A stretch of DNA of 64,000 nt, taken from Bacillota bacterium (GTDB lineage: Bacteria; Bacillota; SHA-98; UBA4971). The position numbers and the translations under genes were made by a program. The notes under the pieces were generated by a model. It made no database searches, was not told the DNA's origin, and worked only from the letters and a program-made list of their open reading frames with translations. This document shows positions 1 through 64,000 of this stretch, piece after piece; positions within the stretch are counted from its first letter, which is position 1, and each line of letters opens with the position of its first letter. The stretch lies in assembly GCA_012842395.1 (NCBI GenBank), contig DUSX01000034.1, forward strand, positions 1 to 64,000, in the 5' to 3' direction.

Positions 1-11
1 CGGGACTTTGG

Positions 12-395
12 ATGGCAAACACTTTGGGGCGTCATATCCTGTGCGAGGCGTACGAGTGTGACCCTGAGGTGCTTGACAACATCGAAGCCGTTCGGGAGAT
101 CATGGTAGACGCTGCTTTGCGGGCAGGAGCTGAGATCCGCGAGGTGGCGTTTCATAAATTCAGCCCTCAGGGCGTGAGTGGTGTGGTGGTCATATCCGAG
201 TCACACCTGGCCATCCACACCTGGCCCGAGCACAGGTATGCTGCAGTCGATGTGTTTACGTGTGGGGAGAAGGTGGACCCCATGGTCGCGTGCCGCTACA
301 TTCGTGACCAGTTCAAGGCCCGCCGAATCATAGCTTCCGAGGTGAAAAGGGGGATCTTCGACGAGCACGACGTGACGAAGATCTCCCCAGGGTAG
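12..395 (+). CDS. speD: S-adenosylmethionine decarboxylase proenzyme
   Basis: The 127-residue product matches the short bacterial class of AdoMet decarboxylase, which makes decarboxylated AdoMet, the aminopropyl donor for spermidine synthesis. The self-cleavage site is visible as ISES-HLAIHTWPE: the chain should break between Glu63 and Ser64, and Ser64 becomes the pyruvoyl cofactor. A Cys near residue 84 (VFTCG) fits the catalytic acid of the family. The length is typical. Only 11 bases precede the start, so its promoter and any upstream partner lie outside the window. A strong intrinsic terminator follows 55 bases after the stop. Confidence 0.96.
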   Translation: MANTLGRHILCEAYECDPEVLDNIEAVREIMVDAALRAGAEIREVAFHKFSPQGVSGVVVISESHLAIHTWPEHRYAAVDVFTCGEKVDPMVACRYIRDQFKARRIIASEVKRGIFDEHDVTKISPG

Positions 396-449
396 CATCG
401 TTCGAGGGCATCAAGCAGGCACATCGGATGTGCCGAAAGGAGTCCCGTC

Positions 450-481
450 GGGGAACGAGCGGTTCGTTCCCCGTTTTTTTT
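450..481 (+). terminator. Intrinsic terminator after speD
   Basis: A perfect 9-bp stem (GGGGAACGA at 450-458 with TCGTTCCCC at 464-472) and a 5-base loop are followed by G and eight T. This is a textbook Rho-independent terminator. Confidence 0.95.
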
Positions 482-621
482 GCCAGGGTGGCGTGCCAAG
501 AACGTGTCCTGCCGTATAGGCCATGGGCAAAGCAGGATAGGACTGAGAGGTGGCGAACTAACCAGGAGAAACGGCATGCGGCGGGCACGCCCCGCCAGCT
601 TGCGGAGGAGGGTTTGCGCCG

Positions 622-1695
622 ATGGATGCAATTGCGAAGATGCTCAAAGAGCTCTCAGAGGCCCCCGGTGTGTCAGGCTATGAGAGAGAGGTACGGAAGA
701 TCATCAGAAGGTATGTTGAGCCGTACGCTGCGATCGAGCAGGACCGGCTGGGGAGCCTCGTGGCGCGCCGCACGGGAACGGGAGACCGGCCCAGGGTGAT
801 GCTGGCCGCCCACATGGACGAGATCGGGTTCATGGTCAAGTCCATTACCCCCGAGGGCTTTTTGCGGTTCCTGCCTCTCGGCGGGTGGTTCGACCAAGTC
901 ATGCTAGCGCAGAGGGTCGTTGTCAAGACCGCGTCCGGTGACGTGCCCGGCATCATCGGCTCGAAGCCGCCTCACCTTCTCACCGAAGAGGAGCGTAAGA
1001 AGGTCGTTGAGAAAAAGGAGATGTTCATAGACGTAGGGGCCACGAGCTTCGATCAAGCCACGAACGAGTTCGGCATCCGTCCGGGAGATCCCGTGATCCC
1101 GGAGAGCGGTTTTCAGATCCTCAAGAATGAGAAAGTATACATGGGCAAAGCGTGGGACGACAGGGTCGGTTGCGCAATCCTCATTGACGTGCTCAGGAAT
1201 CTCCATGCCGCGACCCATCCCAACACGGTCTACGCCGTGGCCACAGTGCAGGAAGAGGTAGGGCTGCGTGGCGCCGAGACCAGCTCAGACGTGGTCGACC
1301 CCGATGTCGCGTTCGCACTCGAGGTTGGCATCGCCAACGATACTCCGGGAGGCGACAAGGAGAAGGTCCAGGAGCGGATGGGCGCGGGTCCCGTCATCCT
1401 CATATATGACCGGTCTCTAGTCCCCAACATCAAGCTTCGCGACCTCGTCATCGATACCGCAAAAGCCCACGACATCCCGTACCAGATAGACTTCATGGAG
1501 GGAGGAGCGGCCGATACCGGCAGGATCCACCTACACGGTCGCGGTGTTCCGTCCGTGGTCATCGGCGTCCCGTCGCGCTACATACACAGCCACGCTTCCC
1601 TCATAAACCGAGACGACTACGATCGCACCGTGGCCCTTGTCACGGAGGTCATAAAGCGGCTCGATGCCGCAACAGTGGCTGAGCTCGTGAGCTAG
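622..1695 (+). CDS. M42 family metallo-aminopeptidase
   Basis: The 357-residue protein belongs to peptidase family M42 (glutamyl aminopeptidase/deblocking aminopeptidase, including proteins once called endoglucanase M). These cytosolic, often dodecameric di-metal enzymes trim peptides from the N-terminus. Visible metal and catalytic motifs are AAHMDEIGF (His64, Asp66), KAWDDRVGC (Asp179/180), VQEEVGLRG (Glu pair near 212) and IHSHASL near the C-terminus. The length is normal for the family. A GGAGGAGGG Shine-Dalgarno lies about 10 bases before the ATG. The gene appears monocistronic, between the speD terminator and the next gene's own ribosome site. Confidence 0.93.
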   Translation: MDAIAKMLKELSEAPGVSGYEREVRKIIRRYVEPYAAIEQDRLGSLVARRTGTGDRPRVMLAAHMDEIGFMVKSITPEGFLRFLPLGGWFDQVMLAQRVVVKTASGDVPGIIGSKPPHLLTEEERKKVVEKKEMFIDVGATSFDQATNEFGIRPGDPVIPESGFQILKNEKVYMGKAWDDRVGCAILIDVLRNLHAATHPNTVYAVATVQEEVGLRGAETSSDVVDPDVAFALEVGIANDTPGGDKEKVQERMGAGPVILIYDRSLVPNIKLRDLVIDTAKAHDIPYQIDFMEGGAADTGRIHLHGRGVPSVVIGVPSRYIHSHASLINRDDYDRTVALVTEVIKRLDAATVAELVS

Positions 1696-1767
1696 GCCTA
1701 CGTCCGCGCCGGACGTCGCATTCCGAGTCTTGGAGTCTGAGTCTTGGAGTCTCGAGGGGGGATCAAC

Positions 1768-3240
1768 GTGAGGGGTCGAAGGCGCATTTCCATTCTCCCG
1801 CTCCTTGCGGCCGCAGCACTTGTGTTCCTCGCGCTTGGAGGGCCTTGCGCCGCAGGCGCCCAGAGCCCGGCGCCCGTTGCCAAGGATGCGGGCGCGAGCG
1901 TAGAGGTCGGTCCTGAGCAGCAAAGAAACGTGTCCCTCACCATCTACGATAACCTCGCCCTCGTGCGCGACGAGCGTCTCGTGCCGCTGAACCAGGGTAC
2001 GAGCGCAGTGAGGTTTTCCCAGGTCGCGCGGGAACTGGACCCATCCTCGGTCCGCTTGGTTTCACTGACTGCGCCCGGCGACCTCAAGGTGCTCGAGCAA
2101 AGTTTCGAGTACGACCTGGCGAGCAGAGATAGGGTCCTCAAGAAGTACATCGGGAAAGAAATCGAGGTCAACCAGGACGGTGTCATTCTTCCGGCACGCC
2201 TCCTTGCCGTGGACTCCCAGGGCCAGCTCACCGTGGAGATGTACGATGACCGGATCGTATTCGTGCCACCGAGCAATGTCAGGCTTCCCGAGTTGCCATC
2301 GGGCCTCGTCCTTCAGCCCACCCTCGTGTGGTACGTGGACGCGCGTTCGACGGCCGACCACATTGTTGAGGCCGACTATCTCACAGGCGGGATAAGCTGG
2401 CGCGCGGACTACATCTGCGTGCTGGACGCGAAGGAAAAGTTCGCGTCCGTCGACGGGTGGGTTACGCTTGATAACAAAAGCGGGGCCACATACCCGAACG
2501 CTTCGCTGAAGCTCGTAGCGGGCGAAGTGCGCACTACGCAGGATCAGGCCGCCTTCAAGGCTGTGCAGATGCGCGCGCCCACCGTGCTCGCGGAGGCTGG
2601 CGTCGAGGAGCAGCCCGTTTTCGAATACCACTCGTACGAGCTCGCACGCCGGACCACGCTTGCCGACAATGAGCAGAAACAGATCGGCCTCCTCTCGGCA
2701 GCGAGCGTGCCCATAAGCAAGTCATACGTCTTCGAGGTTGCAGACGGGCATTATGGGTACGAAACATACGCCGGAAAGAAGGAAACCGGGGACGTCAAGA
2801 TCATCGTAGAGTTCCAGAACAAGGCCGCCGCGGGGCTGGGCATCCCGCTTCCAGCGGGAAAGGTGCGTGTGTACAAAGCCTCGGCCGACAAGAGAGTCGA
2901 CTTCGTAGGAGAGGATACCATCGAACACACCCCTCGCGACGAAACCGTGCGCCTGTACGTGGGGAACGCTTTCGACCTCGTGGGGGAACGCACGGTCACA
3001 GATTACAAGAAAACTGGGACCAATTCATACGAGGAGGCGTGCTGCATCAGACTTCGGAACCACAAGGACGAGGACGTCGAGATCACGGCCCTCGAGCGGT
3101 TTGCGGGGGAATGGACGATCCTGAGCTGCGTTCCGTCCTCGTACCAGAAACTGGACGCGAGCACTGCCGCGTTCAAGGTCAAGGTGCCCAAAGGGAAGGA
3201 AGTCGAGATCCTCTACCGGGTCCGGGTCATCGGCGGCTAG
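1768..3240 (+). CDS. Exported DUF4139 domain protein
   Basis: The start chosen is GTG 1768, because a GAGGGGGG ribosome site sits just upstream; the longer frame from TTG 1744 lacks one. The resulting 490-residue protein begins with a basic tip and a hydrophobic segment ending in GAQS, a likely signal peptide. The body, especially the stretch around ISWRADYICVLD followed by DGWVTLDNKSG, resembles DUF4139 proteins (related to mucoidy-inhibitor A), which are beta-rich and of unknown biochemical role. There is no obvious catalytic motif. It is probably secreted or surface-attached. The gene stands alone. Confidence 0.8.
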   Translation: MRGRRRISILPLLAAAALVFLALGGPCAAGAQSPAPVAKDAGASVEVGPEQQRNVSLTIYDNLALVRDERLVPLNQGTSAVRFSQVARELDPSSVRLVSLTAPGDLKVLEQSFEYDLASRDRVLKKYIGKEIEVNQDGVILPARLLAVDSQGQLTVEMYDDRIVFVPPSNVRLPELPSGLVLQPTLVWYVDARSTADHIVEADYLTGGISWRADYICVLDAKEKFASVDGWVTLDNKSGATYPNASLKLVAGEVRTTQDQAAFKAVQMRAPTVLAEAGVEEQPVFEYHSYELARRTTLADNEQKQIGLLSAASVPISKSYVFEVADGHYGYETYAGKKETGDVKIIVEFQNKAAAGLGIPLPAGKVRVYKASADKRVDFVGEDTIEHTPRDETVRLYVGNAFDLVGERTVTDYKKTGTNSYEEACCIRLRNHKDEDVEITALERFAGEWTILSCVPSSYQKLDASTAAFKVKVPKGKEVEILYRVRVIGG

Positions 3241-3342
3241 CCCGCGAAATAGGATAGTAGCGGGAGCAGCGCTTCGAGGTCCAGGCGCGAAACCGCTGGT
3301 CGGTGGACGCCAGACGCTGGGAATGAGATCAATCAGGGAGGG

Positions 3343-3591
3343 ATGGCCATGACCTACTATCTGATTGACGATGTCGAGGGATTTCGGCAAAGCGTCGTGG
3401 GCACCGTCATCGTGGACGTGGATGTCCGGACAAGCGAGGCAGGGCCGCAGGACCCAGGTTATTGGGAAGAAGTTCTCATTACCCTCGACTCCGGTTACGT
3501 GATCCACTTCTCCAGCACGTTCTCGGAGGAGTTCAAGCAGAAGCATCACATAGGGGGTTTTCCGCGCGGCGCGGATCACAATTACCATTGA
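3343..3591 (+). CDS. Small hypothetical protein (82 aa)
   Basis: A short frame with a clear AGGGAGGG ribosome site directly before ATG 3343 (a second ATG follows at 3349). The product is acidic and soluble, with a Tyr-rich N-terminus, alternating hydrophobic strands (VVGTVIVDVDV, EEVLITLDSGYVIHF) and a His-rich end. I do not recognise a family. The strand-like pattern and good ribosome site make it a likely real gene. The 254 bases after it hold no feature I can support. Confidence 0.55.
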   Translation: MAMTYYLIDDVEGFRQSVVGTVIVDVDVRTSEAGPQDPGYWEEVLITLDSGYVIHFSSTFSEEFKQKHHIGGFPRGADHNYH

Positions 3592-3845
3592 GAGAGCCAC
3601 CCTCGGGCTTCATAGAACGGACATGGGCGGCGCCGCACATGCGTCGCTCTGTGGAGCCGTCGGGCGGGGTCGGTCGCGTGGGGGCCGGCTCCGCCCGCGG
3701 GCTTTTCGGAGAAAGAGGGTTGTGGGCAGCGACCGCGAATGGCTTGCCCGGTGAGCTGGCGTTGTTGTGCGGCCGCGCTTGTATGAGTAATGAGTGACAC
3801 GCTTGGGAGACAGGCGCGTGTGGATGGAAAGGGGAGATTGCCGGG

Positions 3846-4712
3846 GTGAAGACCACGCCGAGACCTGCCGACGAGCTTCTTGGGGAGGGAGATTACTACG
3901 TCGCAGAGCGCGCGTTTCCCCCAGCGCGCGTTTCTGTGGACGACGTGCGGGACAGGCTCCGTCGCAATCTCAAGCTTGTGCGGGGAATCGGGCCGAAGAC
4001 CGAGGAGAAACTGAAGGCTCACGGGTACGAGGATCTTGCGTGCTTGTCGGGGCACCGGCGCTTCGGCGAGGCGGCGCGCGGTGTGCTTGCGGCGATCGAG
4101 AGACGCGACTGCGAGTTCCTTGCTAGGTGCGGCGCCTCGGAGCTCGATCTCCTCGGGTTCTACCCCGTGACAGACATCGCGCTTGTTGACATCGAGACAA
4201 CCGGCCTCTACAGCACGCAGCCGCTCTTCCTTGTGGGCGTCATGCGCTTTGTGGACGACGGAAACCTTCTGCTGCGCCAGTACCTTGCAAGATCGTACGA
4301 AGAGGAAGCCCATGTGCTCGTGGTGGTCCGTGAGGAGCTTGGGAGGCTCCCCGTGATCACGACCTACAACGGGCGCAGGTTCGACATCCCGTACATGCGC
4401 GACCGCATGGCCTTCCACGGAATCGAGTACGGGCCGTGCCAGCTGCACCTGGACCTGCTCAGAATCGTTCGGCGTCTCTACCGCCAGGCGCTGCCCGACT
4501 GCAGGCTCGTGACCGTAGCGGAACACCTCGTTGGCCACGTGCGCCACGGCGACATCCCGGGCTACATGATCCCCGAGGTCTACCACGAGTTCGTGAGGAC
4601 CAGGAATCCCATCCTGATACGCCCGATCCTCGAGCACAACGCAATGGACCTTCGCGCGCTTGCGCTCATCCTCGGGAGCATCATAGCTGACCGCGCGCAG
4701 GCGGGAGGATGA
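3846..4712 (+). CDS. HhH plus RNase H-like 3'-5' exonuclease (YprB family)
   Basis: This 288-residue protein has a helix-hairpin-helix near residues 40-65 ([15 protein letters not shown]) followed by an RNase H-fold exonuclease domain. DEDD-type motifs are visible: VDIETTGL (Exo I), [15 protein letters not shown] (Exo II) and [13 protein letters not shown] (Exo III). This combination matches the Firmicutes YprB-like family, thought to act on nucleic acid 3' ends with metal ions. The start is GTG after a GCCGGG run. The reading frame runs into the folE region: its TGA overlaps an upstream in-frame ATG of folE, so the two are probably co-transcribed. Confidence 0.85.
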
Positions 4713-4777
4713 GCGCCGGCATCGGAGGGCGCCCCGGCGCCGGCCGGGGTGGCGCGGATGCTCAAAGGGAAGCTGAT

Positions 4778-5359
4778 ATGAGGGGGTACGCGCAATTGGA
4801 CGAAGCAAGGATTATGAGGGCGGTACGGGACATTCTCGAGGCGATCGGAGAGGACCCGGACCGCGAGGGCCTGCGGGAGACTCCGCGACGGATCGCGAAA
4901 ATGTGTGAGGAGATATTCTGCGGGGTCGGCAAGGACCCGCGCGAGCTTCTCACGCCGGTGTTCAACGAGCACCACGAGGAAATGGTCATCATCAAGGACA
5001 TCCCGTTCTATTCCGTGTGCGAACACCATCTCCTGCCATTCCATGGCAAGGCCCACGTGGCGTATTTGCCGAAGGGGGGACGTGTCGTCGGCCTGAGCAA
5101 GCTCGCGAGGGTGGTCGAGACCGTCGCGAGACGGCCGCAGCTCCAGGAAAGGCTCACGAGCGAGGTCGCTGACATGATCGACGACGCGCTCAAGCCCCAC
5201 GGTGTGGTGGTGGTGATCGAGGCCGAGCACATGTGCATGTCGATGCGCGGCGTGACCAAGCCGGGCAGCATCGCAGTGACATCCGCGGTGCGCGGCCTGT
5301 TCCGCAAGGACGTCGCCGCGAGAGCCGAGGCCTTCTCCTTGATCAAGGGCCAGGCGTAA
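4778..5359 (+). CDS. folE: GTP cyclohydrolase I
   Basis: FolE converts GTP to 7,8-dihydroneopterin triphosphate, the entry to folate and to preQ0/queuosine. The start chosen is ATG 4778, with AAGGGAAG upstream; this gives 193 residues, the usual size, whereas the longer frame from 4709 adds a Gly/Arg-rich stretch unlike the family. Zinc ligands are visible: Cys81 and His84 in [10 protein letters not shown], and Cys153 in HMCMSMRG. Other motifs are [10 protein letters not shown] and [14 protein letters not shown]. All catalytic residues seem present. It may share a transcript with the upstream exonuclease. Confidence 0.95.
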
Positions 5360-5506
5360 GTGCGGGCGCAGGAGACCGTCGAGCTTCTCCAGGGGCCTCG
5401 CGGGCCAGGTCGTGCCGAGGCATCGCGCTCGGGGCCCCGTTTCTGAGCGCGCCACCGACCGGCAGCAGACGGCGTTGCGGGTTCGTCCGCCGTTTTCGAA
5501 GCCTGG

Positions 5507-5535
5507 GTAATAATCATCTCCTCCGGTCATATACA
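5507..5535 (+). promoter_or_regulatory. Candidate sigma-E-type promoter of spoIVA
   Basis: GTAATAA (5507-5513) and CATATACA (5528-5535) are separated by 14 bases. This resembles the mother-cell sigma-E pattern (an A/T-rich -35 and CATAnnnT-like -10). B. subtilis spoIVA is sigma-E dependent, which supports the reading. The match is imperfect. Confidence 0.4.
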
Positions 5536-5582
5536 TTATTCTGAAAGCCGGGTGCGACCCGGTGCCGGGGGAGGGAGCCGGT

Positions 5583-7061
5583 ATGGAGACGTTCGATATC
5601 TTCCAGGACATCGCGACACGTACAGGCGGCGACATCTACATTGGAGTGGTCGGGCCGGTCAGAACGGGGAAGTCCACATTCATCAAGCGTTTCATGGACC
5701 TCCTGGTCCTCCCGAGGATCGCCGACGTGTACGACAAACAACGCTCGGTGGACGAACTGCCGCAAAGCGGGGGCGGCAGGACCATCATGACGACCGAGCC
5801 GAAATTCGTGCCGAGCGAGGCCGTGGAAGTCGAGATCGAGGACAACGTCAAGGTCCGGGTGAGGCTCGTTGACTGCGTCGGTTATACTGTGAGGGGAGCG
5901 CTCGGATACGAGGATGAGGCCGGCCCCAGGATGGTCGTCACGCCCTGGTTTGACCATGAGATCCCGTTCGAGGAGGCGGCGGAGTTCGGGACGCGGAAGG
6001 TCATAACTGACCACTCAACAATCGGCCTCGTAGTGCTCACAGACGGATCGATCACGGAGATCCCGAGAGAGAATTACGTCCCCGCGGAGCAACGAGTCAT
6101 CGCCGAGCTTCGCGACCTTCACAAACCTTTCGTGGCAGTCCTCAACTCGGCGGCGCCATGGTCGAGAGAGGTCCAGAACCTTGCGTCGGAGCTGGCCGAC
6201 AAGTATCAGGTACCGGTCATCCCCCTCGATTGCATGCGGATGGACGTCGAGGACGTCAAAGGGGTCCTGCGTGAAGTGCTATACGAATTCCCCGTCCGCG
6301 AGGTAAACGTGAGGCTGCCCGTATGGCTCAGCGAGCTTGCGGAGGACCATTGGCTCAGGCAGAGGTTCCAGCAGGCTGTGGTGGGCACGGTGAAGGAGGT
6401 CAAGAGAATACGCGACATACACGCGGTTGTCGATAAGCTGTCCCAGGAAGAATTCGTCTCAGAGGCGAATCTCACCACCATGGAGCTTGGCACGGGCACC
6501 GTGGTCATCGACCTTGAGGCCCCGAGAAGCCTCTTCTTCCAGGTAGTGCAGGAGGTGAGCGGCCTCGAGGTGGAGGGCGATCACCACCTCCTGCGCCTCA
6601 TGAAGGAGCTCTCGGTTGCGAAGAGGGAATACGACAAGGTGGCGGACGGTCTGCGAGACGCGCGCGAGCTGGGGTACGGCATAGTGATGCCGCTCCTCGA
6701 CGAGCTCACGTTCGAAGAGCCGGAGCTCATCAGGCAGGGGAGCCGATTCGGCGTGAGGCTCAAGGCGTCGGCCCCGTCCATCCACATGATCCGGGCGAAC
6801 ATCGAGACGGAGGTCACGACGAACGTAGGCACCGAAAGGCAAGGAGAGGAGCTTGTCAGGCGACTGTCAGAGGAATTCGAGAAAGACCCCGACCGCATCT
6901 GGAACACCGACTTCCTCGGCAAGTCCCTGCATGAGCTGGTGAAGGAAGGCATCGAGAGCAAGCTTTATCGGATGCCCGAGAACGCCCAGCAAAAGCTGCA
7001 GGAAACCCTCCAGAAGATCGTGAACGAGGGCAGTGGAGGACTCATCTGCATAATCCTGTGA
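5583..7061 (+). CDS. spoIVA: Stage IV sporulation protein A (spore coat ATPase)
   Basis: SpoIVA is the ATPase that polymerises on the forespore surface as the basement layer of the spore coat. Starting at ATG 5583, with GGGAGGG just upstream, the product is 492 residues, the family's standard length. The N-terminal TRAFAC-like ATPase has a Walker A loop GPVRTGKST (residues 24-32), and a conserved middle and C-terminal domain follow, ending GLICIIL. The longer frame from 5562 adds seven residues without support. This gene is the best evidence that the organism forms endospores. Confidence 0.96.
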   Translation: METFDIFQDIATRTGGDIYIGVVGPVRTGKSTFIKRFMDLLVLPRIADVYDKQRSVDELPQSGGGRTIMTTEPKFVPSEAVEVEIEDNVKVRVRLVDCVGYTVRGALGYEDEAGPRMVVTPWFDHEIPFEEAAEFGTRKVITDHSTIGLVVLTDGSITEIPRENYVPAEQRVIAELRDLHKPFVAVLNSAAPWSREVQNLASELADKYQVPVIPLDCMRMDVEDVKGVLREVLYEFPVREVNVRLPVWLSELAEDHWLRQRFQQAVVGTVKEVKRIRDIHAVVDKLSQEEFVSEANLTTMELGTGTVVIDLEAPRSLFFQVVQEVSGLEVEGDHHLLRLMKELSVAKREYDKVADGLRDARELGYGIVMPLLDELTFEEPELIRQGSRFGVRLKASAPSIHMIRANIETEVTTNVGTERQGEELVRRLSEEFEKDPDRIWNTDFLGKSLHELVKEGIESKLYRMPENAQQKLQETLQKIVNEGSGGLICIIL

Positions 7062-7270
7062 GGCCTGCTGAAGCTCACGTGAGGCCGGGCAAATGGCACG
7101 CTTCGGGCAGAGAGAGCCAAGGCCGCCGCGGAGACGACTGCGGGCTTGCCAAATCCTCGACGCCCGGCTGTTGTGCGAGCACCGACAATCCCGGTGCGCT
7201 CACGTAAAGGGATGAAAACTCGTGTCACCATCCCTGGGACTGGGATGAGAAGGCCGGCACGAACGGCGAA

Positions 7271-7298
7271 GGCGGGCCGCATGAGGCGGCCCGCCTTT
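7271..7298 (+). terminator. Intrinsic terminator between spoIVA and hup
   Basis: A perfect 10-bp GC stem (7271-7280 with 7286-7295) and loop ATGAG are followed by only TTT then ATAAA. The stem is strong and the U-tract short, so termination may be partial. It sits 51 bases before the hup start. Confidence 0.65.
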
Positions 7299-7348
7299 AT
7301 AAATCCTGCTTGAAGTGGGCAACATACCTGCGAAAGGAGGTTTCCGGA

Positions 7349-7624
7349 ATGACCAAGACTGAGCTGGTTGACAAAGTTGCAGCCAAAACCGGTTTCACAA
7401 AGAAGGACTCCGGGCGAGTGGTCGACGCGGTGTTTGAATCCATCTCGGAAGCCCTTGCCGCAGGGGAAAAGGTGTCTCTCGTGGGCTTCGGGAGCTTTGA
7501 AACACGAAAGAGGGCGGCCAGGGCAGGCAGAGACCCAAGAACTGGCAAGACCATCCGAATCGCGGCGAGGACGGTGCCGGTTTTCAAGGCCGGCAAGACT
7601 CTCAAAGACGCCGTCGCCAAATGA
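7349..7624 (+). CDS. hup: HU family DNA-binding protein
   Basis: This 91-residue protein is a bacterial histone-like HU: it begins [15 protein letters not shown] and contains the family's [22 protein letters not shown]-arm motif and a [11 protein letters not shown] end. It bends and compacts DNA as a dimer. The start at ATG 7349 is set by AAAGGAGG seven bases upstream; the longer TTG frame from 7310 would run through that site. The gene sits next to spoIVA, an arrangement also seen in other spore formers. Confidence 0.96.
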
Positions 7625-7692
7625 GGCCGGCTTGAGCCTGCCTCATCCCGATCGAGCTCGACCCGCCCCGAGCCCCATGGTCAAACTCGGGG

Positions 7693-7721
7693 TTGCGGCC
7701 ACGCCATCGATCTGGTATAAT
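7693..7721 (+). promoter_or_regulatory. Sigma-A promoter of tRNA-Pro(GGG)
   Basis: TTGCGG (-35, 7693-7698) and a consensus TATAAT (-10, 7716-7721) have exactly 17 bases between them. The -10 ends 40 bases before the mature tRNA. Confidence 0.8.
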
Positions 7722-7761
7722 TCTCTTGGACCGTGAAGACGCGGGCAAGCTAGAGTTTGGT

Positions 7762-7839
7762 CGGGGCGTGGCGCAGTTTGGCTAGCGCGCCTGAATGGGG
7801 TTCAGGAGGTCGCGAGTTCAAGTCTCGCCGCTCCGACCA
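7762..7839 (+). tRNA. tRNA-Pro (anticodon GGG)
   Basis: The full cloverleaf can be drawn. The acceptor is CGGGGCG with CGCTCCG (one G-U), the D stem GCGC/GCGC, and the anticodon stem CCTGA/TCAGG around loop ATGGGGT, giving anticodon GGG. The T stem is GCGAG/CTCGC, the discriminator is A, and CCA is encoded. It has its own promoter and terminator. Confidence 0.95.
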
Positions 7840-7909
7840 GTTTTATGTACCCAATAGCCCTCACGGGTCGGGGACCGGCGTGTGGGCGAAGGGGCACTGA
7901 GGCACGTCG

Positions 7910-7948
7910 AGAGCCGCCGTGGCAGGGTTGCCAGGCGGCTCTGTTTTT
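7910..7948 (+). terminator. Intrinsic terminator downstream of tRNA-Pro
   Basis: AGAGCCGCC pairs with GGCGGCTCT and the inner TGGCA with TGCCA around loop GGGT, with one bulged G; the sequence TGTTTTTCC follows. It probably ends the tRNA-Pro(GGG) transcript. Confidence 0.88.
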
Positions 7949-8315
7949 CCGAGGCCGGCTCGCGCCCCGCCGGCCCCGTGTTCACGCTCGGACGAAACGA
8001 GGGCCGACGGTGACGGCTGAGTTGAGGTGGGAGAGGCAAGTTCACAACATGGTGAGAAATGGCTCTCTCCTTCAGAATATGGCCTTTGCCATAATCCCCT
8101 CGCATCAACCGTGGGACCGTCGGCAGTTATAGTCATGCCCGGGGCTTGAAGGTTTTACTCACGTCCGTGCAGAATTCCACGCTGAACATTATGGGATTAC
8201 AACCATTAAAAGGCAGAGACGGCGACATATGGTAGGGATGGGTAGAGGTCAGGACAACGGTACGAGCCGGGGCAACGAGCCGAACGGCAATGACTGGCAA
8301 TGGCTGGGGGACGCC
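7949..8315. other. Gap of about 370 bases before the acylphosphatase gene
   Basis: I see no convincing gene or RNA here. The last third is more AT-rich than its surroundings and may hold the promoter of the next gene, but no clean -35/-10 pair stands out. An in-frame ATG at 8229 would extend the acylphosphatase upstream. Confidence 0.4.
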
Positions 8316-8585
8316 ATGAGGGTAGAGGTGACGCTCACCGGGAGGGTCCAGGGAGTCGGATTCCGGGGGTTCGCTCAAAGACATGCGATGTCCCTCGGCC
8401 TCCGCGGGTGGGTAAGAAACCGGTATGACGGGGCGGTGGAGGTCGTGGCTGAGGGAGAGCGATACAAGCTCGAACGCTTCATCGCGCTCCTCCGGGAGGG
8501 ACCGCCTTGGGCAAGGGTCGACGACGTGGAAGTCCGGTGGTCTGAATACCGGGGAGAGTTCGCGTCCTTCGGGGTGCGGGGATGA
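8316..8585 (+). CDS. acyP: Acylphosphatase
   Basis: Small alpha/beta enzyme that hydrolyses carboxyl-phosphate bonds such as acetyl phosphate. The 89-residue product contains the signature GRVQGVGFRGF with the phosphate-binding Arg17, and GWVRNRYDGAVEV with the catalytic Asn35. Start ATG 8316 follows a GGGGGA ribosome site and gives the normal 90-residue size. The upstream in-frame ATG 8229 would add 29 unrelated residues rich in Gly and Asn. The gene may be co-transcribed with the lipase that follows. Confidence 0.9.
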   Translation: MRVEVTLTGRVQGVGFRGFAQRHAMSLGLRGWVRNRYDGAVEVVAEGERYKLERFIALLREGPPWARVDDVEVRWSEYRGEFASFGVRG

Positions 8586-8707
8586 CGCGGAAGGCAGGCG
8601 GACGGGGACCGACGGGGACAGCGGTGGTCAGCCGTCTGCATTCGACCAGGGGGCCCGCGCGGCACACGTGACGTGATGAGAGGTTGCGCAAGGAGGACAG
8701 AAGACTG

Positions 8708-9538
8708 ATGTCGGTCGGCGAAGATGCCGGGTCCAGATGTTTGTGCAAGCGCGGCGTAGGTCTCGCCCTTGGTTCCGGAGCAGCAAGAGGGCTCGCCCAC
8801 ATAGGCGTGCTGAAGGTGCTGGAGCGCGAGGGAATCGAGGTCAAAGCTATCTCCGGGGCCAGTATGGGCGCCCTCGTCGGCGGGCTCTATGCAGCGGGGA
8901 TGCCCCTGTCTGAGATGGAAAGATATGCGCTCGCCGTGACGAGGCGGTCCGTGCTTGCATGGATAGATCCAATACCCCCGAAGCAAGGGTTCATCATGGG
9001 CAAGAAGATCGAGGAGCTCCTGCGCTCGTTCATTGGGGACGTGGATTTCTCCGAGCTCAGAATCCCGCTGGCCGTGGCTGCGGCGGACATCCTCACGGGT
9101 GAGGAGGTCATCCTCCGCGAAGGAGATGTTGTTGACGCCATACGCGCCAGCATCTCCATCCCGGTGGTGTTCGTGCCCGTCCAGTTGGGCCGCAGGATGC
9201 TCGTGGACGGCGGGGTCGTCAATCCTGTGCCAGTCGACTACATCCGCATGCTCGACAGATCCGCCGTCTCGGTTGCCGTGAGCGTGCTTCCCAAGCTCGA
9301 GCGCAAGCAGGTGGAGAAGCCCGGCACGGTCGACATAATCCTCAACACCCTCGACATCATGCAGATTCGGCTGTTCGAGGCAAGGCGGGGAGAGGCGAAG
9401 GTGGTGATCGAGCCGGACGTCGCGTTTGCCACGGGCGTGGAGTTTTGGGAAGCCCGCCAGATCATCGCAAGGGGCGAGGAGGCAGCTCTCGACGCGCTGC
9501 CTAGCATCAGGAAAGCTCTCGGCGGGCTCCCGTGGTAG
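8708..9538 (+). CDS. Patatin-like phospholipase (RssA/NTE family)
   Basis: This 276-residue serine hydrolase carries the patatin triad of motifs: an oxyanion loop GSGAARGLAHIG, the nucleophile elbow GASMG (Ser52) and the Asp of VDGGVVNPVPV. The family cleaves acyl esters of phospholipids, usually at the cytosolic membrane face; there is no signal peptide. The start chosen is ATG 8708, with AGGAGG 11 bases upstream; TTG 8684 is possible but lies before the ribosome site. The length is normal for bacterial single-domain members. Confidence 0.9.
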   Translation: MSVGEDAGSRCLCKRGVGLALGSGAARGLAHIGVLKVLEREGIEVKAISGASMGALVGGLYAAGMPLSEMERYALAVTRRSVLAWIDPIPPKQGFIMGKKIEELLRSFIGDVDFSELRIPLAVAAADILTGEEVILREGDVVDAIRASISIPVVFVPVQLGRRMLVDGGVVNPVPVDYIRMLDRSAVSVAVSVLPKLERKQVEKPGTVDIILNTLDIMQIRLFEARRGEAKVVIEPDVAFATGVEFWEARQIIARGEEAALDALPSIRKALGGLPW

Positions 9539-9643
9539 AGCTAGGACTCTCACCGGCACCGCCAGGGCGGGGGCGGTGGCGGGCGCGGGCACGGCGGGCA
9601 TCTCACGTCGACCGTCCAGGCGCCCGTTCGGCGCCCGGCATCA

Positions 9644-9672
9644 TTGACCTTGCCCCAGTCATCTGCTAGAAT
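9644..9672 (+). promoter_or_regulatory. Sigma-A promoter of tRNA-Leu
   Basis: TTGACC (9644-9649), 17 bases, then TAGAAT (9667-9672); it is placed about 90 bases upstream of the mature tRNA. Confidence 0.75.
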
Positions 9673-9764
9673 ACGTTGTGAAGGCAGCGACGGGGCGCGG
9701 AGGAGCCCGCCCAACCGGGTACGCCGCGCAACACAACAACCCAGGAGAGTCACAGGTTTACGGT

Positions 9765-9849
9765 GCGAGAGTGGCGGAACGGCAGACGCGCCAGACTTAG
9801 GATCTGGTGGGTAATCCCCGTACGGGTTCAAATCCCGTCTCTCGCACCA
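9765..9849 (+). tRNA. tRNA-Leu (anticodon UAG)
   Basis: An 85-base type II tRNA. Acceptor GCGAGAG pairs with CTCTCGC, anticodon stem CCAGA/TCTGG encloses CTTAGGA (anticodon TAG), a long variable arm follows, and T stem CGGGT/ATCCCG-type pairing precedes A-CCA, which is encoded. Confidence 0.94.
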
Positions 9850-10089
9850 ACATTTGTCAACCCACAGCTATCCGGCAGTTTCAGCCCTTCCTGCCCAATC
9901 TTTCCGCAGCGGGTTTTCCATCTCGAAAAGGCGGATGTTGTGGGCCAAACCAAGTGTGCAAAACCACGTCAGGGAAGAATCCACCGGGCCCGCCAAGTGG
10001 GCCCCCAAGTCTCCTCCTTTCGCGTGCAACCTCAAAGGCGAGGAGCGGCCGGACGAAGGCGCAACGCAGCGGCCGTCCGCTCCTGGCGT

Positions 10090-10542
10090 TCACTCCGCAC
10101 CCACGAAGTAAAGCTCCTGCCACCTCGTTTCCCTGATGGGATTGAGGGAGCTTGCAATTACGATCCTGAACGTGGTGACATTGGCGATCGCGCTCGCATC
10201 AAACGCAAGAGCGTATGCCTGGGTCTGGCCTGGACGGATCACGAAACCGACCGGCTCGATCGCTCGGATCGAGACGCTCGTCGACGTGGCCAACTCATCT
10301 CCGTCAGGACCGTACGCGTGGCCGACGATCCCGGCATAATGCACGTCGGCGCCCCCGATGTTCGTGATCTTGCCCTTGAGAACGGCGCTGCCGCTCCCGT
10401 CGTTCGGGATGTACGTGACCTGAGTCCACAGAATGCTGGGCCCCGTGTTCACGGTACAGCCGGCCACAAGGGCAATCGTGCAGAACGCCACTGACGCAAG
10501 TGCGCAAATCCTTGTCGAGGGTCTCCATCGCATGAGTCGCAT
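10090..10542 (-). CDS. Putative lipoprotein with beta-sandwich (FxLYD-like) domain
   Basis: On the minus strand an AAAGGAGG site sits nine bases before ATG 10542, giving 150 residues. The N-terminus is a lipoprotein signal: basic start, hydrophobic run and lipobox ALVAGC, with Cys at about residue 29. The mature part, with phrases such as GKITNIGGADVHYAG and IRPGQTQAYALAFD, looks like the FxLYD/DUF3426-type immunoglobulin-like fold found in exported lipoproteins. It is probably anchored on the outer face of the membrane. There is no catalytic motif and its role is unknown. Confidence 0.75.
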   Translation of the reverse strand: MRLMRWRPSTRICALASVAFCTIALVAGCTVNTGPSILWTQVTYIPNDGSGSAVLKGKITNIGGADVHYAGIVGHAYGPDGDELATSTSVSIRAIEPVGFVIRPGQTQAYALAFDASAIANVTTFRIVIASSLNPIRETRWQELYFVGAE

Positions 10543-10720
10543 GAAACGTGTCCTCCTTTTCTGGTCTGTCTGGGAGAAATGCGCTTCCTTAGAGTATTCT
10601 GCATGCATGTGCTCGGCCCTCCCGATAGGCGGGCGGGGTTCTCGCAGATGTCACTCGCCAACATAGTGCAATGCGCCCGGGCTGTCCCCCGCGCGGGGGC
10701 GCCTTCTTGGCACGACACGT

Positions 10721-10929
10721 CTAAGTATGTCGCCAAACGCTCGGGCTACTCTTCGGCGGTGGGCCTGGCTAGGGCCATCGGCCTCGCCCTCCGGGGACGG
10801 CGCGCTTGCGGTGTGCCTCGCTCGAATTCGGCGCGGGAGACATCCGAATTCTCCACGTCTCGTCGTGCAACCACCCGCAACCCTGACTCCGTCGAGAAAG
10901 GAGACGAAGACTCATGGCGCCATGCTTAG
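10721..10929 (-). repeat. MITE-like structured repeat, copy 1 (type A, reversed)
   Basis: A 209-bp element bounded by CTAAGTATGTCGCCA (10721-10735) and TGGCGCCATGCTTAG (10915-10929), which match as inverted repeats at 13 of 15 positions. Read on the minus strand it aligns over nearly its whole length with the copy at 41007, at roughly 75-80% identity by eye. It contains the same GAATTCGG...CCGAATTC hairpin. It encodes no convincing protein. It lies 540 bp upstream of livK1. Confidence 0.8.
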
Positions 10930-11469
10930 ACCAGGCATGTGCTCCATGCAGCGTGCCACCACTCACCGCTCGCAGACGCCGCGCGGCCCGAATGGCCGCC
11001 CACCACGGCTGCCGGCACACGCGCCATGCCGAGAGACAGACGCCTGGGCGTGCCCACCGCGGCTATTCGCTTGAATGTGTCCGGCACCCTCCTGGATGGT
11101 AGAAAAGCCTCGGTGGCAGAAAAGCCGGTATAGAAGGATTCCGGGGTGACGTGGCGAAATACCTGACTTGTTTAAGGCGACGCAGCAGGCGGTCACGGGC
11201 CGCACGCTGGCAAAAGGCTCCCGGGGAGTGCGCTACGTCCCCTTTCCCGCAGCGGCAAGAGGGCAATGCCTCGGAAGCAAGAGGCCGCGCCCAGCGGCTC
11301 CCGCCCAAGACGCGTAAGGCAGGGGGTGAAAAGAGCCTGAGAGATACAACAGCAAAAGCCTGACTTGCCTGATGGAGAGTGTGTCCCGAGCAAGAGAAGG
11401 TCCGAGAAGAGATGGGCCCGGCCCGGACAGCTCGCGTGCCGGTCCCGGAGCAAAGGAGGAGCCATCACC
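10930..11469. other. Long leader/intergenic region before livK1
   Basis: No protein-coding signal is convincing in these 540 bases. They hold short direct repeats (AGAAAAGCC twice at 11101-11130; CCTGACTTG at 11162 and 11359) and several GC-rich hairpins, and end in the AAAGGAGG ribosome site of livK1. A regulatory leader is possible, but I recognise no known riboswitch core. Confidence 0.4.
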
Positions 11470-12609
11470 GTGAGAAGGTCGATTCAGGCAGTCTTGGGAG
11501 TAACCCTCTTGGTCCTCTTGACTTCCATCGCAGCGTTCGCACAGAGCACCGAGCCCATCAAGATCGGCGTTTACGAGCCGATGACCGGTGCGATGGCCGC
11601 CGGTGGTCAGATGACCTGGGAAGGCATCGCGCTCGCCCAGGAGATGCAACCGACTGTCCTCGGGAGACAGATCAAGCTGATTCTCGTGGACAACAAGAGC
11701 GACAAAGTTGAATCCGCGAACGCGGTAGCCCGCCTCGTCGAGCAGGAAAAGGTCGTCGCAATCATAGGGAGCTACGGGAGCTCCAACTCCATCGCCGGCG
11801 GTGATGTCGCTGAGAAGGCCGGCATCCCAATGGTGACCGACTCCGCCACGAACCCCCTCGTGACGCAGGGCAAGAAGTACGTGTTCCGCGCATGTTTCAT
11901 CGACCCGTTCCAGGGCGAAGTGATGGCCAAGTACGTGTTCAACAACCTCAAGCTAAAGAAAGTGGCCATCCTGAAGGACGTTGCCCAGGATTACTCAGTA
12001 GGGCTCGCCAACTACTTCAAGAAGACGTTCACGGCACTGACGGGTGACCCGAAGAGCATAGTCGCCGAGGTCGCATACCAAACGGGTGACCAGGACTTTA
12101 CGGCCCAGCTCACCCAGGTGATATCGGCCAAGGCCGAGGCTCTCTTCGTCCCGGGTTACTTCGGTGACGCGGCGCTCATAGCCAAGCAGCTCCGACAGCT
12201 CGGCAGCAACATTCCCATCCTTGGCGGCGACGCTCTCGATGCACCGGAGCTCATGAGCATCGGCGGTAAGGCGGTGGAGGGCCTCACGATAAGTTCCTTC
12301 TACAGCGCCGAGGCACCTGCCAACGAGGTCGCGAAGAATTTCGTGGCAGCTTACAAGAAGAAGTATGGGAAAGAGCCCAACGCCAACGCGGCCCTGGGCT
12401 TCGACACGTACAACATGGTGGTCGACGCCATCCGCCGGGCAGGCTCCACGAACCCGAAAGCGATCAGGGACGCCCTCGCCACCACAAAGGGCTTTGTGGG
12501 CGTGACCGGAACCATTACGATCGATGAGAACGGCAACGCCACCAAGGACGCTGTCATCCTCAGGGTTCAGAACGGCGTCTTCCGTTACGTGACTACGATC
12601 CATCCGTAG
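11470..12609 (+). CDS. livK: Amino-acid ABC transporter substrate-binding protein (set 1)
   Basis: Extracytoplasmic binding protein of the LivK/BraC type (periplasmic-binding fold type I). GTG 11470 is fixed by AAAGGAGG upstream and gives 379 residues beginning with a signal peptide (ending AFAQS). The mature domain starts TEPIKIGVYEPMTGAMAAGGQ, and the ligand-pocket region IGSYGSSNS and DSATNPLVTQG is typical of branched-chain or other hydrophobic amino-acid binders. No lipobox Cys is visible. It heads the first liv set; the ligand cannot be told from sequence alone. Confidence 0.93.
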   Translation: MRRSIQAVLGVTLLVLLTSIAAFAQSTEPIKIGVYEPMTGAMAAGGQMTWEGIALAQEMQPTVLGRQIKLILVDNKSDKVESANAVARLVEQEKVVAIIGSYGSSNSIAGGDVAEKAGIPMVTDSATNPLVTQGKKYVFRACFIDPFQGEVMAKYVFNNLKLKKVAILKDVAQDYSVGLANYFKKTFTALTGDPKSIVAEVAYQTGDQDFTAQLTQVISAKAEALFVPGYFGDAALIAKQLRQLGSNIPILGGDALDAPELMSIGGKAVEGLTISSFYSAEAPANEVAKNFVAAYKKKYGKEPNANAALGFDTYNMVVDAIRRAGSTNPKAIRDALATTKGFVGVTGTITIDENGNATKDAVILRVQNGVFRYVTTIHP

Positions 12610-12939
12610 CGCCACGGCACGCAGGCCGTTGGCATCACCGCGTTCTGGAATGTGGAATGCGTTCTCTGACGGGCTGCCGGCAATCCCTTGAAATCCGCCG
12701 AGAGGGGTCAGGATCAGGCCGCTTGCTGCACGGGCCGAGCCCCGACAAAGCACGGCCAGCCTGGGGCGTCGGGCGCCCCCTCCCCGGGCCCGACATCGGT
12801 GAGCCGGCAACCGCTCGAAATGTGGCAAGGACGAACGCGGCCTTGCACGGTGCTCCGGGGGCGGCGGCCTCCGCCCCCGGGTGGCATCGCCCATCGTCCG
12901 GTAGCGAGGTCGCCCGTCGTCTGTTCGGGAGGTGGAGCT
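12610..12939. other. Intra-operon gap with GC hairpin between livK1 and livH1
   Basis: This 330-base gap carries a perfect 10-bp hairpin (CCGGGGGCGG at 12855-12864 with CCGCCCCCGG at 12871-12880, loop CGGCCT) and no U-tract. Such hairpins downstream of binding-protein genes often stabilise the upstream message, so that more binding protein than permease is made; that role is inference. No gene is seen. Confidence 0.5.
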
Positions 12940-13833
12940 TTGACCTGGGTCGTGTTTCTTCAAAACGTGGCTAACGGCCTTTCACTTGGCAGCCTTTACG
13001 CGCTCGTGGCCATCGGGTACACTATGGTCTACGGTATCCTGCGGCTGATCAACTTTGCTCACGGCGACATCTTCATGCTGGGCGCGTACGCCCTTTTCTA
13101 TCTCGTGCTCGTGTTCACCCTCCCTTGGTGGGTGTCGTTTGCAGCCGCCATCGTGATAACCGCGATAATGGGCGTCCTGGTGGAACGGGCGGCGTACCGT
13201 CCCCTCCGGAACGCGCCTCGCATCTCGGCTCTCATTTCAGCCATAGGCGTGTCGTTTTTCCTGGAGAACGTGGGCCTCGTAGTTTTCGGCGGCCGCCCGA
13301 AGCCGTTTGCCGTGCCGCAGTTCTTCACTCAAGACCACAGCATAGGCGCGGTGCGCGTCATGAACCTGACGTGGGTCATCCCGCTTCTCTCAATGGTTCT
13401 TCTACTGGGCCTCATGTACCTTGTGTACCGCACCAAGGCCGGGCTTGCGATGAGGGCCATATCCTACGACATGGAGACGTCCAGGCTCATGGCCATCGAC
13501 GTGAACAAGACGATCTCCCTGACGTTCGCGGTGGGCTCAGCGCTTGCGGCAGCGGGCGGGATCATGTGGGCGCTCAAGTACCCCCAGATCAACCCACTGA
13601 TGGGCATCATCCCTGGCCTGAAGGCGTTTATCGCGGCGGTGCTTGGCGGCATTGGCAGCATCCCCGGTGCGATGCTCGGCGGGTTTCTCCTCGGGATGAT
13701 GGAGATTATGCTGGTCGCGTTCCTGCCGGCTTTATCAGGTTTTCGCGACGCGTTCGCGTTTCTCGTCCTCATAGTGATTCTGCTGGTGAAGCCCTCAGGG
13801 CTGATGGGCCAGGAAGTAAAGGAAAAGGTGTGA
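12940..13833 (+). CDS. livH: Amino-acid ABC transporter permease LivH (set 1)
   Basis: The start chosen is TTG 12940, because GGAGGT lies six bases upstream and the resulting 297-residue protein begins directly with the family N-terminus (FLQNVANGLSLGSLYALVAIGYTMVYGILRLINFAHGD). The longer frame from 12688 adds about 84 low-complexity residues. It has about eight membrane segments, and the EAA-like coupling region lies around MRAISYDMETSRLMAIDVN. It pairs with LivM to form the membrane channel. The stop is three bases from livM. Confidence 0.92.
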   Translation: MTWVVFLQNVANGLSLGSLYALVAIGYTMVYGILRLINFAHGDIFMLGAYALFYLVLVFTLPWWVSFAAAIVITAIMGVLVERAAYRPLRNAPRISALISAIGVSFFLENVGLVVFGGRPKPFAVPQFFTQDHSIGAVRVMNLTWVIPLLSMVLLLGLMYLVYRTKAGLAMRAISYDMETSRLMAIDVNKTISLTFAVGSALAAAGGIMWALKYPQINPLMGIIPGLKAFIAAVLGGIGSIPGAMLGGFLLGMMEIMLVAFLPALSGFRDAFAFLVLIVILLVKPSGLMGQEVKEKV

Positions 13834-13836
13834 GCA

Positions 13837-15138
13837 ATGGTAGGAGATGTGGAACACGCCTTCTCGTATCGTGACCCTTCAGTCGTCGCCAGGCGCGCCC
13901 GTCTGAAGCTCGCTTGCAACCTGGTCAGCCTGGCGCTGGCGGCGGCGCTCATCCACTGGCTGCAGCGCAACCTTGGCGACTACCCCCTCCGGATCCTCAA
14001 CCTTGCCGCCATCAACGTGATCCTCGCAGTGAGCCTCAACCTCATCTACGGCTTCACCGGGATGTTCTCTCTCGGTCACGCCGGGTTCATGGCTGTGGGC
14101 GCGTACGTCGCCGCTCTCCTGACACTGCCGCAGGCGACCAAGGACGTCATCTTCCTCATGGCCCCCCTGGCATGGCCGTTCAACGTGCTGTCGGCGCCGC
14201 CACTCGTCGCCGTGATTGCAGGGGGGCTTGTGGCAGGCGTTGCCGCTTTTCTCATCGGGCTCCCGGTCCTCAGGCTTCGCGGCGATTATCTGGGCATAGC
14301 CACCCTCGGATTCGCTGAGATAATCCGGGTGGTAGCCAACAACATCCCCTCGGTCACCAACGGTGCGCTCGGCCTCAAGGGTATCCCGGGCTTCGCCAAC
14401 AACCTTTGGTGGACGTGGGGATGGGCGGCCTTTACCGTCTGGTTCATTTCAAGGCTCGTCAGCTCCGCGCACGGCAAGGCCTTCCTCGCGATCCGCGAGG
14501 ACGAGGTGGCTGCCGAGATAATGGGCGTTAGGGTCACCTATCACAAGACTGTTTCCTTCGTCACCGGCGCCGTGTTCGCGGGCATCGGCGGAGCCCTCCT
14601 CGGGAGTCTTACGAGCACCATAGACCCGAAGACATTCGGCTTCATGCTCACGTTCAACATCCTCATAATCGTGGTGGCCGGCGGGCTCGGGAGCATAACC
14701 GGGTCGATAGTGACCGCCTTGCTGTACACGGTTCTCCTTGAGGCTCTCCGGCCGATCGAGGCCGGGTGGAGGCTGGGTCCTCTTGTGGTCCCGGAGATCC
14801 CCGGCTTGCGCATGGTAGTGTTTTCGTTGGTTTTGCTCGTCATAATCCTCTTTTATCAAAGAGGCCTTTTCGGCGGCAGGGAGTTTTCGTGGGACTGGCT
14901 GGTGAACAGGCTGGAACGACGGGCCCGAGCCACCACCCGCGGGGAAACGCCGTCCGCCCTGCGTGCCCGGCAGCCAGAACCGTACAGGCCGAGCACTCGT
15001 GCCGACACGCGCGATAAGTCGATGTCCCATGGCATGGGGCAGGCAGCAAGCGGGCAGGGCGGCACGAACGACGACCGTGATGCGCTGACTGACGAGGCCG
15101 GGAGAGACGCCTCCGGGCAGCAGTCGAAACTGACTTGA
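13837..15138 (+). CDS. livM: Amino-acid ABC transporter permease LivM (set 1)
   Basis: Second permease subunit of set 1. The core (residues about 30-350) shows LivM hallmarks: AINVILAVSLNLIYGFTGMFSLGHAGFMAVGAY, RLRGDYLGIATLGFAEIIR and the coupling helix AIREDEVAAEIMGV. The 433-residue protein is about 80 residues longer than usual because of an Arg- and Gly-rich hydrophilic cytoplasmic tail after the last membrane helix. The tail has no recognised motif. It is tightly coupled to livH1 (three-base gap) and livG1 (nine-base gap). Confidence 0.92.
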   Translation: MVGDVEHAFSYRDPSVVARRARLKLACNLVSLALAAALIHWLQRNLGDYPLRILNLAAINVILAVSLNLIYGFTGMFSLGHAGFMAVGAYVAALLTLPQATKDVIFLMAPLAWPFNVLSAPPLVAVIAGGLVAGVAAFLIGLPVLRLRGDYLGIATLGFAEIIRVVANNIPSVTNGALGLKGIPGFANNLWWTWGWAAFTVWFISRLVSSAHGKAFLAIREDEVAAEIMGVRVTYHKTVSFVTGAVFAGIGGALLGSLTSTIDPKTFGFMLTFNILIIVVAGGLGSITGSIVTALLYTVLLEALRPIEAGWRLGPLVVPEIPGLRMVVFSLVLLVIILFYQRGLFGGREFSWDWLVNRLERRARATTRGETPSALRARQPEPYRPSTRADTRDKSMSHGMGQAASGQGGTNDDRDALTDEAGRDASGQQSKLT

Positions 15139-15147
15139 GGGAGGGAC

Positions 15148-15948
15148 GTGAGAGCTTTGGCGGCCACTGACGTGCTTCGTCTAGACCACGTAACGATGAG
15201 GTTCGGGGGCCTTGTCGCCGTCAGCGATTGCAATCTAGCCCTGACCCGCGGCGAGTTGGTGGGGCTCATAGGTCCAAACGGCGCCGGAAAGACCACGGTG
15301 TTCAACGTCATCACTGGGGTTTATAGGCCGACGCAAGGGCACGTGTTCTTCGAAGGCCGGGACATCACGGGGATGAGGCCGGACCTCGTGTGCGCGCTGG
15401 GGATCGCGCGCACTTTCCAGAACATCCGTCTCATGAAGTCGCTGAGCGTTGTGGACAATGTGCTCATCGGGCATAGGTGCCATCTGAGATCCTCGCTTGC
15501 CGCCGCGGTCCTCCGCTTGCCAGGATACGTGCGCGAGGAGAACCTGCTCTACGAGGAGTCCCTCAGGCTCCTCGATGACCTCGGTTTGCTCAGATACAAA
15601 GACGCTCCGGCAGGGAGCCTTCCATACGGGGAACAGCGCAGGGTGGAGATCGCCCGCGCGCTCGCGACCAGACCGCGCCTGCTCCTGCTCGACGAGCCAG
15701 CGGCGGGCATGAATCCAAATGAGAGCCAGGCGCTCGTGAGGTTCATCAGGGACGTGCTCGCGAGGTTCGACCTCACCATTCTCCTCATCGAGCACGACAT
15801 GAGCGTCATCATGGAGGTGTGCGACCGTATCATGGTCCTCGACCACGGCGAGACCATCGCCGAGGGCACATCGGCGGAGATCCAGGCGAACCCGCGCGTT
15901 ATCGAGGCCTACCTGGGGGTCGGGTACAAACATGCTGGAAATTACTGA
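15148..15948 (+). CDS. livG: Amino-acid ABC transporter ATPase LivG (set 1)
   Basis: 266-residue nucleotide-binding subunit. It has Walker A GPNGAGKTT, a Q-loop ARTFQNIRL, the LivG-type signature LPYGEQRRVEIARAL, Walker B LLLLDEPAAGMN and the switch His of IEHDM. The start is GTG after GAGGGAGGG. Its 3' end overlaps livF1 by 17 bases, a sign of translational coupling. It works as a heterodimer with LivF to power import. Confidence 0.95.
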   Translation: MRALAATDVLRLDHVTMRFGGLVAVSDCNLALTRGELVGLIGPNGAGKTTVFNVITGVYRPTQGHVFFEGRDITGMRPDLVCALGIARTFQNIRLMKSLSVVDNVLIGHRCHLRSSLAAAVLRLPGYVREENLLYEESLRLLDDLGLLRYKDAPAGSLPYGEQRRVEIARALATRPRLLLLDEPAAGMNPNESQALVRFIRDVLARFDLTILLIEHDMSVIMEVCDRIMVLDHGETIAEGTSAEIQANPRVIEAYLGVGYKHAGNY

Positions 15949-16645
15949 TCTGAACGTGTTTTACGGTGGTATACACGCGGTGAAGGACGTTTCCATGCGC
16001 GTGGAGCCTGGGCAGATCGTGACGCTCATCGGCGCGAACGGAGCCGGCAAGAGCAGCACGCTCCGGGCAATCGCCGGGCTCGTCCAGCCGCGAAGCGGGA
16101 GCATTCGGTTCCGGGGCAAGGAGATCGTCGGCCGCCCCACGGAAGCGATCATCAAGTCTGGCCTCACCCTTGTGCCGGAGGGAAGGAGGGTGTTTCCCAA
16201 CCTAACGGTGCGCGAGAACCTCGATCTCGGTGCGTTCGGGCGCAGCGACCGGGCCGGGATCGCGAAGGACATCGAATGGGTATTCCACCTCTTCCCACGC
16301 CTCGAGGAGAGACAACAGCAGAAGGCCGGCACGTTATCTGGTGGCGAGCAACAGATGCTTGCGCTCGGTCGCGCGCTCATGTCGCGGCCGGCGTTGCTCA
16401 TGATGGACGAACCTTCGCTCGGGCTCGCGCCTGTCCTCATAGAGAGCATTTTCCAAGTGATTCAAAAGATACGGGCCGAGGGCACGACCATTCTGCTTAT
16501 CGAGCAAAACGCGTTCGCGGCTTTAAACACTGCTGATACGGGTTACGTCCTTGAAAACGGGAGGATCGTCATGGCCGGCACGGGCGCCGAGTTGCTGGCC
16601 AACGAGGACATCCAAGCCGCTTACCTGGGCAGAAAGAAAACATGA
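15932..16645 (+). CDS. livF: Amino-acid ABC transporter ATPase LivF (set 1)
   Basis: 237-residue partner ATPase with Walker A GANGAGKSS, signature LSGGEQQMLALGRAL, Walker B LMMDEPSLGLAP and IEQNAFAAL. The length is standard for LivF. It begins inside the end of livG1. SHMT follows after a 52-base gap with its own ribosome site. Confidence 0.95.
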   Translation: MLEITDLNVFYGGIHAVKDVSMRVEPGQIVTLIGANGAGKSSTLRAIAGLVQPRSGSIRFRGKEIVGRPTEAIIKSGLTLVPEGRRVFPNLTVRENLDLGAFGRSDRAGIAKDIEWVFHLFPRLEERQQQKAGTLSGGEQQMLALGRALMSRPALLMMDEPSLGLAPVLIESIFQVIQKIRAEGTTILLIEQNAFAALNTADTGYVLENGRIVMAGTGAELLANEDIQAAYLGRKKT

Positions 16646-16697
16646 GCGTAGAGGTCGAAGTCGAGCAGTCATGCATATTCAGTAAAGGACGGTGGAA

Positions 16698-17948
16698 ATG
16701 GACGTGCACACGCTCGGTTACATCGATCCCGAACTTGCGGCCGCGATCAATGGTGAGCTTCAGCGTCAAGACAACACCATCGAGCTCATAGCCTCAGAGA
16801 ACATAGTGCCCCCCGCGATCCTCGAGGTCCAGGGCTCGGTCCTCACCAACAAGTATGCAGAAGGGTACCCCGGGCACCGCTACCACGGGGGCTGCAAGTA
16901 CATGGATGAGGTAGAGACGCTCGCCATCGAACGGGCAAAGCGCCTCTTCGGCGCGGAGCACGCCAACGTTCAGCCCCATTCGGGCGTCAACGCGAACCTT
17001 GCGGTCTTCGTGGCAACCCTGAAGCCGGGCGACGCGATCCTGGGGATGGATCTCAAGCAGGGTGGGCACCTATCCCACGGGAGCGCCGTGAATGTGTCTG
17101 GCAAGTACTACCGCACCTTCGCGTACGGGCTCGACCCCGAAAGCGAGCGCATCGACTATGACCAGGTCCGCGATCTCGCCATTCGTCACCGGCCTCGGCT
17201 TCTCATAGCGGGGGCGAGTGCCTATCCGAGGGTCATAGATTTCGAGCGCTTCCGCCAGATCGCCGATGAGTCAGGGAGCCTCCTCCTCGTCGACATGGCT
17301 CACATCGCGGGGCTTGTCGCGGGCGGTGTGCATCCTAGCCCCGTCCCGTACGCGGACTTCGTTACGTCCACGACCACGAAAACCATGCGAGGAGCTCGGG
17401 GCGGGTTCATTCTATGCCGTGCTGAGCACGCGAAGGCGATCGATAGCGCTATCTTCCCTGGTATTCAGGGCGGGCCGATCATGCAGAACGTAGCGGCGAA
17501 GGCTCTCACGTTCAAGCTCGCCGCCACAGCCGAATTTCGGGCGTATGCAGCCCAGATCGTGAGGAACGCCCAGGCGATGGCGGCCCGCTTCCAGGAGCGT
17601 GGGCTGAAGCTCGTCACGGACGGGACGGACAACCATTTGATGCTCCTGGACCTGCGTAACCTCGCCGGCAGGGGCGTGACAGGCCACAGCGCTGAGCAGG
17701 CGCTCGCCGAGGTGGGGATCGCCGTGAACAAGAACCTCATACCGGGCGACCCGCAGAAGCCCACCGTGACGAGCGGGGTACGTATCGGCACGGCGGCCAT
17801 AACCTCGCGGGGATTCAAAGAGGACGAGGCCGCGGTCGTGGCGGACCTCATTGCGGACATCTTGCTTAACCCGTCTTGCGCCGTGGGCGAACGCGCTCGC
17901 CGATTGGTCCAGGATCTCTGCAGGAAACATCCGATATATCAGTGCTAA
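16698..17948 (+). CDS. glyA: Serine hydroxymethyltransferase paralogue with altered active-site residues
   Basis: This 416-residue PLP enzyme aligns along its length with SHMT, which interconverts serine and glycine using tetrahydrofolate. The PLP lysine is Lys228 in [14 protein letters not shown]. In ordinary SHMT this reads TTTTHKTLRGPRGG, so the His before the Lys is Thr here and the Pro is Ala. Other usual residues also differ: PHSGVNAN instead of [19 protein letters not shown] instead of DLAHGGHLTHG, and MQNVAAKA instead of MHxxAAKA. It could be a divergent SHMT or a related aldolase for another beta-hydroxy amino acid. ATG 16698 follows AAAGGACGGTGG. The stop TAA lies inside the terminal repeat of the next element. 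Confidence 0.85.
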
Positions 17949-18140
17949 GTGGAGGTGCAAGACGCTTCAGATTAGTGGAAGGGGTTGCCGGTGATTGCGC
18001 GGCGCGTGTCAAAACCCGGCCTGTCAGGCCAGCGGCCGGGCTTTGTCAGGGCGTCCCGCTCGGGGTGCCATCCCCGAGTGCAGCATTCGCCACCCTGCAA
18101 CTGCTGGCGACGAGGCCAAAGCTAACGCACCCCCGCTTCG
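17945..18140 (+). repeat. MITE-like structured repeat, copy 2 (type B)
   Basis: A 196-bp element from CTAAGTGGAGGTGCA (17945-17959) to CGCACCCCCGCTTCG (18126-18140); the ends match as inverted repeats at 11 of 15 positions. Inside are the family core GGGTTGCCGGTG (17982), a hairpin CAAAACCCGGCC/GGCCGGGCTTTG, and a second hairpin GGCGTCCC/GGGGTGCC. The right side of the outer stem is decayed compared with the copy at 41007. Its first four bases, CTAA, contain the stop codon of glyA. Confidence 0.78.
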
Positions 18141-18375
18141 CCCGGGCTCGACCCGCGCCTGCCCGCCTGCAATTCTTCTGCCAAATGGTCAACCGAAAGG
18201 AGGACTCTCCCGGAACGGGACGAATAAGTATGCTTAATATCGTCCCCACGTAGGGAACATGCGTGTCCGAGGGGTACCCGGAGAAGGAGCACGTCGAAGA
18301 CGAGGAAACCTTGCGGGGCGGACGGGCGCATGCTGACGCCGGCGGGGGAGGAGATCGACAGGAGGTGCTTGAGAA

Positions 18376-19533
18376 GTGAGAGGTCGTCGGTCACATGTGT
18401 GTTTATTCCTTCTAGCGATGATTCTCGGACTGGGGTTAGGGTACGGGAGCCTTGCGTTTGCCGCGAAGGAACCCATCCGAATAGGCCTCCAGGCGCCCAT
18501 CACCGGCCAGTGGGCATATGAGGGCGAAATGGCGTTGAATTGCGTGCAGATCGTCGCGGACGAGATCAACGCCAGGGGCGGCATCCTTGGACGTCCCATC
18601 GAGATCGTTCCGGGCGACGACCAGTGCAGCCCAAAGCAGAGCGCGCTGGTCGCTCAGCGGATGTTGAGCGAGAAGGTCGTCGCGGTGATAGGCACGTACG
18701 GCTCGTCCGTGACCGAGCCTGCGGCGACGATCTACGAGCGTGCTGGGCTGCTTAACATCGCGTACGGTTCTACGGCCGAGCAGCTCACGTCCCACGGTTG
18801 GAAGTTTTTCTTCCGCACGTGTTTCCGTGACGATCGCCAGGGCGCCTTCTTCGCGCAGTTTGTAAACAACACGCTCAAGCTCAAGAGGGTCGCGATCCTT
18901 CATGACAACACCACGTTCGCAAAGGGGCTCGCCGAGGCGGCCCGCCGCTCGCTCGAGCAGGCGAAGAAGGCCGAGATCGTGTTTTACGACGCCGTGACGC
19001 CGGGCGAGAGGGATTTCACGCCTGTGCTCAGCCGCATGCAGACCGCAAGGCCCGAGGTGGTGTACTACACGGGGTACTACCCGGAGGCAGGCCTCATCAT
19101 CAGGCAGATGAGAGATCTCGGCAGCAAGGCGGTTTTCGTGGGCGGCAACGCCGCGATCAACGACGAGTTCATCAGCATCGCCGGGATCGAGATAGCGAAA
19201 GGCGCGCTCATGACGCAGGAGCCTATGCCGACAGACCTGCGGTACCCCGAGGCAAAGCCGTTCCTGGATGAGTACGTGCGCCGTCACAAGGCCCCGCCGA
19301 GCAGTCCGTGGCCTGTGTACGCCGCGGACGCCCTCAAGGTGATCGCCGCTGCGATCGAGGCGACCGGTTCCACGGATTCCAAGGTGCTCGCGGATTATAT
19401 TCGGAAGGACATGAAGGATCTTCCCGGCATCACCGGCCCCATCTCGTTTGACGACGCGGGAGACAGGGAAGGGGCCATCTACCTGGCGTACGAAGTAACC
19501 GCTGATGGGAAGTTCAAGCCATACCAGCCGTAG
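18376..19533 (+). CDS. livK: Amino-acid ABC transporter substrate-binding protein (set 2)
   Basis: 385-residue LivK-like binding protein. GTG 18376 follows AGGAGGT nine bases upstream. A signal peptide ends near LAFAAK, and the mature protein begins EPIRIGLQAPITGQWAYEGE. The pocket region IGTYGSSVTEPAATIY differs from set 1, so the ligand may differ. Typical type I binding-protein features include DDQCSPKQSALVAQRM. There is no obvious lipobox. It heads the second liv set, 235 bases after the repeat element. Confidence 0.92.
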   Translation: MRGRRSHVCLFLLAMILGLGLGYGSLAFAAKEPIRIGLQAPITGQWAYEGEMALNCVQIVADEINARGGILGRPIEIVPGDDQCSPKQSALVAQRMLSEKVVAVIGTYGSSVTEPAATIYERAGLLNIAYGSTAEQLTSHGWKFFFRTCFRDDRQGAFFAQFVNNTLKLKRVAILHDNTTFAKGLAEAARRSLEQAKKAEIVFYDAVTPGERDFTPVLSRMQTARPEVVYYTGYYPEAGLIIRQMRDLGSKAVFVGGNAAINDEFISIAGIEIAKGALMTQEPMPTDLRYPEAKPFLDEYVRRHKAPPSSPWPVYAADALKVIAAAIEATGSTDSKVLADYIRKDMKDLPGITGPISFDDAGDREGAIYLAYEVTADGKFKPYQP

Positions 19534-19637
19534 CCAGCAACGCGCAGGGGCTGCACACAAAGGTTGCGCGCGGCAGGCAGGCGCCCTGCCCGCAACCTGA
19601 GACTCGCACTGGGACTCGCATTTGAAACGGAGGTGAC

Positions 19638-19675
19638 GGCACGGAGACCCGCGTCTTGGACGGGTCCTCCGTGCC
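19638..19675 (+). promoter_or_regulatory. Hairpin between Shine-Dalgarno and start codon of livH2
   Basis: GGCACGGAG-ACCCG (19638-19651) pairs with CGGGT-C-CTCCGTGCC (19661-19675), giving 14 bp with one bulged C and a 9-base loop. A good Shine-Dalgarno, GGAGGTGA (19629-19636), lies just before it and ATG 19682 just after. When folded, the site is brought to about eight unpaired bases from the ATG. No other ribosome site or in-frame start is seen. Confidence 0.65.
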
Positions 19676-19681
19676 GATGGT

Positions 19682-20587
19682 ATGGCTTTGTTCATAGAGC
19701 AACTCGTCAACGGCCTCACTGTAGGCGCGGTGTACGCGTTGGTGGCCCTGGGGTACACCATGGTGTACGGCGTCATGCGGCTCATCAACTTCGCCCATGG
19801 TGACCTCTTCATGCTTGGGTCATACCTTGGATTCACCTTGCTCGTAAGCACGTTTGTCGGCAGTTCTCTGCCTTTGTGGGCCGCTCTTGTCGTGACCGTG
19901 GTCGTGTCCGCTGTCGGCATAGCTGCACTCGGGGTGCTGGTGGAACGGGCCGCCTACCGGCCGCTGCGCAGGTCAAACCGCTTGACCGCCGTCGTCTCCG
20001 CCATGGGGGTTTCGATCTTCCTCCAAAATGCGGCGATGCTCATTTGGGGGCCGCGCTACCGCGCATATCCATCGTGGGCCGTCCCTGATCTGCGGTGGGA
20101 AATCGGAGCCTTCCACATAAGTCTCATGCAGGTGTTGATTCTCGCCGTGTCCCTTGTCCTGATGGCAGGGTTGTATCTATTCGTACAGCGCACAACGGTC
20201 GGAGCGGCCATCCGCGCCACGGCCATCGACCATGACACCGCAAGGCTCATGGGCATCGACGTGGACCAGATCATCCGGCTCATCTTCATTATCGGGCCTG
20301 GTCTCGGCGCAGTGGCAGGGGTGTTGCTGGGCTTGTACTACCGCCAGATCCACTTCACCGTGGGATGGTCGTACGGATTGAAGGCTTTCACCGCGGCGAT
20401 CCTCGGAGGCATCGGAAACATACCAGGAGCCATGGTGGGCGGGTTGCTGCTCGGGATCTTGGAGATGCTTGGCGCAGGCTACATCTCGGCAGCATGGAAA
20501 GATGTCTTCGTGTTTCTCATCCTGATCATGCTCCTCATCTTCCGTCCCACGGGGCTCCTAGGCGAACGTGTCGCGGAGAAGGTCTAG
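19682..20587 (+). CDS. livH: Amino-acid ABC transporter permease LivH (set 2)
   Basis: 301-residue LivH permease with the usual N-terminus (IEQLVNGLTVGAVYALVALGYTMVYGVMRLINFAHGD) and a coupling segment ATAIDHDTARLMGIDVD. It has about eight membrane helices and the family's GGIGNIPGAMVGGLLLGILE loop. The start codon is preceded by a stable hairpin rather than directly by its ribosome site. It forms the membrane domain with LivM2, which follows after 29 bases. Confidence 0.93.
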   Translation: MALFIEQLVNGLTVGAVYALVALGYTMVYGVMRLINFAHGDLFMLGSYLGFTLLVSTFVGSSLPLWAALVVTVVVSAVGIAALGVLVERAAYRPLRRSNRLTAVVSAMGVSIFLQNAAMLIWGPRYRAYPSWAVPDLRWEIGAFHISLMQVLILAVSLVLMAGLYLFVQRTTVGAAIRATAIDHDTARLMGIDVDQIIRLIFIIGPGLGAVAGVLLGLYYRQIHFTVGWSYGLKAFTAAILGGIGNIPGAMVGGLLLGILEMLGAGYISAAWKDVFVFLILIMLLIFRPTGLLGERVAEKV

Positions 20588-20616
20588 CTCAGGACCCAGA
20601 CTGTGAGGTGGTATCG

Positions 20617-21627
20617 TTGCGTCTCGGACCAGGCCTTTCCATAAGGCACCGCAGGACCGCGCCCAAGGCGCCGGCATTTCCCAGGCGCACCCCGGCTTTG
20701 GTCACTGCGGCCATCGCCGCAGCCGCCGTGCTCTTTCCGATGGTCGCAAGCGACTACTGGATAGACGTCGCCGTTTTCTGGGGTATCTACGTGCTCCTCG
20801 GCCTGAGCCTCAACATCATCGTCGGCGAGGTCGGGCTGTTCGATATGGGTCACATGGCGTTTTTCGCCATTGGGGCGTACACCACGGCCATACTAAGCGC
20901 ACGCTTTGGCATCTCGCTGTGGCTCCTCCTCCCGTTGAGCGGGATCGTTGCAGGGCTCGCAGGCCATGTTTTGGCGCGGCCCATCATTCATCTTCGGGGA
21001 GACTACCTCCTCATAGCTACCATAGGCCTTAACGAGATGGTGCGCATCAGCCTCCTCAACAATCCCTGGGGACTCACCGGGGGTCCGAACGGCATAATCA
21101 TGCTCGACCAGTTCCGTATATTCGGGCTCGCAGTGCAGAGGCCCACGCACTTTTACTACCTTGTGTGGACGTGCGTGGCGGCAAGCATGCTCGCTCTGGT
21201 TAGGCTGCAGCGCTCGCGAATAGGCCGCGCGTGGAACTTCATCCGGGAGGATGAGGTGGCTGCCGAGGCCATGGGCGTCGACGTCAGGCGGGCCAAACTC
21301 CTGGCGTTCACGCTGGGGGCGGGCCTCGCGGGCGCCGCGGGCACGATCTTCGCTGCCAAATTGGTGGTGATCTCGCCAGAGAGCTTTACGTTCATGGAGT
21401 CGGTGATACTCTTCTGCATCGTGATTCTCGGGGGGATGGGCTCGATCCCCGGAGTGGTCCTGGGGTCCGCGGCCATGCTGGTGCTCCCCGAGATCCTGCG
21501 CAACTTCGCCCAATACCGCATGTTGTTCTTCGGAGCTGCCATGGCCCTCATGATGATCTTCCGCCCCCAGGGGCTCTGGCCCAGCAAGCGGTGGTCGACG
21601 AAGTTGCAGGAGGGTGAAGGTGAGTGA
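20617..21627 (+). CDS. livM: Amino-acid ABC transporter permease LivM (set 2)
   Basis: The start chosen is TTG 20617, with GAGGTGG six bases upstream, giving 336 residues; the open frame extends upstream into livH2 without support. LivM marks are FWGIYVLLGLSLNIIVGEVGLFDMGHMAFFAIGAY, HLRGDYLLIATIGLNEMVRI and coupling helix FIREDEVAAEAMGVDV. The tail is short compared with set 1. The TGA stop overlaps the livG2 ATG (TGATG), indicating coupled translation. Confidence 0.92.
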   Translation: MRLGPGLSIRHRRTAPKAPAFPRRTPALVTAAIAAAAVLFPMVASDYWIDVAVFWGIYVLLGLSLNIIVGEVGLFDMGHMAFFAIGAYTTAILSARFGISLWLLLPLSGIVAGLAGHVLARPIIHLRGDYLLIATIGLNEMVRISLLNNPWGLTGGPNGIIMLDQFRIFGLAVQRPTHFYYLVWTCVAASMLALVRLQRSRIGRAWNFIREDEVAAEAMGVDVRRAKLLAFTLGAGLAGAAGTIFAAKLVVISPESFTFMESVILFCIVILGGMGSIPGVVLGSAAMLVLPEILRNFAQYRMLFFGAAMALMMIFRPQGLWPSKRWSTKLQEGEGE

Positions 21628-22535
21628 TGGACGGCGCACGCGGTGAGAACCGGGAGCGGGGTGCGGCAAACCAAGGGACGGGCAATGGCATCATCCTCAA
21701 GCTTAAGGGCGTGAGCAAGCGGTTCGGCGGTCTCCGCGCCGTGGACGGCTTCGATCTCGACGTCCGCGAGGGCAGCATCACGAGCCTCATAGGGCCGAAC
21801 GGAGCTGGCAAGACAACCGTCTTCAACCTCGTAACAGGCATCTACCGGCCCGACGAGGGAAGCATCTCGTTTGCTGGACGCGAGCTTGTCGGCAAGCTGC
21901 CCCACGAGGTCGCGGAGGCAGGCATCGCACGCACGTTTCAGACGCTGCGCCTTTTCGAGAACCTGACGTGTTTCGAGAACGTGCTCGCGGGCCAGCATTG
22001 CAGGGGCAGGGCAGGGGTGATCGCGTCCATCCTCAGAACTCCGGCCCAGCGTAAGGAGGAGGACCGCATGCGAGGTGAGGCCGAGCGATGCCTTCGTCAG
22101 ATGGGCCTGTGGGGATGTCGCGACGAGCTTGCGCGCAACCTCCCTTACGGCAACCGCAGGCGGCTCGAAATAGCACGGGCGTTGGCCACGCGGCCGCGCC
22201 TGCTCATCCTCGATGAGCCCGCGGGAGGTCTGAACGAGGAAGAGACAGCCGGGCTCATGGACCTCATCGAGGAGATCAGGGCCTCGGGGATCACCGTTTT
22301 CCTTATCGAGCACGACATGCAGGTGGTTATGGGAGTATCGGACCTGGTGGCCGTAATGGACAACGGGCAAAAGATCAGCGAGGGGACCCCGGAGGAGGTC
22401 CAGCACGATCCCCGCGTGATCGAGGCGTACCTGGGCACGGGGGACGACCTCGAAGAGCCCGACACGAGCGAAGGCGACAATGACGCCGGAGCCACCGGCG
22501 AAGGCACCGGCCGCGTAAGCGTGAAGGTGGATTGA
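21627..22535 (+). CDS. livG: Amino-acid ABC transporter ATPase LivG (set 2)
   Basis: 302-residue ATPase with Walker A GPNGAGKTT, ARTFQTLRLFENLT, signature LPYGNRRRLEIARAL, Walker B LILDEPAGGLN and switch IEHDMQVV. It carries an extra hydrophilic N-terminal stretch of about 20 residues and an acidic C-terminal tail (DDLEEPDTSEGDNDAG), both absent from set 1. The ATG overlaps the livM2 stop by one base, with AGGAGGGTGAAGG upstream; GTG 21624 is an alternative start. Confidence 0.94.
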   Translation: MDGARGENRERGAANQGTGNGIILKLKGVSKRFGGLRAVDGFDLDVREGSITSLIGPNGAGKTTVFNLVTGIYRPDEGSISFAGRELVGKLPHEVAEAGIARTFQTLRLFENLTCFENVLAGQHCRGRAGVIASILRTPAQRKEEDRMRGEAERCLRQMGLWGCRDELARNLPYGNRRRLEIARALATRPRLLILDEPAGGLNEEETAGLMDLIEEIRASGITVFLIEHDMQVVMGVSDLVAVMDNGQKISEGTPEEVQHDPRVIEAYLGTGDDLEEPDTSEGDNDAGATGEGTGRVSVKVD

Positions 22536-22536
22536 C

Positions 22537-23340
22537 ATGAGCCTGCTTGAGCTTGAGGACGTTCGCGTATCATATGGAAACGTTGAAGCGGTGAAGGGCA
22601 TCACCCTGAGCGTCGACGAGGGAGAGACCGTGACCCTGCTCGGCGCAAACGGGGCGGGCAAGACCACGACCCTTCGGGCTGTCTCCGGGCTTCTGCGGCC
22701 GCGCGGCGGGCAGATCCGCCTGGACGGCCGGGAGATCAACGCTCTGCCTGCTCACAAGATAGTAGAGCTGGGCGTCGCGCACGTGCCCGAGGGGCGCCGG
22801 GTGTTCGCCACGCTTACCGTCGAGGAGAACCTTAACCTTGGAGCCTATAAGCACCGCCGCGACCGCGCTCGGGTCGAGGCAGGGAGGGATCGAGCGTACC
22901 GGCTTTTCCCGAGGCTTGCCGAGCGCCGGAACCAACTCGCGGGCACCCTGTCCGGAGGCGAACAGCAGATGCTCGCCATCGCTCGGGGGCTCATGGCGAA
23001 TCCGAGGGTGCTCCTCTTGGACGAACCCTCACTCGGGCTCGCACCCAAGCTCGTGCAGGAAATATTCCGCACGATCCGGGAGATCAATCGCGAGGGCGTG
23101 ACCATTCTCCTCGTCGAGCAGAACGCTAGGATCGCGCTCCACGTGGCGCACAGGGCCTACGTGCTCGAGACCGGTCGCATCGTGCTTGCCGGGCCATCGC
23201 GGGAACTCCGCGAAGACCCCAGGGTCCAGCAGGCGTACCTGGGAGTGGGCAAGAGGATCGCTGCAGCTCGCCGGGCAACGCGCGAAGGAGCCGGAAGCGG
23301 CATCGAGCAACCGGCACCGGACGCGAGAAGTCGCGTCTGA
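22537..23340 (+). CDS. livF: Amino-acid ABC transporter ATPase LivF (set 2)
   Basis: 267-residue LivF with Walker A GANGAGKTT, signature LSGGEQQMLAIARGL, Walker B LLDEPSLGLAP and VEQNARIAL. It starts one base after the livG2 stop and ends with a basic tail of about 30 residues. The next gene is convergent and begins 10 bases away, so the two transcripts must overlap or stop within coding sequence; no terminator hairpin is visible between them. Confidence 0.95.
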   Translation: MSLLELEDVRVSYGNVEAVKGITLSVDEGETVTLLGANGAGKTTTLRAVSGLLRPRGGQIRLDGREINALPAHKIVELGVAHVPEGRRVFATLTVEENLNLGAYKHRRDRARVEAGRDRAYRLFPRLAERRNQLAGTLSGGEQQMLAIARGLMANPRVLLLDEPSLGLAPKLVQEIFRTIREINREGVTILLVEQNARIALHVAHRAYVLETGRIVLAGPSRELREDPRVQQAYLGVGKRIAAARRATREGAGSGIEQPAPDARSRV

Positions 23341-23349
23341 TGCGGCCGA

Positions 23350-24570
23350 CTACTCCCGTTCGGAAAGCCATTTCCGCTCGATTGCCGCTTTGATTGAAAC
23401 GAACGTCCGGAGCCGCGGCAAGACCTTGAAGTCCCCCGAGCGAGCCAGGAAATTGCCGACAGCCGTGATGGGCGCGAGATCGCCCATCTCTATCACACAC
23501 ATCGCGGTACCCGAGAAGCGTCTCGCAGGACTTTTCCCGCGCACCAGCGCGGAGATATTGCCTACGACCACGAGAGACTGGAGGTGAGCGATGGCGCCCG
23601 ACTTGGGAACGAACCCGCCGCGCGGCATGGGGATGCTAGTGACATCCCCGATTGCGAAAACGCGGTCCTTGCCGCCTGCCGAGTCGGGTGCGGCGGGCCC
23701 CGAGACCGAGAGATAGTGCGGGTCCACGCTCACGAACCCGTCGTTTCCGGAGGAGAGGCCGGCACGCCTCACGAAGTCGGGAACCCGGATCGGCGGGATA
23801 AAAACGAGTATGTCGTATGCTACGCGGCCCTCGGCGAACACCGCGACCCGGCGGTCCCGCTCCACAGCCTCGAGGTGCCAGTTCCCGTGGTATGACACCC
23901 CGCGACGCGCCATCGCTTGCACCGCTGTCCTGCCCACGGCGGCGCCTGCAGCCTCGAAAGGCAGCGTCTCTGGCGAGAACACCCTTATCGAGAACCTCTT
24001 TCGCTTGCCCGCCCTGCGCAGGACGCGGTCGAGGATCATGGCGGTCTCGACGGGCACTGGCGGGCACTTGTGCGGACCGGTCGGCGCAACTACGAGGATG
24101 TCTCCGCGTTCGGCCGCTTCCAGAGCCCCGCGTAGACCGAGGATCCCCTCAATGGAGAAAAGGTTGAAGACCGGCCCCGAGGTCCGAGCCGATCCCGATG
24201 CCATCGGGTGCGTCGGCCCGTCCACGAGGCCCGGGACAAGTTCAGGAGCGTGGTCCGCCCCCGGCGCCAGCACCAGGAAGTCATAGGGCACCTGCTCTCG
24301 CTCGCATTTCACGACGCGATGCGCCATGTCGATGTCCTGAACGGTGTCGTGGATGAGGGTGATGCCTCGCCGACTGAGGGCGTCCAGGCTCCTCGTGATG
24401 TCCTTCGGCGTCCGCCGGCCCTCGAGTATCCAGAGGAGGGACGGGTAGAACCCCTGAACCATCTCGCGCTCCACCACCGCCACCTCATGCTCCCGCGCAA
24501 GCCCCTTGCGCAGGGTCGTCGCTGCTGTGAGCCCCCCAATTCCGGCGCCCACGACCACTACGGTTGCCAT
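23350..24570 (-). CDS. FAD-dependent sulfide:quinone oxidoreductase-like flavoprotein
   Basis: 406-residue two-dinucleotide-binding-domain flavoprotein. An N-terminal FAD loop VVVGAGIGGLTAA follows ATG 24570, which has GGAG upstream; the 19 extra residues of the longer frame are unlikely. Two cysteines sit where SQR enzymes have their redox pair: HKCPPVPVE (about residue 175) and GTAMCVIEMG near residue 365. FAIGDVTSIPMP is the second FAD motif. It may oxidise sulfide to polysulfide and pass electrons to quinone, or be a related membrane-associated dehydrogenase. Gene order gives no further clue, as neighbours are transcribed in other directions. Confidence 0.78.
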   Translation of the reverse strand: MATVVVVGAGIGGLTAATTLRKGLAREHEVAVVEREMVQGFYPSLLWILEGRRTPKDITRSLDALSRRGITLIHDTVQDIDMAHRVVKCEREQVPYDFLVLAPGADHAPELVPGLVDGPTHPMASGSARTSGPVFNLFSIEGILGLRGALEAAERGDILVVAPTGPHKCPPVPVETAMILDRVLRRAGKRKRFSIRVFSPETLPFEAAGAAVGRTAVQAMARRGVSYHGNWHLEAVERDRRVAVFAEGRVAYDILVFIPPIRVPDFVRRAGLSSGNDGFVSVDPHYLSVSGPAAPDSAGGKDRVFAIGDVTSIPMPRGGFVPKSGAIAHLQSLVVVGNISALVRGKSPARRFSGTAMCVIEMGDLAPITAVGNFLARSGDFKVLPRLRTFVSIKAAIERKWLSERE

Positions 24571-24927
24571 ATGTTCACCAACTCCATTCCGTCGCCCAAC
24601 ATCACGCCGCGTTGCATCTTTCTTCACCTCTTACGGCTCCCTCAGTCATGGCATGCAGCCGTCGGGCTGACCCTGAACAGACCCTGATGTAGTCTCACTG
24701 GGGACTACCGCCAAGCACCCGGAAGACGCCACGAACCGCTATCTCACTCGCGATCGCTCCCATGGAGAGTATTCCCCCATGCGGCCGTGATCCCCAAACG
24801 AAAATCCTCGACTGGCGAAGAGGAACTTAATAGAAAATGTAGAATCATTGCGGGAAAAGGGTAGGTCACACTCGCGGTCCCATAATGTGCATACAGGCCC
24901 GCACATGCTGGGAGAGGGGGGTGGGCC
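24571..24927. other. Divergent intergenic region, flavoprotein/pilin cluster
   Basis: This 357-base stretch separates the minus-strand flavoprotein from the plus-strand pilin-like genes, so promoters for both should lie here. A TAGAAT at about 24840 in AT-richer sequence is the best -10 candidate for the plus strand, but no good -35 accompanies it. I see no small gene. Confidence 0.4.
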
Positions 24928-26709
24928 ATGGGGGAGCGTCCACGGGTCTTTGGCGGTCAGGAGCACAAACGCCCTGTACGGTTGGACAAGCCGCGCCCTG
25001 GTAACTGCATGCCCAACGCACGGAGCGCACGGGCTGAAAGAGGCGTTGCCCTCATCACGGTCCTCATCGCCGTCTCATTCGTATCCATCATAGTCATCGC
25101 GTGCATAACCATGGTCACTATGGCCGCGCGTACAACATCGTGGTCGTTGGAGCGAACGAAGGCTCTCTACGCCGCGGAGGCAGGCATCAACCATTGGCTC
25201 TTTGAGGCGTCTATCCAAGAGAGCGGGGCTCCTCATCAACACGGCCGTCGGCATGGCGATGGCCGTGCTGACCGCGGCTACGGGCATACGCATGGCGCAG
25301 GTCACGGAGGCGCTCCGGGTAGCGGGCAGGGGGGCGCGCAGGGGCCGTCTGAAATCGAGACCATTGAAGTCAGCGGCGAGGTGAACGGCATTCCGTACGT
25401 TGCAAGCGTTGCCGCGCCTGCTGGCACGGCGGCGTATCGCATCGTGTCCACAGCAGAGGGTTCTTCACGCAGTACAGTAGTGTCCGTTGAGGCGGGAATG
25501 GTCGCCGAGGCGTGGAGACATGTGGTTTATGCATCAAGTACGCCTGGATGGATTGACAGTAAGCTGCGCGGTTTCCTCGGGTTGTTCGGCATTCCAGTCT
25601 ACGACATGTCTGGGGTAAGCCCCGCACCGGGCCAGCTCTACGGGCCCGTGCTATTCCCATGGGAGGACAGAAACAGCTACCCTCCGAACCTTGGCGACCG
25701 CAACGCGGGCTGGGAAAGCTATCGGAGCGCAGTTGCTCCTGCCATCGCCCAGTGGAACCCCCCGCGGCCCCCGCAGAAAGTGACGCTGGATGTCCTGAGA
25801 CCAGTGGGCACGGGACCGTTTTACTACAAAGATAGCACAATAGGGACGATTGAGGGCCCGGTGAACGGAGATCTCTATCTCGAGAATTGCGTGGTCGAAA
25901 CGATCTCAGGGCCTGTGAACGGCGGCATCTTCGTCAAGACCGGGCGGAATGGAAGCGTAACGAGGATCGTCGGCACGATAGCGGGGTCCATATGCATTGA
26001 CTCCTCGCAGAGAGAGTTGAATAAGGAAGGATACCGATCCACCGCAATTGGGGACCCGAGCGCTCGATGTGTCGTGGGGGGCTCTGTGTACCTCAGGGGG
26101 AGGGTCGAGAAGCAATGGTTCTTCTGGCGGAACTGGGATGCGAAGCCGGACGTGCTCGCGATCTATGGTCCGTCGACGGCCACATCGGAGCCAACGCAGA
26201 TCGCCGGAGGCGTATTCTCTGAAGATGCATCCGTCTATGTCGAAGGAAATACGTACGTGTCACGCAAGTCAGGCACCGCCTGGCCGGCGGTGCTCTCCAA
26301 CGGTTCGGTGGTGCTGAACGGAGGCCGGGGCCCCGTCCGTGTGTCGGGATTAGTCTACTCCGAAGCTGCAGTGTCAGGCTCCTTGGGCAACCTTGTCGTC
26401 TCTGCCCTTGTCGGCACCGGCTTCCCTGAGGCTTTCGCACACGCGATCGGGGCTCTGACGGCCTTTGTGTCGGACTCGCTGGGGCTCGACTTTGGTCTGA
26501 TAGTGGCGGGCGAGCCCAGCGGAGAGGACCGGGCTAGCGTAACCGTTTCGGGGAACCTGGTCACCCCCGGAATCCCGCTCCTGCTCGGCAAGCTTGTGGC
26601 TAACTATGATAGGTCTCTCCTCCAGCAAGGCAACCAGCCCCTCTACTTTGAGGGCGGGCGGCAAGTTCTCGCACCCATACGGGGGACCTGGACTGCAGCG
26701 CGAAACTGA
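24928..26709 (+). CDS. PilX-like type IV pilus-associated surface protein
   Basis: 593 residues. Near residue 38 it carries a prepilin-like hydrophobic helix (ERGVALITVLIAVSFVSIIVIACITMV) followed by LERTKALYAAEAGINHWLFE, the pattern of PilX/type IV minor pilin N-termini; the cleavage would fall after the Gly of ERG. A His/Gly-rich low-complexity insert lies at about 98-145. The long C-terminal region has repeated short beta-type units (GPVNGDLY, GPVNGGIF, GGSVYLRG, GGVFSEDASVYVEG), suggesting a beta-helix-like exported domain. ATG 24928 follows GGGAGAGGGGGG. It leads a three-gene pilin-like cluster. Confidence 0.75.
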   Translation: MGERPRVFGGQEHKRPVRLDKPRPGNCMPNARSARAERGVALITVLIAVSFVSIIVIACITMVTMAARTTSWSLERTKALYAAEAGINHWLFEASIQESGAPHQHGRRHGDGRADRGYGHTHGAGHGGAPGSGQGGAQGPSEIETIEVSGEVNGIPYVASVAAPAGTAAYRIVSTAEGSSRSTVVSVEAGMVAEAWRHVVYASSTPGWIDSKLRGFLGLFGIPVYDMSGVSPAPGQLYGPVLFPWEDRNSYPPNLGDRNAGWESYRSAVAPAIAQWNPPRPPQKVTLDVLRPVGTGPFYYKDSTIGTIEGPVNGDLYLENCVVETISGPVNGGIFVKTGRNGSVTRIVGTIAGSICIDSSQRELNKEGYRSTAIGDPSARCVVGGSVYLRGRVEKQWFFWRNWDAKPDVLAIYGPSTATSEPTQIAGGVFSEDASVYVEGNTYVSRKSGTAWPAVLSNGSVVLNGGRGPVRVSGLVYSEAAVSGSLGNLVVSALVGTGFPEAFAHAIGALTAFVSDSLGLDFGLIVAGEPSGEDRASVTVSGNLVTPGIPLLLGKLVANYDRSLLQQGNQPLYFEGGRQVLAPIRGTWTAARN

Positions 26710-26754
26710 GCTCGGGTCGCGATACCATCCTGTTACCTGCCTCGCGATTGTACG

Positions 26755-27246
26755 ATGGGTCGTGAGGCAGCGGAGGAATCCGGTGTGTTTGGGCACAGTG
26801 CTTCACATAAACCAGTCAGGCGGGCGGAAAGCCTCGAGCAACTCCTCGTCGGCAGCAATGGGTTCACGCTCGTTGAGGTCCTCGTGGCCCTTCTCCTCGC
26901 GGCCATTCTCCTGGTGCCGGCGATGTCAAGCATCGCAGGCATGCTTACAACTAAGGCGAGGGAGGATGTAAAGGCCCAGGCACTTGAGCTTGCCCGAAGC
27001 ACCCTCGAGGCGATTAAGGCGCTTGATTCCTCTTCCTTTTCGGAGGACCCCGTCTCCCCGCTCACAGTGACAACACCTGATGGCCGCGCGTCTTTCGATA
27101 TCGAGCGTGTCATGCGGGTCTACGATTGGGATCCAAGTGACCCCAGTAACAAACTGTGGGAAGTGACCGTGTCCGTTTACGAGCACCCCATGACGGATGA
27201 TGCAACGCCGTTGTGTTCCTTGACGACACTGATATATCCCCAATAG
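26755..27246 (+). CDS. Type IV pilin-like protein (GspI/PilV type)
   Basis: 163 residues with the class III prepilin signal NGFTLVEVLVALLLAAILLVPAMSSIAG at residues 36-63; cleavage is expected after the Gly and before Phe, with Glu at +5. The leader before it is long (36 residues) for a pilin, and a later start could be real. The C-terminal head is small and beta-like (WEVTVSVYEHP). It is probably a minor pseudopilin assembled with its neighbours; a prepilin peptidase is not in this window. Confidence 0.82.
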   Translation: MGREAAEESGVFGHSASHKPVRRAESLEQLLVGSNGFTLVEVLVALLLAAILLVPAMSSIAGMLTTKAREDVKAQALELARSTLEAIKALDSSSFSEDPVSPLTVTTPDGRASFDIERVMRVYDWDPSDPSNKLWEVTVSVYEHPMTDDATPLCSLTTLIYPQ

Positions 27247-27271
27247 GAGGTTCCGGAGGGACGTCAAGCTC

Positions 27272-27814
27272 GTGGAAATAGGCAGTACACCTGGGGTTCG
27301 AAAGCCACATCGAGACCGGGGCTTTACGCTGGTTGAGGTCCTCGTCGTGCTCACCATAGTCCCGCTCGTGCTCGGGATCGCCTTCAGTGCGGTCTCGGTC
27401 GCTCTTCGCTCATACAGGCTCGTCGAAGCCAGAGCCGACCTTTGCTCTGCCGGAACGCTGGTCATGGAGACGCTGGGACAAGACATACGGGGCGTAAGAA
27501 GGATCTACGAGGACTCGTCGGAAGCGCGGTTTCACGGGCTTGTACAAGACAACATGACAGACGTTTCTTATGAGTTTGTTCCGTCGGAAGGGTCCTTGCC
27601 AGGCACCCTGCGTCGAAACGGCAAAGATCTCTTTGGGCCCGACACGTCCGTCACGTCGTGTGAGTTCACCTACCTTGCGCCAGGCCCTGATCCGGACGCT
27701 CCCCTTGAGGAGGTCGCTCCTCAAAACGCCTCGTCCGTGAAAGTGCGGCTCACGATCGCGAACAAGTCGACCTCGATGACCTACGAATCCATCTTCGACG
27801 CACGGAATCTCTGA
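27272..27814 (+). CDS. Type IV pilin-like protein (GspJ/PilW type)
   Basis: 180 residues beginning at GTG 27272 (AGGAGG lies upstream at about 27246, and GGAGGG closer in). The prepilin motif DRGFTLVEVLVVLTIVPLVLGIAFSAVSVALRSYRLVEARADL is typical of GspJ/PilW minor pseudopilins. The head domain includes LGQDIRGVRRIYEDSSEARFHG, as in the GspJ group. It is the third gene of the cluster, 25 bases from the second, so probably one operon. Confidence 0.84.
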   Translation: MEIGSTPGVRKPHRDRGFTLVEVLVVLTIVPLVLGIAFSAVSVALRSYRLVEARADLCSAGTLVMETLGQDIRGVRRIYEDSSEARFHGLVQDNMTDVSYEFVPSEGSLPGTLRRNGKDLFGPDTSVTSCEFTYLAPGPDPDAPLEEVAPQNASSVKVRLTIANKSTSMTYESIFDARNL

Positions 27815-27826
27815 AAGTTAGAGAAG

Positions 27827-27859
27827 TCTAACCCTGGATTAACCGATATCTCACCTCGC
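27827..27859 (+). promoter_or_regulatory. Candidate response-regulator operator upstream of the acidic exported protein
   Basis: TCTAACC (27827) and ATTAACC (27838) are direct repeats with an 11-base period, as expected for OmpR/PhoB-type regulators. They are followed by TATCTCACCTCGC (27847-27859), which recurs with one change at 30868-30880 before the PAP2 gene. A GATAGAT at about 27863 may be the -10. Confidence 0.45.
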
Positions 27860-27946
27860 CGGGATAGATTCAAATTGGCTGGAGGGAGCAGCACTGGTGA
27901 CGCTGCCCCGCCTGCCGGATCTGACCCGGAAGGAGGTGACACTACG

Positions 27947-28291
27947 ATGTCGCGCTCTGCAAAGATCCTCGCTGTGGTTTTCGCGATAAGCCTAGCAGTT
28001 GCAACCTCCATCTACGCCTACGCGCAGTCCGCGAGCGGCGCCGGCAACACGGTCGCTGCTTCGCAGGAAACGACGCAGGTGAACGCCCAGGATACGTCTG
28101 GCAACGTCGCCCAGGTTCAAGCTGATGACGAGGCTGCCGAGTCCCAGGAGGCAGTCGAGTCTGAGGCTGAGACCGAGGGCGCTGAATCAGAGGAGTCCGA
28201 GGCTGCTGAGTCTGCAAATGACCCGGTGGAGGCGCCCGGCACCCCCGGCTATGAGGAAGGCAACTTCGACGGACAGCACGAGTTCAAGTAA
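27947..28291 (+). CDS. Acidic exported protein of unknown function
   Basis: ATG 27947 is set by AAGGAGGTGA seven bases upstream, giving 114 residues; the longer frame from 27875 is unsupported. A signal peptide (MSRSAKILAVVFAISLAVATSIYAYAQ) is followed by a Gln/Thr-rich part and then a strongly acidic Glu/Ser/Ala repeat-like segment (AAESQEAVESEAETEGAESEE in outline). It probably stays outside the cell. I do not recognise a family. It lies just before the two-component system, and its promoter region shares elements with that of the PAP2 gene. Confidence 0.65.
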   Translation: MSRSAKILAVVFAISLAVATSIYAYAQSASGAGNTVAASQETTQVNAQDTSGNVAQVQADDEAAESQEAVESEAETEGAESEESEAAESANDPVEAPGTPGYEEGNFDGQHEFK

Positions 28292-28379
28292 GCCTGGGAG
28301 CCTGTGGTGGTGACCCAACGAACGGGCAACGTGCGCAGGTCACGGCGGGTTCGTGCTGGAGAGGTTCTGGCAACATGGT

Positions 28380-28418
28380 GCGGTGCTCTGATGTCCCCCA
28401 AGGGGACCGGAGCACCGC
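28380..28418. promoter_or_regulatory. Strong stem-loop after the acidic exported protein gene
   Basis: GCGGTGCTC (28380-28388) pairs with GAGCACCGC (28410-28418), and inner GTCCCC pairs with GGGGAC around loop CAA. There is no U-tract on either strand, so it may be a transcript end-protecting hairpin rather than a true intrinsic terminator. Confidence 0.5.
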
Positions 28419-28452
28419 ATCGTCTGGACATGAGGCTAGAGCGCTACCACCC

Positions 28453-28481
28453 TTGCATCAGCGTTCGAGTAGTGGGATAAT
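28453..28481 (+). promoter_or_regulatory. Sigma-A promoter of the two-component operon
   Basis: TTGCAT (28453-28458), 17 bases, GATAAT (28476-28481). It implies a leader of about 200 bases before the response regulator, in which I see no known RNA element. Confidence 0.55.
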
Positions 28482-28690
28482 GGCGGAGGTCAGAGGTCTC
28501 GAGCGGGGGAGTGGACGCGACCGGGTCCGCGCTGGCTGGTGTAGCTCCTGTGGATATCCGTCAGGCACGCCAGCCGAAGCAGAGTCCTATGTCACAGACC
28601 GGCAGGAGGGAATGGCCTCTGCTTCTATCACCAAGTGCGGGACGGGCTGCGTTCGCCCCAGGATAATGGTTGCGCAAGAGGGGTTGAAGC

Positions 28691-29365
28691 TTGAGGGTTC
28701 TCGTGGTGGAAGACGAGGACAAGATCGCGGCGTTCATAAAGAAAGGCCTCGAGGAGGAAGGGTACGCCGTGGACGTGGTGGGAGACGGCGAGTCCGCGCT
28801 CGACTACGTCTTCTCTGTGGACTACGATGTCATCATCCTCGATATCATGCTCCCGCGAAAAGACGGCATCTCGGTGTGCCAGAAGCTAAGGGAGCGCGGC
28901 TGCAACGCACCCATCCTCATGCTGACCGCAAGAGACGCTGTGGACGACCGCGTCCGAGGCCTGGACGCGGGTGCCGATGACTACCTTGTCAAGCCGTTCG
29001 CCTTCAGGGAGCTCGTGGCACGGATCCGTGCTCTCCTGAGACGTCCCAGAGACGTCATCTCTTCGCAGCTTCAAGTGGGCGACCTCGTCCTGGATACCAG
29101 GACCCGCGTGGCCCAGCGGGGCGGTCGGAGAATAGAGCTCTCCGCGCGGGAATACGCCCTCCTCGAGTTCCTCATGCGCAACAAAAACCAGGTGTTGACC
29201 CGTACCCAGATATCGGAGCATGTTTGGGATTACGATTTCTTCAGCGAATCCAACGTCGTCGACGTGTACATCAGGTACCTGCGTGTCAAGGTGGACGAGG
29301 GATTCGAGCCAAAGCTCATACAAACGGTCAGGGGCGTAGGCTACAAGATCTCCGACCAGGCCTGA
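28691..29365 (+). CDS. OmpR/PhoB-family response regulator
   Basis: 224 residues. The receiver domain has acidic residues VEDEDKIAAF, the phosphorylated Asp51 in VIILDIMLPRKDG, the Thr of MLTARD and Lys in LVKPF. A winged-helix DNA-binding domain follows (ELSAREYALLEFLMRNKNQVLTRTQI...VDVYIRYLRVKVD...TVRGVGYKI). The start is TTG 28691, with GAGGGG seven bases upstream. It is co-transcribed with the kinase (43-base gap). Candidate operators with 11-base direct repeats lie upstream of the neighbouring exported-protein and PAP2 genes. Confidence 0.95.
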   Translation: MRVLVVEDEDKIAAFIKKGLEEEGYAVDVVGDGESALDYVFSVDYDVIILDIMLPRKDGISVCQKLRERGCNAPILMLTARDAVDDRVRGLDAGADDYLVKPFAFRELVARIRALLRRPRDVISSQLQVGDLVLDTRTRVAQRGGRRIELSAREYALLEFLMRNKNQVLTRTQISEHVWDYDFFSESNVVDVYIRYLRVKVDEGFEPKLIQTVRGVGYKISDQA

Positions 29366-29407
29366 GAAGGCGCGCGCCAGGGTTCGCTTTGGAGGAATGC
29401 GACGCGA

Positions 29408-30814
29408 ATGTTCGACAAGACTGTCCCTATACGGGTGCGGCTCACCGCATGGTATATGCTCCTCGTGGCCCTTACATTGGCCGCGTTCGGCGGGTTCGTC
29501 TACCTAAACCTGGCGCGAGGCCTGTACGCCGAGGTAGACGCCGGACTGCGCACGCTCGCGCAGGAAGCGGCGCGCGGGATCGACAGTGAGAACGGAGTCC
29601 TGCGCTTTCAGAACACAGACACCGGCCATTTGGTCGTCTCCGCCACTTTACCCGTGCTTCGTCGCTGGGAGGATAACGTCATCATGCGCCTCCTCGACGA
29701 AGCCGGCAACACAGTCGACGGCGTCGGAGAGCACGCCCAGCTGCCCCCGCCGCGCGACCGCGACCTGCGTGCCGGCTTTTCCACTGTCCGAGTCGCCGGA
29801 GAGCCTTGGCGGGTGTACACCATCCGCATAGACCTGCCGCCGAACCGTTCGCCGTACCTATTGCAGGTCGCGCGGCCACTTAGCGCCGTGGACGAAACCC
29901 TCGAACGGGTAGCGGGCGTCCTCATGCTCGGGATCCCGCTCGTCTTGTTTGTGGCGGCACTTGGCGGCATCTTCATCTCGGGACGTGCCCTCGGTCCCAT
30001 AGCCCACGTGACGCGGCTCGCGAAGGAGATCGGCGCGGACGACCTCTCCCGGAGGCTCAACCTCACGCTCCCCGACGACGAAGTCGGGAGGCTGGCAAGC
30101 ACCTTCGATAACATGCTATCGCGCCTCGAGGCCGCGTTCGAGCGGGAAAAGCAGTTCACGCAGGATGCGGCGCACGAGCTTCGAACGCCCCTCACTGTGA
30201 TGAAGGGGACAATTGACGTGGCGCTCTCCAGGCCGAGGGACGCCGCAGAGTATAGGTCCGCGCTCGTGGAGGTGGGGGCCCAGGTGGACCGCCTCATCCA
30301 TCTGGCGGAAGGACTCCTTTTCCTCGCACGGGCGGAGCGCAGGGATTCGAAGCTCAACGTGGAGTCGCTCGACCTCGCCATCCTCGTGGCCGGACTCGTC
30401 GACGAATTGCGACCCGTCGCTGAAGCGAAGGGCGTCTCCATCAGCTACGATGGCCCGGCCAGCTTGCCGTTGAAGGGTGACCAGGACCGCCTCATTCGCC
30501 TCTTCCTGAACCTTCTCGACAACGCGGTCAAATACACGCCAGCCGGGGGAAACGTGACTGCCGTGGTCTCCCGGCGAGGGTGCGGCGTCGAGGTAGCTGT
30601 GATGGACACTGGGTCAGGCATACCGCCCGAGCACCTGCCTCACATCTTCGAGCGCTTTTACCGCGTGGACAAAGCCCGCTCGCGGAGCGAGGGCGGGGTC
30701 GGCCTCGGCCTTGCCATCGCCGAACACATCGCCGAGCTGCACGGGGGGAGCATTCGAGTGGCGTCCGAGCTCGGTAAGGGCACCATCTTCACGGTGAGTC
30801 TTCCCGCAATCTAA
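29408..30814 (+). CDS. Membrane sensor histidine kinase
   Basis: 468 residues. A membrane segment at about 14-36, an extracytoplasmic sensor of about 140 residues and a second segment at about 177-197 are followed by a HAMP domain (GRALGPIAHVTRLAKEIGADDLSRRL). The HisKA phospho-acceptor motif is FTQDAAHELRTPLTVMKG (His near 257). The HATPase domain shows N box NLLDNAVKYT, G1 DTGSGIPPEHL, F box FERFYRVDK and G2 GVGLGLAIAEHI. It is the cognate kinase of the regulator upstream. The signal sensed is unknown; cell-envelope neighbours suggest an envelope cue. Confidence 0.95.
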   Translation: MFDKTVPIRVRLTAWYMLLVALTLAAFGGFVYLNLARGLYAEVDAGLRTLAQEAARGIDSENGVLRFQNTDTGHLVVSATLPVLRRWEDNVIMRLLDEAGNTVDGVGEHAQLPPPRDRDLRAGFSTVRVAGEPWRVYTIRIDLPPNRSPYLLQVARPLSAVDETLERVAGVLMLGIPLVLFVAALGGIFISGRALGPIAHVTRLAKEIGADDLSRRLNLTLPDDEVGRLASTFDNMLSRLEAAFEREKQFTQDAAHELRTPLTVMKGTIDVALSRPRDAAEYRSALVEVGAQVDRLIHLAEGLLFLARAERRDSKLNVESLDLAILVAGLVDELRPVAEAKGVSISYDGPASLPLKGDQDRLIRLFLNLLDNAVKYTPAGGNVTAVVSRRGCGVEVAVMDTGSGIPPEHLPHIFERFYRVDKARSRSEGGVGLGLAIAEHIAELHGGSIRVASELGKGTIFTVSLPAI

Positions 30815-30860
30815 CAGGCCGCGGCTTGCGCCCGGCCTCTTCCCGGCCCCTTGCTTCGGG

Positions 30861-30909
30861 TTAGAACTATCTCACCCCGCTCTAATCGTCCTCTAATCCT
30901 GCTCTGTGA
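30861..30909 (+). promoter_or_regulatory. Candidate response-regulator operator upstream of PAP2/DedA
   Basis: Three direct repeats in an 11-base register: CTCTAATC at 30880, CTCTAATC at 30891 and CTCTGTGA at 30902. They are preceded by TATCTCACCCCGC (30868-30880), which is nearly identical to a segment before the acidic exported protein. The spacing suits tandem binding of an OmpR/PhoB-type regulator. Confidence 0.5.
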
Positions 30910-30952
30910 TACTTGGATGTGACCCCGGTGCACGGGAGGGCTTCAGGGGGGA

Positions 30953-31576
30953 ATGACTGTGGCGGTCCTCCACGTCTGGGCGAGCACGGTGATCGTCCTC
31001 GACGCGAGGCTGGCCCACGCGATCCACCACATCTGTCATCAAGACACCTTGGGCTTCCTGATGGTGGCGGTTACAGACCTTGGTAACGGATTCGTGCTCC
31101 TCGGGACGGCCTTGGCTCTGTACATTGCGGGCGACGATGACACCAAGCGATATGCCCGGCTCGCGGCAACCGCCTTCATCGTTCTCGGCCTCGTGGTTCA
31201 GTCCTGCAAGCACATGGTCGGACGTGAGCGGCCGCTCGGAGGGTCTTTCGACTCGTTTCCGTCGGGACACACGAGCGAGGCGTTCTGCATGTCCTGGGTC
31301 TGGGGGGCAAGGTGGCCCAGGCTCCGGACGGCTCTTCTCTTCGTGGCTGCGCTCGTAGGGTTGTCACGAGTCTACCTGATGGCGCATTACCCGCTCGATG
31401 TGATGGCAGGTGCAGCGCTCGGGTTAGCAGGCGGGGCCATTGCCCTCAGCGCGGCCCGCCGGGCCGGGTGCAATCGGGAAGGTGCCCGGGCAACAAACCG
31501 ACGAAGGCACCTTGGGGCGGGCGCCTCCGCCACACGACCAGTCCAATGCCCCCTGCGGAAGGCAATAAGGCGATGA
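30953..31576 (+). CDS. PAP2 superfamily membrane phosphatase
   Basis: 207 residues with the three PAP2 phosphatase motifs: KHMVGRERP (motif 1), PSGHTSEAF (motif 2) and SRVYLMAHYPLDVMAG (motif 3). About five membrane helices place the active site at the outer face. Such enzymes dephosphorylate undecaprenyl pyrophosphate or other lipid phosphates. Its TGA overlaps the ATG of the DedA gene, and both families are implicated in lipid-carrier recycling, so a joint role in undecaprenyl phosphate turnover is likely. Confidence 0.88.
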   Translation: MTVAVLHVWASTVIVLDARLAHAIHHICHQDTLGFLMVAVTDLGNGFVLLGTALALYIAGDDDTKRYARLAATAFIVLGLVVQSCKHMVGRERPLGGSFDSFPSGHTSEAFCMSWVWGARWPRLRTALLFVAALVGLSRVYLMAHYPLDVMAGAALGLAGGAIALSAARRAGCNREGARATNRRRHLGAGASATRPVQCPLRKAIRR

Positions 31577-32247
31577 GCACGCTTGCAGCACTCTCAGCGG
31601 TCCTCACAGAAGCTCTCATGGCGCACGGGGTAGTGGGCATGGTTGCGGTCGCGTTCGTGGAGGCATGGATCTTCCCGATACCTCCCGATGTGTTGCTAGT
31701 AGGCATCGCAATGCTGAGCCCTGGGAAGGCGTTAGTGTACGCCTTCTTCTGCACACTGGCGTCGTCGGCGGGCGGGGTGTTCGGGTGGCTGATCGGCCGG
31801 AAGCTCGGACGCGCAGTCTTCACATGGCGCCCGCTGAGAAGCGTCCTGCCGCAGCGCTACGTCGCGAGGGCTGAGGGCATGTTCCGGCGGCATGGCGGGC
31901 TCGCGGTGGCCTTCGCGGCCCTCACGCCTATTCCCTACAAGGTCTTCACCATAGCGGCGGGCCTCTTCCGCGTCCGGCCGGACCTCGTCTTCGTCGCCTC
32001 GCTCGCCGGGCGAGGAGCGCGGTTCTTCTTCGAAGCAGGCGTAGTGATGCTCATGGGAGAGCATGCCACCGCCTTCCTCGGTCGAGGCCTGAGCCCCATC
32101 ACCCTCGCAGCGGGGACACTCGCCGTGCTGGTGGCCGTGGTCTCGAGTCGCGCGCGACCACGACGAGACAGCGAGCAGCCCTGCCCTGTGAAAAGGCGGC
32201 GCGTGGCCGGTTCCCGGCACCGACCGGACCATAGGCCCGCGGTGTGA
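31573..32247 (+). CDS. DedA family membrane protein
   Basis: The ATG at 31573 overlaps the PAP2 stop (ATGA) and gives 224 residues. The DedA/VTT fold is indicated by VEAWIFPIPPDVLLVG, GGVFGWLIGRKLGR and the Arg-bearing re-entrant loop ALTPIPYKVFTIAAGLFRV. Some DedA proteins move undecaprenyl phosphate or other lipids between leaflets; which lipid is not visible here. The longer upstream frame is a shadow of PAP2. A basic C-terminal tail ends the protein. Confidence 0.87.
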   Translation: MSTLAALSAVLTEALMAHGVVGMVAVAFVEAWIFPIPPDVLLVGIAMLSPGKALVYAFFCTLASSAGGVFGWLIGRKLGRAVFTWRPLRSVLPQRYVARAEGMFRRHGGLAVAFAALTPIPYKVFTIAAGLFRVRPDLVFVASLAGRGARFFFEAGVVMLMGEHATAFLGRGLSPITLAAGTLAVLVAVVSSRARPRRDSEQPCPVKRRRVAGSRHRPDHRPAV

Positions 32248-32349
32248 TGGGCCCGCGGCGCGGCGACGGGCGAAATGCCGACAACCCGTGGTAGCCACAG
32301 TCTGTCGTGCATTGCATGGGGCGACACACGAAATGGTAAAGATCCGCTG

Positions 32350-32379
32350 TTGACAACGGGCGGAATATGTTGCTAGAAT
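32350..32379 (+). promoter_or_regulatory. Sigma-A promoter of the T-box operon
   Basis: Consensus TTGACA (32350-32355), an 18-base spacer, and TAGAAT (32374-32379); it ends about 60 bases before the T-box stem I. Confidence 0.8.
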
Positions 32380-32436
32380 AGGGGCAACCGGATGTGACAT
32401 CGCCAGCACGTGCATGGCAGCGTCCATAACCACAAA

Positions 32437-32826
32437 CACGCGAGAGACGTTGAAGGGGAGGTCGCCGCAGAAGATCCTTATCCAGAGCGAGCGGGGGATG
32501 GTGCAAGCCCCGCGGAGATGGATGTGGCGAGTGGGCCCCAGAGTCGCAGGCTGAAAGGTTGGCGAAGGCACCGCGCCGGCGGGCTGCGGTCTACCGGAGA
32601 CGGAGCACCGGGCAGGTGCGACAGGACTCTAGCGCACGCGGAACAAGCCGCCGAGTAGGCTGAGCCGGGAGCCTCCGTTACAAGGCAGGGATATCGCTGG
32701 AGGCGTCGTGTCGTATTGTGGCGCCGAACGCCGTATCCTGGTAACGAGTGGGGTAGGTTCGGTCTATCTCACGAGGGTGGCACCACGGGTTTTCAAGCTC
32801 GTCCCTTACGGGGCGAGCTTATTTGT
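32437..32826 (+). promoter_or_regulatory. T-box leader, predicted Trp (UGG) specifier
   Basis: A tRNA-sensing leader. The T-box sequence AGGGTGGCACCACGGG (32774-32789) is near-canonical and is followed by an intrinsic terminator (32795-32820) of the competing fold. Stem I can be drawn with GCGA/TCGC at its base, GGGG (32455-32458)/CCCC (32536-32539), then a specifier loop (AGG opposite GTGGG), TCGCC (32462)/GGCGA (32526), the AG bulge CAGAGCGAG and the distal GATGGTGCAAG loop. The loop's triplet is TGG (32532-32534). CCGTTA-type sequence follows before the T-box. Uncharged tRNA should favour read-through into the downstream operon. Confidence 0.88.
32795..32826 (+). terminator. T-box-controlled intrinsic terminator
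   Basis: AAGCTCGTCCC (32795-32805) pairs with GGGGCGAGCTT (32810-32820), one G-U, loop TTAC, then ATTTGTTTAT. It is the alternative to the T-box antiterminator. Confidence 0.9.
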
Positions 32827-32904
32827 TTATGTTGAGCGTTTGTAGTTTGCAGCCAGTATCCGAAGGATGACACACGGAGTCTTGGTCCGGAGGCGGCGTC
32901 TGAC

Positions 32905-33774
32905 ATGTACGATCTCAAAATCGTGGTTGACGAGATCAAGGGATTCTGCGATCTTCCAATGAAAGTCGGGGATTACTTCGAGGTAAGCGGGGGCCGGATC
33001 ACGATCCCTGACGGCAAGTTCATGTGTCTGTGGGCCCTTCAGAGCCTGCTGCCGATGCTCCCGGCGAAGCAGCGCAACATCGTCGAGGACAACGACTGGC
33101 TTGCGGACACCGTCCGGGTGATGTGCCCCGACCCCAACGGCATGGTCGTGTTTCGCATCGAACGCGTCGGGGAGCCCGCCCCCAGCGGCAAAGGAAAGCC
33201 GTGCTGCTGGCCAGAGCGCGGCGGTGGCACGCGGGGCGCGCCGGGGCCACGTCCCAGGATGCTAGTGAACGAGAAAGTGTGCGCTGGTTGTCGCGCCTGC
33301 GAGCTCATCTGCAGTTTTGTACACGAGCGAAGGTTCTCCGACCTGCTTTCAAGGATACACGTGTACAAGGTGGATGAGGACGGGATCGATCGTCCGATAG
33401 TGTGCAGGCAGTGCGGCAACGCGAGGTGCGTGGACGCCTGTCCGAACGCGGCGCTCTCCCGCGACCCCAACACGAGACACATCATCGTGGACGAGGCGCG
33501 ATGCACGAAATGCGGGTCTTGCGCGCAAGCCTGCCCCTTCGACGCCATCGCGTTCCATCCCGAAAGCGGGACGCCGCTCATATGCGATCTCTGCGGCGGC
33601 GATCCCGAGTGCGTCAAGAGGTGCCCCACCGGGGCGATCTCGTACGGCCTCGCGGGCGCTGCTGCGCGCGCCGCAGCAGCCCCGCCCCATGCCGGCTCGG
33701 GGCATTCGACACGCCCGGCAGGCCCGGCAGGCGGGGTCGGAGACCAGGGCGGCTCCGGTCGTGCGGCACGGTGA
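32905..33774 (+). CDS. TIGR04076-like domain fused to a four-cluster ferredoxin, AOR electron partner
   Basis: 289 residues in two parts. Residues 1-90 (YDLKIVVDEIKGFC...GKFMCLWALQSLLPML...VMCPDPNGMVVFRIE) resemble the small TIGR04076 proteins of anaerobes. After a Gly/Pro linker, residues about 115-245 form a HycB/AorB-type iron-sulfur domain with Cys motifs CAGCRACELIC, CRQCGNARCVDACP, CTKCGSCAQACP and CDLCGGDPECVKRCP, enough for four [4Fe-4S] clusters. It should carry electrons for the oxidoreductase encoded next. It is the first gene after the T-box; the fusion itself is unusual. Confidence 0.86.
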   Translation: MYDLKIVVDEIKGFCDLPMKVGDYFEVSGGRITIPDGKFMCLWALQSLLPMLPAKQRNIVEDNDWLADTVRVMCPDPNGMVVFRIERVGEPAPSGKGKPCCWPERGGGTRGAPGPRPRMLVNEKVCAGCRACELICSFVHERRFSDLLSRIHVYKVDEDGIDRPIVCRQCGNARCVDACPNAALSRDPNTRHIIVDEARCTKCGSCAQACPFDAIAFHPESGTPLICDLCGGDPECVKRCPTGAISYGLAGAAARAAAAPPHAGSGHSTRPAGPAGGVGDQGGSGRAAR

Positions 33775-33802
33775 GATAAGCTCTAGTGGGGGGCAAGAAC
33801 CT

Positions 33803-35740
33803 GTGAAGAAGCTCTTCGGATATGCGGGAAGGATACTCGACATCAATCTCGGCGCACGCAACGGTGCCGGTGGAATGACGGGTGCGGCCTCCGTAGAGCC
33901 GCTCGACCCGCAAGATGCGATGCGCTACATCGGCGGGCGCGGCCTCAACGTCGCGCGGCTCGTCCGCGAGATCGACCTGGACGTCGACCCGCTCTCTCCC
34001 GAGAACGTCCTTCTCGTCGGGGTGGGGCCCCTCGACGGGACGCTCTTCCCGGGTGCGGCACGGGTGAACTTTACCTCGAAATCGCCGCAGACGGGAATAC
34101 TCGGTGACTCCAACGCGGGTGGTTTCTTCGGCCCGGAACTCAAGTTCGCAGGGTACGACCAAGTCATCATACGCGGACGCGCCGCGAGACTGTCGTATCT
34201 CTTCATATCCGACGACGGGGTCCAGCTTTTACCTGCCGAGGACCTGGCGGGCCTGGACGTGTGGGAGACGCAAAGCGCGCTCCTTGCACGGCACGGGCGC
34301 CGCGCACAGGTCGCGTGCGTGGGTCCAGCCGCCGAGCGCGGGGTGAAGTTCTCAGGGATCTTCTGCAACCTCGTGCGGGCCGCGGCGCGCACGGGCATGG
34401 GCGCGGTGATGGCGTCCAAGGGGCTCAAGGCCATCGTGGTCCGCGGGACGAGGCCGCTGGAGGTGGCGAGCCCGGAAGAGTTCCTCGCCTTGGTGAAGGC
34501 GCTGGATGCGAGGATCCTCAGCCACCCAGAGTACAAACCCAGAGTCGCGCTCGGCACGACCAGGCTGGTCTCGGCCCTCAACGCTGCAGGGTGTCTTGCC
34601 ACGCGTCACTTCAAGACCGGGAGGTTCGAGCATGCGGCCGAGGTGAGCGGGGAGGCCCTTGCGGCACGCCTCAGGGTGAAGGGCAAGGCGTGTTTCTCAT
34701 GCACCATCCCGTGCAGCAGGTTCTTTGAGGTAAAGTCCGGGCCGCACGCCGGCCTCAAGAGCGAGGGACCGGAGTTCGAGGGGCTCGCGGCCTTCACCTC
34801 CCGGGTCGGCGCGGGAGACCTGGAAGCGGGCCTTGCAACCCTCGACATATGTAACCGCGCGGGGATGGATGCCATCGCCACTGCGGAGTGCGTGTCCTTC
34901 GCCATGGAGTGCTTTGAGCGCGGGATCATCTCACGCGAAGAGGCCGATGGGCTCGACCTGACGTGGGGGAACAGTGACGCTGTTAGGACCTTGGTCCGCA
35001 AGATCGCGTCGCGTGAAGGCTTCGGGGACGTGCTTGCGGACGGCGTGCGGGAGGCGGCGCGGAGGATAGGCCGGGGCAGCGAAGACCTGGCGATGCATGT
35101 GAAAGGGCTTGAGCTCTTCATGGCCGACCTCAGGGGGCTGAAGGGCTACGCCCTGGGCAACGCGGTGGCGAGCAGAGGCGGCGATCATTTGCGGTCGGAA
35201 CCCTCCTTCGAGTTGACCGGGGACGCCGAGGCGGCCGAGAGAAGGTTCGGGGCGAGGGAGGCGGCCTTTAGGCTCGAGCACAAAGGCAAGGGGCGAGTGG
35301 TGAAACACTTCGAGGAGCTGTGCGCCCTCGCTGACTCGCTCGACGCCTGCAAGAACACCATCGCGAACATGGAGGTCCTGCCGTTCGACGATGCGGCAAA
35401 CATTCTCCGGGCTGCAACGGGTCTCGAGTTCGACGGTGCCGGGGTGCAGGCCGCGTGCGAGCGCATCGTGAACGTCGAGCGGTGTTTCCTCGTGGCCCTC
35501 GGGATCCGCAGAAAGGACGACACGCTTCCCAAGCGCTTCCGTGAGGAGCCCATGCCGGCCGGGTGTGGAGCCACGAGCGGGAGCACCGTCGCCCTGGACG
35601 AGATGCTCGACGAGTACTACGAAGCCAGGGGGTGGGACGTGGCCACAGGGGTTCCAACCGCGTCCACACTGAGGCGACTCGGCCTCGATGACTGGCTGGG
35701 ACGTCTCGAAGACCGGGGCGTGCCGCAAATCCGTCAATGA
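33803..35740 (+). CDS. aor: Tungsten-dependent aldehyde:ferredoxin oxidoreductase
   Basis: 645 residues from GTG 33803 (GGGGGGCAAG upstream); the longer frame overlaps the ferredoxin gene. AOR family marks are the N-terminal GYAGRILDINL, ARVNFTSKSPQTG and the first cluster ligands CFSCTIPC (Cys296, 299, 303) with a fourth Cys in LDACKN near 515. It oxidises aldehydes to acids with ferredoxin, using a tungsten or molybdenum bis-pterin, and may run in reverse. Amino-acid-derived aldehydes are typical substrates; a neighbouring amino-acid importer in the same operon fits this. Confidence 0.93.
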   Translation: MKKLFGYAGRILDINLGARNGAGGMTGAASVEPLDPQDAMRYIGGRGLNVARLVREIDLDVDPLSPENVLLVGVGPLDGTLFPGAARVNFTSKSPQTGILGDSNAGGFFGPELKFAGYDQVIIRGRAARLSYLFISDDGVQLLPAEDLAGLDVWETQSALLARHGRRAQVACVGPAAERGVKFSGIFCNLVRAAARTGMGAVMASKGLKAIVVRGTRPLEVASPEEFLALVKALDARILSHPEYKPRVALGTTRLVSALNAAGCLATRHFKTGRFEHAAEVSGEALAARLRVKGKACFSCTIPCSRFFEVKSGPHAGLKSEGPEFEGLAAFTSRVGAGDLEAGLATLDICNRAGMDAIATAECVSFAMECFERGIISREEADGLDLTWGNSDAVRTLVRKIASREGFGDVLADGVREAARRIGRGSEDLAMHVKGLELFMADLRGLKGYALGNAVASRGGDHLRSEPSFELTGDAEAAERRFGAREAAFRLEHKGKGRVVKHFEELCALADSLDACKNTIANMEVLPFDDAANILRAATGLEFDGAGVQAACERIVNVERCFLVALGIRRKDDTLPKRFREEPMPAGCGATSGSTVALDEMLDEYYEARGWDVATGVPTASTLRRLGLDDWLGRLEDRGVPQIRQ

Positions 35741-35799
35741 GCCGCGTTCGAAAACCCGATTTGAAAGTAAAGCAAAGCAAAGCAGGAGGTAGAGAAGAG

Positions 35800-37104
35800 A
35801 TGAGAGTCGTGCTGTCACGTGTCAAGTGCACCGATGAGGGCCGCACACCAGGGAAAGACGCCACGGGCCCCGCGGGTCCCGGACGCCCCGCAGGGCCTGC
35901 AAAGGATGGTTCGGCGAGGCTTGGGACCGCCCGCATCCGCGCAAGAGCGCTCGTAGCGGGGATCGCGATGGTGCTAGTGCTCGGTTCCGGGACCGGCCTC
36001 GTGTTCAGCAAGGATCTGCCGCCGGTCAAGATCGGCGCGGCGGGGCCGTTCACGGGGGACCTCTCCAAGATCGGCCTGGATTCCCTAAACGCTATCCGGA
36101 TGGCGGTTGAGGAGGCGAACGCCGAGGGCGGAGTAGGCGGGAGGAAGATCGAGATAGTAGTCGGCGACGACGCCGGCGACCCCGCGCGGGCAGTTACAGT
36201 TGCCGACAAGTTCGCGATGGACCCGAGCGTGCTCGGCGTGGTCGGGCCCATGAACAGCGGCACCGTGAACGCAGCTCTTCCAACGTACCAGCGGGCGGGG
36301 CTCGTGCTAATCAGCCAATCAGCCACGAACCCGTCCCTCACTGAGCTTGGCTACAAGGTCATGCACAGGATATGTCCGAGAGACGACGCGCAGGGACCCG
36401 CGGCGGCGAGGTTCATAGCGGAGGAGCTCGGTGCGAAACACGTATACATCATCGACGACAAGGGAGCCTACGGGCAAGGCCTCGCGGACCAGGTCGCAGC
36501 GGCGCTCCAGAAGGCCGGCGTCAAGCTCACGCGCGGGCAAGTCACCCCCGAGGACAGGGACTTCTCGCCCATCCTGACCAAAGTCAAGGCGGCGTCCCCT
36601 GACCTCCTGTACCTCGCGCTCCCCAACCCGGCTCAGGCCGCGGCCTTGATCAAGCAGGCCGTGGGTCTCGGGCTCCGGCCAAAGCTCATGGGAGGAGACG
36701 GCCTCAAGGAGAGGGACCAGCTCATCGTGGGCGCAGGCGGAGCGGCGGAGGGCATGTACGTCACGGCCATAGGTCGGGATATCAAGGACGTGCCTGAAGC
36801 GCAGGGCTTCATCAAGAAGTTCGAGAGCAGGTACGGGGCGATGAGCATCTTCTCAGGCCAAAGCTACGAGGCAACGAAGATCCTGATAGAAGCCATGAGG
36901 AAGGCGGCTGCCGGGAACCCGGCCAGGCTCACACGCGCGGCCGTGTTGGAGGCGGTCCACAACACCCGGGGTTACAAAGGCATACTCGGATTCCCCGTGG
37001 GCTTCACGAGCAAAGGCGACGTGCTGGGCGCGAGCATCTACGTGTTCCAGGTGAAAGGCGGCGATTTCGTCCAGGTCAAGGAGTATCCCGCCGAGGTCAA
37101 GTGA
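35800..37104 (+). CDS. livK: Amino-acid ABC transporter substrate-binding protein (set 3)
   Basis: 434 residues from ATG 35800, with AGGAGGT 10 bases upstream. The N-terminus is unusual: about 45 hydrophilic residues precede the signal-like segment (ARALVAGIAMVLVLGSGTGLVFS), so the export signal is internal or the true start is later. The mature domain starts LPPVKIGAAGPFTGDLSKIG and has a pocket region VVGPMNSGTVNAALPTYQ unlike sets 1 and 2. It belongs to the T-box operon, 59 bases after aor. The predicted Trp specifier suggests an aromatic amino acid ligand. Confidence 0.9.
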   Translation: MRVVLSRVKCTDEGRTPGKDATGPAGPGRPAGPAKDGSARLGTARIRARALVAGIAMVLVLGSGTGLVFSKDLPPVKIGAAGPFTGDLSKIGLDSLNAIRMAVEEANAEGGVGGRKIEIVVGDDAGDPARAVTVADKFAMDPSVLGVVGPMNSGTVNAALPTYQRAGLVLISQSATNPSLTELGYKVMHRICPRDDAQGPAAARFIAEELGAKHVYIIDDKGAYGQGLADQVAAALQKAGVKLTRGQVTPEDRDFSPILTKVKAASPDLLYLALPNPAQAAALIKQAVGLGLRPKLMGGDGLKERDQLIVGAGGAAEGMYVTAIGRDIKDVPEAQGFIKKFESRYGAMSIFSGQSYEATKILIEAMRKAAAGNPARLTRAAVLEAVHNTRGYKGILGFPVGFTSKGDVLGASIYVFQVKGGDFVQVKEYPAEVK

Positions 37105-37207
37105 CCGCGCCGACGAGTGACAAGCAGAAGGCAGGACGCGCGGAAGCGGCGACCGAAACAATCATGTCCGCGTCACGAGCGATGAAAGCTGAGGAGAGAG
37201 GGCTGCC

Positions 37208-38137
37208 ATGGGACAGGTGCTGGCACAGCTGCCGCAACAGATCGTGAACGGCCTCACGCTGGGCAGTGTTTACGCCTTGCTCGCGTTGGGTTACTCCATG
37301 GTCTACGGCATTCTCAAGATGCTGAACTTCGCGCACGGCGACGTCTTCATGGTCGGCGCGTTCGCGGGATGGGGGGTGCTCACGCTATTCACCCTGAACG
37401 GCACGCTCAGCACAAACCCTCTCGCCGTCCTCCTCCTCATGCTCGCGGCTGCGACCGCGGCCACAAGCATCCTGGGTGGGCTCATCGAGCGCTTCGCGTA
37501 CCGCCCCTTGAGCGGGAGTTCGCGCCTTGCTCCGCTCATCTCCGCTCTCGGCGTCTCCATCATCCTCGAGAACGCGGCGATGCTGCTGACAGCGGGGCGC
37601 GCCAAGGCTTACCAAACGGAGGCGTTGATCCCGCCGTCGTGGACTGTGTATCTCGGGAGCACAGCCATCTCGGCGACACGCCTCGCGATAATCGCGACGT
37701 CCTGCGTGGTCATGCTCGCGCTTGACTTCGCAGTATCCCGCACGATGCTCGGCAAAGCCATGCGCGCCACGAGCGAGGATCCCGAAGCCGCCGAGTACAT
37801 GGGCGTCCGTACGTCAAAGGTCATCGCAGCGACCTTCGTGATAGGGTCGGGGCTCGCGGGCGTCGCGGGAGTCATGATCGGGCTTTATTACATGCAGGTG
37901 GATTTCATCATGGGATTCTCTGCGGGCCTCAAAGCCTTCACCGCGGCCGTGCTCGGGGGCATCGGAAGCATAAGAGGAGCCATGGCCGGTGGGATCGTGC
38001 TGGGCCTGGCCGAAAGCCTCGGGGTGCTGTTCGTAGCGCCCGTGTACAAGGACGCCATCGTTTTCACGGTGCTGATCGCCACGCTTATACTCAAGCCCGC
38101 CGGGATCCTCGGCGAGCGTGTACACGACAAGGTCTGA
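37208..38137 (+). CDS. livH: Amino-acid ABC transporter permease LivH (set 3)
   Basis: 309 residues; LivH N-terminus QQIVNGLTLGSVYALLALGYSMVYGILKMLNFAHGDVFMVG, coupling segment ATSEDPEAAEYMGVRTSK and GGIGSIRGAMAGGIVLGLAE. ATG 37208 follows GGAGAGAGGG. It ends 34 bases before the repeat element that separates it from the fused permease-ATPase gene. Confidence 0.93.
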   Translation: MGQVLAQLPQQIVNGLTLGSVYALLALGYSMVYGILKMLNFAHGDVFMVGAFAGWGVLTLFTLNGTLSTNPLAVLLLMLAAATAATSILGGLIERFAYRPLSGSSRLAPLISALGVSIILENAAMLLTAGRAKAYQTEALIPPSWTVYLGSTAISATRLAIIATSCVVMLALDFAVSRTMLGKAMRATSEDPEAAEYMGVRTSKVIAATFVIGSGLAGVAGVMIGLYYMQVDFIMGFSAGLKAFTAAVLGGIGSIRGAMAGGIVLGLAESLGVLFVAPVYKDAIVFTVLIATLILKPAGILGERVHDKV

Positions 38138-38171
38138 GAACGACCGTCGCGAGGGCGACCGTCCAGGAAGT

Positions 38172-38369
38172 CTAAGTGGGGTGCAAAAGTGCTCCCAACT
38201 CTTGGGAGGGGCTGCCGCTGATTGCACGAGGGGTGTCAAAATCCGGTCACTGGCCGGAGAGACTGAATTCTGGCGAAGCGCGCCCCGCTTGGGGCGCCGT
38301 CCCCGAGTGCAACACCGGCAACCCGCCAACTACCGGAAGACGGACGAGGATTAATGCACCCTCACTTAG
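38172..38369 (+). repeat. MITE-like structured repeat, copy 3 (type B)
   Basis: A 198-bp element bounded by CTAAGTGGGGTGCA (38172-38185) and TGCACCCTCACTTAG (38355-38369), inverted repeats with a single indel. Inside, TGCAC-GA-GGGG (38223-38233) faces CCCC-GA-GTGCA (38301-38311): two stems joined by a symmetric GA/GA loop. Hairpins TCCGG/CCGGA and GCGCCCC/GGGGCGC occupy the same positions as in the other copies. It lies inside the T-box operon and ends 10 bases before the fused gene's ATG. Confidence 0.82.
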
Positions 38370-38379
38370 TCGAGGGGAT

Positions 38380-41010
38380 ATGAAAAAGATGAGGAGTCTC
38401 GATAGCACAAGGCTGGTATACCTCGGCGTCGCGCTTCTCGCCATAGCGCCGCTCGTCACGCACAACTTCTATTACCTTCGCGTGGTCGGCACAGTCGGGC
38501 TGTATCTCATCCTGGCCATCGGCCTCAATGTCGTGGCCGGGGAGGCCGGCCTTCTCGACCTCGGATATGTCGCATTCTACGGGATCGGCGCATACGTTTA
38601 CGCGCTCCTCTCGTCGCCCCACTTCGGAATCCATGCGCCCTTTCTCTTGAGCGCGGCGTGCTCGGTGGTGGCGGCGACGCTGGCGGCGCTTGCTGTGAGC
38701 CTTCCCACGCTTCACCTTCGCGGGGATTACTTGGCCATGGTGACCCTCGGATTCGGGCAGATCGTCCGGATCCTCCTCAATAACCTGGACCGACCGGTGA
38801 ACATCACAAACGGGCCCAACGGCATAGTAGGCATCGATCCCCCGAGGTTCTTCGGTTTGAGTCCAGCGTCGCTCGAGGCCTCATACTGCCTGATATGGGC
38901 ATTCGCTCTCGGCGCAGCAGTAGTGACTGGTCGCGTGCTTCGTTCAGGGATCGGACGGGCGTGGGCTGCCGTGCGTGAAGACGAGGTGGCGGCCGGATGC
39001 ATGGGCGTGGACGTGGCGCGTTACAGAGTGACAGCATTCATGTGGGGTGCGGGCCTTGCCGGGCTCGCCGGGGCGCTCTTCGCGTCGTGGCAGGGGGCGG
39101 TGTTTCCCCAGAACTTCACCATGACTGAAACTATCACGGTGTACTGCATGATAATCCTGGGCGGGCTGAGGAGCCTACCGGGGCTGGTGGCAGGCACCGC
39201 GGCGCTGGTGCTGCTTCCGGAGCTACTGCGGGCCTACAGCGTATATAGGATGCTGATCTACGGCGTCGCCCTCGTGCTTCTGGTGGTTTACCGTCCTCAG
39301 GGGCTCATCCCGGCACCGCCCACGTCCGCGGCGACCTTGGCCCTAGCAGCAGATGCAAGCCGCAAGCAGCGGCATGACGACCGCGGCCGCCTTGCCGGGC
39401 TCACCCCGGCCGACGAGGAGCCGCCGGCTCTTGAGATCCTCGACGCGAGGTGTGCCTTCGGCGGGCTCGCGGCGCTCGCGGGGGTAAACCTCACGGTGCA
39501 TCGCGGTGAGGTCGTCGGCATCATCGGACCGAACGGGGCGGGGAAGACCACCCTCTTCAATTTGATCACGGGTGTGACCAGGCCGTCCTCAGGGGACATC
39601 AGGGTGTTCGGAAAGAGCATCGTAGGGCTGCCGTCCCACAGGATATCAGCGCTCGGCGTCGCCCGCACGTTCCAGAACATCAGGCTCTTCGAGGGCCAGA
39701 GCGTGCTCGAGAACGTGCTTGCCGGGTGCCACCTGCGGGTGAGGCGCGATTTCGCAAGCGTGACCCTCCGCACGCGATCCTTCCGCACCCGTGAGGCGGC
39801 TGAGGTCCTGGCTGCCCGCGACGCACTGCAACTCGTAGGCCGTTCCCTCTCGCAGCGTGAGGCGGAGTGTGTGCGCGGCCTGGCGTACCCCGACAGGCGG
39901 CGGGTTGAGCTTGCGCGGGCGCTCGCGGCGAAGCCTCGCATCCTCCTGCTTGACGAGCCTACAGCGGGGATGACGCCAGACGAGATCGCCGAAATGGTTG
40001 ACACCATAAGGCTGCTGAGGGACCGCGGATACACCGTGGTCGTGATAGAGCACCACATGGACGTGGTCGCGGAAACGTGCGACCGCGTGATCGTCCTCGA
40101 CCACGGGGAGAAGATCGCCGAGGGCACGCCGGCTGAGGTGGCCTCCAACCCTGACGTCATGCGCGCATACCTTGGCTCGGAGCAGGCTCGCGGCGCAGGC
40201 GAGGGCGGTCGACGTGCTGAACCGCAAGCTGAACCGCGAGTGGAGGTCAAGGCAGCGCGAGCGCGAAGGCCCGAGGGCACCGCGACGTCGCGCGCGCCGC
40301 TCGACCCAGTGCTTGAAGTGAAGAACGTCCACTCGTCATACGGTGCGGTGAAGGTCCTACAGGGAGTAGATTTGTACGTTGCGAGAGGCGAGATCGTGGC
40401 ACTGCTCGGAAGCAACGCCGCAGGCAAGTCCACGCTGCTCAAGACGGTGCTCGGCCGAGTCCGTCCGTCGGAGGGCGAGATCTGGTTCCTGGGCAGGCGG
40501 ATAGACGGCCTCCCGACATCAGAGGTGGCGAGGGCGGGGATTGCGGTGGTGGCCGAGGGGCGGAGGATCTTTCCAGGCCTCTCGGTCCTCGAAAACCTCG
40601 AGCTGGGCAGCTACGTGCTCGCGAGCCGCCGGGAGGCTGCCGAGCGCATCGAACTGATCCTCGATCTCTTTCCGGTGCTCGCGGAGAGGCGCAATCAGAA
40701 GGCGGGCACGCTTTCCGGAGGCGAGCAGCAGATGCTCGCGATCTCGCGCGCTCTTGTCTCGAACCCCAAGCTCATTTGCATGGATGAACCTTCGATGGGC
40801 CTAGCTCCTGTGCTCGTCGACAAGGTGATGCAGACGATCGAAGGGATCAGACAGGCGGGAACGACCGTGCTGCTCGTGGAACAGAACGCCCGCGCCGCCC
40901 TCGCCATCGCTGACCGGGCCTACGTGCTGCGTGCCGGGAGGATCGTGGGGTCAGGAGCCGCCGAGGACTTCCTAGCCGGTGAAGCGCTCGCGCGGGCGTA
41001 CCTTGCCTAA
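38380..41010 (+). CDS. livMGF: Fused LivM-LivG-LivF: permease plus two ATPases
   Basis: 877 residues without interruption. Residues 1-310 are a LivM permease (VGTVGLYLILAIGLNVVAGEAGLLDLGYVAFYGIGAY; HLRGDYLAMVTLGFGQIVRI; AVREDEVAAGCMGVDV). After a hydrophilic linker, about 350-610 is a LivG ATPase (Walker A GPNGAGKTT, signature weakened to LAYPDRRRVELARAL, LLLDEPTAGM). After a second linker of about 40 charged residues, about 644-877 is a LivF ATPase (Walker A GSNAAGKST, LSGGEQQMLAISRAL, CMDEPSMGLAP). ATG 38380 follows GAGGGG closely; ATG 38389 is an alternative. The stop TAA lies in the terminal repeat of the next element. Confidence 0.92.
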   Translation: MKKMRSLDSTRLVYLGVALLAIAPLVTHNFYYLRVVGTVGLYLILAIGLNVVAGEAGLLDLGYVAFYGIGAYVYALLSSPHFGIHAPFLLSAACSVVAATLAALAVSLPTLHLRGDYLAMVTLGFGQIVRILLNNLDRPVNITNGPNGIVGIDPPRFFGLSPASLEASYCLIWAFALGAAVVTGRVLRSGIGRAWAAVREDEVAAGCMGVDVARYRVTAFMWGAGLAGLAGALFASWQGAVFPQNFTMTETITVYCMIILGGLRSLPGLVAGTAALVLLPELLRAYSVYRMLIYGVALVLLVVYRPQGLIPAPPTSAATLALAADASRKQRHDDRGRLAGLTPADEEPPALEILDARCAFGGLAALAGVNLTVHRGEVVGIIGPNGAGKTTLFNLITGVTRPSSGDIRVFGKSIVGLPSHRISALGVARTFQNIRLFEGQSVLENVLAGCHLRVRRDFASVTLRTRSFRTREAAEVLAARDALQLVGRSLSQREAECVRGLAYPDRRRVELARALAAKPRILLLDEPTAGMTPDEIAEMVDTIRLLRDRGYTVVVIEHHMDVVAETCDRVIVLDHGEKIAEGTPAEVASNPDVMRAYLGSEQARGAGEGGRRAEPQAEPRVEVKAARARRPEGTATSRAPLDPVLEVKNVHSSYGAVKVLQGVDLYVARGEIVALLGSNAAGKSTLLKTVLGRVRPSEGEIWFLGRRIDGLPTSEVARAGIAVVAEGRRIFPGLSVLENLELGSYVLASRREAAERIELILDLFPVLAERRNQKAGTLSGGEQQMLAISRALVSNPKLICMDEPSMGLAPVLVDKVMQTIEGIRQAGTTVLLVEQNARAALAIADRAYVLRAGRIVGSGAAEDFLAGEALARAYLA

Positions 41011-41217
41011 GTATGGCGCCATAAGTTTTTGTCTCCTTCCTTGACGGCGTTAGGGTTGCCGGTGCTTGCGCGACGGGGCGTGGAGAATTCGGCGGTCTTA
41101 AGCGCCGAATTCGAACGAGGCGCGCCGCAAGCGCGCCGTCCCCGGAGGGCAACACCGGCAACCCTCGGCAGGACCGCCCCGCCGGAAAGTAGCGCGGACT
41201 CTTGGCGACATACTTGG
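41007..41217 (+). repeat. MITE-like structured repeat, copy 4 (type A)
   Basis: A 211-bp element bounded by CTAAGTATGGCGCCA (41007-41021) and TGGCGACATACTTGG (41203-41217), 13 of 15 matching. It is the best-kept fold: AGGGTTGCCGGTG (41052-41064) pairs perfectly with CACCGGCAACCCT (41153-41165); inside are hairpins GAATTCGGCG/CGCCGAATTC and GGCGCGC/GCGCGCC. It is closely similar to copy 1 in reverse orientation. Its first bases carry the stop codon of the fused liv gene. Confidence 0.85.
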
Positions 41218-41262
41218 GCAAGCTCCCCGCGCTGCCACGCGCCTCGGCGAGACATCCCCGGC

Positions 41263-41790
41263 TCACGTCTGTTCCAACGGGCGCGGGGGCTTGGCCGGGA
41301 GTCGCGGGGAATGGACGACGGTGATGCTCTCCAGCACCATCTCGGTCTCCTGGAAACCGCGGCTCTTGCGGATCCGCACCTCGGCGTGGGGGATGAAGAC
41401 CGAAACCTCATGCGGCAGGTCCGACGTGAACCACCGCCGCATCGACATGTCGAGCTCGCCGAGGGACACACCGATCTCGTCGAGCGTCACCGGGCGACGC
41501 GAGCCTTCGGAGCCGGGGGCAAAGTGCACCTCCTGCGATGACCCCTCGTCGGGCTTCGCGGGCCACCCGGGCTCGGCTGGAGGCGACCGTCTCATCGTAA
41601 CGCGGACGGGTCCTTGAGGGGCAGCTCGTCCGGAGCACGCGCGGGTGTCGCAGGTGCGCCCCCCGAGGCCGTCCTCCGCGGCCCCGGTAGCACGCGGCCG
41701 CCGTCTGGAAGCGGTTCTTCCGACCCAGGCGGTAGGCCCCTTCAGGAGTCTCGCGAGTTGGCCCAGCACCAGCACCATGTCCACCTCCAT
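41263..41790 (-). CDS. Hypothetical protein
   Basis: A minus-strand frame whose C-terminal 75 residues look like a folded protein (PVTLDEIGVSLGELDMSMRRWF, then HEVSVFIPHAEVRIRKSRG and EMVLESITVVHS). Before that comes a Pro/Arg-rich stretch, and before that MEVDMVLVLGQLARLLKG. A GGAGGTGG site lies within the first codons, so the start could be ATG 41790 or 41778; 41790 is used. I recognise no family, and the frame runs open further upstream to 41994. It may be co-opted or partly decayed. Confidence 0.45.
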   Translation of the reverse strand: MEVDMVLVLGQLARLLKGPTAWVGRTASRRRPRATGAAEDGLGGRTCDTRACSGRAAPQGPVRVTMRRSPPAEPGWPAKPDEGSSQEVHFAPGSEGSRRPVTLDEIGVSLGELDMSMRRWFTSDLPHEVSVFIPHAEVRIRKSRGFQETEMVLESITVVHSPRLPAKPPRPLEQT

Positions 41791-42165
41791 CCTGTACCAG
41801 GATATGCGGGAAAACAGGGCGCTGGAACGGGCCGTGGCGAGCCGTGCGCTCGCGGCCTCTACGTCGTCTGGAATTCCTGCCGAAGGGTTGATCTTGCCGC
41901 GGATACAGGATAGAATGTATGTGAAAAGACGCACAAACGCAAGACCCTGACGGCGAGGGCAGCGGGGGCGTGACCGGGAAACCTCGGGCTGCACGAAGCG
42001 CGAGCCCGGGCCGGAGGGGAGTCCTTCAGCAGTGCGTCGAGTCTCTCGGGGTACAACGAGTGCACAACCTAGGCTTTTTCGTCATCCCTGAGTGGAGGGG
42101 CTGCCTGAGCGCAAGGGGAGGCTTTTAGGTGCGGGCACCTGTCGTGATGCGCGCCTGGTCTTGAT
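41791..42165. other. Possible leader region upstream of the hydEGF operon
   Basis: No gene is convincing here on the plus strand. Since a plus-strand intrinsic terminator follows at 42166 and no plus-strand gene precedes it in this gap, the sequence may encode the 5' leader of the hyd operon. I cannot match it to a known riboswitch class and see no clear promoter. Confidence 0.35.
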
Positions 42166-42205
42166 AGCCCGCCTCCAAATGGGAGGCGGGCTTCTTGTGT
42201 TGTTT
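42166..42205 (+). terminator. Intrinsic terminator upstream of hydE
   Basis: AGCCCGCCTCC (42166-42176) pairs perfectly with GGAGGCGGGCT (42182-42192), loop AAATG, followed by a T-rich tail (TCTTGTGTTGTTT). It lies 66 bases before the hydE start, on the same strand, so it could act as an attenuator. Confidence 0.75.
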
Positions 42206-42270
42206 CGCTGATACGCCATGCCATCTCGGCAACGCGAAGGGAGGGAAGGGAAACGGGCGAGAGTGACTTC

Positions 42271-43461
42271 GTGGACGCGATCCGCAAGGCCCGGGAGGCG
42301 CTGGACCTAGCGTGCCACCGCTCTTCCGGGACGAACGGCCAACCCGCGGCGTCGCCACCGCCGCCCGCGGCGCGAAGGGCGGACCTCACTGTCGCCGATA
42401 TGGTGGCGCTCCTCGGCGCGGGCCCGGACGAGCAGGACATTCTTTTCAAGCTCGCAGATGAGGCCCGACGGCGCTTCGTGGGGGACGCCGTGCATGTCCG
42501 AGGCATCATCGAGTTCTCCAACTACTGCGTGCGAAACTGCGCCTATTGCGGGCTGCGCCGGGACAACAGGAGCCTAGTCCGCTACCGGATGACCAGCGAA
42601 GAGGTGGTGAGGGCCGCAACCAAGGCCGCAGTTGCGGGATACAGGACCATCGTGCTCCAGTCAGGCGACGACCTTCACTACCGCGCTGACGACATCGCTC
42701 GGATGGTGGAGGCGATCAAGAAGGAGGCGCCGGTCGCGGTGACACTCTCCATAGGTGAGCGCTCGCGGCAGGAATACGCCGTGATGAGGCGGGCAGGGGC
42801 GGACAGGTTCCTGCTGAAACACGAGACCGCCGACCCGGAGCTCTATAGCAGGCTCCACCCAGGGATGACCCTGGACGGCCGCATCGAGTGCCTCGTCCAC
42901 CTTCGCGACCTCGGGTTTCAAGTGGGCTCGGGGAACATAGTCGGCCTTCCTGGGCAAACCCTGGACACCCTAGCGAGGGACATCGCCCTCCTTCGCGCGC
43001 TCGACGTGGAGATGGCTGGGATCGGGCCGTTCATTCCTCATCCGAACACGCCGCTCGCGTCGTGCCCGCCGGGCGACCTGGCCATGTCCCTGAAGGTCCT
43101 GGCCGTGGCACGGCTCGCGTTGCCCCTCGCGCACCTTCCCGCGACGACGGCCCTGGCGACCCTCCACCCGGATGGCAGGCGCCTGGGGCTCTCGTGCGGC
43201 GCGAACGTGGTCATGCCGAACGTCACCCCGCTGAACTTTCGGCGCCTCTACGAGATATACCCGGGCAGCATCGCGCAACGGACGCCCGAGGACGGCGGGA
43301 TAGCCGAGCTTCGGGCGCTGCTTCGCGAGCTCGGAAGGCCCATCTCGAACACCCGCGGCGACAGCCCAAAGCCACCGTGGACCGCTCGTGCGGCCGCGTC
43401 ATCCGACGCGGTGCCGATATCCCGGCACGGCGGAGCGGAGTGTGTGCGCATACGCAAATAG
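42271..43461 (+). CDS. hydE: [FeFe]-hydrogenase maturation radical SAM protein HydE
   Basis: 396-residue radical SAM enzyme with the cluster motif CVRNCAYCGLRRDN (Cys86, 90, 93) in the HydE context IIEFSNYC. HydE acts with HydG and HydF to build the 2Fe subcluster of [FeFe]-hydrogenase. Other family marks are VGLPGQTLDTLARDI, GIGPFIPHPNTPLA and ANVVMPNVTPLNFRRLYEIYPG. The start is GTG 42271 without a strong ribosome site. The C-terminal 45 residues are hydrophilic and not part of the usual barrel. It heads hydE-hydG-hydF; the hydrogenase itself is not in the window. Confidence 0.94.
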   Translation: MDAIRKAREALDLACHRSSGTNGQPAASPPPPAARRADLTVADMVALLGAGPDEQDILFKLADEARRRFVGDAVHVRGIIEFSNYCVRNCAYCGLRRDNRSLVRYRMTSEEVVRAATKAAVAGYRTIVLQSGDDLHYRADDIARMVEAIKKEAPVAVTLSIGERSRQEYAVMRRAGADRFLLKHETADPELYSRLHPGMTLDGRIECLVHLRDLGFQVGSGNIVGLPGQTLDTLARDIALLRALDVEMAGIGPFIPHPNTPLASCPPGDLAMSLKVLAVARLALPLAHLPATTALATLHPDGRRLGLSCGANVVMPNVTPLNFRRLYEIYPGSIAQRTPEDGGIAELRALLRELGRPISNTRGDSPKPPWTARAAASSDAVPISRHGGAECVRIRK

Positions 43462-43491
43462 ACCAAAGGAAAAGGAAGAGGTGATCGTCCA

Positions 43492-44943
43492 ATGAAGACG
43501 GCAGAAAGGCGCGACTTCATTCCCCATGACGTGATCGAGAAGCTCCTAGCCGACACGAGCGAGCCGGACATCCGTGAGGTGCAGGACATCGCGGGGAAGG
43601 CGCGCGAGGCGAAGGGAATATCCCCGCGCGAGGTTGCGAGGCTTCTTCAGGTGACGCGCGAGGACTCCCTCGCAATACTGTACGAGGCCGCACACGAGGT
43701 CAAGGAGAGGATCTACGGGAAACGCCTCGTGCTCTTCGCGCCGCTCTACTTCTCCAATTACTGCGTGAACAACTGCAAGTACTGTGGCTACCGGCGTGAC
43801 AACGACTTCGTCCGCCGCAGGCTCTCGAGGGACGAGGTCGTAGAGGAGGTCAAGATCCTCGAGTCCATGGGGCACAAACGGCTGGCGCTGGAGTGCGGCG
43901 AGGACCCGGTCAACTGCCCCATGGATTACATCGAGGAAGTCATCGAGACGATATACGCGACGAAGGTCGGGAACGGGAGCATTCGCCGGGTCAACGTAAA
44001 CATCGCCGCCACGACTGTGGAAGATTACAAGCGGCTCAAGGCCGCCAAGATCGGCACCTACGTGCTCTTTCAGGAGACATACCACCGGCCCACGTACACG
44101 GCGATGCATCCCTCTGGGCCGAAAGCGGATTACGACTGGCACCTCGGCGCCATGGACCGCGCCATGAAGGCGGGGATCGACGACGTCGGCATCGGCGTCC
44201 TCTTCGGCCTGTACGATTACAAGTTCGAGGTCCTCGGCCTGGTGTACCACGCGCTTCATCTCGATTCAACGTTCGGGGTCGGACCGCACACCATATCCGT
44301 GCCGAGGCTCCGGCCGGCACGGGGGATCACGCTCGAGAGGTTCCCGCACCTGGTGAGCGACCGAGACTTCAAGAAACTCGTGGCGATCCTGCGGCTCGCG
44401 GTCCCGTATACGGGAATGATCCTCTCCACGCGCGAGCGGCCGGGGTTCCGCGACGAGGTCTTCGCGGTAGGCATATCCCAGATCAGCGCCGGGTCGCGCA
44501 CAGGCGTCGGCGCATACAAGAAGGACGCCCCGGACGACAGCGATCGTGCGGCGACGGCGTCCGCGGCATCCCGGCCGACAACGGATGACGACGACAGCGC
44601 CCAGTTCGCGGTGGACGATCATCGGACCCCGGACGAGATCGTCGCGAGCCTTGCCCGGTCGGGGTACATCCCGAGCTACTGCACGGCGTGCTATAGGAAG
44701 GGTCGCACAGGCGACAGGTTCATGGAATTCGCGAAGACCGGGCAGATCCAGAACATGTGCCAGCCCAACGCCATCCTGACGTTCAAGGAGTACCTGCTCG
44801 ACTATGCCTCGGACGAGACTAGGAAAGTCGGGGAGGAGGCCATAAGAAAGCACCTGGACATGATCCCTTCGCCCAAAATCCGGCAGGAGACCATCGCCCG
44901 CCTCGCCAGGCTTGAGGGTGGCGAGCGCGACTTGTACTTCTGA
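43492..44943 (+). CDS. hydG: [FeFe]-hydrogenase maturation radical SAM protein HydG
   Basis: 483-residue tyrosine lyase that releases CO and cyanide for the hydrogenase active site. The N-terminal SAM cluster motif is CVNNCKYCGYRRDN (Cys92, 96, 99). The C-terminal second cluster motif is CTACYRKG with the third Cys in IQNMCQPNA, about 22 residues later, which is diagnostic for HydG over ThiH. A hydrophilic insert of about 30 residues (KKDAPDDSDRAATASAASRP) precedes the C-terminal domain. It starts 30 bases after hydE. Confidence 0.96.
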   Translation: MKTAERRDFIPHDVIEKLLADTSEPDIREVQDIAGKAREAKGISPREVARLLQVTREDSLAILYEAAHEVKERIYGKRLVLFAPLYFSNYCVNNCKYCGYRRDNDFVRRRLSRDEVVEEVKILESMGHKRLALECGEDPVNCPMDYIEEVIETIYATKVGNGSIRRVNVNIAATTVEDYKRLKAAKIGTYVLFQETYHRPTYTAMHPSGPKADYDWHLGAMDRAMKAGIDDVGIGVLFGLYDYKFEVLGLVYHALHLDSTFGVGPHTISVPRLRPARGITLERFPHLVSDRDFKKLVAILRLAVPYTGMILSTRERPGFRDEVFAVGISQISAGSRTGVGAYKKDAPDDSDRAATASAASRPTTDDDDSAQFAVDDHRTPDEIVASLARSGYIPSYCTACYRKGRTGDRFMEFAKTGQIQNMCQPNAILTFKEYLLDYASDETRKVGEEAIRKHLDMIPSPKIRQETIARLARLEGGERDLYF

Positions 44944-44972
44944 GAGTCGGCCGCCCCGACCCGCGCATCGGC

Positions 44973-45031
44973 GGGACGGGATGGGACGGGACGACATGGG
45001 ATGAGATGCGATGAAGTGAAATGAGGCGAGG
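44973..45031 (+). repeat. Degenerate purine-rich tract between hydG and hydF
   Basis: About 60 bases made of short imperfect units such as GGGACG, GGGATG, GAGATG and GCGATG. It lies between the hydG stop and the hydF ribosome site and has no visible coding role. Confidence 0.5.
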
Positions 45032-45061
45032 TCAGACGACGCGTCAAGGGGAGGGGTACGC

Positions 45062-46330
45062 GTGGAATCGACGCCCCGCAGCAACAGGCTGCACATCGCC
45101 ATACTGGGCCGCCGTAACGCAGGTAAGTCGAGCCTTATAAACGCCCTTGCGGGCCAGGACGTGGCCATCGTGTCCGACGTGCCCGGCACCACAACGGACC
45201 CTGTGTACAAGGCCATGGAGATCCTTCCGATCGGTCCGGTCGTCCTCATAGATACCGCCGGGATAGACGATGTCGGCCCTCTCGGGGGCATGCGCGTGCA
45301 GAGGACGAGGCAGGTCCTGGCGAAGTCGGACGTGGCGATCGTTGTAGTCGACGCAACGCGTGGCGTGGGCGAATACGAGCGGTCCGCGGCAGCCGAGGTA
45401 CGCGAACGCGGCATTCCTCTCGTCGCGGTCGCGAGCAAGATGGACATCGCGGCTGCACAGTCCGCCGGTGCCCCCGAATGGAAGGAGACGCTTGATCGCT
45501 GGGGCGCCGGTCTCGGCGCGAGCCTTGTCCCGGTGAGCGCCAAGACAGGGCAGGGGATAAACGTCCTTAAGGAGCGCATCATCGAAGCCGCTCCGAAGGA
45601 CTGGGAGGGCCCGCCCATAGTCGGTGACCTCGTGTCGCCCGGGGACACTGTGGTGCTGGTGGTACCCGTGGACATCGAGGCTCCCAAGGGGAGGCTCATC
45701 CTGCCGCAGGTGCAGACGATCCGCGACCTCCTCGACCACGGCGTCCGCACGGTCGTTGTGAAGGAGGACGCGGTGCGCTCCGCCATAGAGAACCTCAAAC
45801 ACGGCCCGTCGCTCGTCGTGACCGACTCGCAGGTTTTCGGGACCGTGTCGCGGCAGGTCCCGGACGGCGTGCCGCTCACATCGTTCTCCATCCTCTTCGC
45901 GCGTCACAAGGGAGACCTCTGCACACTCGTGGAGGGAGCACGCCACGTCGCTGACCTCCACCCGGGCGCGAGGATCCTCGTGGCAGAGGCGTGCACACAT
46001 CACCCAATCGGCGACGACATAGGCAGGGTCAAGATACCCGCCTGGCTCGAGCGAAGAGTAGGCGGCAAACTTGATTTCGTCTGGGCGGCTGGAGCCGGCT
46101 TCCCAGAGGACCTCGGCAAGTTCGACCTCGTGGTCCACTGCGGGGGATGCATGATCAACCGGAAGGAGATGCTGCACCGACTCGCAAAAGTGAGGTCTGC
46201 CGGGGTGCCTGTGGTCAACTACGGCGTGCTCATCGCGTACCTGCACGGGATCCTCGAAAGGACGCTCGAGCCATTCAAGGCCGCGGGCGTGCTCCACGCC
46301 GGGCCGCCCCACGGTCTTGAAAGGTCTTGA
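45062..46330 (+). CDS. hydF: [FeFe]-hydrogenase maturation GTPase HydF
   Basis: 422-residue scaffold/GTPase. G1 GRRNAGKSSLINAL, the switch region VPGTTTDPVYK and G3 DTAGIDDVG mark the N-terminal TrmE/Era-like GTPase. The C-terminal cluster ligands are ACTHHPIGDD (near 310) and HCGGC (near 360), the CxH...HCxxC pattern unique to HydF. The start is GTG 45062 after AGGGGAGGGG. The three maturases are in one operon. Confidence 0.96.
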   Translation: MESTPRSNRLHIAILGRRNAGKSSLINALAGQDVAIVSDVPGTTTDPVYKAMEILPIGPVVLIDTAGIDDVGPLGGMRVQRTRQVLAKSDVAIVVVDATRGVGEYERSAAAEVRERGIPLVAVASKMDIAAAQSAGAPEWKETLDRWGAGLGASLVPVSAKTGQGINVLKERIIEAAPKDWEGPPIVGDLVSPGDTVVLVVPVDIEAPKGRLILPQVQTIRDLLDHGVRTVVVKEDAVRSAIENLKHGPSLVVTDSQVFGTVSRQVPDGVPLTSFSILFARHKGDLCTLVEGARHVADLHPGARILVAEACTHHPIGDDIGRVKIPAWLERRVGGKLDFVWAAGAGFPEDLGKFDLVVHCGGCMINRKEMLHRLAKVRSAGVPVVNYGVLIAYLHGILERTLEPFKAAGVLHAGPPHGLERS

Positions 46331-46440
46331 AACTTGAAACGGGCGTCGCACGCGCCGGCGCGATGAGCGGCATGAGCAGTATGAGCGGCATACCGGTGCA
46401 GGGAGCCGCGCAAGCTAAGGGCCGGAGAGGTGTTTCGGGG

Positions 46441-47682
46441 TTGACAGAAAAGATTCGGGTCTTGCACGTGACCGGACCGTCCGAGGGCGGCATGAGAACG
46501 CACCTTACGAGCCTCGTGGAGCGGCTCGACCGCGACAGGTTCGAGGTAGTCGTGGCGTCGCCCGAGGATGCGTGCGTTAAAGCGTGCCTCGAGCGGTGCG
46601 GTGGGAGACACGAGGCTATCATTATTCCCGACGGCCTGGCCCTCAGCAGGGACATGGCTGGGGTCGTCGCCCTTGCCCGCCTCATCCGCGCGACGCGACC
46701 CGACGTATGCCACTTCCACGGGTTCAAAGCCGCGGCGCTGGGCCGGGCGGCCGCGCGTCTCCTTGAGCGGACCCGCAGCCTCTCCTGGCCGGCAGCAAGC
46801 CACGGGCCAAGCCCGGGACTGGCGCGAAGGCCCGCCATAGTCTACACGGTCCACAACTCGGTCCTCCAAAGGACCCGAGGCACCCCTGAAGGACGCCTCT
46901 GCGCCCATGTCGAGCGGGCGCTGGCCCGCCTAACCGACCGCGTCATCGCCGTATCGCGGGCGCTTTGGGAGGAGTACTCGTCCATCCCCGGCCTCGGGCC
47001 TCGTAAGGTCAGGCACGTCCCGAACGGTGTGGCGCTCGAGCGCTTCCCGGATAACGGAGAGCCGTCGCTGGGGCGGACTCCGGAGAGAGCTGCCCGGGCC
47101 AGAGCGGCTCTCGGGTGCCGTAGGGACGCGGTCCTGGTCGGGACGGTCGCTCGGCTCGTCCCAGAAAAGGGCATCGCGCTGCTTCTTCATGCCCTCGCCT
47201 ACCTGAGAAAACTGGGGCTGCGCCCCGAGGTCATCGTGGCCGGGGACGGCCCCGCGCGAGCCGACCTCGAGGCGCTCGCCGGCACCTTGGGCGTGTCGGA
47301 GCAGGTACGATTCTTGGGATTCGTGGACGACATCGCATCTTTTTACGCAGCCCTGGATGGGTTTGTGCTTCCGAGCCTCTCCGAGGGCCTGCCGCTATCG
47401 CTCATCGAGGCAATGGTCGCCGGGGTCCCGGTCGTCGCCTCGCGGACGGCGGGCACGGAGGAGGTAGTGGGGCCTGGAATGGGGTTCCTCGCTGCACCTG
47501 GAGACCACGTGGCGCTAGCGATGTGCCTCAAAGAATTGATCCTTCGCCCGAACGAGGCCGGCCGCATGGCCGAGAATGCGCGGGAAGAAGCGCGCCGGAG
47601 GTTCTCCATCGAAGGAATGGTCCGGGCAACCCAGGAAGTATACGTTGAGGCGATGTCGGAACGAGAGAAGCCAGGGAGGTAG
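46441..47682 (+). CDS. Glycosyltransferase family 4 protein
   Basis: GT-B fold glycosyltransferase. The start TTG 46441 has GGAGAGGTG upstream and the protein then begins TEKIRVLHVTGPSEGGMRTHLTSLVERL (413 residues); the open frame continues back to 46327 through a Ser/Met/Gly-rich stretch that overlaps the hydF stop. Donor-site motifs are VPNGVALERF, VPEKGIALLLHAL, GDGPARADLEAL and the EX7E region SLSEGLPLSLIEAMVAGVPVV. It transfers a nucleotide-activated sugar to an unknown envelope acceptor. The next gene follows after nine bases. Confidence 0.87.
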   Translation: MTEKIRVLHVTGPSEGGMRTHLTSLVERLDRDRFEVVVASPEDACVKACLERCGGRHEAIIIPDGLALSRDMAGVVALARLIRATRPDVCHFHGFKAAALGRAAARLLERTRSLSWPAASHGPSPGLARRPAIVYTVHNSVLQRTRGTPEGRLCAHVERALARLTDRVIAVSRALWEEYSSIPGLGPRKVRHVPNGVALERFPDNGEPSLGRTPERAARARAALGCRRDAVLVGTVARLVPEKGIALLLHALAYLRKLGLRPEVIVAGDGPARADLEALAGTLGVSEQVRFLGFVDDIASFYAALDGFVLPSLSEGLPLSLIEAMVAGVPVVASRTAGTEEVVGPGMGFLAAPGDHVALAMCLKELILRPNEAGRMAENAREEARRRFSIEGMVRATQEVYVEAMSEREKPGR

Positions 47683-47691
47683 GGGAGAGAG

Positions 47692-50262
47692 GTGAGTCCG
47701 GTCTTCCCCCGGTCGGGTCGCTCGCCGCGGGCTCGTCACGTTCTGCCCGCTAGGCCTGAGCGCACCTCCTTTGGGGCGTCAGCTTGGCATCGCGGTCTTG
47801 CGGGCGTTCTCGTCGCCCTGGGAGTTGGCCTGGCGGCTGCGACGCTCCTGGCCATGACGCCAAGCACACCAGGGCCGAGGTGGGCAGAAGGAGAAGAAGG
47901 AGAGGGAGCAGCGGCACCGGCTGCCGCCGCAGCCGCGGCTGCGCCCGGCATCCCCGGCGCTTCGCGCGTAGTCCTTGTGCTTGTCGACGCCATTCCGCTC
48001 GGGAACATAGATCCCGCGTTGGCTCCGCATCTCTGGAGGCTCGCTTCGAGCGGTGCGGTCGGCCTCATGAACGTCCGGACCGCGAAGACTCTGCAGGACG
48101 ACCACACGTACGTGACCCTCGGTGCGGGCACCAGGGCGCAGGGCCCGCCGGAGACGGGGCACGCGTTCAATTCCGACGAGACCGTGGAGGGCGTCCCGGC
48201 CGCCGTCGCCTTTGCACGGAACACGGGCGCCACCGCGCCGCCCCGCGGAGCCGTGGTACATCCGTACATCGCTCTCATAAACGAGGTGAACTCCGGTCTA
48301 AGCTACCACGTCGTTCCAGGCGCCCTCGGCGAGGCGCTGAAGCTTGCCGGAAAGAGGACCGCGGTCTTCGGGAACTCCGACACACCGGGCCATCCCGGCC
48401 GCCACGCCGTGGCGATCGCCATGGATTCCAGCGGCCTCGTGGACCTTGGCGACGTGGGCCAGGACACCGTCAAGCACGTGGATGACTTCCCGGGGGGCAT
48501 GATGACCGATATAGAGGTCGTGGCGCGCCTCGTGAAGGACACGATGACCGCGGGCAGGGCAGACTTCGTCGTGGTTGAATCGGGTGACATGTCCCGAGTG
48601 GAGCGCTACCTTGGCGCCGGGCTCCTCACCGACGCAGCGTATGAGAAGGCCAGCAGGTCAGCGCTGGCGTCAGCGGACGCCCTCGTAGGGCGCCTACTGG
48701 AGTTCGTGGATCTCACCGACACGGTGTTCGTGGTCCTATCGCCTTCGCCTGCAGCACGCGAGATAGCACGCGGCCGGAGCCTGGCCCCGGTCATCGCGGC
48801 TGGGCCCGCTGTATCCACCAAGTCCGGCGGGCTCCTGACGTCCGCAACCACAAGGCGAGACGGGCTCATCACAAACACCGACGTGGCCGCGTCAGTCATG
48901 GCGTGGCTGGGTGTTACACCGCCGCCGTGGGTGCTCGGCGCGCCGGTGCGCGCCGTGGCCGACCCGGCAGCGTTGCGTAGGCTTCGCGCCTTGCACGACG
49001 AGATCGCATCCACCTACCTCGTGAGGGCGCCGATCCTCAAGACTTTCGTCGGCTTTCAGATCATAGTGGCCCTCGTTTCGCTGGGGCTCATCGCGTTCTT
49101 TGCAGCGCGAAGCAAACCCCTTCTCAGACAGCGGGGCGGCGCCGCGCCAGAAACCCCTCTCCCACCACCGGACGACTCACGCCCCAACCACGCCTCTCCC
49201 GGCCGGGGCGCTATACGCACCGCGGGACGCTGGGCTCACGCCACCGCCGGGGCTACGCAGGCACTCCTTCTGTGCCTCGGCACGGTCCCGCTCGCGATGC
49301 TATTCTTGCCTTCCGCCGTGCATACGGGCGGCGGCGCGTCCGCGGGTGCGCTCGTCGCAGCAGCCGCGCTCGCCATGTACGTTTTCGCAAGGGCGGTCCG
49401 TGGCCGCGGCGCGCCTCCCGGGCTGTTCGCTTTCGCTGTGGTTTACCTCCTCACCGGGCTTGCGGTGACCTGTGACGCCTTGCTGGGATCGCCTCTCATG
49501 CAGCGGTCGGTGCTAGGATACGACCCGGTCGCAGGCGCAAGGTTCTATGGGATAGGGAACGAGTACATGGGCGTTTTGGTCGGCTCGCTCATAACCGGAA
49601 CAGGGCTTGCCGTAGACAGGGCGGGTTCTCCCGAGGCCCCGTCATCGGCGACGCGTGCGCGTCGCGCCCCGGTCCTCGCCTGCACCGCGGTCCTGTTCGC
49701 GCTGGGACTCGTCGTGCTCGCATCTCCGTCGTTCGGCGCGAACATGGGAGGCACGCTCACGGCTGTGGCGGGGTTCGGGGTGGCCTATGCTCTCTATTCG
49801 GGCAGAAGGGTAACGGGCCGGCGAATAGCCGCTCTAGCCGGACTCGGGGCGGCGCTCGTCGCGGGAATAGCCATCGCCGACGCCTTGAGGGCCGGTGGCC
49901 CCACGTCCCATTGGGGTCGCGCGATCCTTGCCGTGTCGGCGGAGGGCCCTGGAGCGCTCGCCGATATAGTGCGGCGCAAGGCGGCGATGAACCTGAAGCT
50001 CATCAGGTACACCGTCTGGACGCGCGCTCTGCTCGCGTTCCTTGCGGCTGTCGCGCTCCTTTGGGTACGCCCGGTGGGCCTCGCGAAGAAGCTCATGAAG
50101 GCGAACCCCGGGTTCGCCTCGGCTCTCGGCGCGAGCCTGTTCTCGGCAGGCGTGGCCATCGTGACCAACGACTCGGGAGTGGTGGCCGCGGCGCTGCTGA
50201 TGATGTACCCGTCCCTCGTGCTCTTGTACCTGGCCTGCCGTGAGGCGGCTGACGGCGCCTAG
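47692..50262 (+). CDS. Alkaline-phosphatase-fold domain joined to a polytopic membrane domain
   Basis: 856 residues. After an N-terminal membrane anchor (about 28-50) and an Ala-rich linker, residues about 75-425 resemble the alkaline phosphatase/phosphopentomutase-like superfamily: VVLVLVDAIPLGNIDPALAPHLWRLASSGAVGLMNV, DDHTYVTLGAGTRA, and a DFVVVESGDMSRVERY metal-site-like segment. From about 440 to the end there are some nine hydrophobic segments, including the striking ARFYGIGNEYMGVLVGSLITG. The extracellular catalytic and membrane parts together suggest action on a lipid-linked or envelope substrate. The GTG start follows GGGAGGTAGGGGAG and is coupled to the glycosyltransferase. Confidence 0.75.
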   Translation: MSPVFPRSGRSPRARHVLPARPERTSFGASAWHRGLAGVLVALGVGLAAATLLAMTPSTPGPRWAEGEEGEGAAAPAAAAAAAAPGIPGASRVVLVLVDAIPLGNIDPALAPHLWRLASSGAVGLMNVRTAKTLQDDHTYVTLGAGTRAQGPPETGHAFNSDETVEGVPAAVAFARNTGATAPPRGAVVHPYIALINEVNSGLSYHVVPGALGEALKLAGKRTAVFGNSDTPGHPGRHAVAIAMDSSGLVDLGDVGQDTVKHVDDFPGGMMTDIEVVARLVKDTMTAGRADFVVVESGDMSRVERYLGAGLLTDAAYEKASRSALASADALVGRLLEFVDLTDTVFVVLSPSPAAREIARGRSLAPVIAAGPAVSTKSGGLLTSATTRRDGLITNTDVAASVMAWLGVTPPPWVLGAPVRAVADPAALRRLRALHDEIASTYLVRAPILKTFVGFQIIVALVSLGLIAFFAARSKPLLRQRGGAAPETPLPPPDDSRPNHASPGRGAIRTAGRWAHATAGATQALLLCLGTVPLAMLFLPSAVHTGGGASAGALVAAAALAMYVFARAVRGRGAPPGLFAFAVVYLLTGLAVTCDALLGSPLMQRSVLGYDPVAGARFYGIGNEYMGVLVGSLITGTGLAVDRAGSPEAPSSATRARRAPVLACTAVLFALGLVVLASPSFGANMGGTLTAVAGFGVAYALYSGRRVTGRRIAALAGLGAALVAGIAIADALRAGGPTSHWGRAILAVSAEGPGALADIVRRKAAMNLKLIRYTVWTRALLAFLAAVALLWVRPVGLAKKLMKANPGFASALGASLFSAGVAIVTNDSGVVAAALLMMYPSLVLLYLACREAADGA

Positions 50263-50393
50263 GCCCGGCGGCGGAGCGGGCTTCCCGCATGTTCCCAAGG
50301 ACAGGATGTCCCCGGTCGCCCTTCCATTTCCTGCAGACGTGTGGTATCGTGTGAATGGATGCTATCCCGGCGGGGTGATGGGGGTGATGGAGC

Positions 50394-51548
50394 GTGCTCA
50401 GGTGTCTCCACCTTGCGGACCTGCACCTCGGTTGGTCTCCGTCCGAGCTCCCGGCCGAAAAGGCGACGATCCGGCAGCGCGAGCGAGACCTCCTATTGAA
50501 AAGGGCGGTTGACTTCGCTCTCGCACCTGAGAACCGCATCGACCTGGTCATCATCGCAGGCGATCTCTTCGAATCGCATAGGCCTGAGCCCGCTGTGGCC
50601 GATGAGGCCGTGCGGCAGCTCGAGCGGCTGGCCCGGGCGGCACTGCCTTTGGTGACTGTCCCGGGGAATCACGACGAGATAACCTACCATGACTCCATAT
50701 ACAGGCAGCGAAGCACTTCCTGGCCTGGCTTGCTCGTGCGCAATCCCATGCCTCAGAGGGTAGCCTCGTGGAACGTCAACGGCACGCCAGTGTCCGTGTA
50801 TTCGCTAGCATACACCGGCGGGCTCACCCGGGTCGAGGACCTCACAAACCTTCCGCGGGCCGAGGGGCCAGGAATACACATCGGTGCGTTCCATGGCTCT
50901 CTCGACTGGCAAGCTGGTGACAGAAGCCTCCCGATAGCATCGGAGGCGCTCGCAGCCGCAGGATATCATTATGTGGCCCTCGGGCACATTCACAGGTATG
51001 CGGAATCCAAGACCGGGACGGGCGTCGCAGTGTATCCGGGCATGGTTGAAGCGAAGGGATTCGACGACCCCGGCACGGGCAAGCTCACGGTAGTACAGCT
51101 GACCGACACAGCGGGCGCGGGCTCCCCCCGCGTGACCGTCGAGACGTTCCCCCTCCCGGTAAGGCGCCATGCCTCGGTGGAGATAGATGTATCAGCTGTT
51201 CCGTCCCGCGACGCGCTGGCGGAGGCGTGCCGCGCCGCCGCGGGAGACGACAGGGACGCGTGCGTCAAGATAACGTTGCGGGGCACGCCGTCTTTCCCCG
51301 TGGACACCACCTCGCTCGCCCGGTCTTTGCAGGAGGATTTCTTCTACGTCGAGATAGCGGACGAGACGACTTTCACGAATGAGGACCTCGTGAGCCGACT
51401 TGCGGCCCAGCCCACCATCCAAGGGTATTTCGTAAGGAGGCTCGCGGCACGGCTCGAGAGCACGAGTGACGCGCGCGAGCGGAAGGTATTGGAACTCGCC
51501 ATTCGAAAGGGCCTTGCCGCATTCCGAGAGGGTGGTGGAGCACGATGA
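50394..51548 (+). CDS. yhaO: Mre11/SbcD-like metallophosphoesterase (YhaO type)
   Basis: 384 residues with the calcineurin-like nuclease motifs LHLADLHLG, IIAGDLFES, VPGNHDE, GAFHGS and ALGHIHRY, in the order found in DNA repair exonuclease subunits. The start is GTG 50394. Its TGA overlaps the ATG of the large ATPase gene, as in Bacillus yhaO-yhaN, so the two should form an Mre11-Rad50-like complex that processes DNA ends. Confidence 0.88.
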   Translation: MLRCLHLADLHLGWSPSELPAEKATIRQRERDLLLKRAVDFALAPENRIDLVIIAGDLFESHRPEPAVADEAVRQLERLARAALPLVTVPGNHDEITYHDSIYRQRSTSWPGLLVRNPMPQRVASWNVNGTPVSVYSLAYTGGLTRVEDLTNLPRAEGPGIHIGAFHGSLDWQAGDRSLPIASEALAAAGYHYVALGHIHRYAESKTGTGVAVYPGMVEAKGFDDPGTGKLTVVQLTDTAGAGSPRVTVETFPLPVRRHASVEIDVSAVPSRDALAEACRAAAGDDRDACVKITLRGTPSFPVDTTSLARSLQEDFFYVEIADETTFTNEDLVSRLAAQPTIQGYFVRRLAARLESTSDARERKVLELAIRKGLAAFREGGGAR

Positions 51549-54500
51549 GGCGGGTGTCCTTCAGGAGGCTCGCTCTCACAGGCTTCGGGCCGTACCGCGA
51601 GAGAGTCGAGGTCTCTTTCACCAAGGGTATCAACGCGTACGTGGCGCCGAACGAACGCGGCAAGTCGTCGCTGGTCATGGGGATGCTTGCCACCATATTC
51701 GGCCTTCCTACCAAGGCTGACCCGTCCGCCTTCGGGCACGCCCGCTTCAGAAACTGGGACAATCCCCAGCGGTTCGAGGGGGAGGTGGAATTCGAGGCCG
51801 ACGGTGTAGTCTATAGAATCCGGCGCGACTTCGACACTCACAGGGTGTCCCTGGCGAAGCTGGAGAACGGGCAGTACATAGGCCTCGTGACAGGCGAGCA
51901 CAACCCCGAGGCGAGGAGAAAGCCCAATACGCTTTATGAAGAGAAGCTGGCCGATATCTTCGGCATGACATCGCGTGAGCTCTTCGAGTCCACCTTCTGC
52001 ATCACCCAGCCTATCCCGGAGGCAAAACGCCTGGATGAGAAGGTCCAAGAGCTCCTTTCGGGGGCTGGAACGGGTTTCGCGCGCGCATTGGCAGTGCTCG
52101 TCTCCGAGCTCTCGGATCAGACCAAGAACACGGGCGATCGGGGCGTGACGCCACGAAACCAGAGGAACAACCGCACGCTCGAGGATCTCGAGTCCCGCAT
52201 CCAGGCTCTCGAAGCAGAGATCGATTCGGCGCGCCACACAGTTGATTCCCTTGAAACGGTCCGGAAGGACCTTGCAAAGATCGAAGGGGAGTTGAACGAA
52301 AAGAGGGCTGCGCTGGCGTCCAAGGAAGCCATCCTCAGCGCATGGTCCGAGTGGAAGCGACTCGCTGCTGAGTTCCGGCGAGCCACGAAGGACCAGGCGG
52401 GCCTAGAAGCCGCGCTAGATCAGGCCAGGGATCTGTCTGCCGAGATCGAGAGCGGCGTCCGAGCCATTCAGGAGGCTTATCCCGAGTTCGAGGGCGCGCC
52501 TCCGGATGTCGACGCGCAGCTCGGAAAGCTCGTCTCACTGAAAGAGAAGCTTGCTGAGATAGCACAGGGGATCTCTGAGGCGGAAAGGGCGGCAAAGGCC
52601 AGGCAGTCGGACCTCGACCGGCTCGAAACGGAGCTGCGAGCCATGCGCGACTGGGGCACGCTCGGGCCTGGGGCCGAGGCGATCGTGCACAGGGCCAGGC
52701 GTAACGGCACCGTGTTACTTCAGAAGTGGCACGACTTCGTCGGGCGGCTCGAGGAGCTCCGTGAGTGTGACGCACACCTCGCCGGAAGGTTCCGGGCGTT
52801 CACCGAGGCCAGTCCCGACGAGCTGCGGCTTCTCGAGGGGTACTCGGCGAGGCGCTCTGAGCTCACACGGAAGCTCGAGGCCGCTAAGCGCGAAGTGGAG
52901 ATCGTCGAGGAGCGGATCAAAGCGCACGCGAGGCGTCGGGAGGAGCACGCGCGGCGCTACGCAGCGATCGCGTCCCTCGGACCGGGCGCAGGGGCCATGA
53001 TACGGCAGAAGATCGAGGCGCTCCGCAAGGAGCGTGAGCTCCGCGCGGCACTTGCGGAGCGCGAGCGAGCGCTCGTCATGCCGCGCAGTCTCCGGCTCGT
53101 GGCAGGGCTCGTCCCGGGTTTGGTGGCCGCGGGCATCGCCGCGTGGCTTGTGTCAGACAGGCCCATTGGCTCTGCAGCCTCTGCGGCGGCGTGGCCCGGA
53201 GTAGCGTTGGCAGGGGTCGTGGCGGCACTCCTCTTCGGGGCTGCCGGATACCTCCTTGCCGGCGCGGTGCACGCCCGCAAGGTGGGCGCCGCGAAGCTGA
53301 AGCTCGAGATGAGGACGCTCGAGGCGGAGCTTGCGCGGTGCAGACAAGAGATGGCAGGCGTTGACCAAGCGCTCGGGGCGGTCGTTGCCACGGACGAGGC
53401 CGAGCTCGGCGCGCTCCAAGCGAAGGTGGAGCAGCGCGACGAAGAGGCGAGAGAGCTTGACGCCGAGCAGGCGCTCATCGCCGGCGAGAGCGACGTGCTA
53501 TCCGCCCGGCGAGCCTTCGAACAAGCTCGCGAAGAGTGCGAGGCATTCGCGGAAGCGACAAGAAGGTTCGCCGAGCTCTTCGGAGACGTCGACGCGGCGT
53601 TCTCTGAATGGAAGGCCCTGCTCGACAAGAAGCAGCGTCTCGAGACCCTCACGCGAGAGTTCGCCCGGGAGGCGTTTGGCTGCGACCCTTCCGACGCTCA
53701 TGCGGCGATGTTGTCTTCCCCCAGCACGAGCGACGTATGGAAGGAGGTCGCGCGTGTCGTGGCAGTGGGGTCGTCCACGGATGACTCGCGCACCGTCAAT
53801 GACCTCGCAGCCTTCCTCGAGCGGTGCGACCCGTCGTGGTGGGACGAGGCCGCGGCGGAAGCCCGCCGCCATGAGAGCATCTCTAGCGACATCCAAGCTG
53901 CGAAAGCCGCCATTGATGCCGGGAAACAACACGTGGAGGCGTTGACGGCGCGGGCCAAGGAATTCGAGGAGGCGTATGCGATGGAATCAGCGTCGCTCGG
54001 CGCCATACTCGCGGCGTCGGGCGGCGAACCGGCCGTGGCTCGACAGAGATGGGCGGACAGGCGGTCGCGCTTGGAGAAGGTGGCGCGGGCGCGTGCTTCC
54101 CTCGATACGCTGCTTGGTCAGTACAGCGCGGCCACCGTTGACGAGCTGCGTGAGAAGAGAATAGGCGCCTCGAACAGGGCCGCGCAGGCGCTTGCGGACT
54201 GGAAACATCTCATAACCCGCAATCCCGGACTCCCCGAAGTCGACGAGGCGGACGACGCTGAGTTAATCGAGGGCAGGTTGAAGACGCTCGCCCGCGACAC
54301 CGAGGCCTTGCGCGGGCAGGTGACCGAGCTTGAGAAGAGGAGGGGAGACCTCATTGCCGAGCAACGCTCGCTTGAAGGAAGCACGCCGGTGAACATCGCC
54401 CAATCCCTCGAGCGGCTCGCACGGCTCAAGCGCCAACGTGAGGACGTGGAGCTGCTCGCCGACGCCCTAACGGTCGCTTGTCTCGAACTTACGGCTGCCA

Positions 54501-54895
54501 TAGCGGACTTTCAAAGGTCATACCGCGGGCGATTAGAAAACGCGGCGACGGAACACTTTCAACGCATAACGGGCGTGGAGCGGCGCGCGGTCGTGATCGA
54601 CGAGGATTTCAAGGTCCACGTGCACCAGGCGGGCGTCCCTTGCGATCTCGGCCAGCTCAGCAAGGGCGCGCAGGATCAGTTGTACATTGCGTTACGGCTT
54701 GCCATCGCAGACCTCCTCGCGCAGGACTATCTGCTTCCGCTCATTTTCGACGACCCGTTCCCGACGTGCGACAGCGCGAGGCTCGCCAACCTGGGCGCGA
54801 CCTTGCGGCAGATCGCCCTCGACCGCCAGGTCCTGGTCATGTCCCACATCGAATCCCTGCGGACCTGGGGGACGCCGGTAGAGGTGCGGCGCTAG
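51545..54895 (+). CDS. yhaN: Rad50/SbcC-like ATPase (YhaN type) with central membrane helices
   Basis: 1116 residues. The N-terminal Walker A APNERGKSS (Lys40) and C-terminal QLSKGAQDQLYIALRLAI signature with Walker B PLIFDDPF form the split SMC-type ATPase. Between them lie long charged coiled coils, interrupted at about 515-575 by two hydrophobic helices (LVAGLVPGLVAAGIAAW and GVALAGVVAALLFGAAGYLLAG). These replace the zinc hook and suggest a membrane-bound complex, as in B. subtilis YhaN. It is translated in overlap with the nuclease upstream. Confidence 0.88.
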   Translation: MRRVSFRRLALTGFGPYRERVEVSFTKGINAYVAPNERGKSSLVMGMLATIFGLPTKADPSAFGHARFRNWDNPQRFEGEVEFEADGVVYRIRRDFDTHRVSLAKLENGQYIGLVTGEHNPEARRKPNTLYEEKLADIFGMTSRELFESTFCITQPIPEAKRLDEKVQELLSGAGTGFARALAVLVSELSDQTKNTGDRGVTPRNQRNNRTLEDLESRIQALEAEIDSARHTVDSLETVRKDLAKIEGELNEKRAALASKEAILSAWSEWKRLAAEFRRATKDQAGLEAALDQARDLSAEIESGVRAIQEAYPEFEGAPPDVDAQLGKLVSLKEKLAEIAQGISEAERAAKARQSDLDRLETELRAMRDWGTLGPGAEAIVHRARRNGTVLLQKWHDFVGRLEELRECDAHLAGRFRAFTEASPDELRLLEGYSARRSELTRKLEAAKREVEIVEERIKAHARRREEHARRYAAIASLGPGAGAMIRQKIEALRKERELRAALAERERALVMPRSLRLVAGLVPGLVAAGIAAWLVSDRPIGSAASAAAWPGVALAGVVAALLFGAAGYLLAGAVHARKVGAAKLKLEMRTLEAELARCRQEMAGVDQALGAVVATDEAELGALQAKVEQRDEEARELDAEQALIAGESDVLSARRAFEQAREECEAFAEATRRFAELFGDVDAAFSEWKALLDKKQRLETLTREFAREAFGCDPSDAHAAMLSSPSTSDVWKEVARVVAVGSSTDDSRTVNDLAAFLERCDPSWWDEAAAEARRHESISSDIQAAKAAIDAGKQHVEALTARAKEFEEAYAMESASLGAILAASGGEPAVARQRWADRRSRLEKVARARASLDTLLGQYSAATVDELREKRIGASNRAAQALADWKHLITRNPGLPEVDEADDAELIEGRLKTLARDTEALRGQVTELEKRRGDLIAEQRSLEGSTPVNIAQSLERLARLKRQREDVELLADALTVACLELTAAIADFQRSYRGRLENAATEHFQRITGVERRAVVIDEDFKVHVHQAGVPCDLGQLSKGAQDQLYIALRLAIADLLAQDYLLPLIFDDPFPTCDSARLANLGATLRQIALDRQVLVMSHIESLRTWGTPVEVRR

Positions 54896-54910
54896 CTCGG
54901 ACACTGCCCG

Positions 54911-55078
54911 CCTCCTGGTGTGAGCGTGCTCCTCGTGGAGCAGAACCCACGAAGGGCCTTCGCCGCGGTGACAAGGAGCCACGTGCTTGAGACAGGCCGG
55001 ATCCGGATCACCCTCGGAGGCGCAGCTTCTGAGCTTGCGGCGAACCCTGACGTGCGAAGGGCCTACCTAGGAGCCTAG
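54911..55078 (+). pseudogene. Remnant: 3' end of a livF-like ABC ATPase gene
   Basis: Codons from about 54920 to TAG 55076-55078 translate as VSVLLVEQNPRRAFAAVTRSHVLETGRIRI (first part) and end LAANPDVRRAYLGA, the last 52 residues of a LivF ATPase (compare VEQNARIALHVAHRAYVLETGRI in livF2). No Walker A, signature or Walker B region precedes it; the upstream bases belong to the yhaN end. It is a decayed fragment sitting 30 bases from a tRNA-Pro gene. Confidence 0.85.
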
Positions 55079-55107
55079 GCGCAGGAAGCGTGGGTACAAA
55101 AAGAAAA

Positions 55108-55184
55108 TGGTCGGGGCAGGCGGACTTGAACCGCCGACCTCTTAGTCCCGAACCAAGCGCGCTACCAACCTGCGCCATGCCCCG
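55108..55184 (-). tRNA. tRNA-Pro (anticodon CGG)
   Basis: On the minus strand, acceptor CGGGGCA pairs with TGCCCCG, D stem GCGC/GCGC, anticodon stem CTTGG/CTAAG encloses TTCGGGA (anticodon CGG), T stem GGCGG/CCGCC, and A-CCA is encoded. Much of it resembles the tRNA-Pro(GGG) at 7762. Confidence 0.95.
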
Positions 55185-55194
55185 ACCAAACCTC

Positions 55195-55223
55195 GTGACC
55201 GTTCGTTTCATGCATAGTATACT
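55195..55223 (+). promoter_or_regulatory. Candidate promoter of the uracil-DNA glycosylase gene
   Basis: GTGACC (55195-55200), 17 bases, TATACT (55218-55223). The -10 is good and the -35 matches four of six consensus bases. It would give a very short leader. Confidence 0.4.
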
Positions 55224-55237
55224 CGAACGGTGGCAAC

Positions 55238-55975
55238 ATGTCAAACGTGGACTTCGGAGGTGCAAGACAAGTGCCTGAAACCGAGCGGCAGGTGCCGCTT
55301 CCCATCTTCGACGCTGCTGACGACACGCCTCCCCCCGCTCGAACGCCCGCGTCCGTTGGAGAAACCCCGGCCCCCCAGACGCCCTCCGGCCAGGTTTCCT
55401 GTGGCCGCAGCGCCGCATCATGTCTCAAGGAGCTTGAACAGAAATGCAGGGCCTGTACGAAGTGCGATCTCCGTGCTGGGTGCACCCAGGTCGTCTTTGG
55501 GGAGGGGAACCCCCACGCCAAGCTCATGTTTGTGGGTGAGGGCCCGGGACAACAGGAGGACATTCAAGGCAGGCCCTTCGTGGGAGCGGCTGGACAGCTT
55601 CTGGACAGGATCCTCAATGCCGTGGGCATCAGGCGAGATGAGGTGTACATCGCCAACGTGGTGAAGTGCCGCCCGCCGGGAAACCGGCTGCCCACCCCAG
55701 ATGAGGCCGAGGCGTGCCTGCCTCATCTCCGGGCCCAGATCGAGGCGATAAGGCCGAAGATAATCGTGTGTCTCGGGGCGCTCGCGACGCAGACGCTCAT
55801 CGACAAGCGGGCGCGCATAACGAGGGCGAGGGGAAACTGGTTTGAAAAGGACGGCATCATGTACATGCCCACGTTTCATCCGGCTGCCCTCCTGCGCGAC
55901 GAGACCAAAAAGCGCCCTGTGTGGGAGGACATGAAAAAGGTGAGAGCGATGCTCGACCAGATTGGGCGCACGTGA
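55238..55975 (+). CDS. udg: Family 4 uracil-DNA glycosylase (iron-sulfur)
   Basis: 245 residues. After a Pro/Thr-rich N-terminal extension of about 65 residues comes the type 4 UDG core: cluster Cys pair CRACTKC, motif A VGEGPGQQEDIQGRPFVG, further Cys in VKCRPPGNR and EACLPHL, and motif B HPAALLR. It removes uracil from DNA in base-excision repair. The extension is longer than in most relatives. It stands alone between the tRNA and a membrane protein gene. Confidence 0.92.
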   Translation: MSNVDFGGARQVPETERQVPLPIFDAADDTPPPARTPASVGETPAPQTPSGQVSCGRSAASCLKELEQKCRACTKCDLRAGCTQVVFGEGNPHAKLMFVGEGPGQQEDIQGRPFVGAAGQLLDRILNAVGIRRDEVYIANVVKCRPPGNRLPTPDEAEACLPHLRAQIEAIRPKIIVCLGALATQTLIDKRARITRARGNWFEKDGIMYMPTFHPAALLRDETKKRPVWEDMKKVRAMLDQIGRT

Positions 55976-56200
55976 CTGCTCCGTCCGAAGCATCCACAGA
56001 ATAGTGGGTCCCCTGGTCATCATCAGTCACTGAGGCGAATAACCTAGTTGTGAAGCAACGCGTCGTTTCACGCGTCGCGCTCCTAGTGAGGGTGAACAGG
56101 CCCGGGCGCCACCCCCCGCCCCCGATAGGGCGCCGGCAAACCGTCGCCAGCTAGGACATGAGGCAGGGATCTGCGCACCCTCGCTCTGGGGGGTCGTCTC

Positions 56201-56659
56201 ATGACTCCGGACAAGACCAGTAGGAGCAGACCTGACAAGACCAGGCCCGATCGGACGAAGCCCGAGAGGAACGTCGGAAGCTCCGAGGGGACCGAGTGTG
56301 GGTGGTTTCTCGCCATCGTGACGGGGCTCGTGGCGTCGGTCGTTGCGCTGCTTGCTGTATTCCTCGCCATTGCGGTGTACGACTACTCCGTTCCTCTTCA
56401 GCCCTCTCTCCTCGGCAAGCTAGCGTCGGTGGGGAGCTACCTCGCCACCGGCGTGGGCGGTTTCGTCGCGGGGAAGAAGGCTAGGAGACGCGGGCTTGTG
56501 TACGGCAGCTTGGTTGGGCTCGTGTTCGCCGCGGCCATCCTCATCACAGGCGCAGGAAACCCTGCGGCAGTGCCGTTGACGAGCTCGACATTCAAGAGGC
56601 TTCTTCTCTCCGTGATGGCCGGTGGTCTCGGGGGTATGTTCGGCGTCGCGTCAACTTGA
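56201..56659 (+). CDS. TIGR04086 family membrane protein
   Basis: 152 residues. A charged N-terminal stretch with repeated RPDKT/RPDRT units (residues 9-24) is followed by four hydrophobic segments: WFLAIVTGLVASVVALLAVFLAI, the GKLASVGSYLATGVGGFVAGKKAR region, GLVYGSLVGLVFAAAILI and LLLSVMAGGLGGMFGV. This matches the small TIGR04086/YrzE-like membrane proteins common in spore-forming Firmicutes, of unknown function. GGGGGG precedes the ATG. Confidence 0.78.
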   Translation: MTPDKTSRSRPDKTRPDRTKPERNVGSSEGTECGWFLAIVTGLVASVVALLAVFLAIAVYDYSVPLQPSLLGKLASVGSYLATGVGGFVAGKKARRRGLVYGSLVGLVFAAAILITGAGNPAAVPLTSSTFKRLLLSVMAGGLGGMFGVAST

Positions 56660-56863
56660 CCAACTTGGTCCGAGGCCGACTACTGGGCAGGCGCGCGCAG
56701 CAAGGGGGCGGCGGGCGGCCGCTGGCAGGTGTCGCCGTGCATCGCGTACGTCGCGCGCCGTGCCTGGACTGGGCTGGACCGTGTGTCCCGAAGAGTAGTT
56801 AGCGAAAGCCTAGAATCAAAATCAAAACGTTGCGAGGTAGTGATACACGACTGGAAGATGTGT

Positions 56864-56869
56864 TATAAT
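56864..56869 (+). promoter_or_regulatory. Consensus -10 box upstream of small orphan genes
   Basis: TATAAT within an AT-rich pocket (TTATAATATAA). No good -35 lies 16-18 bases upstream. Confidence 0.35.
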
Positions 56870-56910
56870 ATAACCAGAGAACGAACCGCCGCGCAGAGGG
56901 GGAGTCCGTC

Positions 56911-57192
56911 TTGAGCCAGCTTGGCGCAAAGCCCCGGGGAAGCGCCTTCGTCGCGGCGCCCGGGCTCAGGGTCGGCACGATTGCCGAGCCTGTTGCGCGC
57001 TTCTGGCACGGCGAGCTCCTGAAGGGCGGCAGCCGCCTCTTCAGGAACGTGAACGGTGACAACTGCAAAGCTGGCGCATACGGCTTCAGGGTTTTTGGCG
57101 ACGGAGCGGTCGCTGTGGTGGTAACTGCGAGAAGAACGGGCCGGGGCAACGGATCAACGGTGCCTCGGCCGTCGTGTTTTCTTGCGGCTTGA
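56911..57192 (+). CDS. Doubtful small orphan ORF (93 aa)
   Basis: TTG 56911 follows GAGGGGGAG and a TATAAT about 45 bases upstream. The product, GLRVGTIAEPVARFWHGELLKGGSRLFRNVNGDN and a Val/Arg-rich end, resembles no family I know. Either a real short protein or a chance frame. Confidence 0.35.
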   Translation: MSQLGAKPRGSAFVAAPGLRVGTIAEPVARFWHGELLKGGSRLFRNVNGDNCKAGAYGFRVFGDGAVAVVVTARRTGRGNGSTVPRPSCFLAA

Positions 57193-57318
57193 ACTCAAGG
57201 GCCCGAGCTGCGCCTGCGGCCCGCCGCGGGAGGCAACTTCGAGGCAGCCTGCGTAATCATTGTCGGCTGGCCTGTTGGCCCAGCGGAGCCTCAACAAATC
57301 AAACAGGAGGGGACTCGG

Positions 57319-57687
57319 GTGATTCAATTGAATGCGGAGGACGTTATCAGGGGTCTGAAGAGACTCAAGAGCCTGGCCAAGCAGGACATCCTCATCAGCA
57401 GCCTTGCCCCCAATCCGGAAGAGTGGATGAAGATGGCGACCGCCAGGAAGCAAAAGTACGAAACCCTGATGTCTCTTGTGGAGCAGTACGGCGTGCCGGG
57501 GGCGTGCGAGATAGCGCTCGAGCAATACGCGAGCCTGCCTGCTTCGAACGGAGACCCCGCAAGCGTCGATCCGCACACAAAGGGCGAGGAACAGGCGCTC
57601 GAGGTCTTCTTCAAGACGATAGGCGTGGACGGGAGGGCCCTGAAGGACGCTAGAGCGCGTCGAAAGGGTGTCGGAGGAACCTTGTGA
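57319..57687 (+). CDS. Hypothetical helical protein (122 aa)
   Basis: GTG 57319 follows AGGAGGGGA. The product is soluble and predicted helical (LNAEDVIRGLKRLKSLAKQDI, ARKQKYETLMSLVEQYGVPGACEIALEQYAS), with a basic C-terminus. I recognise no domain. The good ribosome site, amphipathic helices and normal codon use make it a probable gene. The 241 bases to the end of lexA hold nothing I can name. Confidence 0.6.
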   Translation: MIQLNAEDVIRGLKRLKSLAKQDILISSLAPNPEEWMKMATARKQKYETLMSLVEQYGVPGACEIALEQYASLPASNGDPASVDPHTKGEEQALEVFFKTIGVDGRALKDARARRKGVGGTL

Positions 57688-57928
57688 TCACGGCGGGGTC
57701 ACGACCGGCCATCTACGGCGTCTGCACTATAAGGCAGTGTAAGTGCGTGTCGGAGCCGGGCCCGAAGGTGGGAGCGAACCGGAGGACCGCAGAGGACCGC
57801 ACCGGATTCCGAAGCCGAAAGCGGCACACGCCAGGCACACACCGGGCACAACCCGCCGGACGGCCCGCTGGTCGGCACGCACTGGGCCTTCTTGACGAAT
57901 GTTCTTGGCGAATCTTCATGAGGATCAA

Positions 57929-58555
57929 TCAGTGTATCCGCCTCACAAGCCCGACTACCTTGCCGAGGATCGCCACATCCCTGACTATGATCGGATCCAT
58001 GAACCTATTCTCCGGCTGCAAGCGAACCCTGCCTGCTTCCTTGAAAAACCTCTTGACCGTGGCCTCGTCGTCTAGGAGAGCGACGACTATGTCGCCGTTT
58101 TCGGCCGTGTCCTGCTGCCTCACGATGACGAGGTCATCGTTTAGGATCCCGGCTTCGATCATGCTCTCTCCGCGCACCTTCAACATGAACAGGCTGCCTT
58201 GCTCGCCGAAGTCTTTGGGAAGAGGGAAGTAGTCTTCGATGTTCTGCACTGCCAGTATGGGTTGGCCGGCCGTCACTCGACCAACGACTGGCACCGCGAG
58301 AGCCGACCCGCGGTGCAGGGCGCCCGACGCGGGCAGGACTTCGATGGCCCGAGGCTTGGTTGGATCTCGCCGTATGTAGCCCTTTTTCTCCAACTGCGAC
58401 AGATGGCCGTGAACCGTGGACGTGGACTTAAGCCCCACTGCCTGCCCTATCTCGCGGACCGACGGCGGGTACCCACGGAGCTCCATCTGCTTGGTGATGA
58501 AGTCGAGGATCTGCTGCTGCCGACGGGAGATTGCCACGGATTTCCTGCGCGGCAT
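57929..58555 (-). CDS. lexA: LexA SOS repressor
   Basis: 208 residues from ATG 58555 (GAGGTG nine bases upstream; GTG 58567 is possible). The N-terminal winged helix ([37 protein letters not shown]) binds SOS boxes. The self-cleavage site is Ala96-Gly97 in GRVTAGQPI, with catalytic Ser131 (RGESM) and Lys168 (EATVKRFF). RecA filaments trigger cleavage. It is transcribed divergently from a LysM gene that carries two LexA boxes, and has its own box at 58633. Confidence 0.97.
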
Positions 58556-58606
58556 CGTCCAAAACACCTCGCTCTCGGGTCCAAGCCCTCACGCTTTCCG
58601 AGTCGG

Positions 58607-58635
58607 ATTATACCATACGCTACCTCCATCCGCAA
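58607..58635 (-). promoter_or_regulatory. Promoter of lexA
   Basis: On the minus strand, TTGCGG (58635-58630), 17 bases, consensus TATAAT (58612-58607). The -35 overlaps the LexA box at 58633, fitting autorepression. Confidence 0.8.
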
Positions 58636-58646
58636 ACGGTTGTTCG
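58633..58646. promoter_or_regulatory. LexA box of lexA (autoregulation)
   Basis: CAAACGGTTGTTCG compares well with the Gram-positive SOS box CGAACATATGTTCG in its half-sites AAC and GTTCG. It overlaps the lexA -35. Confidence 0.7.
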
Positions 58647-58759
58647 TTGTTCGACGTCGCCCATGCCGACTTACTCCGCCGTGTCGCGGGCTGTCCCAGG
58701 TAACAAGCCCAAGCGGGGTGCTGCCCGCCATCCCGTGGGATGCGCCCCGCTTGGCCCTC

Positions 58760-58788
58760 TTGACACAAACATATGTTCGTGCTATGAT
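58760..58788 (+). promoter_or_regulatory. SOS-controlled promoter of the LysM gene
   Basis: Consensus TTGACA (58760-58765), 17 bases, TATGAT (58783-58788). The spacer is almost filled by a LexA box, so LexA should block polymerase directly. Confidence 0.88.
58766..58779. promoter_or_regulatory. LexA box 1 of the LysM gene
   Basis: CAAACATATGTTCG, one base from the palindromic consensus CGAACATATGTTCG, between -35 and -10. Confidence 0.9.
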
Positions 58789-58801
58789 GACGCTGCCAGT
58801 A

Positions 58802-58815
58802 CGAACATATGTTTC
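58802..58815. promoter_or_regulatory. LexA box 2 of the LysM gene
   Basis: CGAACATATGTTTC, 12 of 14 consensus bases, just after the expected transcription start, 36 bases (centre to centre) from box 1. Confidence 0.85.
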
Positions 58816-58852
58816 CCTAATATGCGAAACGTGAGGCCAGGGGGGACTATTC

Positions 58853-59269
58853 ATGAGGAGAGCCGACGTGTCATCGTGGAGAGCGTCGTCGAGGGCGCAC
58901 GCAAATGCGGAAATCGGCATCGTGCTTGCGTGTATGGTGGCAATGGTCTGCGCCGTGGGCATCACTTTCGGTGCCGGCCGACCCGCCCGCGTAGCGTCGT
59001 CGGTACCGTCGCGCGAGGTCGTTGAAGTGGTGGTCGCCCCGGGTGATACCCTTTGGAGCATCGCCAGAGACCACGTGGGAAAGGAAGTCGATATCCGCGC
59101 CGCCGTAAGTGACATCATGGCTCGGAACCACCTGTCAAGCGCGACGCTTCGGCCCGGCCAGGTGCTCATGGTCCAGGTGGACGTGGTGGCGGATGGTGAT
59201 GGCAAGCGTCCAGGTGATGACTGGGCCTCACGTGACGAAACGGTCGCCACGGCGGGATACGCAAGGTAA
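58853..59269 (+). CDS. yneA: YneA-like SOS cell-division suppressor with LysM domain
   Basis: 138 residues. A membrane helix at about 22-43 (IGIVLACMVAMVCAVGITFGAG) is followed by a LysM peptidoglycan-binding domain (VVVAPGDTLWSIARDHVG...LRPGQVLMV). This layout, divergent position to lexA and two LexA boxes match yneA, whose product delays division during DNA damage. ATG 58853 follows AGGGGGG. It is similar in layout but not obviously in exact sequence to B. subtilis YneA, so the name is by analogy. Confidence 0.85.
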   Translation: MRRADVSSWRASSRAHANAEIGIVLACMVAMVCAVGITFGAGRPARVASSVPSREVVEVVVAPGDTLWSIARDHVGKEVDIRAAVSDIMARNHLSSATLRPGQVLMVQVDVVADGDGKRPGDDWASRDETVATAGYAR

Positions 59270-59274
59270 CCGAG

Positions 59275-59312
59275 GCAGCCTCGATCTCGACTCGAGGTCG
59301 GGGCTGCACCTT
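59275..59312 (+). terminator. Probable terminator after the yneA-like gene
   Basis: GCAGCCTCGATC (59275) pairs with GGTCGGGGCTGC (ending 59307) with several G-U pairs, followed by ACCTTTC. The U-tract is weak. Confidence 0.5.
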
Positions 59313-59542
59313 TCACGGCGTCCCGGTAGTACCCTCGCAGTACCTCGACACCTCATCGGACCGTTCTCGCCCGCCAAAACCTTTGGATCGCATAATATAT
59401 CTTATGTCAACTAGCTAGGGAAGAAAGCACTGACTGACGCATGTCACGGCCAGACTCCCCACCCCCGCCCTTCAGCCGCAAACAGTATACCCCCCTGCCG
59501 CCCTCTTCCGGAAACGATTCGGGAACGAGACTAAGGCTCAGA

Positions 59543-60793
59543 TCACCGCGCCAATTGTCCCGTACTTTCCGTAATCCTAGGACTCCTAGGCCCCGGCTCA
59601 GTTCCGCCTGCGAGCGCCTTCTCTAGGGCCATCTTGGCCTCGCGCCGGACGAGGTCGTCCGTTTCCGCGGCCAGAGCCTTCTCCAGAAGACGCGCCGCGG
59701 CCCTTCCGCCGATCTCGCCGATGGCCCACGCCGCATGCGCTCGGACAGGCACGTGCGGATGTTGGAGCGCGAGCCCGAGCGGCGCGAGGAGCACAGGGTC
59801 CTTTGTATTGCCCGCTGCGATGGCCGCGTCGGCCACGATGCGGTTTTCCCTGGAGTAATTGGGACCAATGACCTCCGCCATCCGTGCAAGCCTCGCCCTA
59901 CGCCCGCCAGCGTCGTCCCCCAGGATGCCCGCAAGGGAGAATATCTCGGCGTCCTCATCCGGCGGGGCCACGGCGTTCTTTACAGCCACCGCGTTCCGCG
60001 GGCAACAGCGCTGGCAAGCATCACAGCCCAGGATGCTGGTTCCGTACGCCCTGCGGAGCTCGATCGGAACGACCCGACCGGAGTTCATGTACGCACGGAC
60101 GCACCGCGAAACGTCCAGTGCTCCGCCCGGTTGTATCGCGCCCGTGGGACAAGCCCGCACGCACGCAACGCAGCCACCGCACTCGCATGTTGTCGCCGGC
60201 GTCAACGCCTCCTGCTCTGCGTCGCTTGCGAGAGGCACATCTATGACGATCACCTGAAGGCTTATGAAAGAGCCCGATTCCTGGCGGTAAATGAGGGAGT
60301 TCTTTCCGTACGACCCAAGCCCCGCCCGCACTGCAAGGGCCTTGCTCGGAAGCCGAGGCTGGAGGACCGCACGCACCCCGGCCCGTTCTAGTGCGGCTGC
60401 AAGATGCTGTGCGGCCTCACGCGCCTCCGGATAGGCGCGGTAGTAGGCCGAGTACCCCGCCATGCCGTTCGGCAGAGGAAGCGCGTAAGGCTTGAACGGC
60501 CGCGCCAAGACCAGAATCGAGGCGGCCGAAGGCATGATACCTTTCGGCTCCCCTACGAGGCTCCTGAAGTATCTTTCATACTGCTCAGGCGAGATCATAC
60601 CCGCGCGGACGCGCCGCCGGACCTCGCTATCCCATTCCGGCAGTGGGCTCGCGCCCGTCACGCCCAACCCAGTGAAACCGAGCTCAGCGGCCTTTTCCAC
60701 TAAAGCGCAGCGGAGCCGGCGCTCCCGGCCACCAGCAGCGGGCTGGCCCAGCGGGCCACCGGCCACCCTGCCGCCGACCGCGGTCAGTGACAT
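59543..60793 (-). CDS. queG: Epoxyqueuosine reductase-like protein (QueG) with HEAT repeats
   Basis: 416 residues. The N-terminal part resembles the corrinoid-binding reductase of tRNA queuosine synthesis. The ferredoxin motifs [16 protein letters not shown] and CDACQRCCP supply two [4Fe-4S] clusters. The C-terminus has HEAT-like repeats ([31 protein letters not shown]), as in the longer Bacillus-type QueG. Some relatives of unknown function share this layout, so the exact substrate is not certain. The ATG lies 10 bases inside the end of the FmdB-like gene, so translation is probably coupled. Confidence 0.86.
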
Positions 60794-61011
60794 GTGCTAC
60801 ACGTCCCGCCGCTGCATGAGGAACAGCCGCCGCCCGACGACGAAGCTGTGCTCTTGAAGCCAGATCCCCCATTATACCCGAACGTCGACATGAGCCTCTT
60901 GACATTGCCGGCGCCGCAGTTCGGGCACTTCACCTCAGCGTGCGCGCTGCCCATGATGAGCTCCTCAAACTTGGTGCCGCATTTCGTGCACACGAACTCA
61001 TAGATAGCCAC
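60784..61011 (-). CDS. FmdB-family zinc ribbon protein
   Basis: 75 residues starting at GTG 61011 with GGAGG 10 bases upstream. [18 protein letters not shown] and [19 protein letters not shown] form the CxxC...CxxC zinc ribbon of the FmdB family. A Ser/Gly/Cys-rich tail ([15 protein letters not shown]) follows, which may bind metal. The longer frame to 61224 passes the promoter and is unlikely. Its stop overlaps the queG-like start. Confidence 0.88.
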
Positions 61012-61113
61012 AGCGTGAACTCCTCCGTTCTTGACGAGACTCAAGGGAACTCCAAGGTTTGAAGCTTCCCCTCTCCCCTTCCCTCCCCCGTTGGAAGGGA
61101 TACTCCCAGGGGT

Positions 61114-61142
61114 ATTATACAACCCCGCCCTCCTGACGTCAA
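61114..61142 (-). promoter_or_regulatory. Promoter of the fmdB-queG transcript
   Basis: On the minus strand, TTGACG (61142-61137), 17 bases, TATAAT (61119-61114), about 100 bases before the FmdB-like start. Confidence 0.8.
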
Positions 61143-61235
61143 AGCCTTTCGCGCGACGGCCTCGCCGCGCAAGCAAGGACCGCACGAGGCGCGCAACTCG
61201 AAACAAGCGGGCCCGCACGCCCACGGGATCGGGAC

Positions 61236-62648
61236 CTAGCCCCGTCTGAGCCTCGCAAGTTCCTGACGCAGCATGGAGTTGAATGGGTCTATCTCCAAGG
61301 CCTTCTGCACCTCCTGTATAGCCTCAGCTTTCATGCCCTTGGCCTCGTACACCATCGCAAGATGGTAGTGCGCCGTTGCAAGGCTCTTCTCTGGGAAGTC
61401 CGACGGGAACAGCAGCGCCCGGCGGATGGTCCTCTCGGCATCGTCCAGACGCTCCTGCTTGAAATACGCCCATCCCAAGCTGTCCATGTATACCGGATTC
61501 GCAGGCTCCCCATCTACGGCCTTTTCTAGGAGAGCGACGGCGCGCTTAAGGTCCCTCTTCGTGTCCGCCAGGATGAAGCCCAAGTTGTTGCAGGCTGGAA
61601 GGTAGTTCGGGTTCTGCGCAAGCACCTTCTCCAACTCTTGGATGGCCTTGTCTGCGTTCCCGGAGAGCCAGTACGACAGCCCCAGGTCGCACCTGGCCTC
61701 GGTGTTCTCCGGATCGAGCTCGAGCACCCTCTCGTACGCCCGAATGGCCTGCTCATACTTCCTGCGATCGAACGCCGATTGCGCCTCTTTCAGCTTCGCG
61801 CGCATCTCCTCCGCTTCCTTCAGCACGAACAGGTCGTCCTTCACGCCTGTGTTGAGCTTGATGTCGCGGAGCACCTGGTCTACGCGCCCACGCGCCGACG
61901 AAAGCTCTACCTTGGTCGGGAGGAACACGCCCTTGTCCACCTGGGTCATGGTGATCTCCCCCCGCCTATCCCCGCGGAGGTCGGTAACGGTGAGTGTGTA
62001 CGACTTCCAGTCGCCCTTCTCACCTTCTTGGATCGTTCCGAGGCGCAGGAGAGTCGGCTCTCCCAAGATAGCGCTGGTCTGGGCCTGAAGGATGAGGAAT
62101 TTCATGTTGTCGATCCACACGGTGTCGGGCTCCGCCCCCGGGGACTTCCGATCCTGCACGCTGAGGACGTACGCCACCCTGTCGCGTATGTTCGCCCTTT
62201 CGGACACTCGCACGTCGTACGCATCAGCGATGCTATCCCTCGTGAACCTCAGCATGTAGCTGAGGGTCTCCAGGCCAGCCACGGACATCGAGTCGTATGC
62301 CTTCCAATGCCCATCTTTCGGCACCACGACGCCTGCGCCTTTCGCAAGGATCACGCGCGTCCCCTCGTTGGAGGACGGCGCAAGATACGTGATGTGATAC
62401 TTGTCCGGCCTCTTGAACACGACCTGCATGGTGACGGTTTCCTCAACGCCGCCCCGGTTGTACACAGACTCCAGAACGCACGTGAGGTCTCGCACCCTAG
62501 CGTTCGCGCTCTGAATCTGCTTGAGCACATCCTGGGTGTTGATGGACTCGTCTGCAGCGTGCCCCGCGCCCGAGATCGCGAGGACGAAGAGAGCGAGCAC
62601 ACCAACCGTCCTTGCCAACCGCCTACAACAAACAAGCGCATCCGACAC
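61236..62648 (-). CDS. Exported LolA-like protein with C-terminal TPR repeats
   Basis: 470 residues. A signal peptide ends near GAGHA. Residues about 35-270 look like the LolA/LppX outer-membrane-lipoprotein-carrier-like fold ([36 protein letters not shown]), used in Gram-positives by sigma-factor regulators and lipid-binding proteins. Residues about 285-465 hold at least four TPR units ([30 protein letters not shown] and others). It is probably secreted and scaffold-like. The fusion is not a common one that I recognise. Confidence 0.8.
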
Positions 62649-62822
62649 AGCTTCCCATCCCCCAACTCCGTCGACTTGTGACTTGTTCCCGTGCGGACCC
62701 TGCTTCGGTTTTCACCACGGCACCACTTCGCCAGGCTGCACGCCCGTCCTCTAGAAACGAGCGAGCGTGCCACCTTGTTCCGTCCGGACGTCCGCGCCAG
62801 GACGACGGGCCCGGAGCTGGCC

Positions 62823-63635
62823 TTAGCCTTCAGCGGGACGCCCGAAATCCAGCTTCATCATGCCTTGGAGCATCCGCGCATTCTCAGCGGCCTGCCCGGC
62901 ATGGCAATTGTTGAAAAGCACGTAGGTCTTCGCGGCCCGCGCGTCCAAGGCTTTGATCCTCGGCACCCATTCCGCCAGTTCAGCCTCGGTGTACAAGTAA
63001 TTGTAACGCTCCCACCCCTGCGTGTGGTTCCACCATTTTTCGGCGTTCCTTCCATGGAATCTCACATAAGCGATATCCGCGGTCACCTCGGCGACCGGGG
63101 GCACCAGTCCCCGCAGCCTCGGTTCGTCCACACAACAGAACCCGAGCCCTTCAGCGCGAAGGAGTTCGAAGGTCTCGGGTCTCACCCACTCGCTGTTGCG
63201 AAACTCCACGACTACGGCTATGTCTTTCAGGCGCTCCCTGAAGCGTCTGACATAGTCAGCGTTTTCCGGAGTCCTTTTGAAACCCCACGGGAATTGCGCC
63301 AAAACACACCCGAGGTTGCCACGGGTCGTCATGGGCTTGATTGCCTCCATGAACGCCCGGAAGACGTCGCTCTTGTCTTCCCCGGCCGCAGGCTCCTTGA
63401 ACTCGTGAGTCATCCCCTTGTGAGCTTTCACACAGAACTCAAATCCCTCGGGGACCTTGCGCGCGAGCCCTTCCATGGTCCGGACCGACGGCATCTGGTA
63501 ATACGTGAAATCCAACTCGACGCAGGGGAAAAGCCCCGCATAGAATTTGAGCATTTCGCCGTCCTTGATATCATCCGGGTAGAAGACACCTTTCCAGTCC
63601 TTGTAGCTGAACCCGGCCGTGCCGATGAGCACCAT
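62823..63635 (-). CDS. DUF72 family TIM-barrel protein
   Basis: 270 residues from ATG 63635; the GTG at 63647 sits immediately after the GGGAGG site, so the ATG is preferred. The sequence MVLIGTAGFSYKDWKGVFYP, VELDFTYYQMPSVRTMEGLARKVPEGFEFCVKAHKGMTHE and CVLAQFPWGFKRTPEN fits DUF72 (YecE), whose function is unknown. The stop lies 175 bases after the LolA-TPR gene start on the same strand. It may be co-transcribed with dinB, which ends nine bases upstream. Confidence 0.88.
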   Translation of the reverse strand: MVLIGTAGFSYKDWKGVFYPDDIKDGEMLKFYAGLFPCVELDFTYYQMPSVRTMEGLARKVPEGFEFCVKAHKGMTHEFKEPAAGEDKSDVFRAFMEAIKPMTTRGNLGCVLAQFPWGFKRTPENADYVRRFRERLKDIAVVVEFRNSEWVRPETFELLRAEGLGFCCVDEPRLRGLVPPVAEVTADIAYVRFHGRNAEKWWNHTQGWERYNYLYTEAELAEWVPRIKALDARAAKTYVLFNNCHAGQAAENARMLQGMMKLDFGRPAEG

Positions 63636-63643
63636 AAGCCGAC

Positions 63644-64000
63644 TCACCCTCCCTGTTTTGACCCGTCAGCGTCGACTTGCCCCGACCGCCTCCTGGACGT
63701 GGGGTTCCCGCGCACACGCGCAGGCCTCGTGACGTCAATGAGGCTCGCCCTGGTGATGGCATGCTCGCCGAACCTATCCCTCACCCTGTCCAGGGCGCAA
63801 ACGAGGCTTCTCCGTCGCTCCCCTCTCGACGGAGGCTCGAAGAGCGCGAGCTGACACGTATAATCGCTCGCCGCTGCAAGCCCCGACGCCGACACGCCTA
63901 TGAGGCGGACTTTCCTTGATCGTGCCCAGTTGTCGCGGAGAAGCTCGACGGCTGCCATGTAGATGTCCTGGTCATAGCAGGTGAATCCGCTCAACGTGCG
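63644..64000 (-). CDS. dinB: DNA polymerase IV (DinB), C-terminal part
   Basis: The frame is open to the window edge, so only the last 118 codons are seen. RKVRLIGVSASGLAAA, QLALFEPP and LDRVRDRFGEHAITRASLI match the little-finger domain end of DinB/Y-family translesion polymerases. The last 30 residues are basic and variable. It belongs to the damage-response group with lexA and yneA in this region, although no LexA box can be checked here. Confidence 0.85.
   Translation of the reverse strand, partial: RTLSGFTCYDQDIYMAAVELLRDNWARSRKVRLIGVSASGLAAASDYTCQLALFEPPSRGERRRSLVCALDRVRDRFGEHAITRASLIDVTRPARVRGNPTSRRRSGQVDADGSKQGG

Follow-up and report, generated by a model that had tools for sequence, protein, structure and literature searches.

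The locus analysed here, within a window of 64,000 nucleotides (the whole stretch of DNA under study), raises the question of why genes for an aldehyde:ferredoxin oxidoreductase (AOR) family enzyme and a LivKHMGF-type amino acid importer should lie together behind a single T-box leader, and to which amino acid this leader responds. The first-pass annotation had read the specifier as a tryptophan codon and had linked the operon to the uptake of aromatic amino acids and to aryl-aldehyde metabolism. All features of this locus described below are on the plus strand.

Leader RNA and its specifier

A covariance-model search of a 661-base stretch has identified a T-box leader (RF00230, 47.4 bits, E=2.8e-9) at positions 32441-32809, and the same leader was recovered at E=3.1e-9 when the whole genome was searched with this model. 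The score lies below the Rfam gathering score of 93, which is a detection limit and not a defining trait of the family; none of the 12 T-boxes in this genome, including the leaders of serS, thrS, ileS, metG, pheST, valS, leuS and proS, reaches this value. The orthologous leaders of three relatives (G092, G259 and G436) exceed the curated threshold.

The elements that characterize RF00230 were found in the leader: a T-box sequence, an antiterminator with a competing terminator, and a stem I with a specifier matching one tRNA. Stem I (32441-32545), aligned to RF00230 and across eight genomes, carries the conserved distal motifs (GAGCGAGC...GGUG...AA). In the same alignment it is followed by a stem II region with a GAAA/AGUA motif and a stem III/CCGUUA element (32543-32688, approximate limits), and by the T-box/antiterminator region (32774-32809), also located by a T-box sequence search. 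The T-box sequence AGGGTGGCACC at 32774-32784 is the sole exact match within the window. An intrinsic terminator, with an 11 bp stem followed by a U-rich tail, overlaps the antiterminator (32795-32820). The T-box, stem I landmarks and terminator previously annotated are all present. A bare T-box pattern allowing one mismatch was no rarer than expected by chance; it is the covariance model and conservation that make the T-box significant. When folded by free energy, the leader did not differ significantly from shuffled sequences (z -0.72), which is unsurprising in a GC-rich leader, and for this reason folding was left out of the evidence.

Upstream of the leader, a putative sigma-70-type promoter (TTGACA-N18-TAGAAT with an extended -10 TG; 32350-32379) shows 11 of 12 consensus matches. 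As its hexamers are identical in five congeners, a transcription start located only downstream of the leader, which would have undone the proposed regulation, is unlikely.

The specifier triplet TGG (32532-32534) is flanked by the helices TCGCC/GGCGA above and GGGG/CCCC below, as described in the first-pass annotation. The specifier columns of the Rfam alignment, which give UGG and not a codon for Leu, Ile or Val, were calibrated with the other T-boxes of this genome, in which they yield the expected codon (UCC for serS, ACC for thrS, AUC for ileS, AUG for metG, UUC for pheST, GUC for valS, CCC for proS, CUC for leuA and leuS, and CAC before a His-type ABC system). Moreover, the bulge UGGC (32778-32781) is complementary to the GCCA end of tRNA-Trp(CCA), whose 3' end is CTCCCCT-G-CCA with the discriminator base G73. 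The Val, Phe and Met tRNAs have A73 and the Gly tRNA has U73, and thus Val, Phe and Gly are excluded by the match of the bulge, although the rule that its last base pairs with the discriminator breaks once in this genome (proS, bulge C versus A73).

Comparison of the homologous leaders agreed with this assignment, since UGG is invariant in ten orthologs while its neighbours differ (GAA-UGG-C, GAG-UGG-A and GCG-UGG-G), leaving this triplet as the only constant part of the loop. The specifier loop of the genus has GGUC/GAG in place of the canonical AGUA/GAA S-turn, which is common but not required; G092 has GGUA/GAG, and G259, G436 and G016 have the canonical form. In G016 a TrpP-like gene is preceded by an independent Trp T-box, which reads GAA-UGG-G and shares AGGGTGGCACCACGGG. 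This T-box is also the only one found at the trpS loci examined, at which no second Trp T-box was seen before trpS in the genus. Judged from the alignments and the tRNA sequences, the specifier is UGG, for Trp. It is highly improbable that the leader is read in another register and controls an ordinary importer of branched-chain or other amino acids. The loop GAGUGGG does contain GUG (Val), AGU (Ser), GGG (Gly) and GAG (Glu), and branched-chain amino acids are frequent substrates of LivKHMGF systems, but the calibrated columns and the constancy among orthologs point only to UGG, and the bulge requires a G73 that the Val, Gly and Glu(CTC) tRNAs do not have.

Genes of the operon

Five genes follow the leader in one direction, with the roughly 30-240 bp spacing noted before (28 bp; an overlap or about 60 bp; 103 bp; and 242 bp, in order), and no terminator-like sites were found between them on the plus strand. 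The first gene (32905-33774) encodes a TIGR04076 domain fused to a multi-cluster 4Fe-4S protein, an AorA-like electron-transfer subunit (Fd) resembling chains 8c0z_C and 9mqx_E of solved AOR complexes. The second gene (33803-35740) encodes the AOR, with AFOR_N and AFOR_C domains (PF02730, PF01314); it matches 1aor and 9mqx over nearly its full length, the closest solved chains being 9mqx_D and 1aor_A, and it is probably tungsten-dependent. It shares with the 8c0z and 9mqx complexes and with the Pyrococcus-type 1aor the catalytic subunit family and the multi-cluster Fe-S partner, and it differs from them in belonging to a separate clade, in the usual presence of TIGR04076 on the Fe-S partner and in its Trp control.

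The importer genes encode a LivK-type periplasmic binding protein (35800-37104, PF13458), a LivH permease (37208-38137, PF02653, LivH-like) and a single LivM-LivG-LivF polypeptide comprising a permease and two ATPases (about 38380-41010). The livK reading frame is open from 35737, and of the two candidate starts (35737 and 35800) the ATG at 35800 is preceded by an RBS-like AGGAGG. As in LivKHMGF systems of the HAAT family, the set is complete (binding protein, two BPD_transp_2 permeases and two ATPases) and LivG carries a BCA_ABC_TP_C tail; unlike in those systems, M, G and F form one polypeptide. Relative to E. coli LBP, LivK retains S79 and T102 and has E226 replaced by Asp, whereas bulky pocket residues are lost (W18 to Ile, Y202 to Pro), a pattern not shared by the other two Liv systems of the window. 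The backbone-binding residues are thus kept in a changed pocket, and Trp is a candidate ligand with indirect support only.

Conservation of the module and predicted Trp control in relatives

The T-box, the Fd-AOR pair and LivKHMGF occur together in five congeners and in two further families (G001-G005, G127 and G092), in agreement with the proposal that importer and AOR form one conserved operon behind a Trp T-box. The Fe-S partner usually has an N-terminal TIGR04076 domain; in G092 it is fused to AOR and has no TIGR04076. In G259 and G436 a Trp T-box (GAA-UGG; 107.6 and 108.7 bits) precedes Fd-AOR and an NhaC-type transporter. The AOR falls in a clade of 18 with full support (100/100), which is about 38-43% identical to the other AORs sampled. 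No T-box was found at 19 loci with other AORs, two of which have Mo/W riboswitch matches.

A second type of putative Trp control was found in other relatives. The leader of Fd-AOR-NhaC in G282 has 8 TRAP-type repeats, a number equalled in none of 300 shuffles, and that of NhaC-aminotransferase-Fd-AOR in G432 has 7. In another family (G163, G488, G489 and G491), 5-8 repeats precede the divergent APC permease beside the AOR and not Fd-AOR. Taken by itself, the G163 permease reached only moderate significance (4 of 300 shuffles); its three sister genomes added weight, as did the lack of such chains elsewhere, since all chains of at least five repeats in 1.745 Mb of strand sequence lie inside these leaders. 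The known targets of TRAP are genes for trp biosynthesis and for Trp transport. As in the Bacillus subtilis TRAP (MtrB) regulon, G282 and G163 have mtrB together with (G/U)AG repeats, here spaced 2-3 nt, before these genes; mtrB is also present in G028, and it was absent from those T-box genomes tested. No report of an AOR as a TRAP target was found in a literature search. These relatives therefore seem to link the same AOR to Trp through two unrelated RNA mechanisms, T-box and TRAP-type sites.

Ten T-box leaders and one TRAP leader are followed directly by Fd-AOR, and the transporter lies behind it. The transporter varies (HAAT ABC, NhaC or APC) and the AOR clade is constant, which suggests that across families Trp control goes with the AOR and not with the importer. 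This apparent tie of a clade of 18 AORs to Trp control, maintained as the transporter changes, is new here and points to an unrecognised role of the enzyme in obtaining Trp.

Proposed role in Trp acquisition

Genes for Trp synthesis were also searched. Neither trpB nor trpC was found in the six genus members (draft genomes, 93-98% complete); G127 has only a TrpB2-like match and no trpC, and trpB is absent in G259 and G282. The genus appears unable to make Trp. We consider it likely that the locus is a Trp-scavenging operon of a predicted auxotroph, in which this AOR subfamily serves Trp supply or salvage. Its Trp-responsive regulation is well supported by the leader comparisons; the induction behaviour and the importer ligand are what we infer from them and from the gene content.

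Transcription would begin just upstream of about 32390. With charged tRNA-Trp, the leader would fold the terminator and transcription would stop. Uncharged tRNA-Trp would pair its anticodon CCA with the specifier UGG and its GCCA end with the UGGC bulge, so that the antiterminator would form and ferredoxin-AOR-LivKHMGF would be expressed. The ABC importer would most likely bring in Trp, perhaps with other aromatic amino acids, and AOR with its Fe-S partner could, for example, interconvert an indole-type acid and aldehyde using ferredoxin.

T-boxes turn on during starvation for the cognate amino acid. The AOR should therefore be made when Trp is scarce, a pattern that agrees more readily with supply or salvage than with the breakdown of Trp, as does the predicted auxotrophy. 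The earlier link to aryl-aldehyde metabolism could not be confirmed by these comparisons. Its catabolic version, in which aromatic amino acids are imported for fermentation, the AOR oxidises the derived aryl-acetaldehydes to gain reduced ferredoxin and the T-box blocks the operon when Trp is plentiful, seems unlikely. The resemblance of AOR and its Fe-S partner to broad-range AOR complexes, the indolepyruvate:ferredoxin oxidoreductase IOR-alpha of five congeners and the peptidase genes behind the NhaC gene in G282 would agree with it, but switching on under starvation is the wrong logic for degrading that amino acid, the regulators of the clade are in two systems those of Trp supply, and IOR-alpha was not found above the cut-off in this genome or G127. 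Salvage with a reversed IOR as obligatory partner was rejected because of the same absence.

We give an equally low probability to the AOR being a passenger, with only the transporter mattering for Trp and Fd-AOR adjacent through chance inheritance. The repeats of the G163 family, which precede the permease, are consistent with it, as is G028, where a clade AOR lies beside an APC permease and no Trp control was found before Fd-AOR. However, the AOR clade remains when the transporter family switches, Fd-AOR directly follows the regulator in the eleven leaders mentioned, and the loci of other AORs have no T-boxes. Trp supply or salvage is thus the most likely function, as this clade is repeatedly under Trp-responsive control beside changing transporters. 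More tentatively, the clade may be a dedicated Trp-acquisition component of anaerobic Bacillota, catalysing an unrecognised reaction by which Trp is formed or recovered from an indole compound and selected into both T-box and TRAP wiring; we regard this wider proposal as possible, with the balance somewhat against it.

To our knowledge, many AOR-family enzymes are without a known physiological substrate, and because one clade is repeatedly found under Trp-specific RNA control, the search can be narrowed to indole and aromatic chemistry during Trp starvation. T-box and TRAP would be interchangeable on a single conserved module. Trp T-boxes have been described on Trp transporters, the TrpX system of Streptococcus suis and the NSS family of the Bacillus cereus group (PMC9382623, PMC2494555). 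The present leader resembles them in its Trp specifier, T-box, terminator and downstream amino acid transporter, and differs in that this transporter is of the LivKHMGF ABC type and that the operon opens with genes for a ferredoxin fusion and an AOR; among the papers searched, none combined 'T-box' and 'aldehyde ferredoxin oxidoreductase'. LivKHMGF and NhaC-type transporters that are otherwise anonymous can also be assigned a likely Trp specificity.

Tryptophan T-box leader of the AOR-transporter operon

The mapping of genes and leader in the window has borne out the positions of the first-pass annotation, with a leader at 32350-32900 followed on the forward strand, up to 41010, by five genes encoding a TIGR04076-ferredoxin, an aldehyde:ferredoxin oxidoreductase family enzyme (AOR), LivK, LivH and a fused LivM-LivG-LivF. 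The Rfam T-box model RF00230 matched 32441-32809 at a score of 47.4 bits, with E=2.8e-9 for the 661 bases searched and E=3.1e-9 in the whole-genome search. The gathering threshold of 93 is reached neither here nor by any other of the 12 T-boxes in this GC-rich genome, aminoacyl-tRNA synthetase leaders included. The leader contains a promoter, TTGACA-N18-TAGAAT with an extended -10 (32350-32379, forward strand), whose hexamers are kept in five congeners, and a site scan located a terminator at 32795-32820 (forward strand). The terminator scan revealed no terminator-like site on the forward strand between the operon genes.

The proposed Trp specifier was supported by the presence of UGG in the specifier-holding columns of the Rfam alignment. 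In other leaders of the same genome these columns contain UCC (serS), ACC (thrS), AUC (ileS), AUG (metG), CUC (leuA and leuS), UUC (pheST region), GUC (valS) and CAC (an amino-acid ABC system), and the proS specifier was read by inspection as CCC. Members of the genus have GAG-UGG-G in the specifier loop, G127 (another family) has GCG-UGG-G, G092 (a third family) has GAG-UGG-A, and both G259 and G436 have GAA-UGG-C; a separate, independent T-box upstream of a TrpP-like gene in G016 reads GAA-UGG-G. Since UGG alone stays fixed among these relatives, the comparison settles the reading register.

The T-box bulge, UGGC, predicts the tRNA discriminator G73, which was found in tRNA-Trp(CCA) and also in Ser(GCT), while Val, Phe, Met and Glu(CTC) tRNAs carry A73 and Gly U73. 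The single exception in this genome was the proS T-box (C9:54427-54689, reverse strand), with UGGC versus A73 in the Pro tRNAs seen; either the UGGN-discriminator rule has an exception here or a further Pro tRNA exists. A His T-box (C17:165300-165764, reverse strand; CAC specifier, UGGG versus C73) precedes genes for the binding protein and the permease of a polar-amino-acid-type ABC system, a second transporter under T-box control in this genome.

Conservation of the operon and of trp genes

T-box, ferredoxin, AOR and LivKHMGF were found together in five genomes of the same genus (G001-G005) and in G127. In G092 the operon and T-box are present, with ferredoxin and AOR as a single 882-residue ORF without TIGR04076. 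A second operon copy of G002 lies at a contig end, its leader beyond the visible sequence; the AOR match of the copy on contig C74 (L044, 5225-7089) is fragmented in tblastn, as if frameshifted, and another copy is on contig C47. Some 2.2 kb ahead of its Trp T-box operon, G127 has a strong Tyr T-box (L049, 13993-14242, reverse strand; 115 bits, UAC specifier) in front of a gene for an M20-type amidohydrolase.

Across the six genomes of the genus, neither trpB nor trpC was above cut-off, from which Trp auxotrophy is predicted. In G127 the only trpB match is TrpB2-like, and trpC is lacking. Both genes are present in the class relatives G013, G015 and G016. Among the genomes described below, trpB is absent from G259 and G282 and present in G163 and G028, the latter also with trpC.

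Two probable tryptophan regulators in one AOR clade

Phylogenetic analysis placed the AORs adjoining this ferredoxin type in a clade of 18 (support 100/100), separate from 21 other AORs sampled in the phylum (identity 38-43%). In two clade members, G259 and G436, a strong Trp T-box precedes ferredoxin, AOR and an NhaC-type transporter; their close tree relatives G282 and G432 carry TRAP (MtrB)-type sites instead. Eight (G/U)AG repeats, 2-3 nt apart, precede ferredoxin-AOR-NhaC and three M42 peptidases in G282 (0 of 300 shuffles reached eight; maximum four), and seven precede NhaC-aminotransferase-ferredoxin-AOR in G432. In four genomes of the G163 family, the gene for an APC amino-acid permease, divergent from ferredoxin-AOR, is preceded by 5-8 repeats, which are mostly grouped into two clusters. 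All chains of five or more repeats in 164 loci (1.745 Mb of strand sequence) fall in these leaders. TRAP itself is encoded in G282, G163 and G028 and was not found in the T-box genomes tested. No Trp control was found for ferredoxin-AOR-APC of G028, and the G435 leader lies off its contig. In a control scan of 20 loci that pair an AorA-like ferredoxin with an AOR, a T-box was found only in the clade member G092; two of the other 19 loci gave molybdenum/tungsten riboswitch matches, one just below the gathering score.

In G432, the gene between the NhaC-type transporter and ferredoxin-AOR (L158, 4306-5490, reverse strand) encodes a class-V aminotransferase or cysteine-desulfurase-like enzyme, a possible clue to AOR chemistry.

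Proposed function

In T-box regulation, uncharged cognate tRNA permits read-through. Because uncharged tRNA-Trp should thus permit read-through of this leader, importer and AOR would appear under Trp shortage. The induction expected under Trp shortage counts against a role of the AOR in the plain breakdown of Trp. Nor is the AOR likely to need indolepyruvate:ferredoxin oxidoreductase as an obligatory partner, this enzyme being absent above cut-off in the own genome and G127.

The operon LivK retains Ser79, Thr102 and the acid at 226 (as Asp), which in E. coli LBP bind the amino-acid backbone of the ligand. In the pocket of all carriers, Trp18 of LBP is replaced by Ile and Tyr202 by Pro or Ala, and the two other LivK proteins in the window, LivK1 and LivK2, have residues at these positions unlike those of the operon LivK. 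The substitutions fit an amino acid with a side chain of another kind as predicted ligand, and Trp would be the simplest choice.

Control of Trp transporters by T-boxes is already known (PMC9382623, PMC2494555). The literature searched yielded no paper with both 'T-box' and 'aldehyde ferredoxin oxidoreductase', and searches on AOR-tryptophan, TIGR04076 and TRAP regulons gave nothing on a link between AOR and Trp control.

Two further Liv-type ABC gene clusters without T-box leaders (12688-16645 and 18376-23340) flank a serine hydroxymethyltransferase gene (16692-17948) in the window, and the operon is followed by genes for the [FeFe] hydrogenase maturases HydE, HydG and HydF (42271-46330).

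Follow-up and report, generated by a model that had tools for sequence, protein, structure and literature searches.

A MITE-like repeat family of a Bacillota class with an invertible, exchangeable core: RNA-like covariation possibly produced by DNA template switching

Related elements and the locus

The nearest known kinds of element to the repeat family described here are RUP, with its TA ends and proposed IS630 partner, and BOX, with its modularity. RUP, the repeat unit of pneumococcus, is a MITE tied to IS630-Spn1. Like our family it is short, present in more than 100 copies and bounded by TA ends and TIRs, and it adopts a stable fold when transcribed (PMC2229807, PMC3049150), as is predicted from sequence for the present elements. 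In contrast to RUP, the element studied here spans about 200 bp, contains a distinct core cassette subject to inversion and exchange, and has no identified partner IS; the likeness rests on features other than the TIR sequence. The BOX elements of streptococci (boxA, boxB and boxC) are likewise modular, with the same ends around a different or absent centre, and their transcripts are folded (PMC3049150). However, the module of our family is a palindrome that also flips, and host class, TIRs and target all differ.

A preference of IS630 for TA in CTAG is given by the title of Tenzen and Ohtsubo 1991, cited in PMC2170065, and TA target duplication is general in IS630/Tc1-mariner elements (PMC2170065). 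The duplicated TA target is shared with IS630 and with ISY100 (IS630/Tc1-mariner), but our element carries no transposase and no IS could be linked to its TIRs. A second point of comparison is mutational. Template switching between short inverted repeats homogenises the arms and inverts the spacer (PMC8604942). By introducing multibase compensatory changes it has been suggested to give rise to RNA hairpins and to preserve them, and it can look like compensatory evolution of an RNA (PMC8794818). The published examples in yeast genes have arms of about 10 bp or more and spacer inversions that changed 2–5 bp (PMC8604942). Arm homogenisation and spacer inversion are common to those repeats and ours; whereas the yeast cases described there concern single genes, we deal with a dispersed bacterial family with a structured spacer of about 90 nt. 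In the accessible parts of a mainly open literature, we found no prior description of core inversion or of template switching for MITEs of bacteria.

The window, by which we mean the whole 64,000-nucleotide stretch of contig DUSX01000034.1 that was analysed, holds four copies (Table 1). A first-pass annotation had delimited the repeat as 38208–38324. This corresponds only to the core, of about 113 nt, of a full element with CTAAGT...ACTTAG ends, and the TIRs, target duplication and cassette exchange had been overlooked. The TIR of this element, copy 3, reads CTAAGTGGGGTGCA at the left end and TGCACCCTCACTTAG at the right, and the ATG of livMGF (38380) follows 10 bp past the right end. Copies 2 and 3 do lie in sense orientation upstream of livK2 and livMGF, as annotated. 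Copy 3, situated between livH and livMGF, is probably part of their common mRNA. The livMGF gene (38380–41010, + strand) itself encodes a single 876-aa protein in which LivM, LivG and LivF are fused, with a BPD_transp_2 permease domain and two ABC ATPase domains.

Two copies in the window also supply stop codons. The TAA of livMGF, at 41007–41010, comes from the first TIR of copy 4, and that of the ORF at 16692–17948, at 17945–17948, from the TIR of copy 2. Across the genome, 19 of the 67 element ends that face the 3' end of a gene provide the stop at this same offset, and one more does so at another.

Table 1. Positions of the four elements and their parts in the window; z compares the fold with dinucleotide shuffles
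Feature	Positions	Strand	Remarks
Copy 1, whole element (A-type frame)	10721-10929	-	core decayed
Copy 1, core	10772-10883	-	most of closing stem lost; z -0.25
Copy 2, whole element	17945-18138	+	left end B-like, right end degenerate
Copy 2, core	17982-18095	+	z -2.43
Copy 3, whole element (B-type frame)	38172-38369	+	198 bp; ends located, frame typed
Copy 3, core (type b)	38209-38324	+	z -4.26
Copy 3, core closing stem	38209-38220/38313-38324	+	1-nt bulge at 38221
Copy 3, core stem after bulge	38222-38227/38307-38312	+	
Copy 3, core GA/GA internal loop	38228-38229/38305-38306	+	
Copy 3, core GGGG/CCCC	38230-38233/38301-38304	+	
Copy 3, core hairpin GCGCCCC/GGGGCGC	38280-38286/38291-38297	+	
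Copy 4, whole element (A-type frame)	41007-41217	+	
Copy 4, core (type a)	41053-41164	+	best fold among window copies; z -7.91

The core consists of a 12-bp closing stem (GGGTTGCCGGTG/CACCGGCAACCC), a 1-nt bulge, a second stem TTGCNN and a GA/GA internal loop, followed inwards by (C)GGGG/CCCC(G) and two hairpins. There are two main core types, a (GAATTCGGC.../GGCGCGC...) and b (AAAATCCGGCC.../GCGCCCC...). The pairings proposed by the first-pass annotation are present: copy 4 has all 12 closing pairs and an outer A-T (41052/41165), 13 bp in total, and copy 3 has both the inner stem TTGCAC-GA-GGGG/CCCC-GA-GTGCAA and the GCGCCCC/GGGGCGC hairpin. That each copy folds in this way holds for copies 4 and 3 and moderately for copy 2, but fails for copy 1. 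In copy 3 the TCCGG/CCGGA pairing turned out to be a local alternative within the family hairpin AAAATCCGGCC/GGCCGGATTTT, part of the hairpin's right arm having mutated there; the closing stem of copy 3 is Watson-Crick in 10 of 12 pairs. The stems are therefore real, strongest in copy 4 and as a whole lost in copy 1.

Spread, insertion site and core exchange

With a covariance model derived from 49 cores (threshold E<=0.01), at least 132 core copies are detected in the genome that holds the window; the figure is a lower bound, because scoring took in only 150 of the 2339 first-look candidates. Our analyses of these own-genome copies took in 130 of the 132 matches, of which 119 lie outside predicted genes (simple codon-model gene prediction). 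Among 61 relatives scanned, the 14 with matches to the core model all belong to the 17 genomes analysed for the class, and the 44 from outside it gave no match. Exact-pattern matches in public genomes are, among the matches listed, to Bacillota MAGs and one Opitutia record; the latter was dismissed as chance, there being no fold surrounding the match.

The ends of the element are well defined. C precedes TAAGT at 262 of 273 recognised ends, and of the 141 TIR pairs found 60–320 bp apart in the loci examined, 104 are separated by 190–215 bp. A-type TIR ends number 112, and all 18 listed A-type TIR-to-TIR intervals shorter than 250 bp contain the core sequence. Aligning loci across genomes revealed empty sites, which show that insertion occurs at CTAG with duplication of TA. 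The cleanest are L157 against L090 (CTAG when empty, CTAAGT...ACTTAG when filled) and L150 against L152, and in the remaining candidates the junction has acquired a substitution or an indel. At a further locus, one element is nested inside the core of another copy. The family has several features of a MITE, namely TIRs at both ends, target duplication, high copy number and a mainly intergenic location, as well as the TA duplication with CTAG preference of IS630/Tc1-mariner elements.

IS630-type transposase domains (PF13358, DDE_3) matched in 6 of 21 genomes, none seen with the TIRs of the element, and the own genome yielded a single, broken DDE_3 gene with no element TIRs at its flanks. These IS630 genes were accordingly set aside as the source of the family. 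The PF13358 search and the TIR scans together yielded no autonomous partner sharing its ends. For this reason we describe the family as MITE-like and infer its transposase. Two further candidates were rejected. A TIR-to-TIR interval of 1.15 kb (L162) has no transposase inside, and encodes what we take, from reading it by eye, to be a lipoate ligase-like protein. Lone TIRs in genomes G002 and G005, pursued as the trail of a partner IS, turned out to mark a 124-bp relative that lacks the core, and no IS was found.

A 124-bp repeat at L310:926-1049 and L311:893-1016 is 98% alike between its two positions, and has the shared CTAAGTGAGGGTGCA end and an unrelated interior; a 693-aa ORF at L311:1717-3798 (- strand) presumably represents an IS200/IS605 TnpA fused to TnpB, judged by eye. 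In L021, L022, L029, L030 and L039, several cores are flanked by GGGGAAGTTCAACAGCCTCGTGC-like ends instead of CTAAGT frames.

For every core we typed the outer half-frame to its left and the one to its right. Both were recognised in 74 of the 130 own copies, the other 56 having a half-frame that is unrecognised or of type D. The standard arrangement accounts for 63 of the 74 (51 A1-a-A2, 8 B1-b-B2, 3 C1-b-C2 and 1 B1-b-B3). In six, the core is inverted relative to its frame (5 A2-a-A1, 1 B2-b-B1), and five are chimeras of frame and core (2 B1-a-B2, 2 B1-a-A2, 1 A1-a-B2). Congeners add 4 B frames with an inverted core among 94 copies with both halves recognised, and in genome G013 one of three F frames carries an inverted core. 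Inversion thus occurred in at least three frames, although copies within one frame may share one event; six in 74 is not a rate, because the inverted copies may stem from few events. By eye, the orientation switch in the inverted and several chimeric copies is located in the 12-bp closing arms.

The same core is found in several outer frames, and different cores within one frame. A 43-nt mini-core that lacks both inner hairpins occupies B and C frames and occurs in both orientations, with 78 copies in G003, 41 in G004, 10 in G001, 3 in G002, 1 in G005 and none in the own genome. A coreless 77-bp frame recurs as well (L044, L075, L133, L303). The spread of both forms indicates that the inner hairpins are unnecessary for it. 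Two C1-b-B2 chimeras (L124, L104) represent one insertion seen in two genomes, and symmetric E frames were left unused because the E1/E2 labels are shaky (L142 reads E2-E1). Swap or inversion in place at the orthologous pairs L019/L100, L286/L128 and L130/L154 is suggestive, the flanks or ends being too diverged for proof.

Such exchange could also arise if the core were an independent mobile unit with inverted ends (GGGTTGCCGGTG...CACCGGCAACCC) that enters several MITE frames in either orientation. The occurrence of one core in A, B, C, E and F frames in both orientations, the coreless frames and the mini-core in a C frame would all suit such a unit. However, all exchanges share the closing arms on both sides, as expected from recombination, and no target duplication was seen flanking any core. 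Nor was an intact core shown outside a CTAAGT frame, 18 own copies having neither half-frame recognised. We consider an independent core very improbable.

Covariation and its possible sources

Functional RNAs are usually demonstrated through covariation. The first-pass annotation, which had noted arms that differ between copies yet still pair, read them as selection for RNA or cruciform structure and proposed covariation over many copies as the check. The aggregate tests support the covariation, but no single pair reaches significance. In alignment A6, which comprises 33 more diverged rows, 93.6% of cells are paired and 17 of 32 pairs have changed on both sides, so that pairing is indeed preserved despite altered sequence. 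Double-changed cells number 93, against 27.4±5.3 after shuffling (0 of 500 shuffles reach this value) and 3–24 with slid partners. The 49-row alignment has 84.9% of cells paired and 71 double-changed cells against 39.5 shuffled (0/500); here a +1 slide gives 80, and the double-change measure alone is therefore not clean.

Trees were made for 144 type a and 124 type b cores, 287 having been reduced to 282, of which 268 are unique; cores with N or poor similarity were excluded. Opposite-strand matches of the palindromes were ignored. Double changes from one Watson-Crick pair to another number 22 for type a and 38 for type b, compared with 6.8±2.4 and 8.2±2.6 for random same-base partners. Most double changes fall on terminal branches, in single copies. 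A home-made, tree-based simulation test of uncertain power called none of 5886 and none of 6328 pairs significant. In our judgement the aggregate signal is genuine and the per-pair test carries little weight.

One source of such a signal would be transcript selection, the core being a functional RNA (cis-regulatory or small) dispersed by a MITE. The strong covariation, a very stable fold, the intergenic position of most own copies and an excess of G-U over A-C in the closing stem all speak for it. An RNA stem tolerates G-U and not A-C, whereas for DNA both strands weigh equally. In the closing and adjoining stems, G-U exceeds A-C (93:66, p=0.039; 76:49, p=0.020), and in the closing stems of own copies the counts are 63 and 31 (p=0.0013). 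Yet in pairs with a left C the own copies show the opposite of RNA tolerance, with 35 A-C and 10 G-U. Own closing stems changed in the right arm only 326 times and in the left arm only 95 times, which makes the right arm about three times more variable. Given the reversal at left C, we read the closing-stem G-U excess as an effect of the more variable right arm. Part of this variability belongs to a subfamily with an altered right arm.

The inner hairpins show no G-U preference in type a (P2 and P3; G-U 70, A-C 81, p=0.42) or in type b (P2; 46 and 32, p=0.14). Diverged closing stems retain 364 of 396 pairs as Watson-Crick, with 13 G-U and 10 A-C. Restoration to Watson-Crick leans towards RNA, with 55 G-U against 19 A-C pairs by hand sum, a count in which one type b consensus pair is itself G-U. 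An initial G-U count (131 vs 63) was dropped, since 157 of its 210 cores came from outside the own genome, most of them from loci found by an exact left-arm pattern that hides left-arm changes.

The position of the copies relative to genes does not point to an RNA either. Tandem copies are sense in 49 cases and antisense in 37 (p=0.24), with 17 in convergent and 11 in divergent settings. An oriented regulatory role does not show in these data, and a terminator, riboswitch or other oriented cis element was rejected for want of bias. Rfam gave no match to the core even at E<=10, on which ground a known RNA family was rejected, and many copies have decayed (27 of 130 keep 7 or fewer of the 12 closing pairs). 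The RNA half of the first-pass claim is weakened by the absence of orientation bias, of a consistent G-U preference and of an Rfam match, and we regard selection on a transcript as improbable, though it may act in part of the copies.

Alternatively, the fold could be selected as DNA. Mobility, replication-linked transposition or protein binding may depend on a multibranched hairpin, single-stranded at the fork or extruded as a cruciform, and copies that keep the fold would spread. The covariation is deep and reaches across families: the closing stems TCCCGGTCGGTG/CACCGACCGGAA and GGGTGTCAGGTG/CACCTGACACCT are new in sequence yet have 11 of 12 Watson-Crick pairs. Other families of the class also contain the GA/GA internal loop, bordered there by different pairs, and the core folds as DNA on both strands. 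Against this, mini-core elements have reached their high number in G003 and the coreless frame recurs, which makes the inner hairpins dispensable, and the many compensations on terminal branches of single copies fit a mutational process. Selection on a DNA fold is thus an unlikely explanation, though one with some weight.

Neither form of selection follows from the pairing itself, since the core of a transposon-like repeat flips at the paired arms. Because the flip occurs exactly there, equivalent covariation would be expected from a mutational process in which one arm is copied from the other. Template switching is known to yield both homogenised arms and an inverted spacer; the two products are seen here at one arm pair, so that covariation need not mean RNA selection. 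Counted against this reading are the length of the spacer between the closing arms, the absence of an autonomous partner from the searches, the tests that lean towards RNA and the lack of any single significant pair. We consider it rather probable that the family is a modular, non-autonomous, IS630-type MITE-like element whose palindromes are maintained at the DNA level by template switching.

On this model, the palindromic core cassette is carried between two half-frames, which end in CTAAGT and ACTTAG and are inserted in CTAG with TA duplicated; a transposase acting in trans would spread the element. After insertion, or while an extruded hairpin is replicated, template switching would copy the arms of the closing and inner hairpins from each other. 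This could restore pairing after mutation and so produce the observed covariation. The same process may flip the core between its arms, yielding the inverted copies, and may aid the recombination of cores and half-frames that is visible in the chimeras. No RNA function would be necessary under template switching. An element within an operon, as copy 3 probably is in liv, would become part of the transcript, with a possible incidental effect on the mRNA.

Strong covariation accompanied by inversion of the core at the same arms, with little strand-specific signal, is what template switching predicts. The broader statement, that these are class-restricted MITEs with a self-repairing, invertible and exchangeable core whose RNA-like covariation stems from DNA template switching and not from RNA selection, is put forward tentatively. 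If true, it would provide a natural counter-example to covariation as proof of functional RNA. A family with at least 100 copies per genome in several genomes could be used to test how much covariation mutation alone makes. For a poorly known class of Bacillota, the analysis adds a modular MITE that inserts at CTAG and often supplies the stop codon of a gene. The palindromes may also have left a trace in sequencing: at L313:214-378 and L314:112-263, the G002 assembly has runs of N at the centres of elements, as if the palindrome had resisted assembly.
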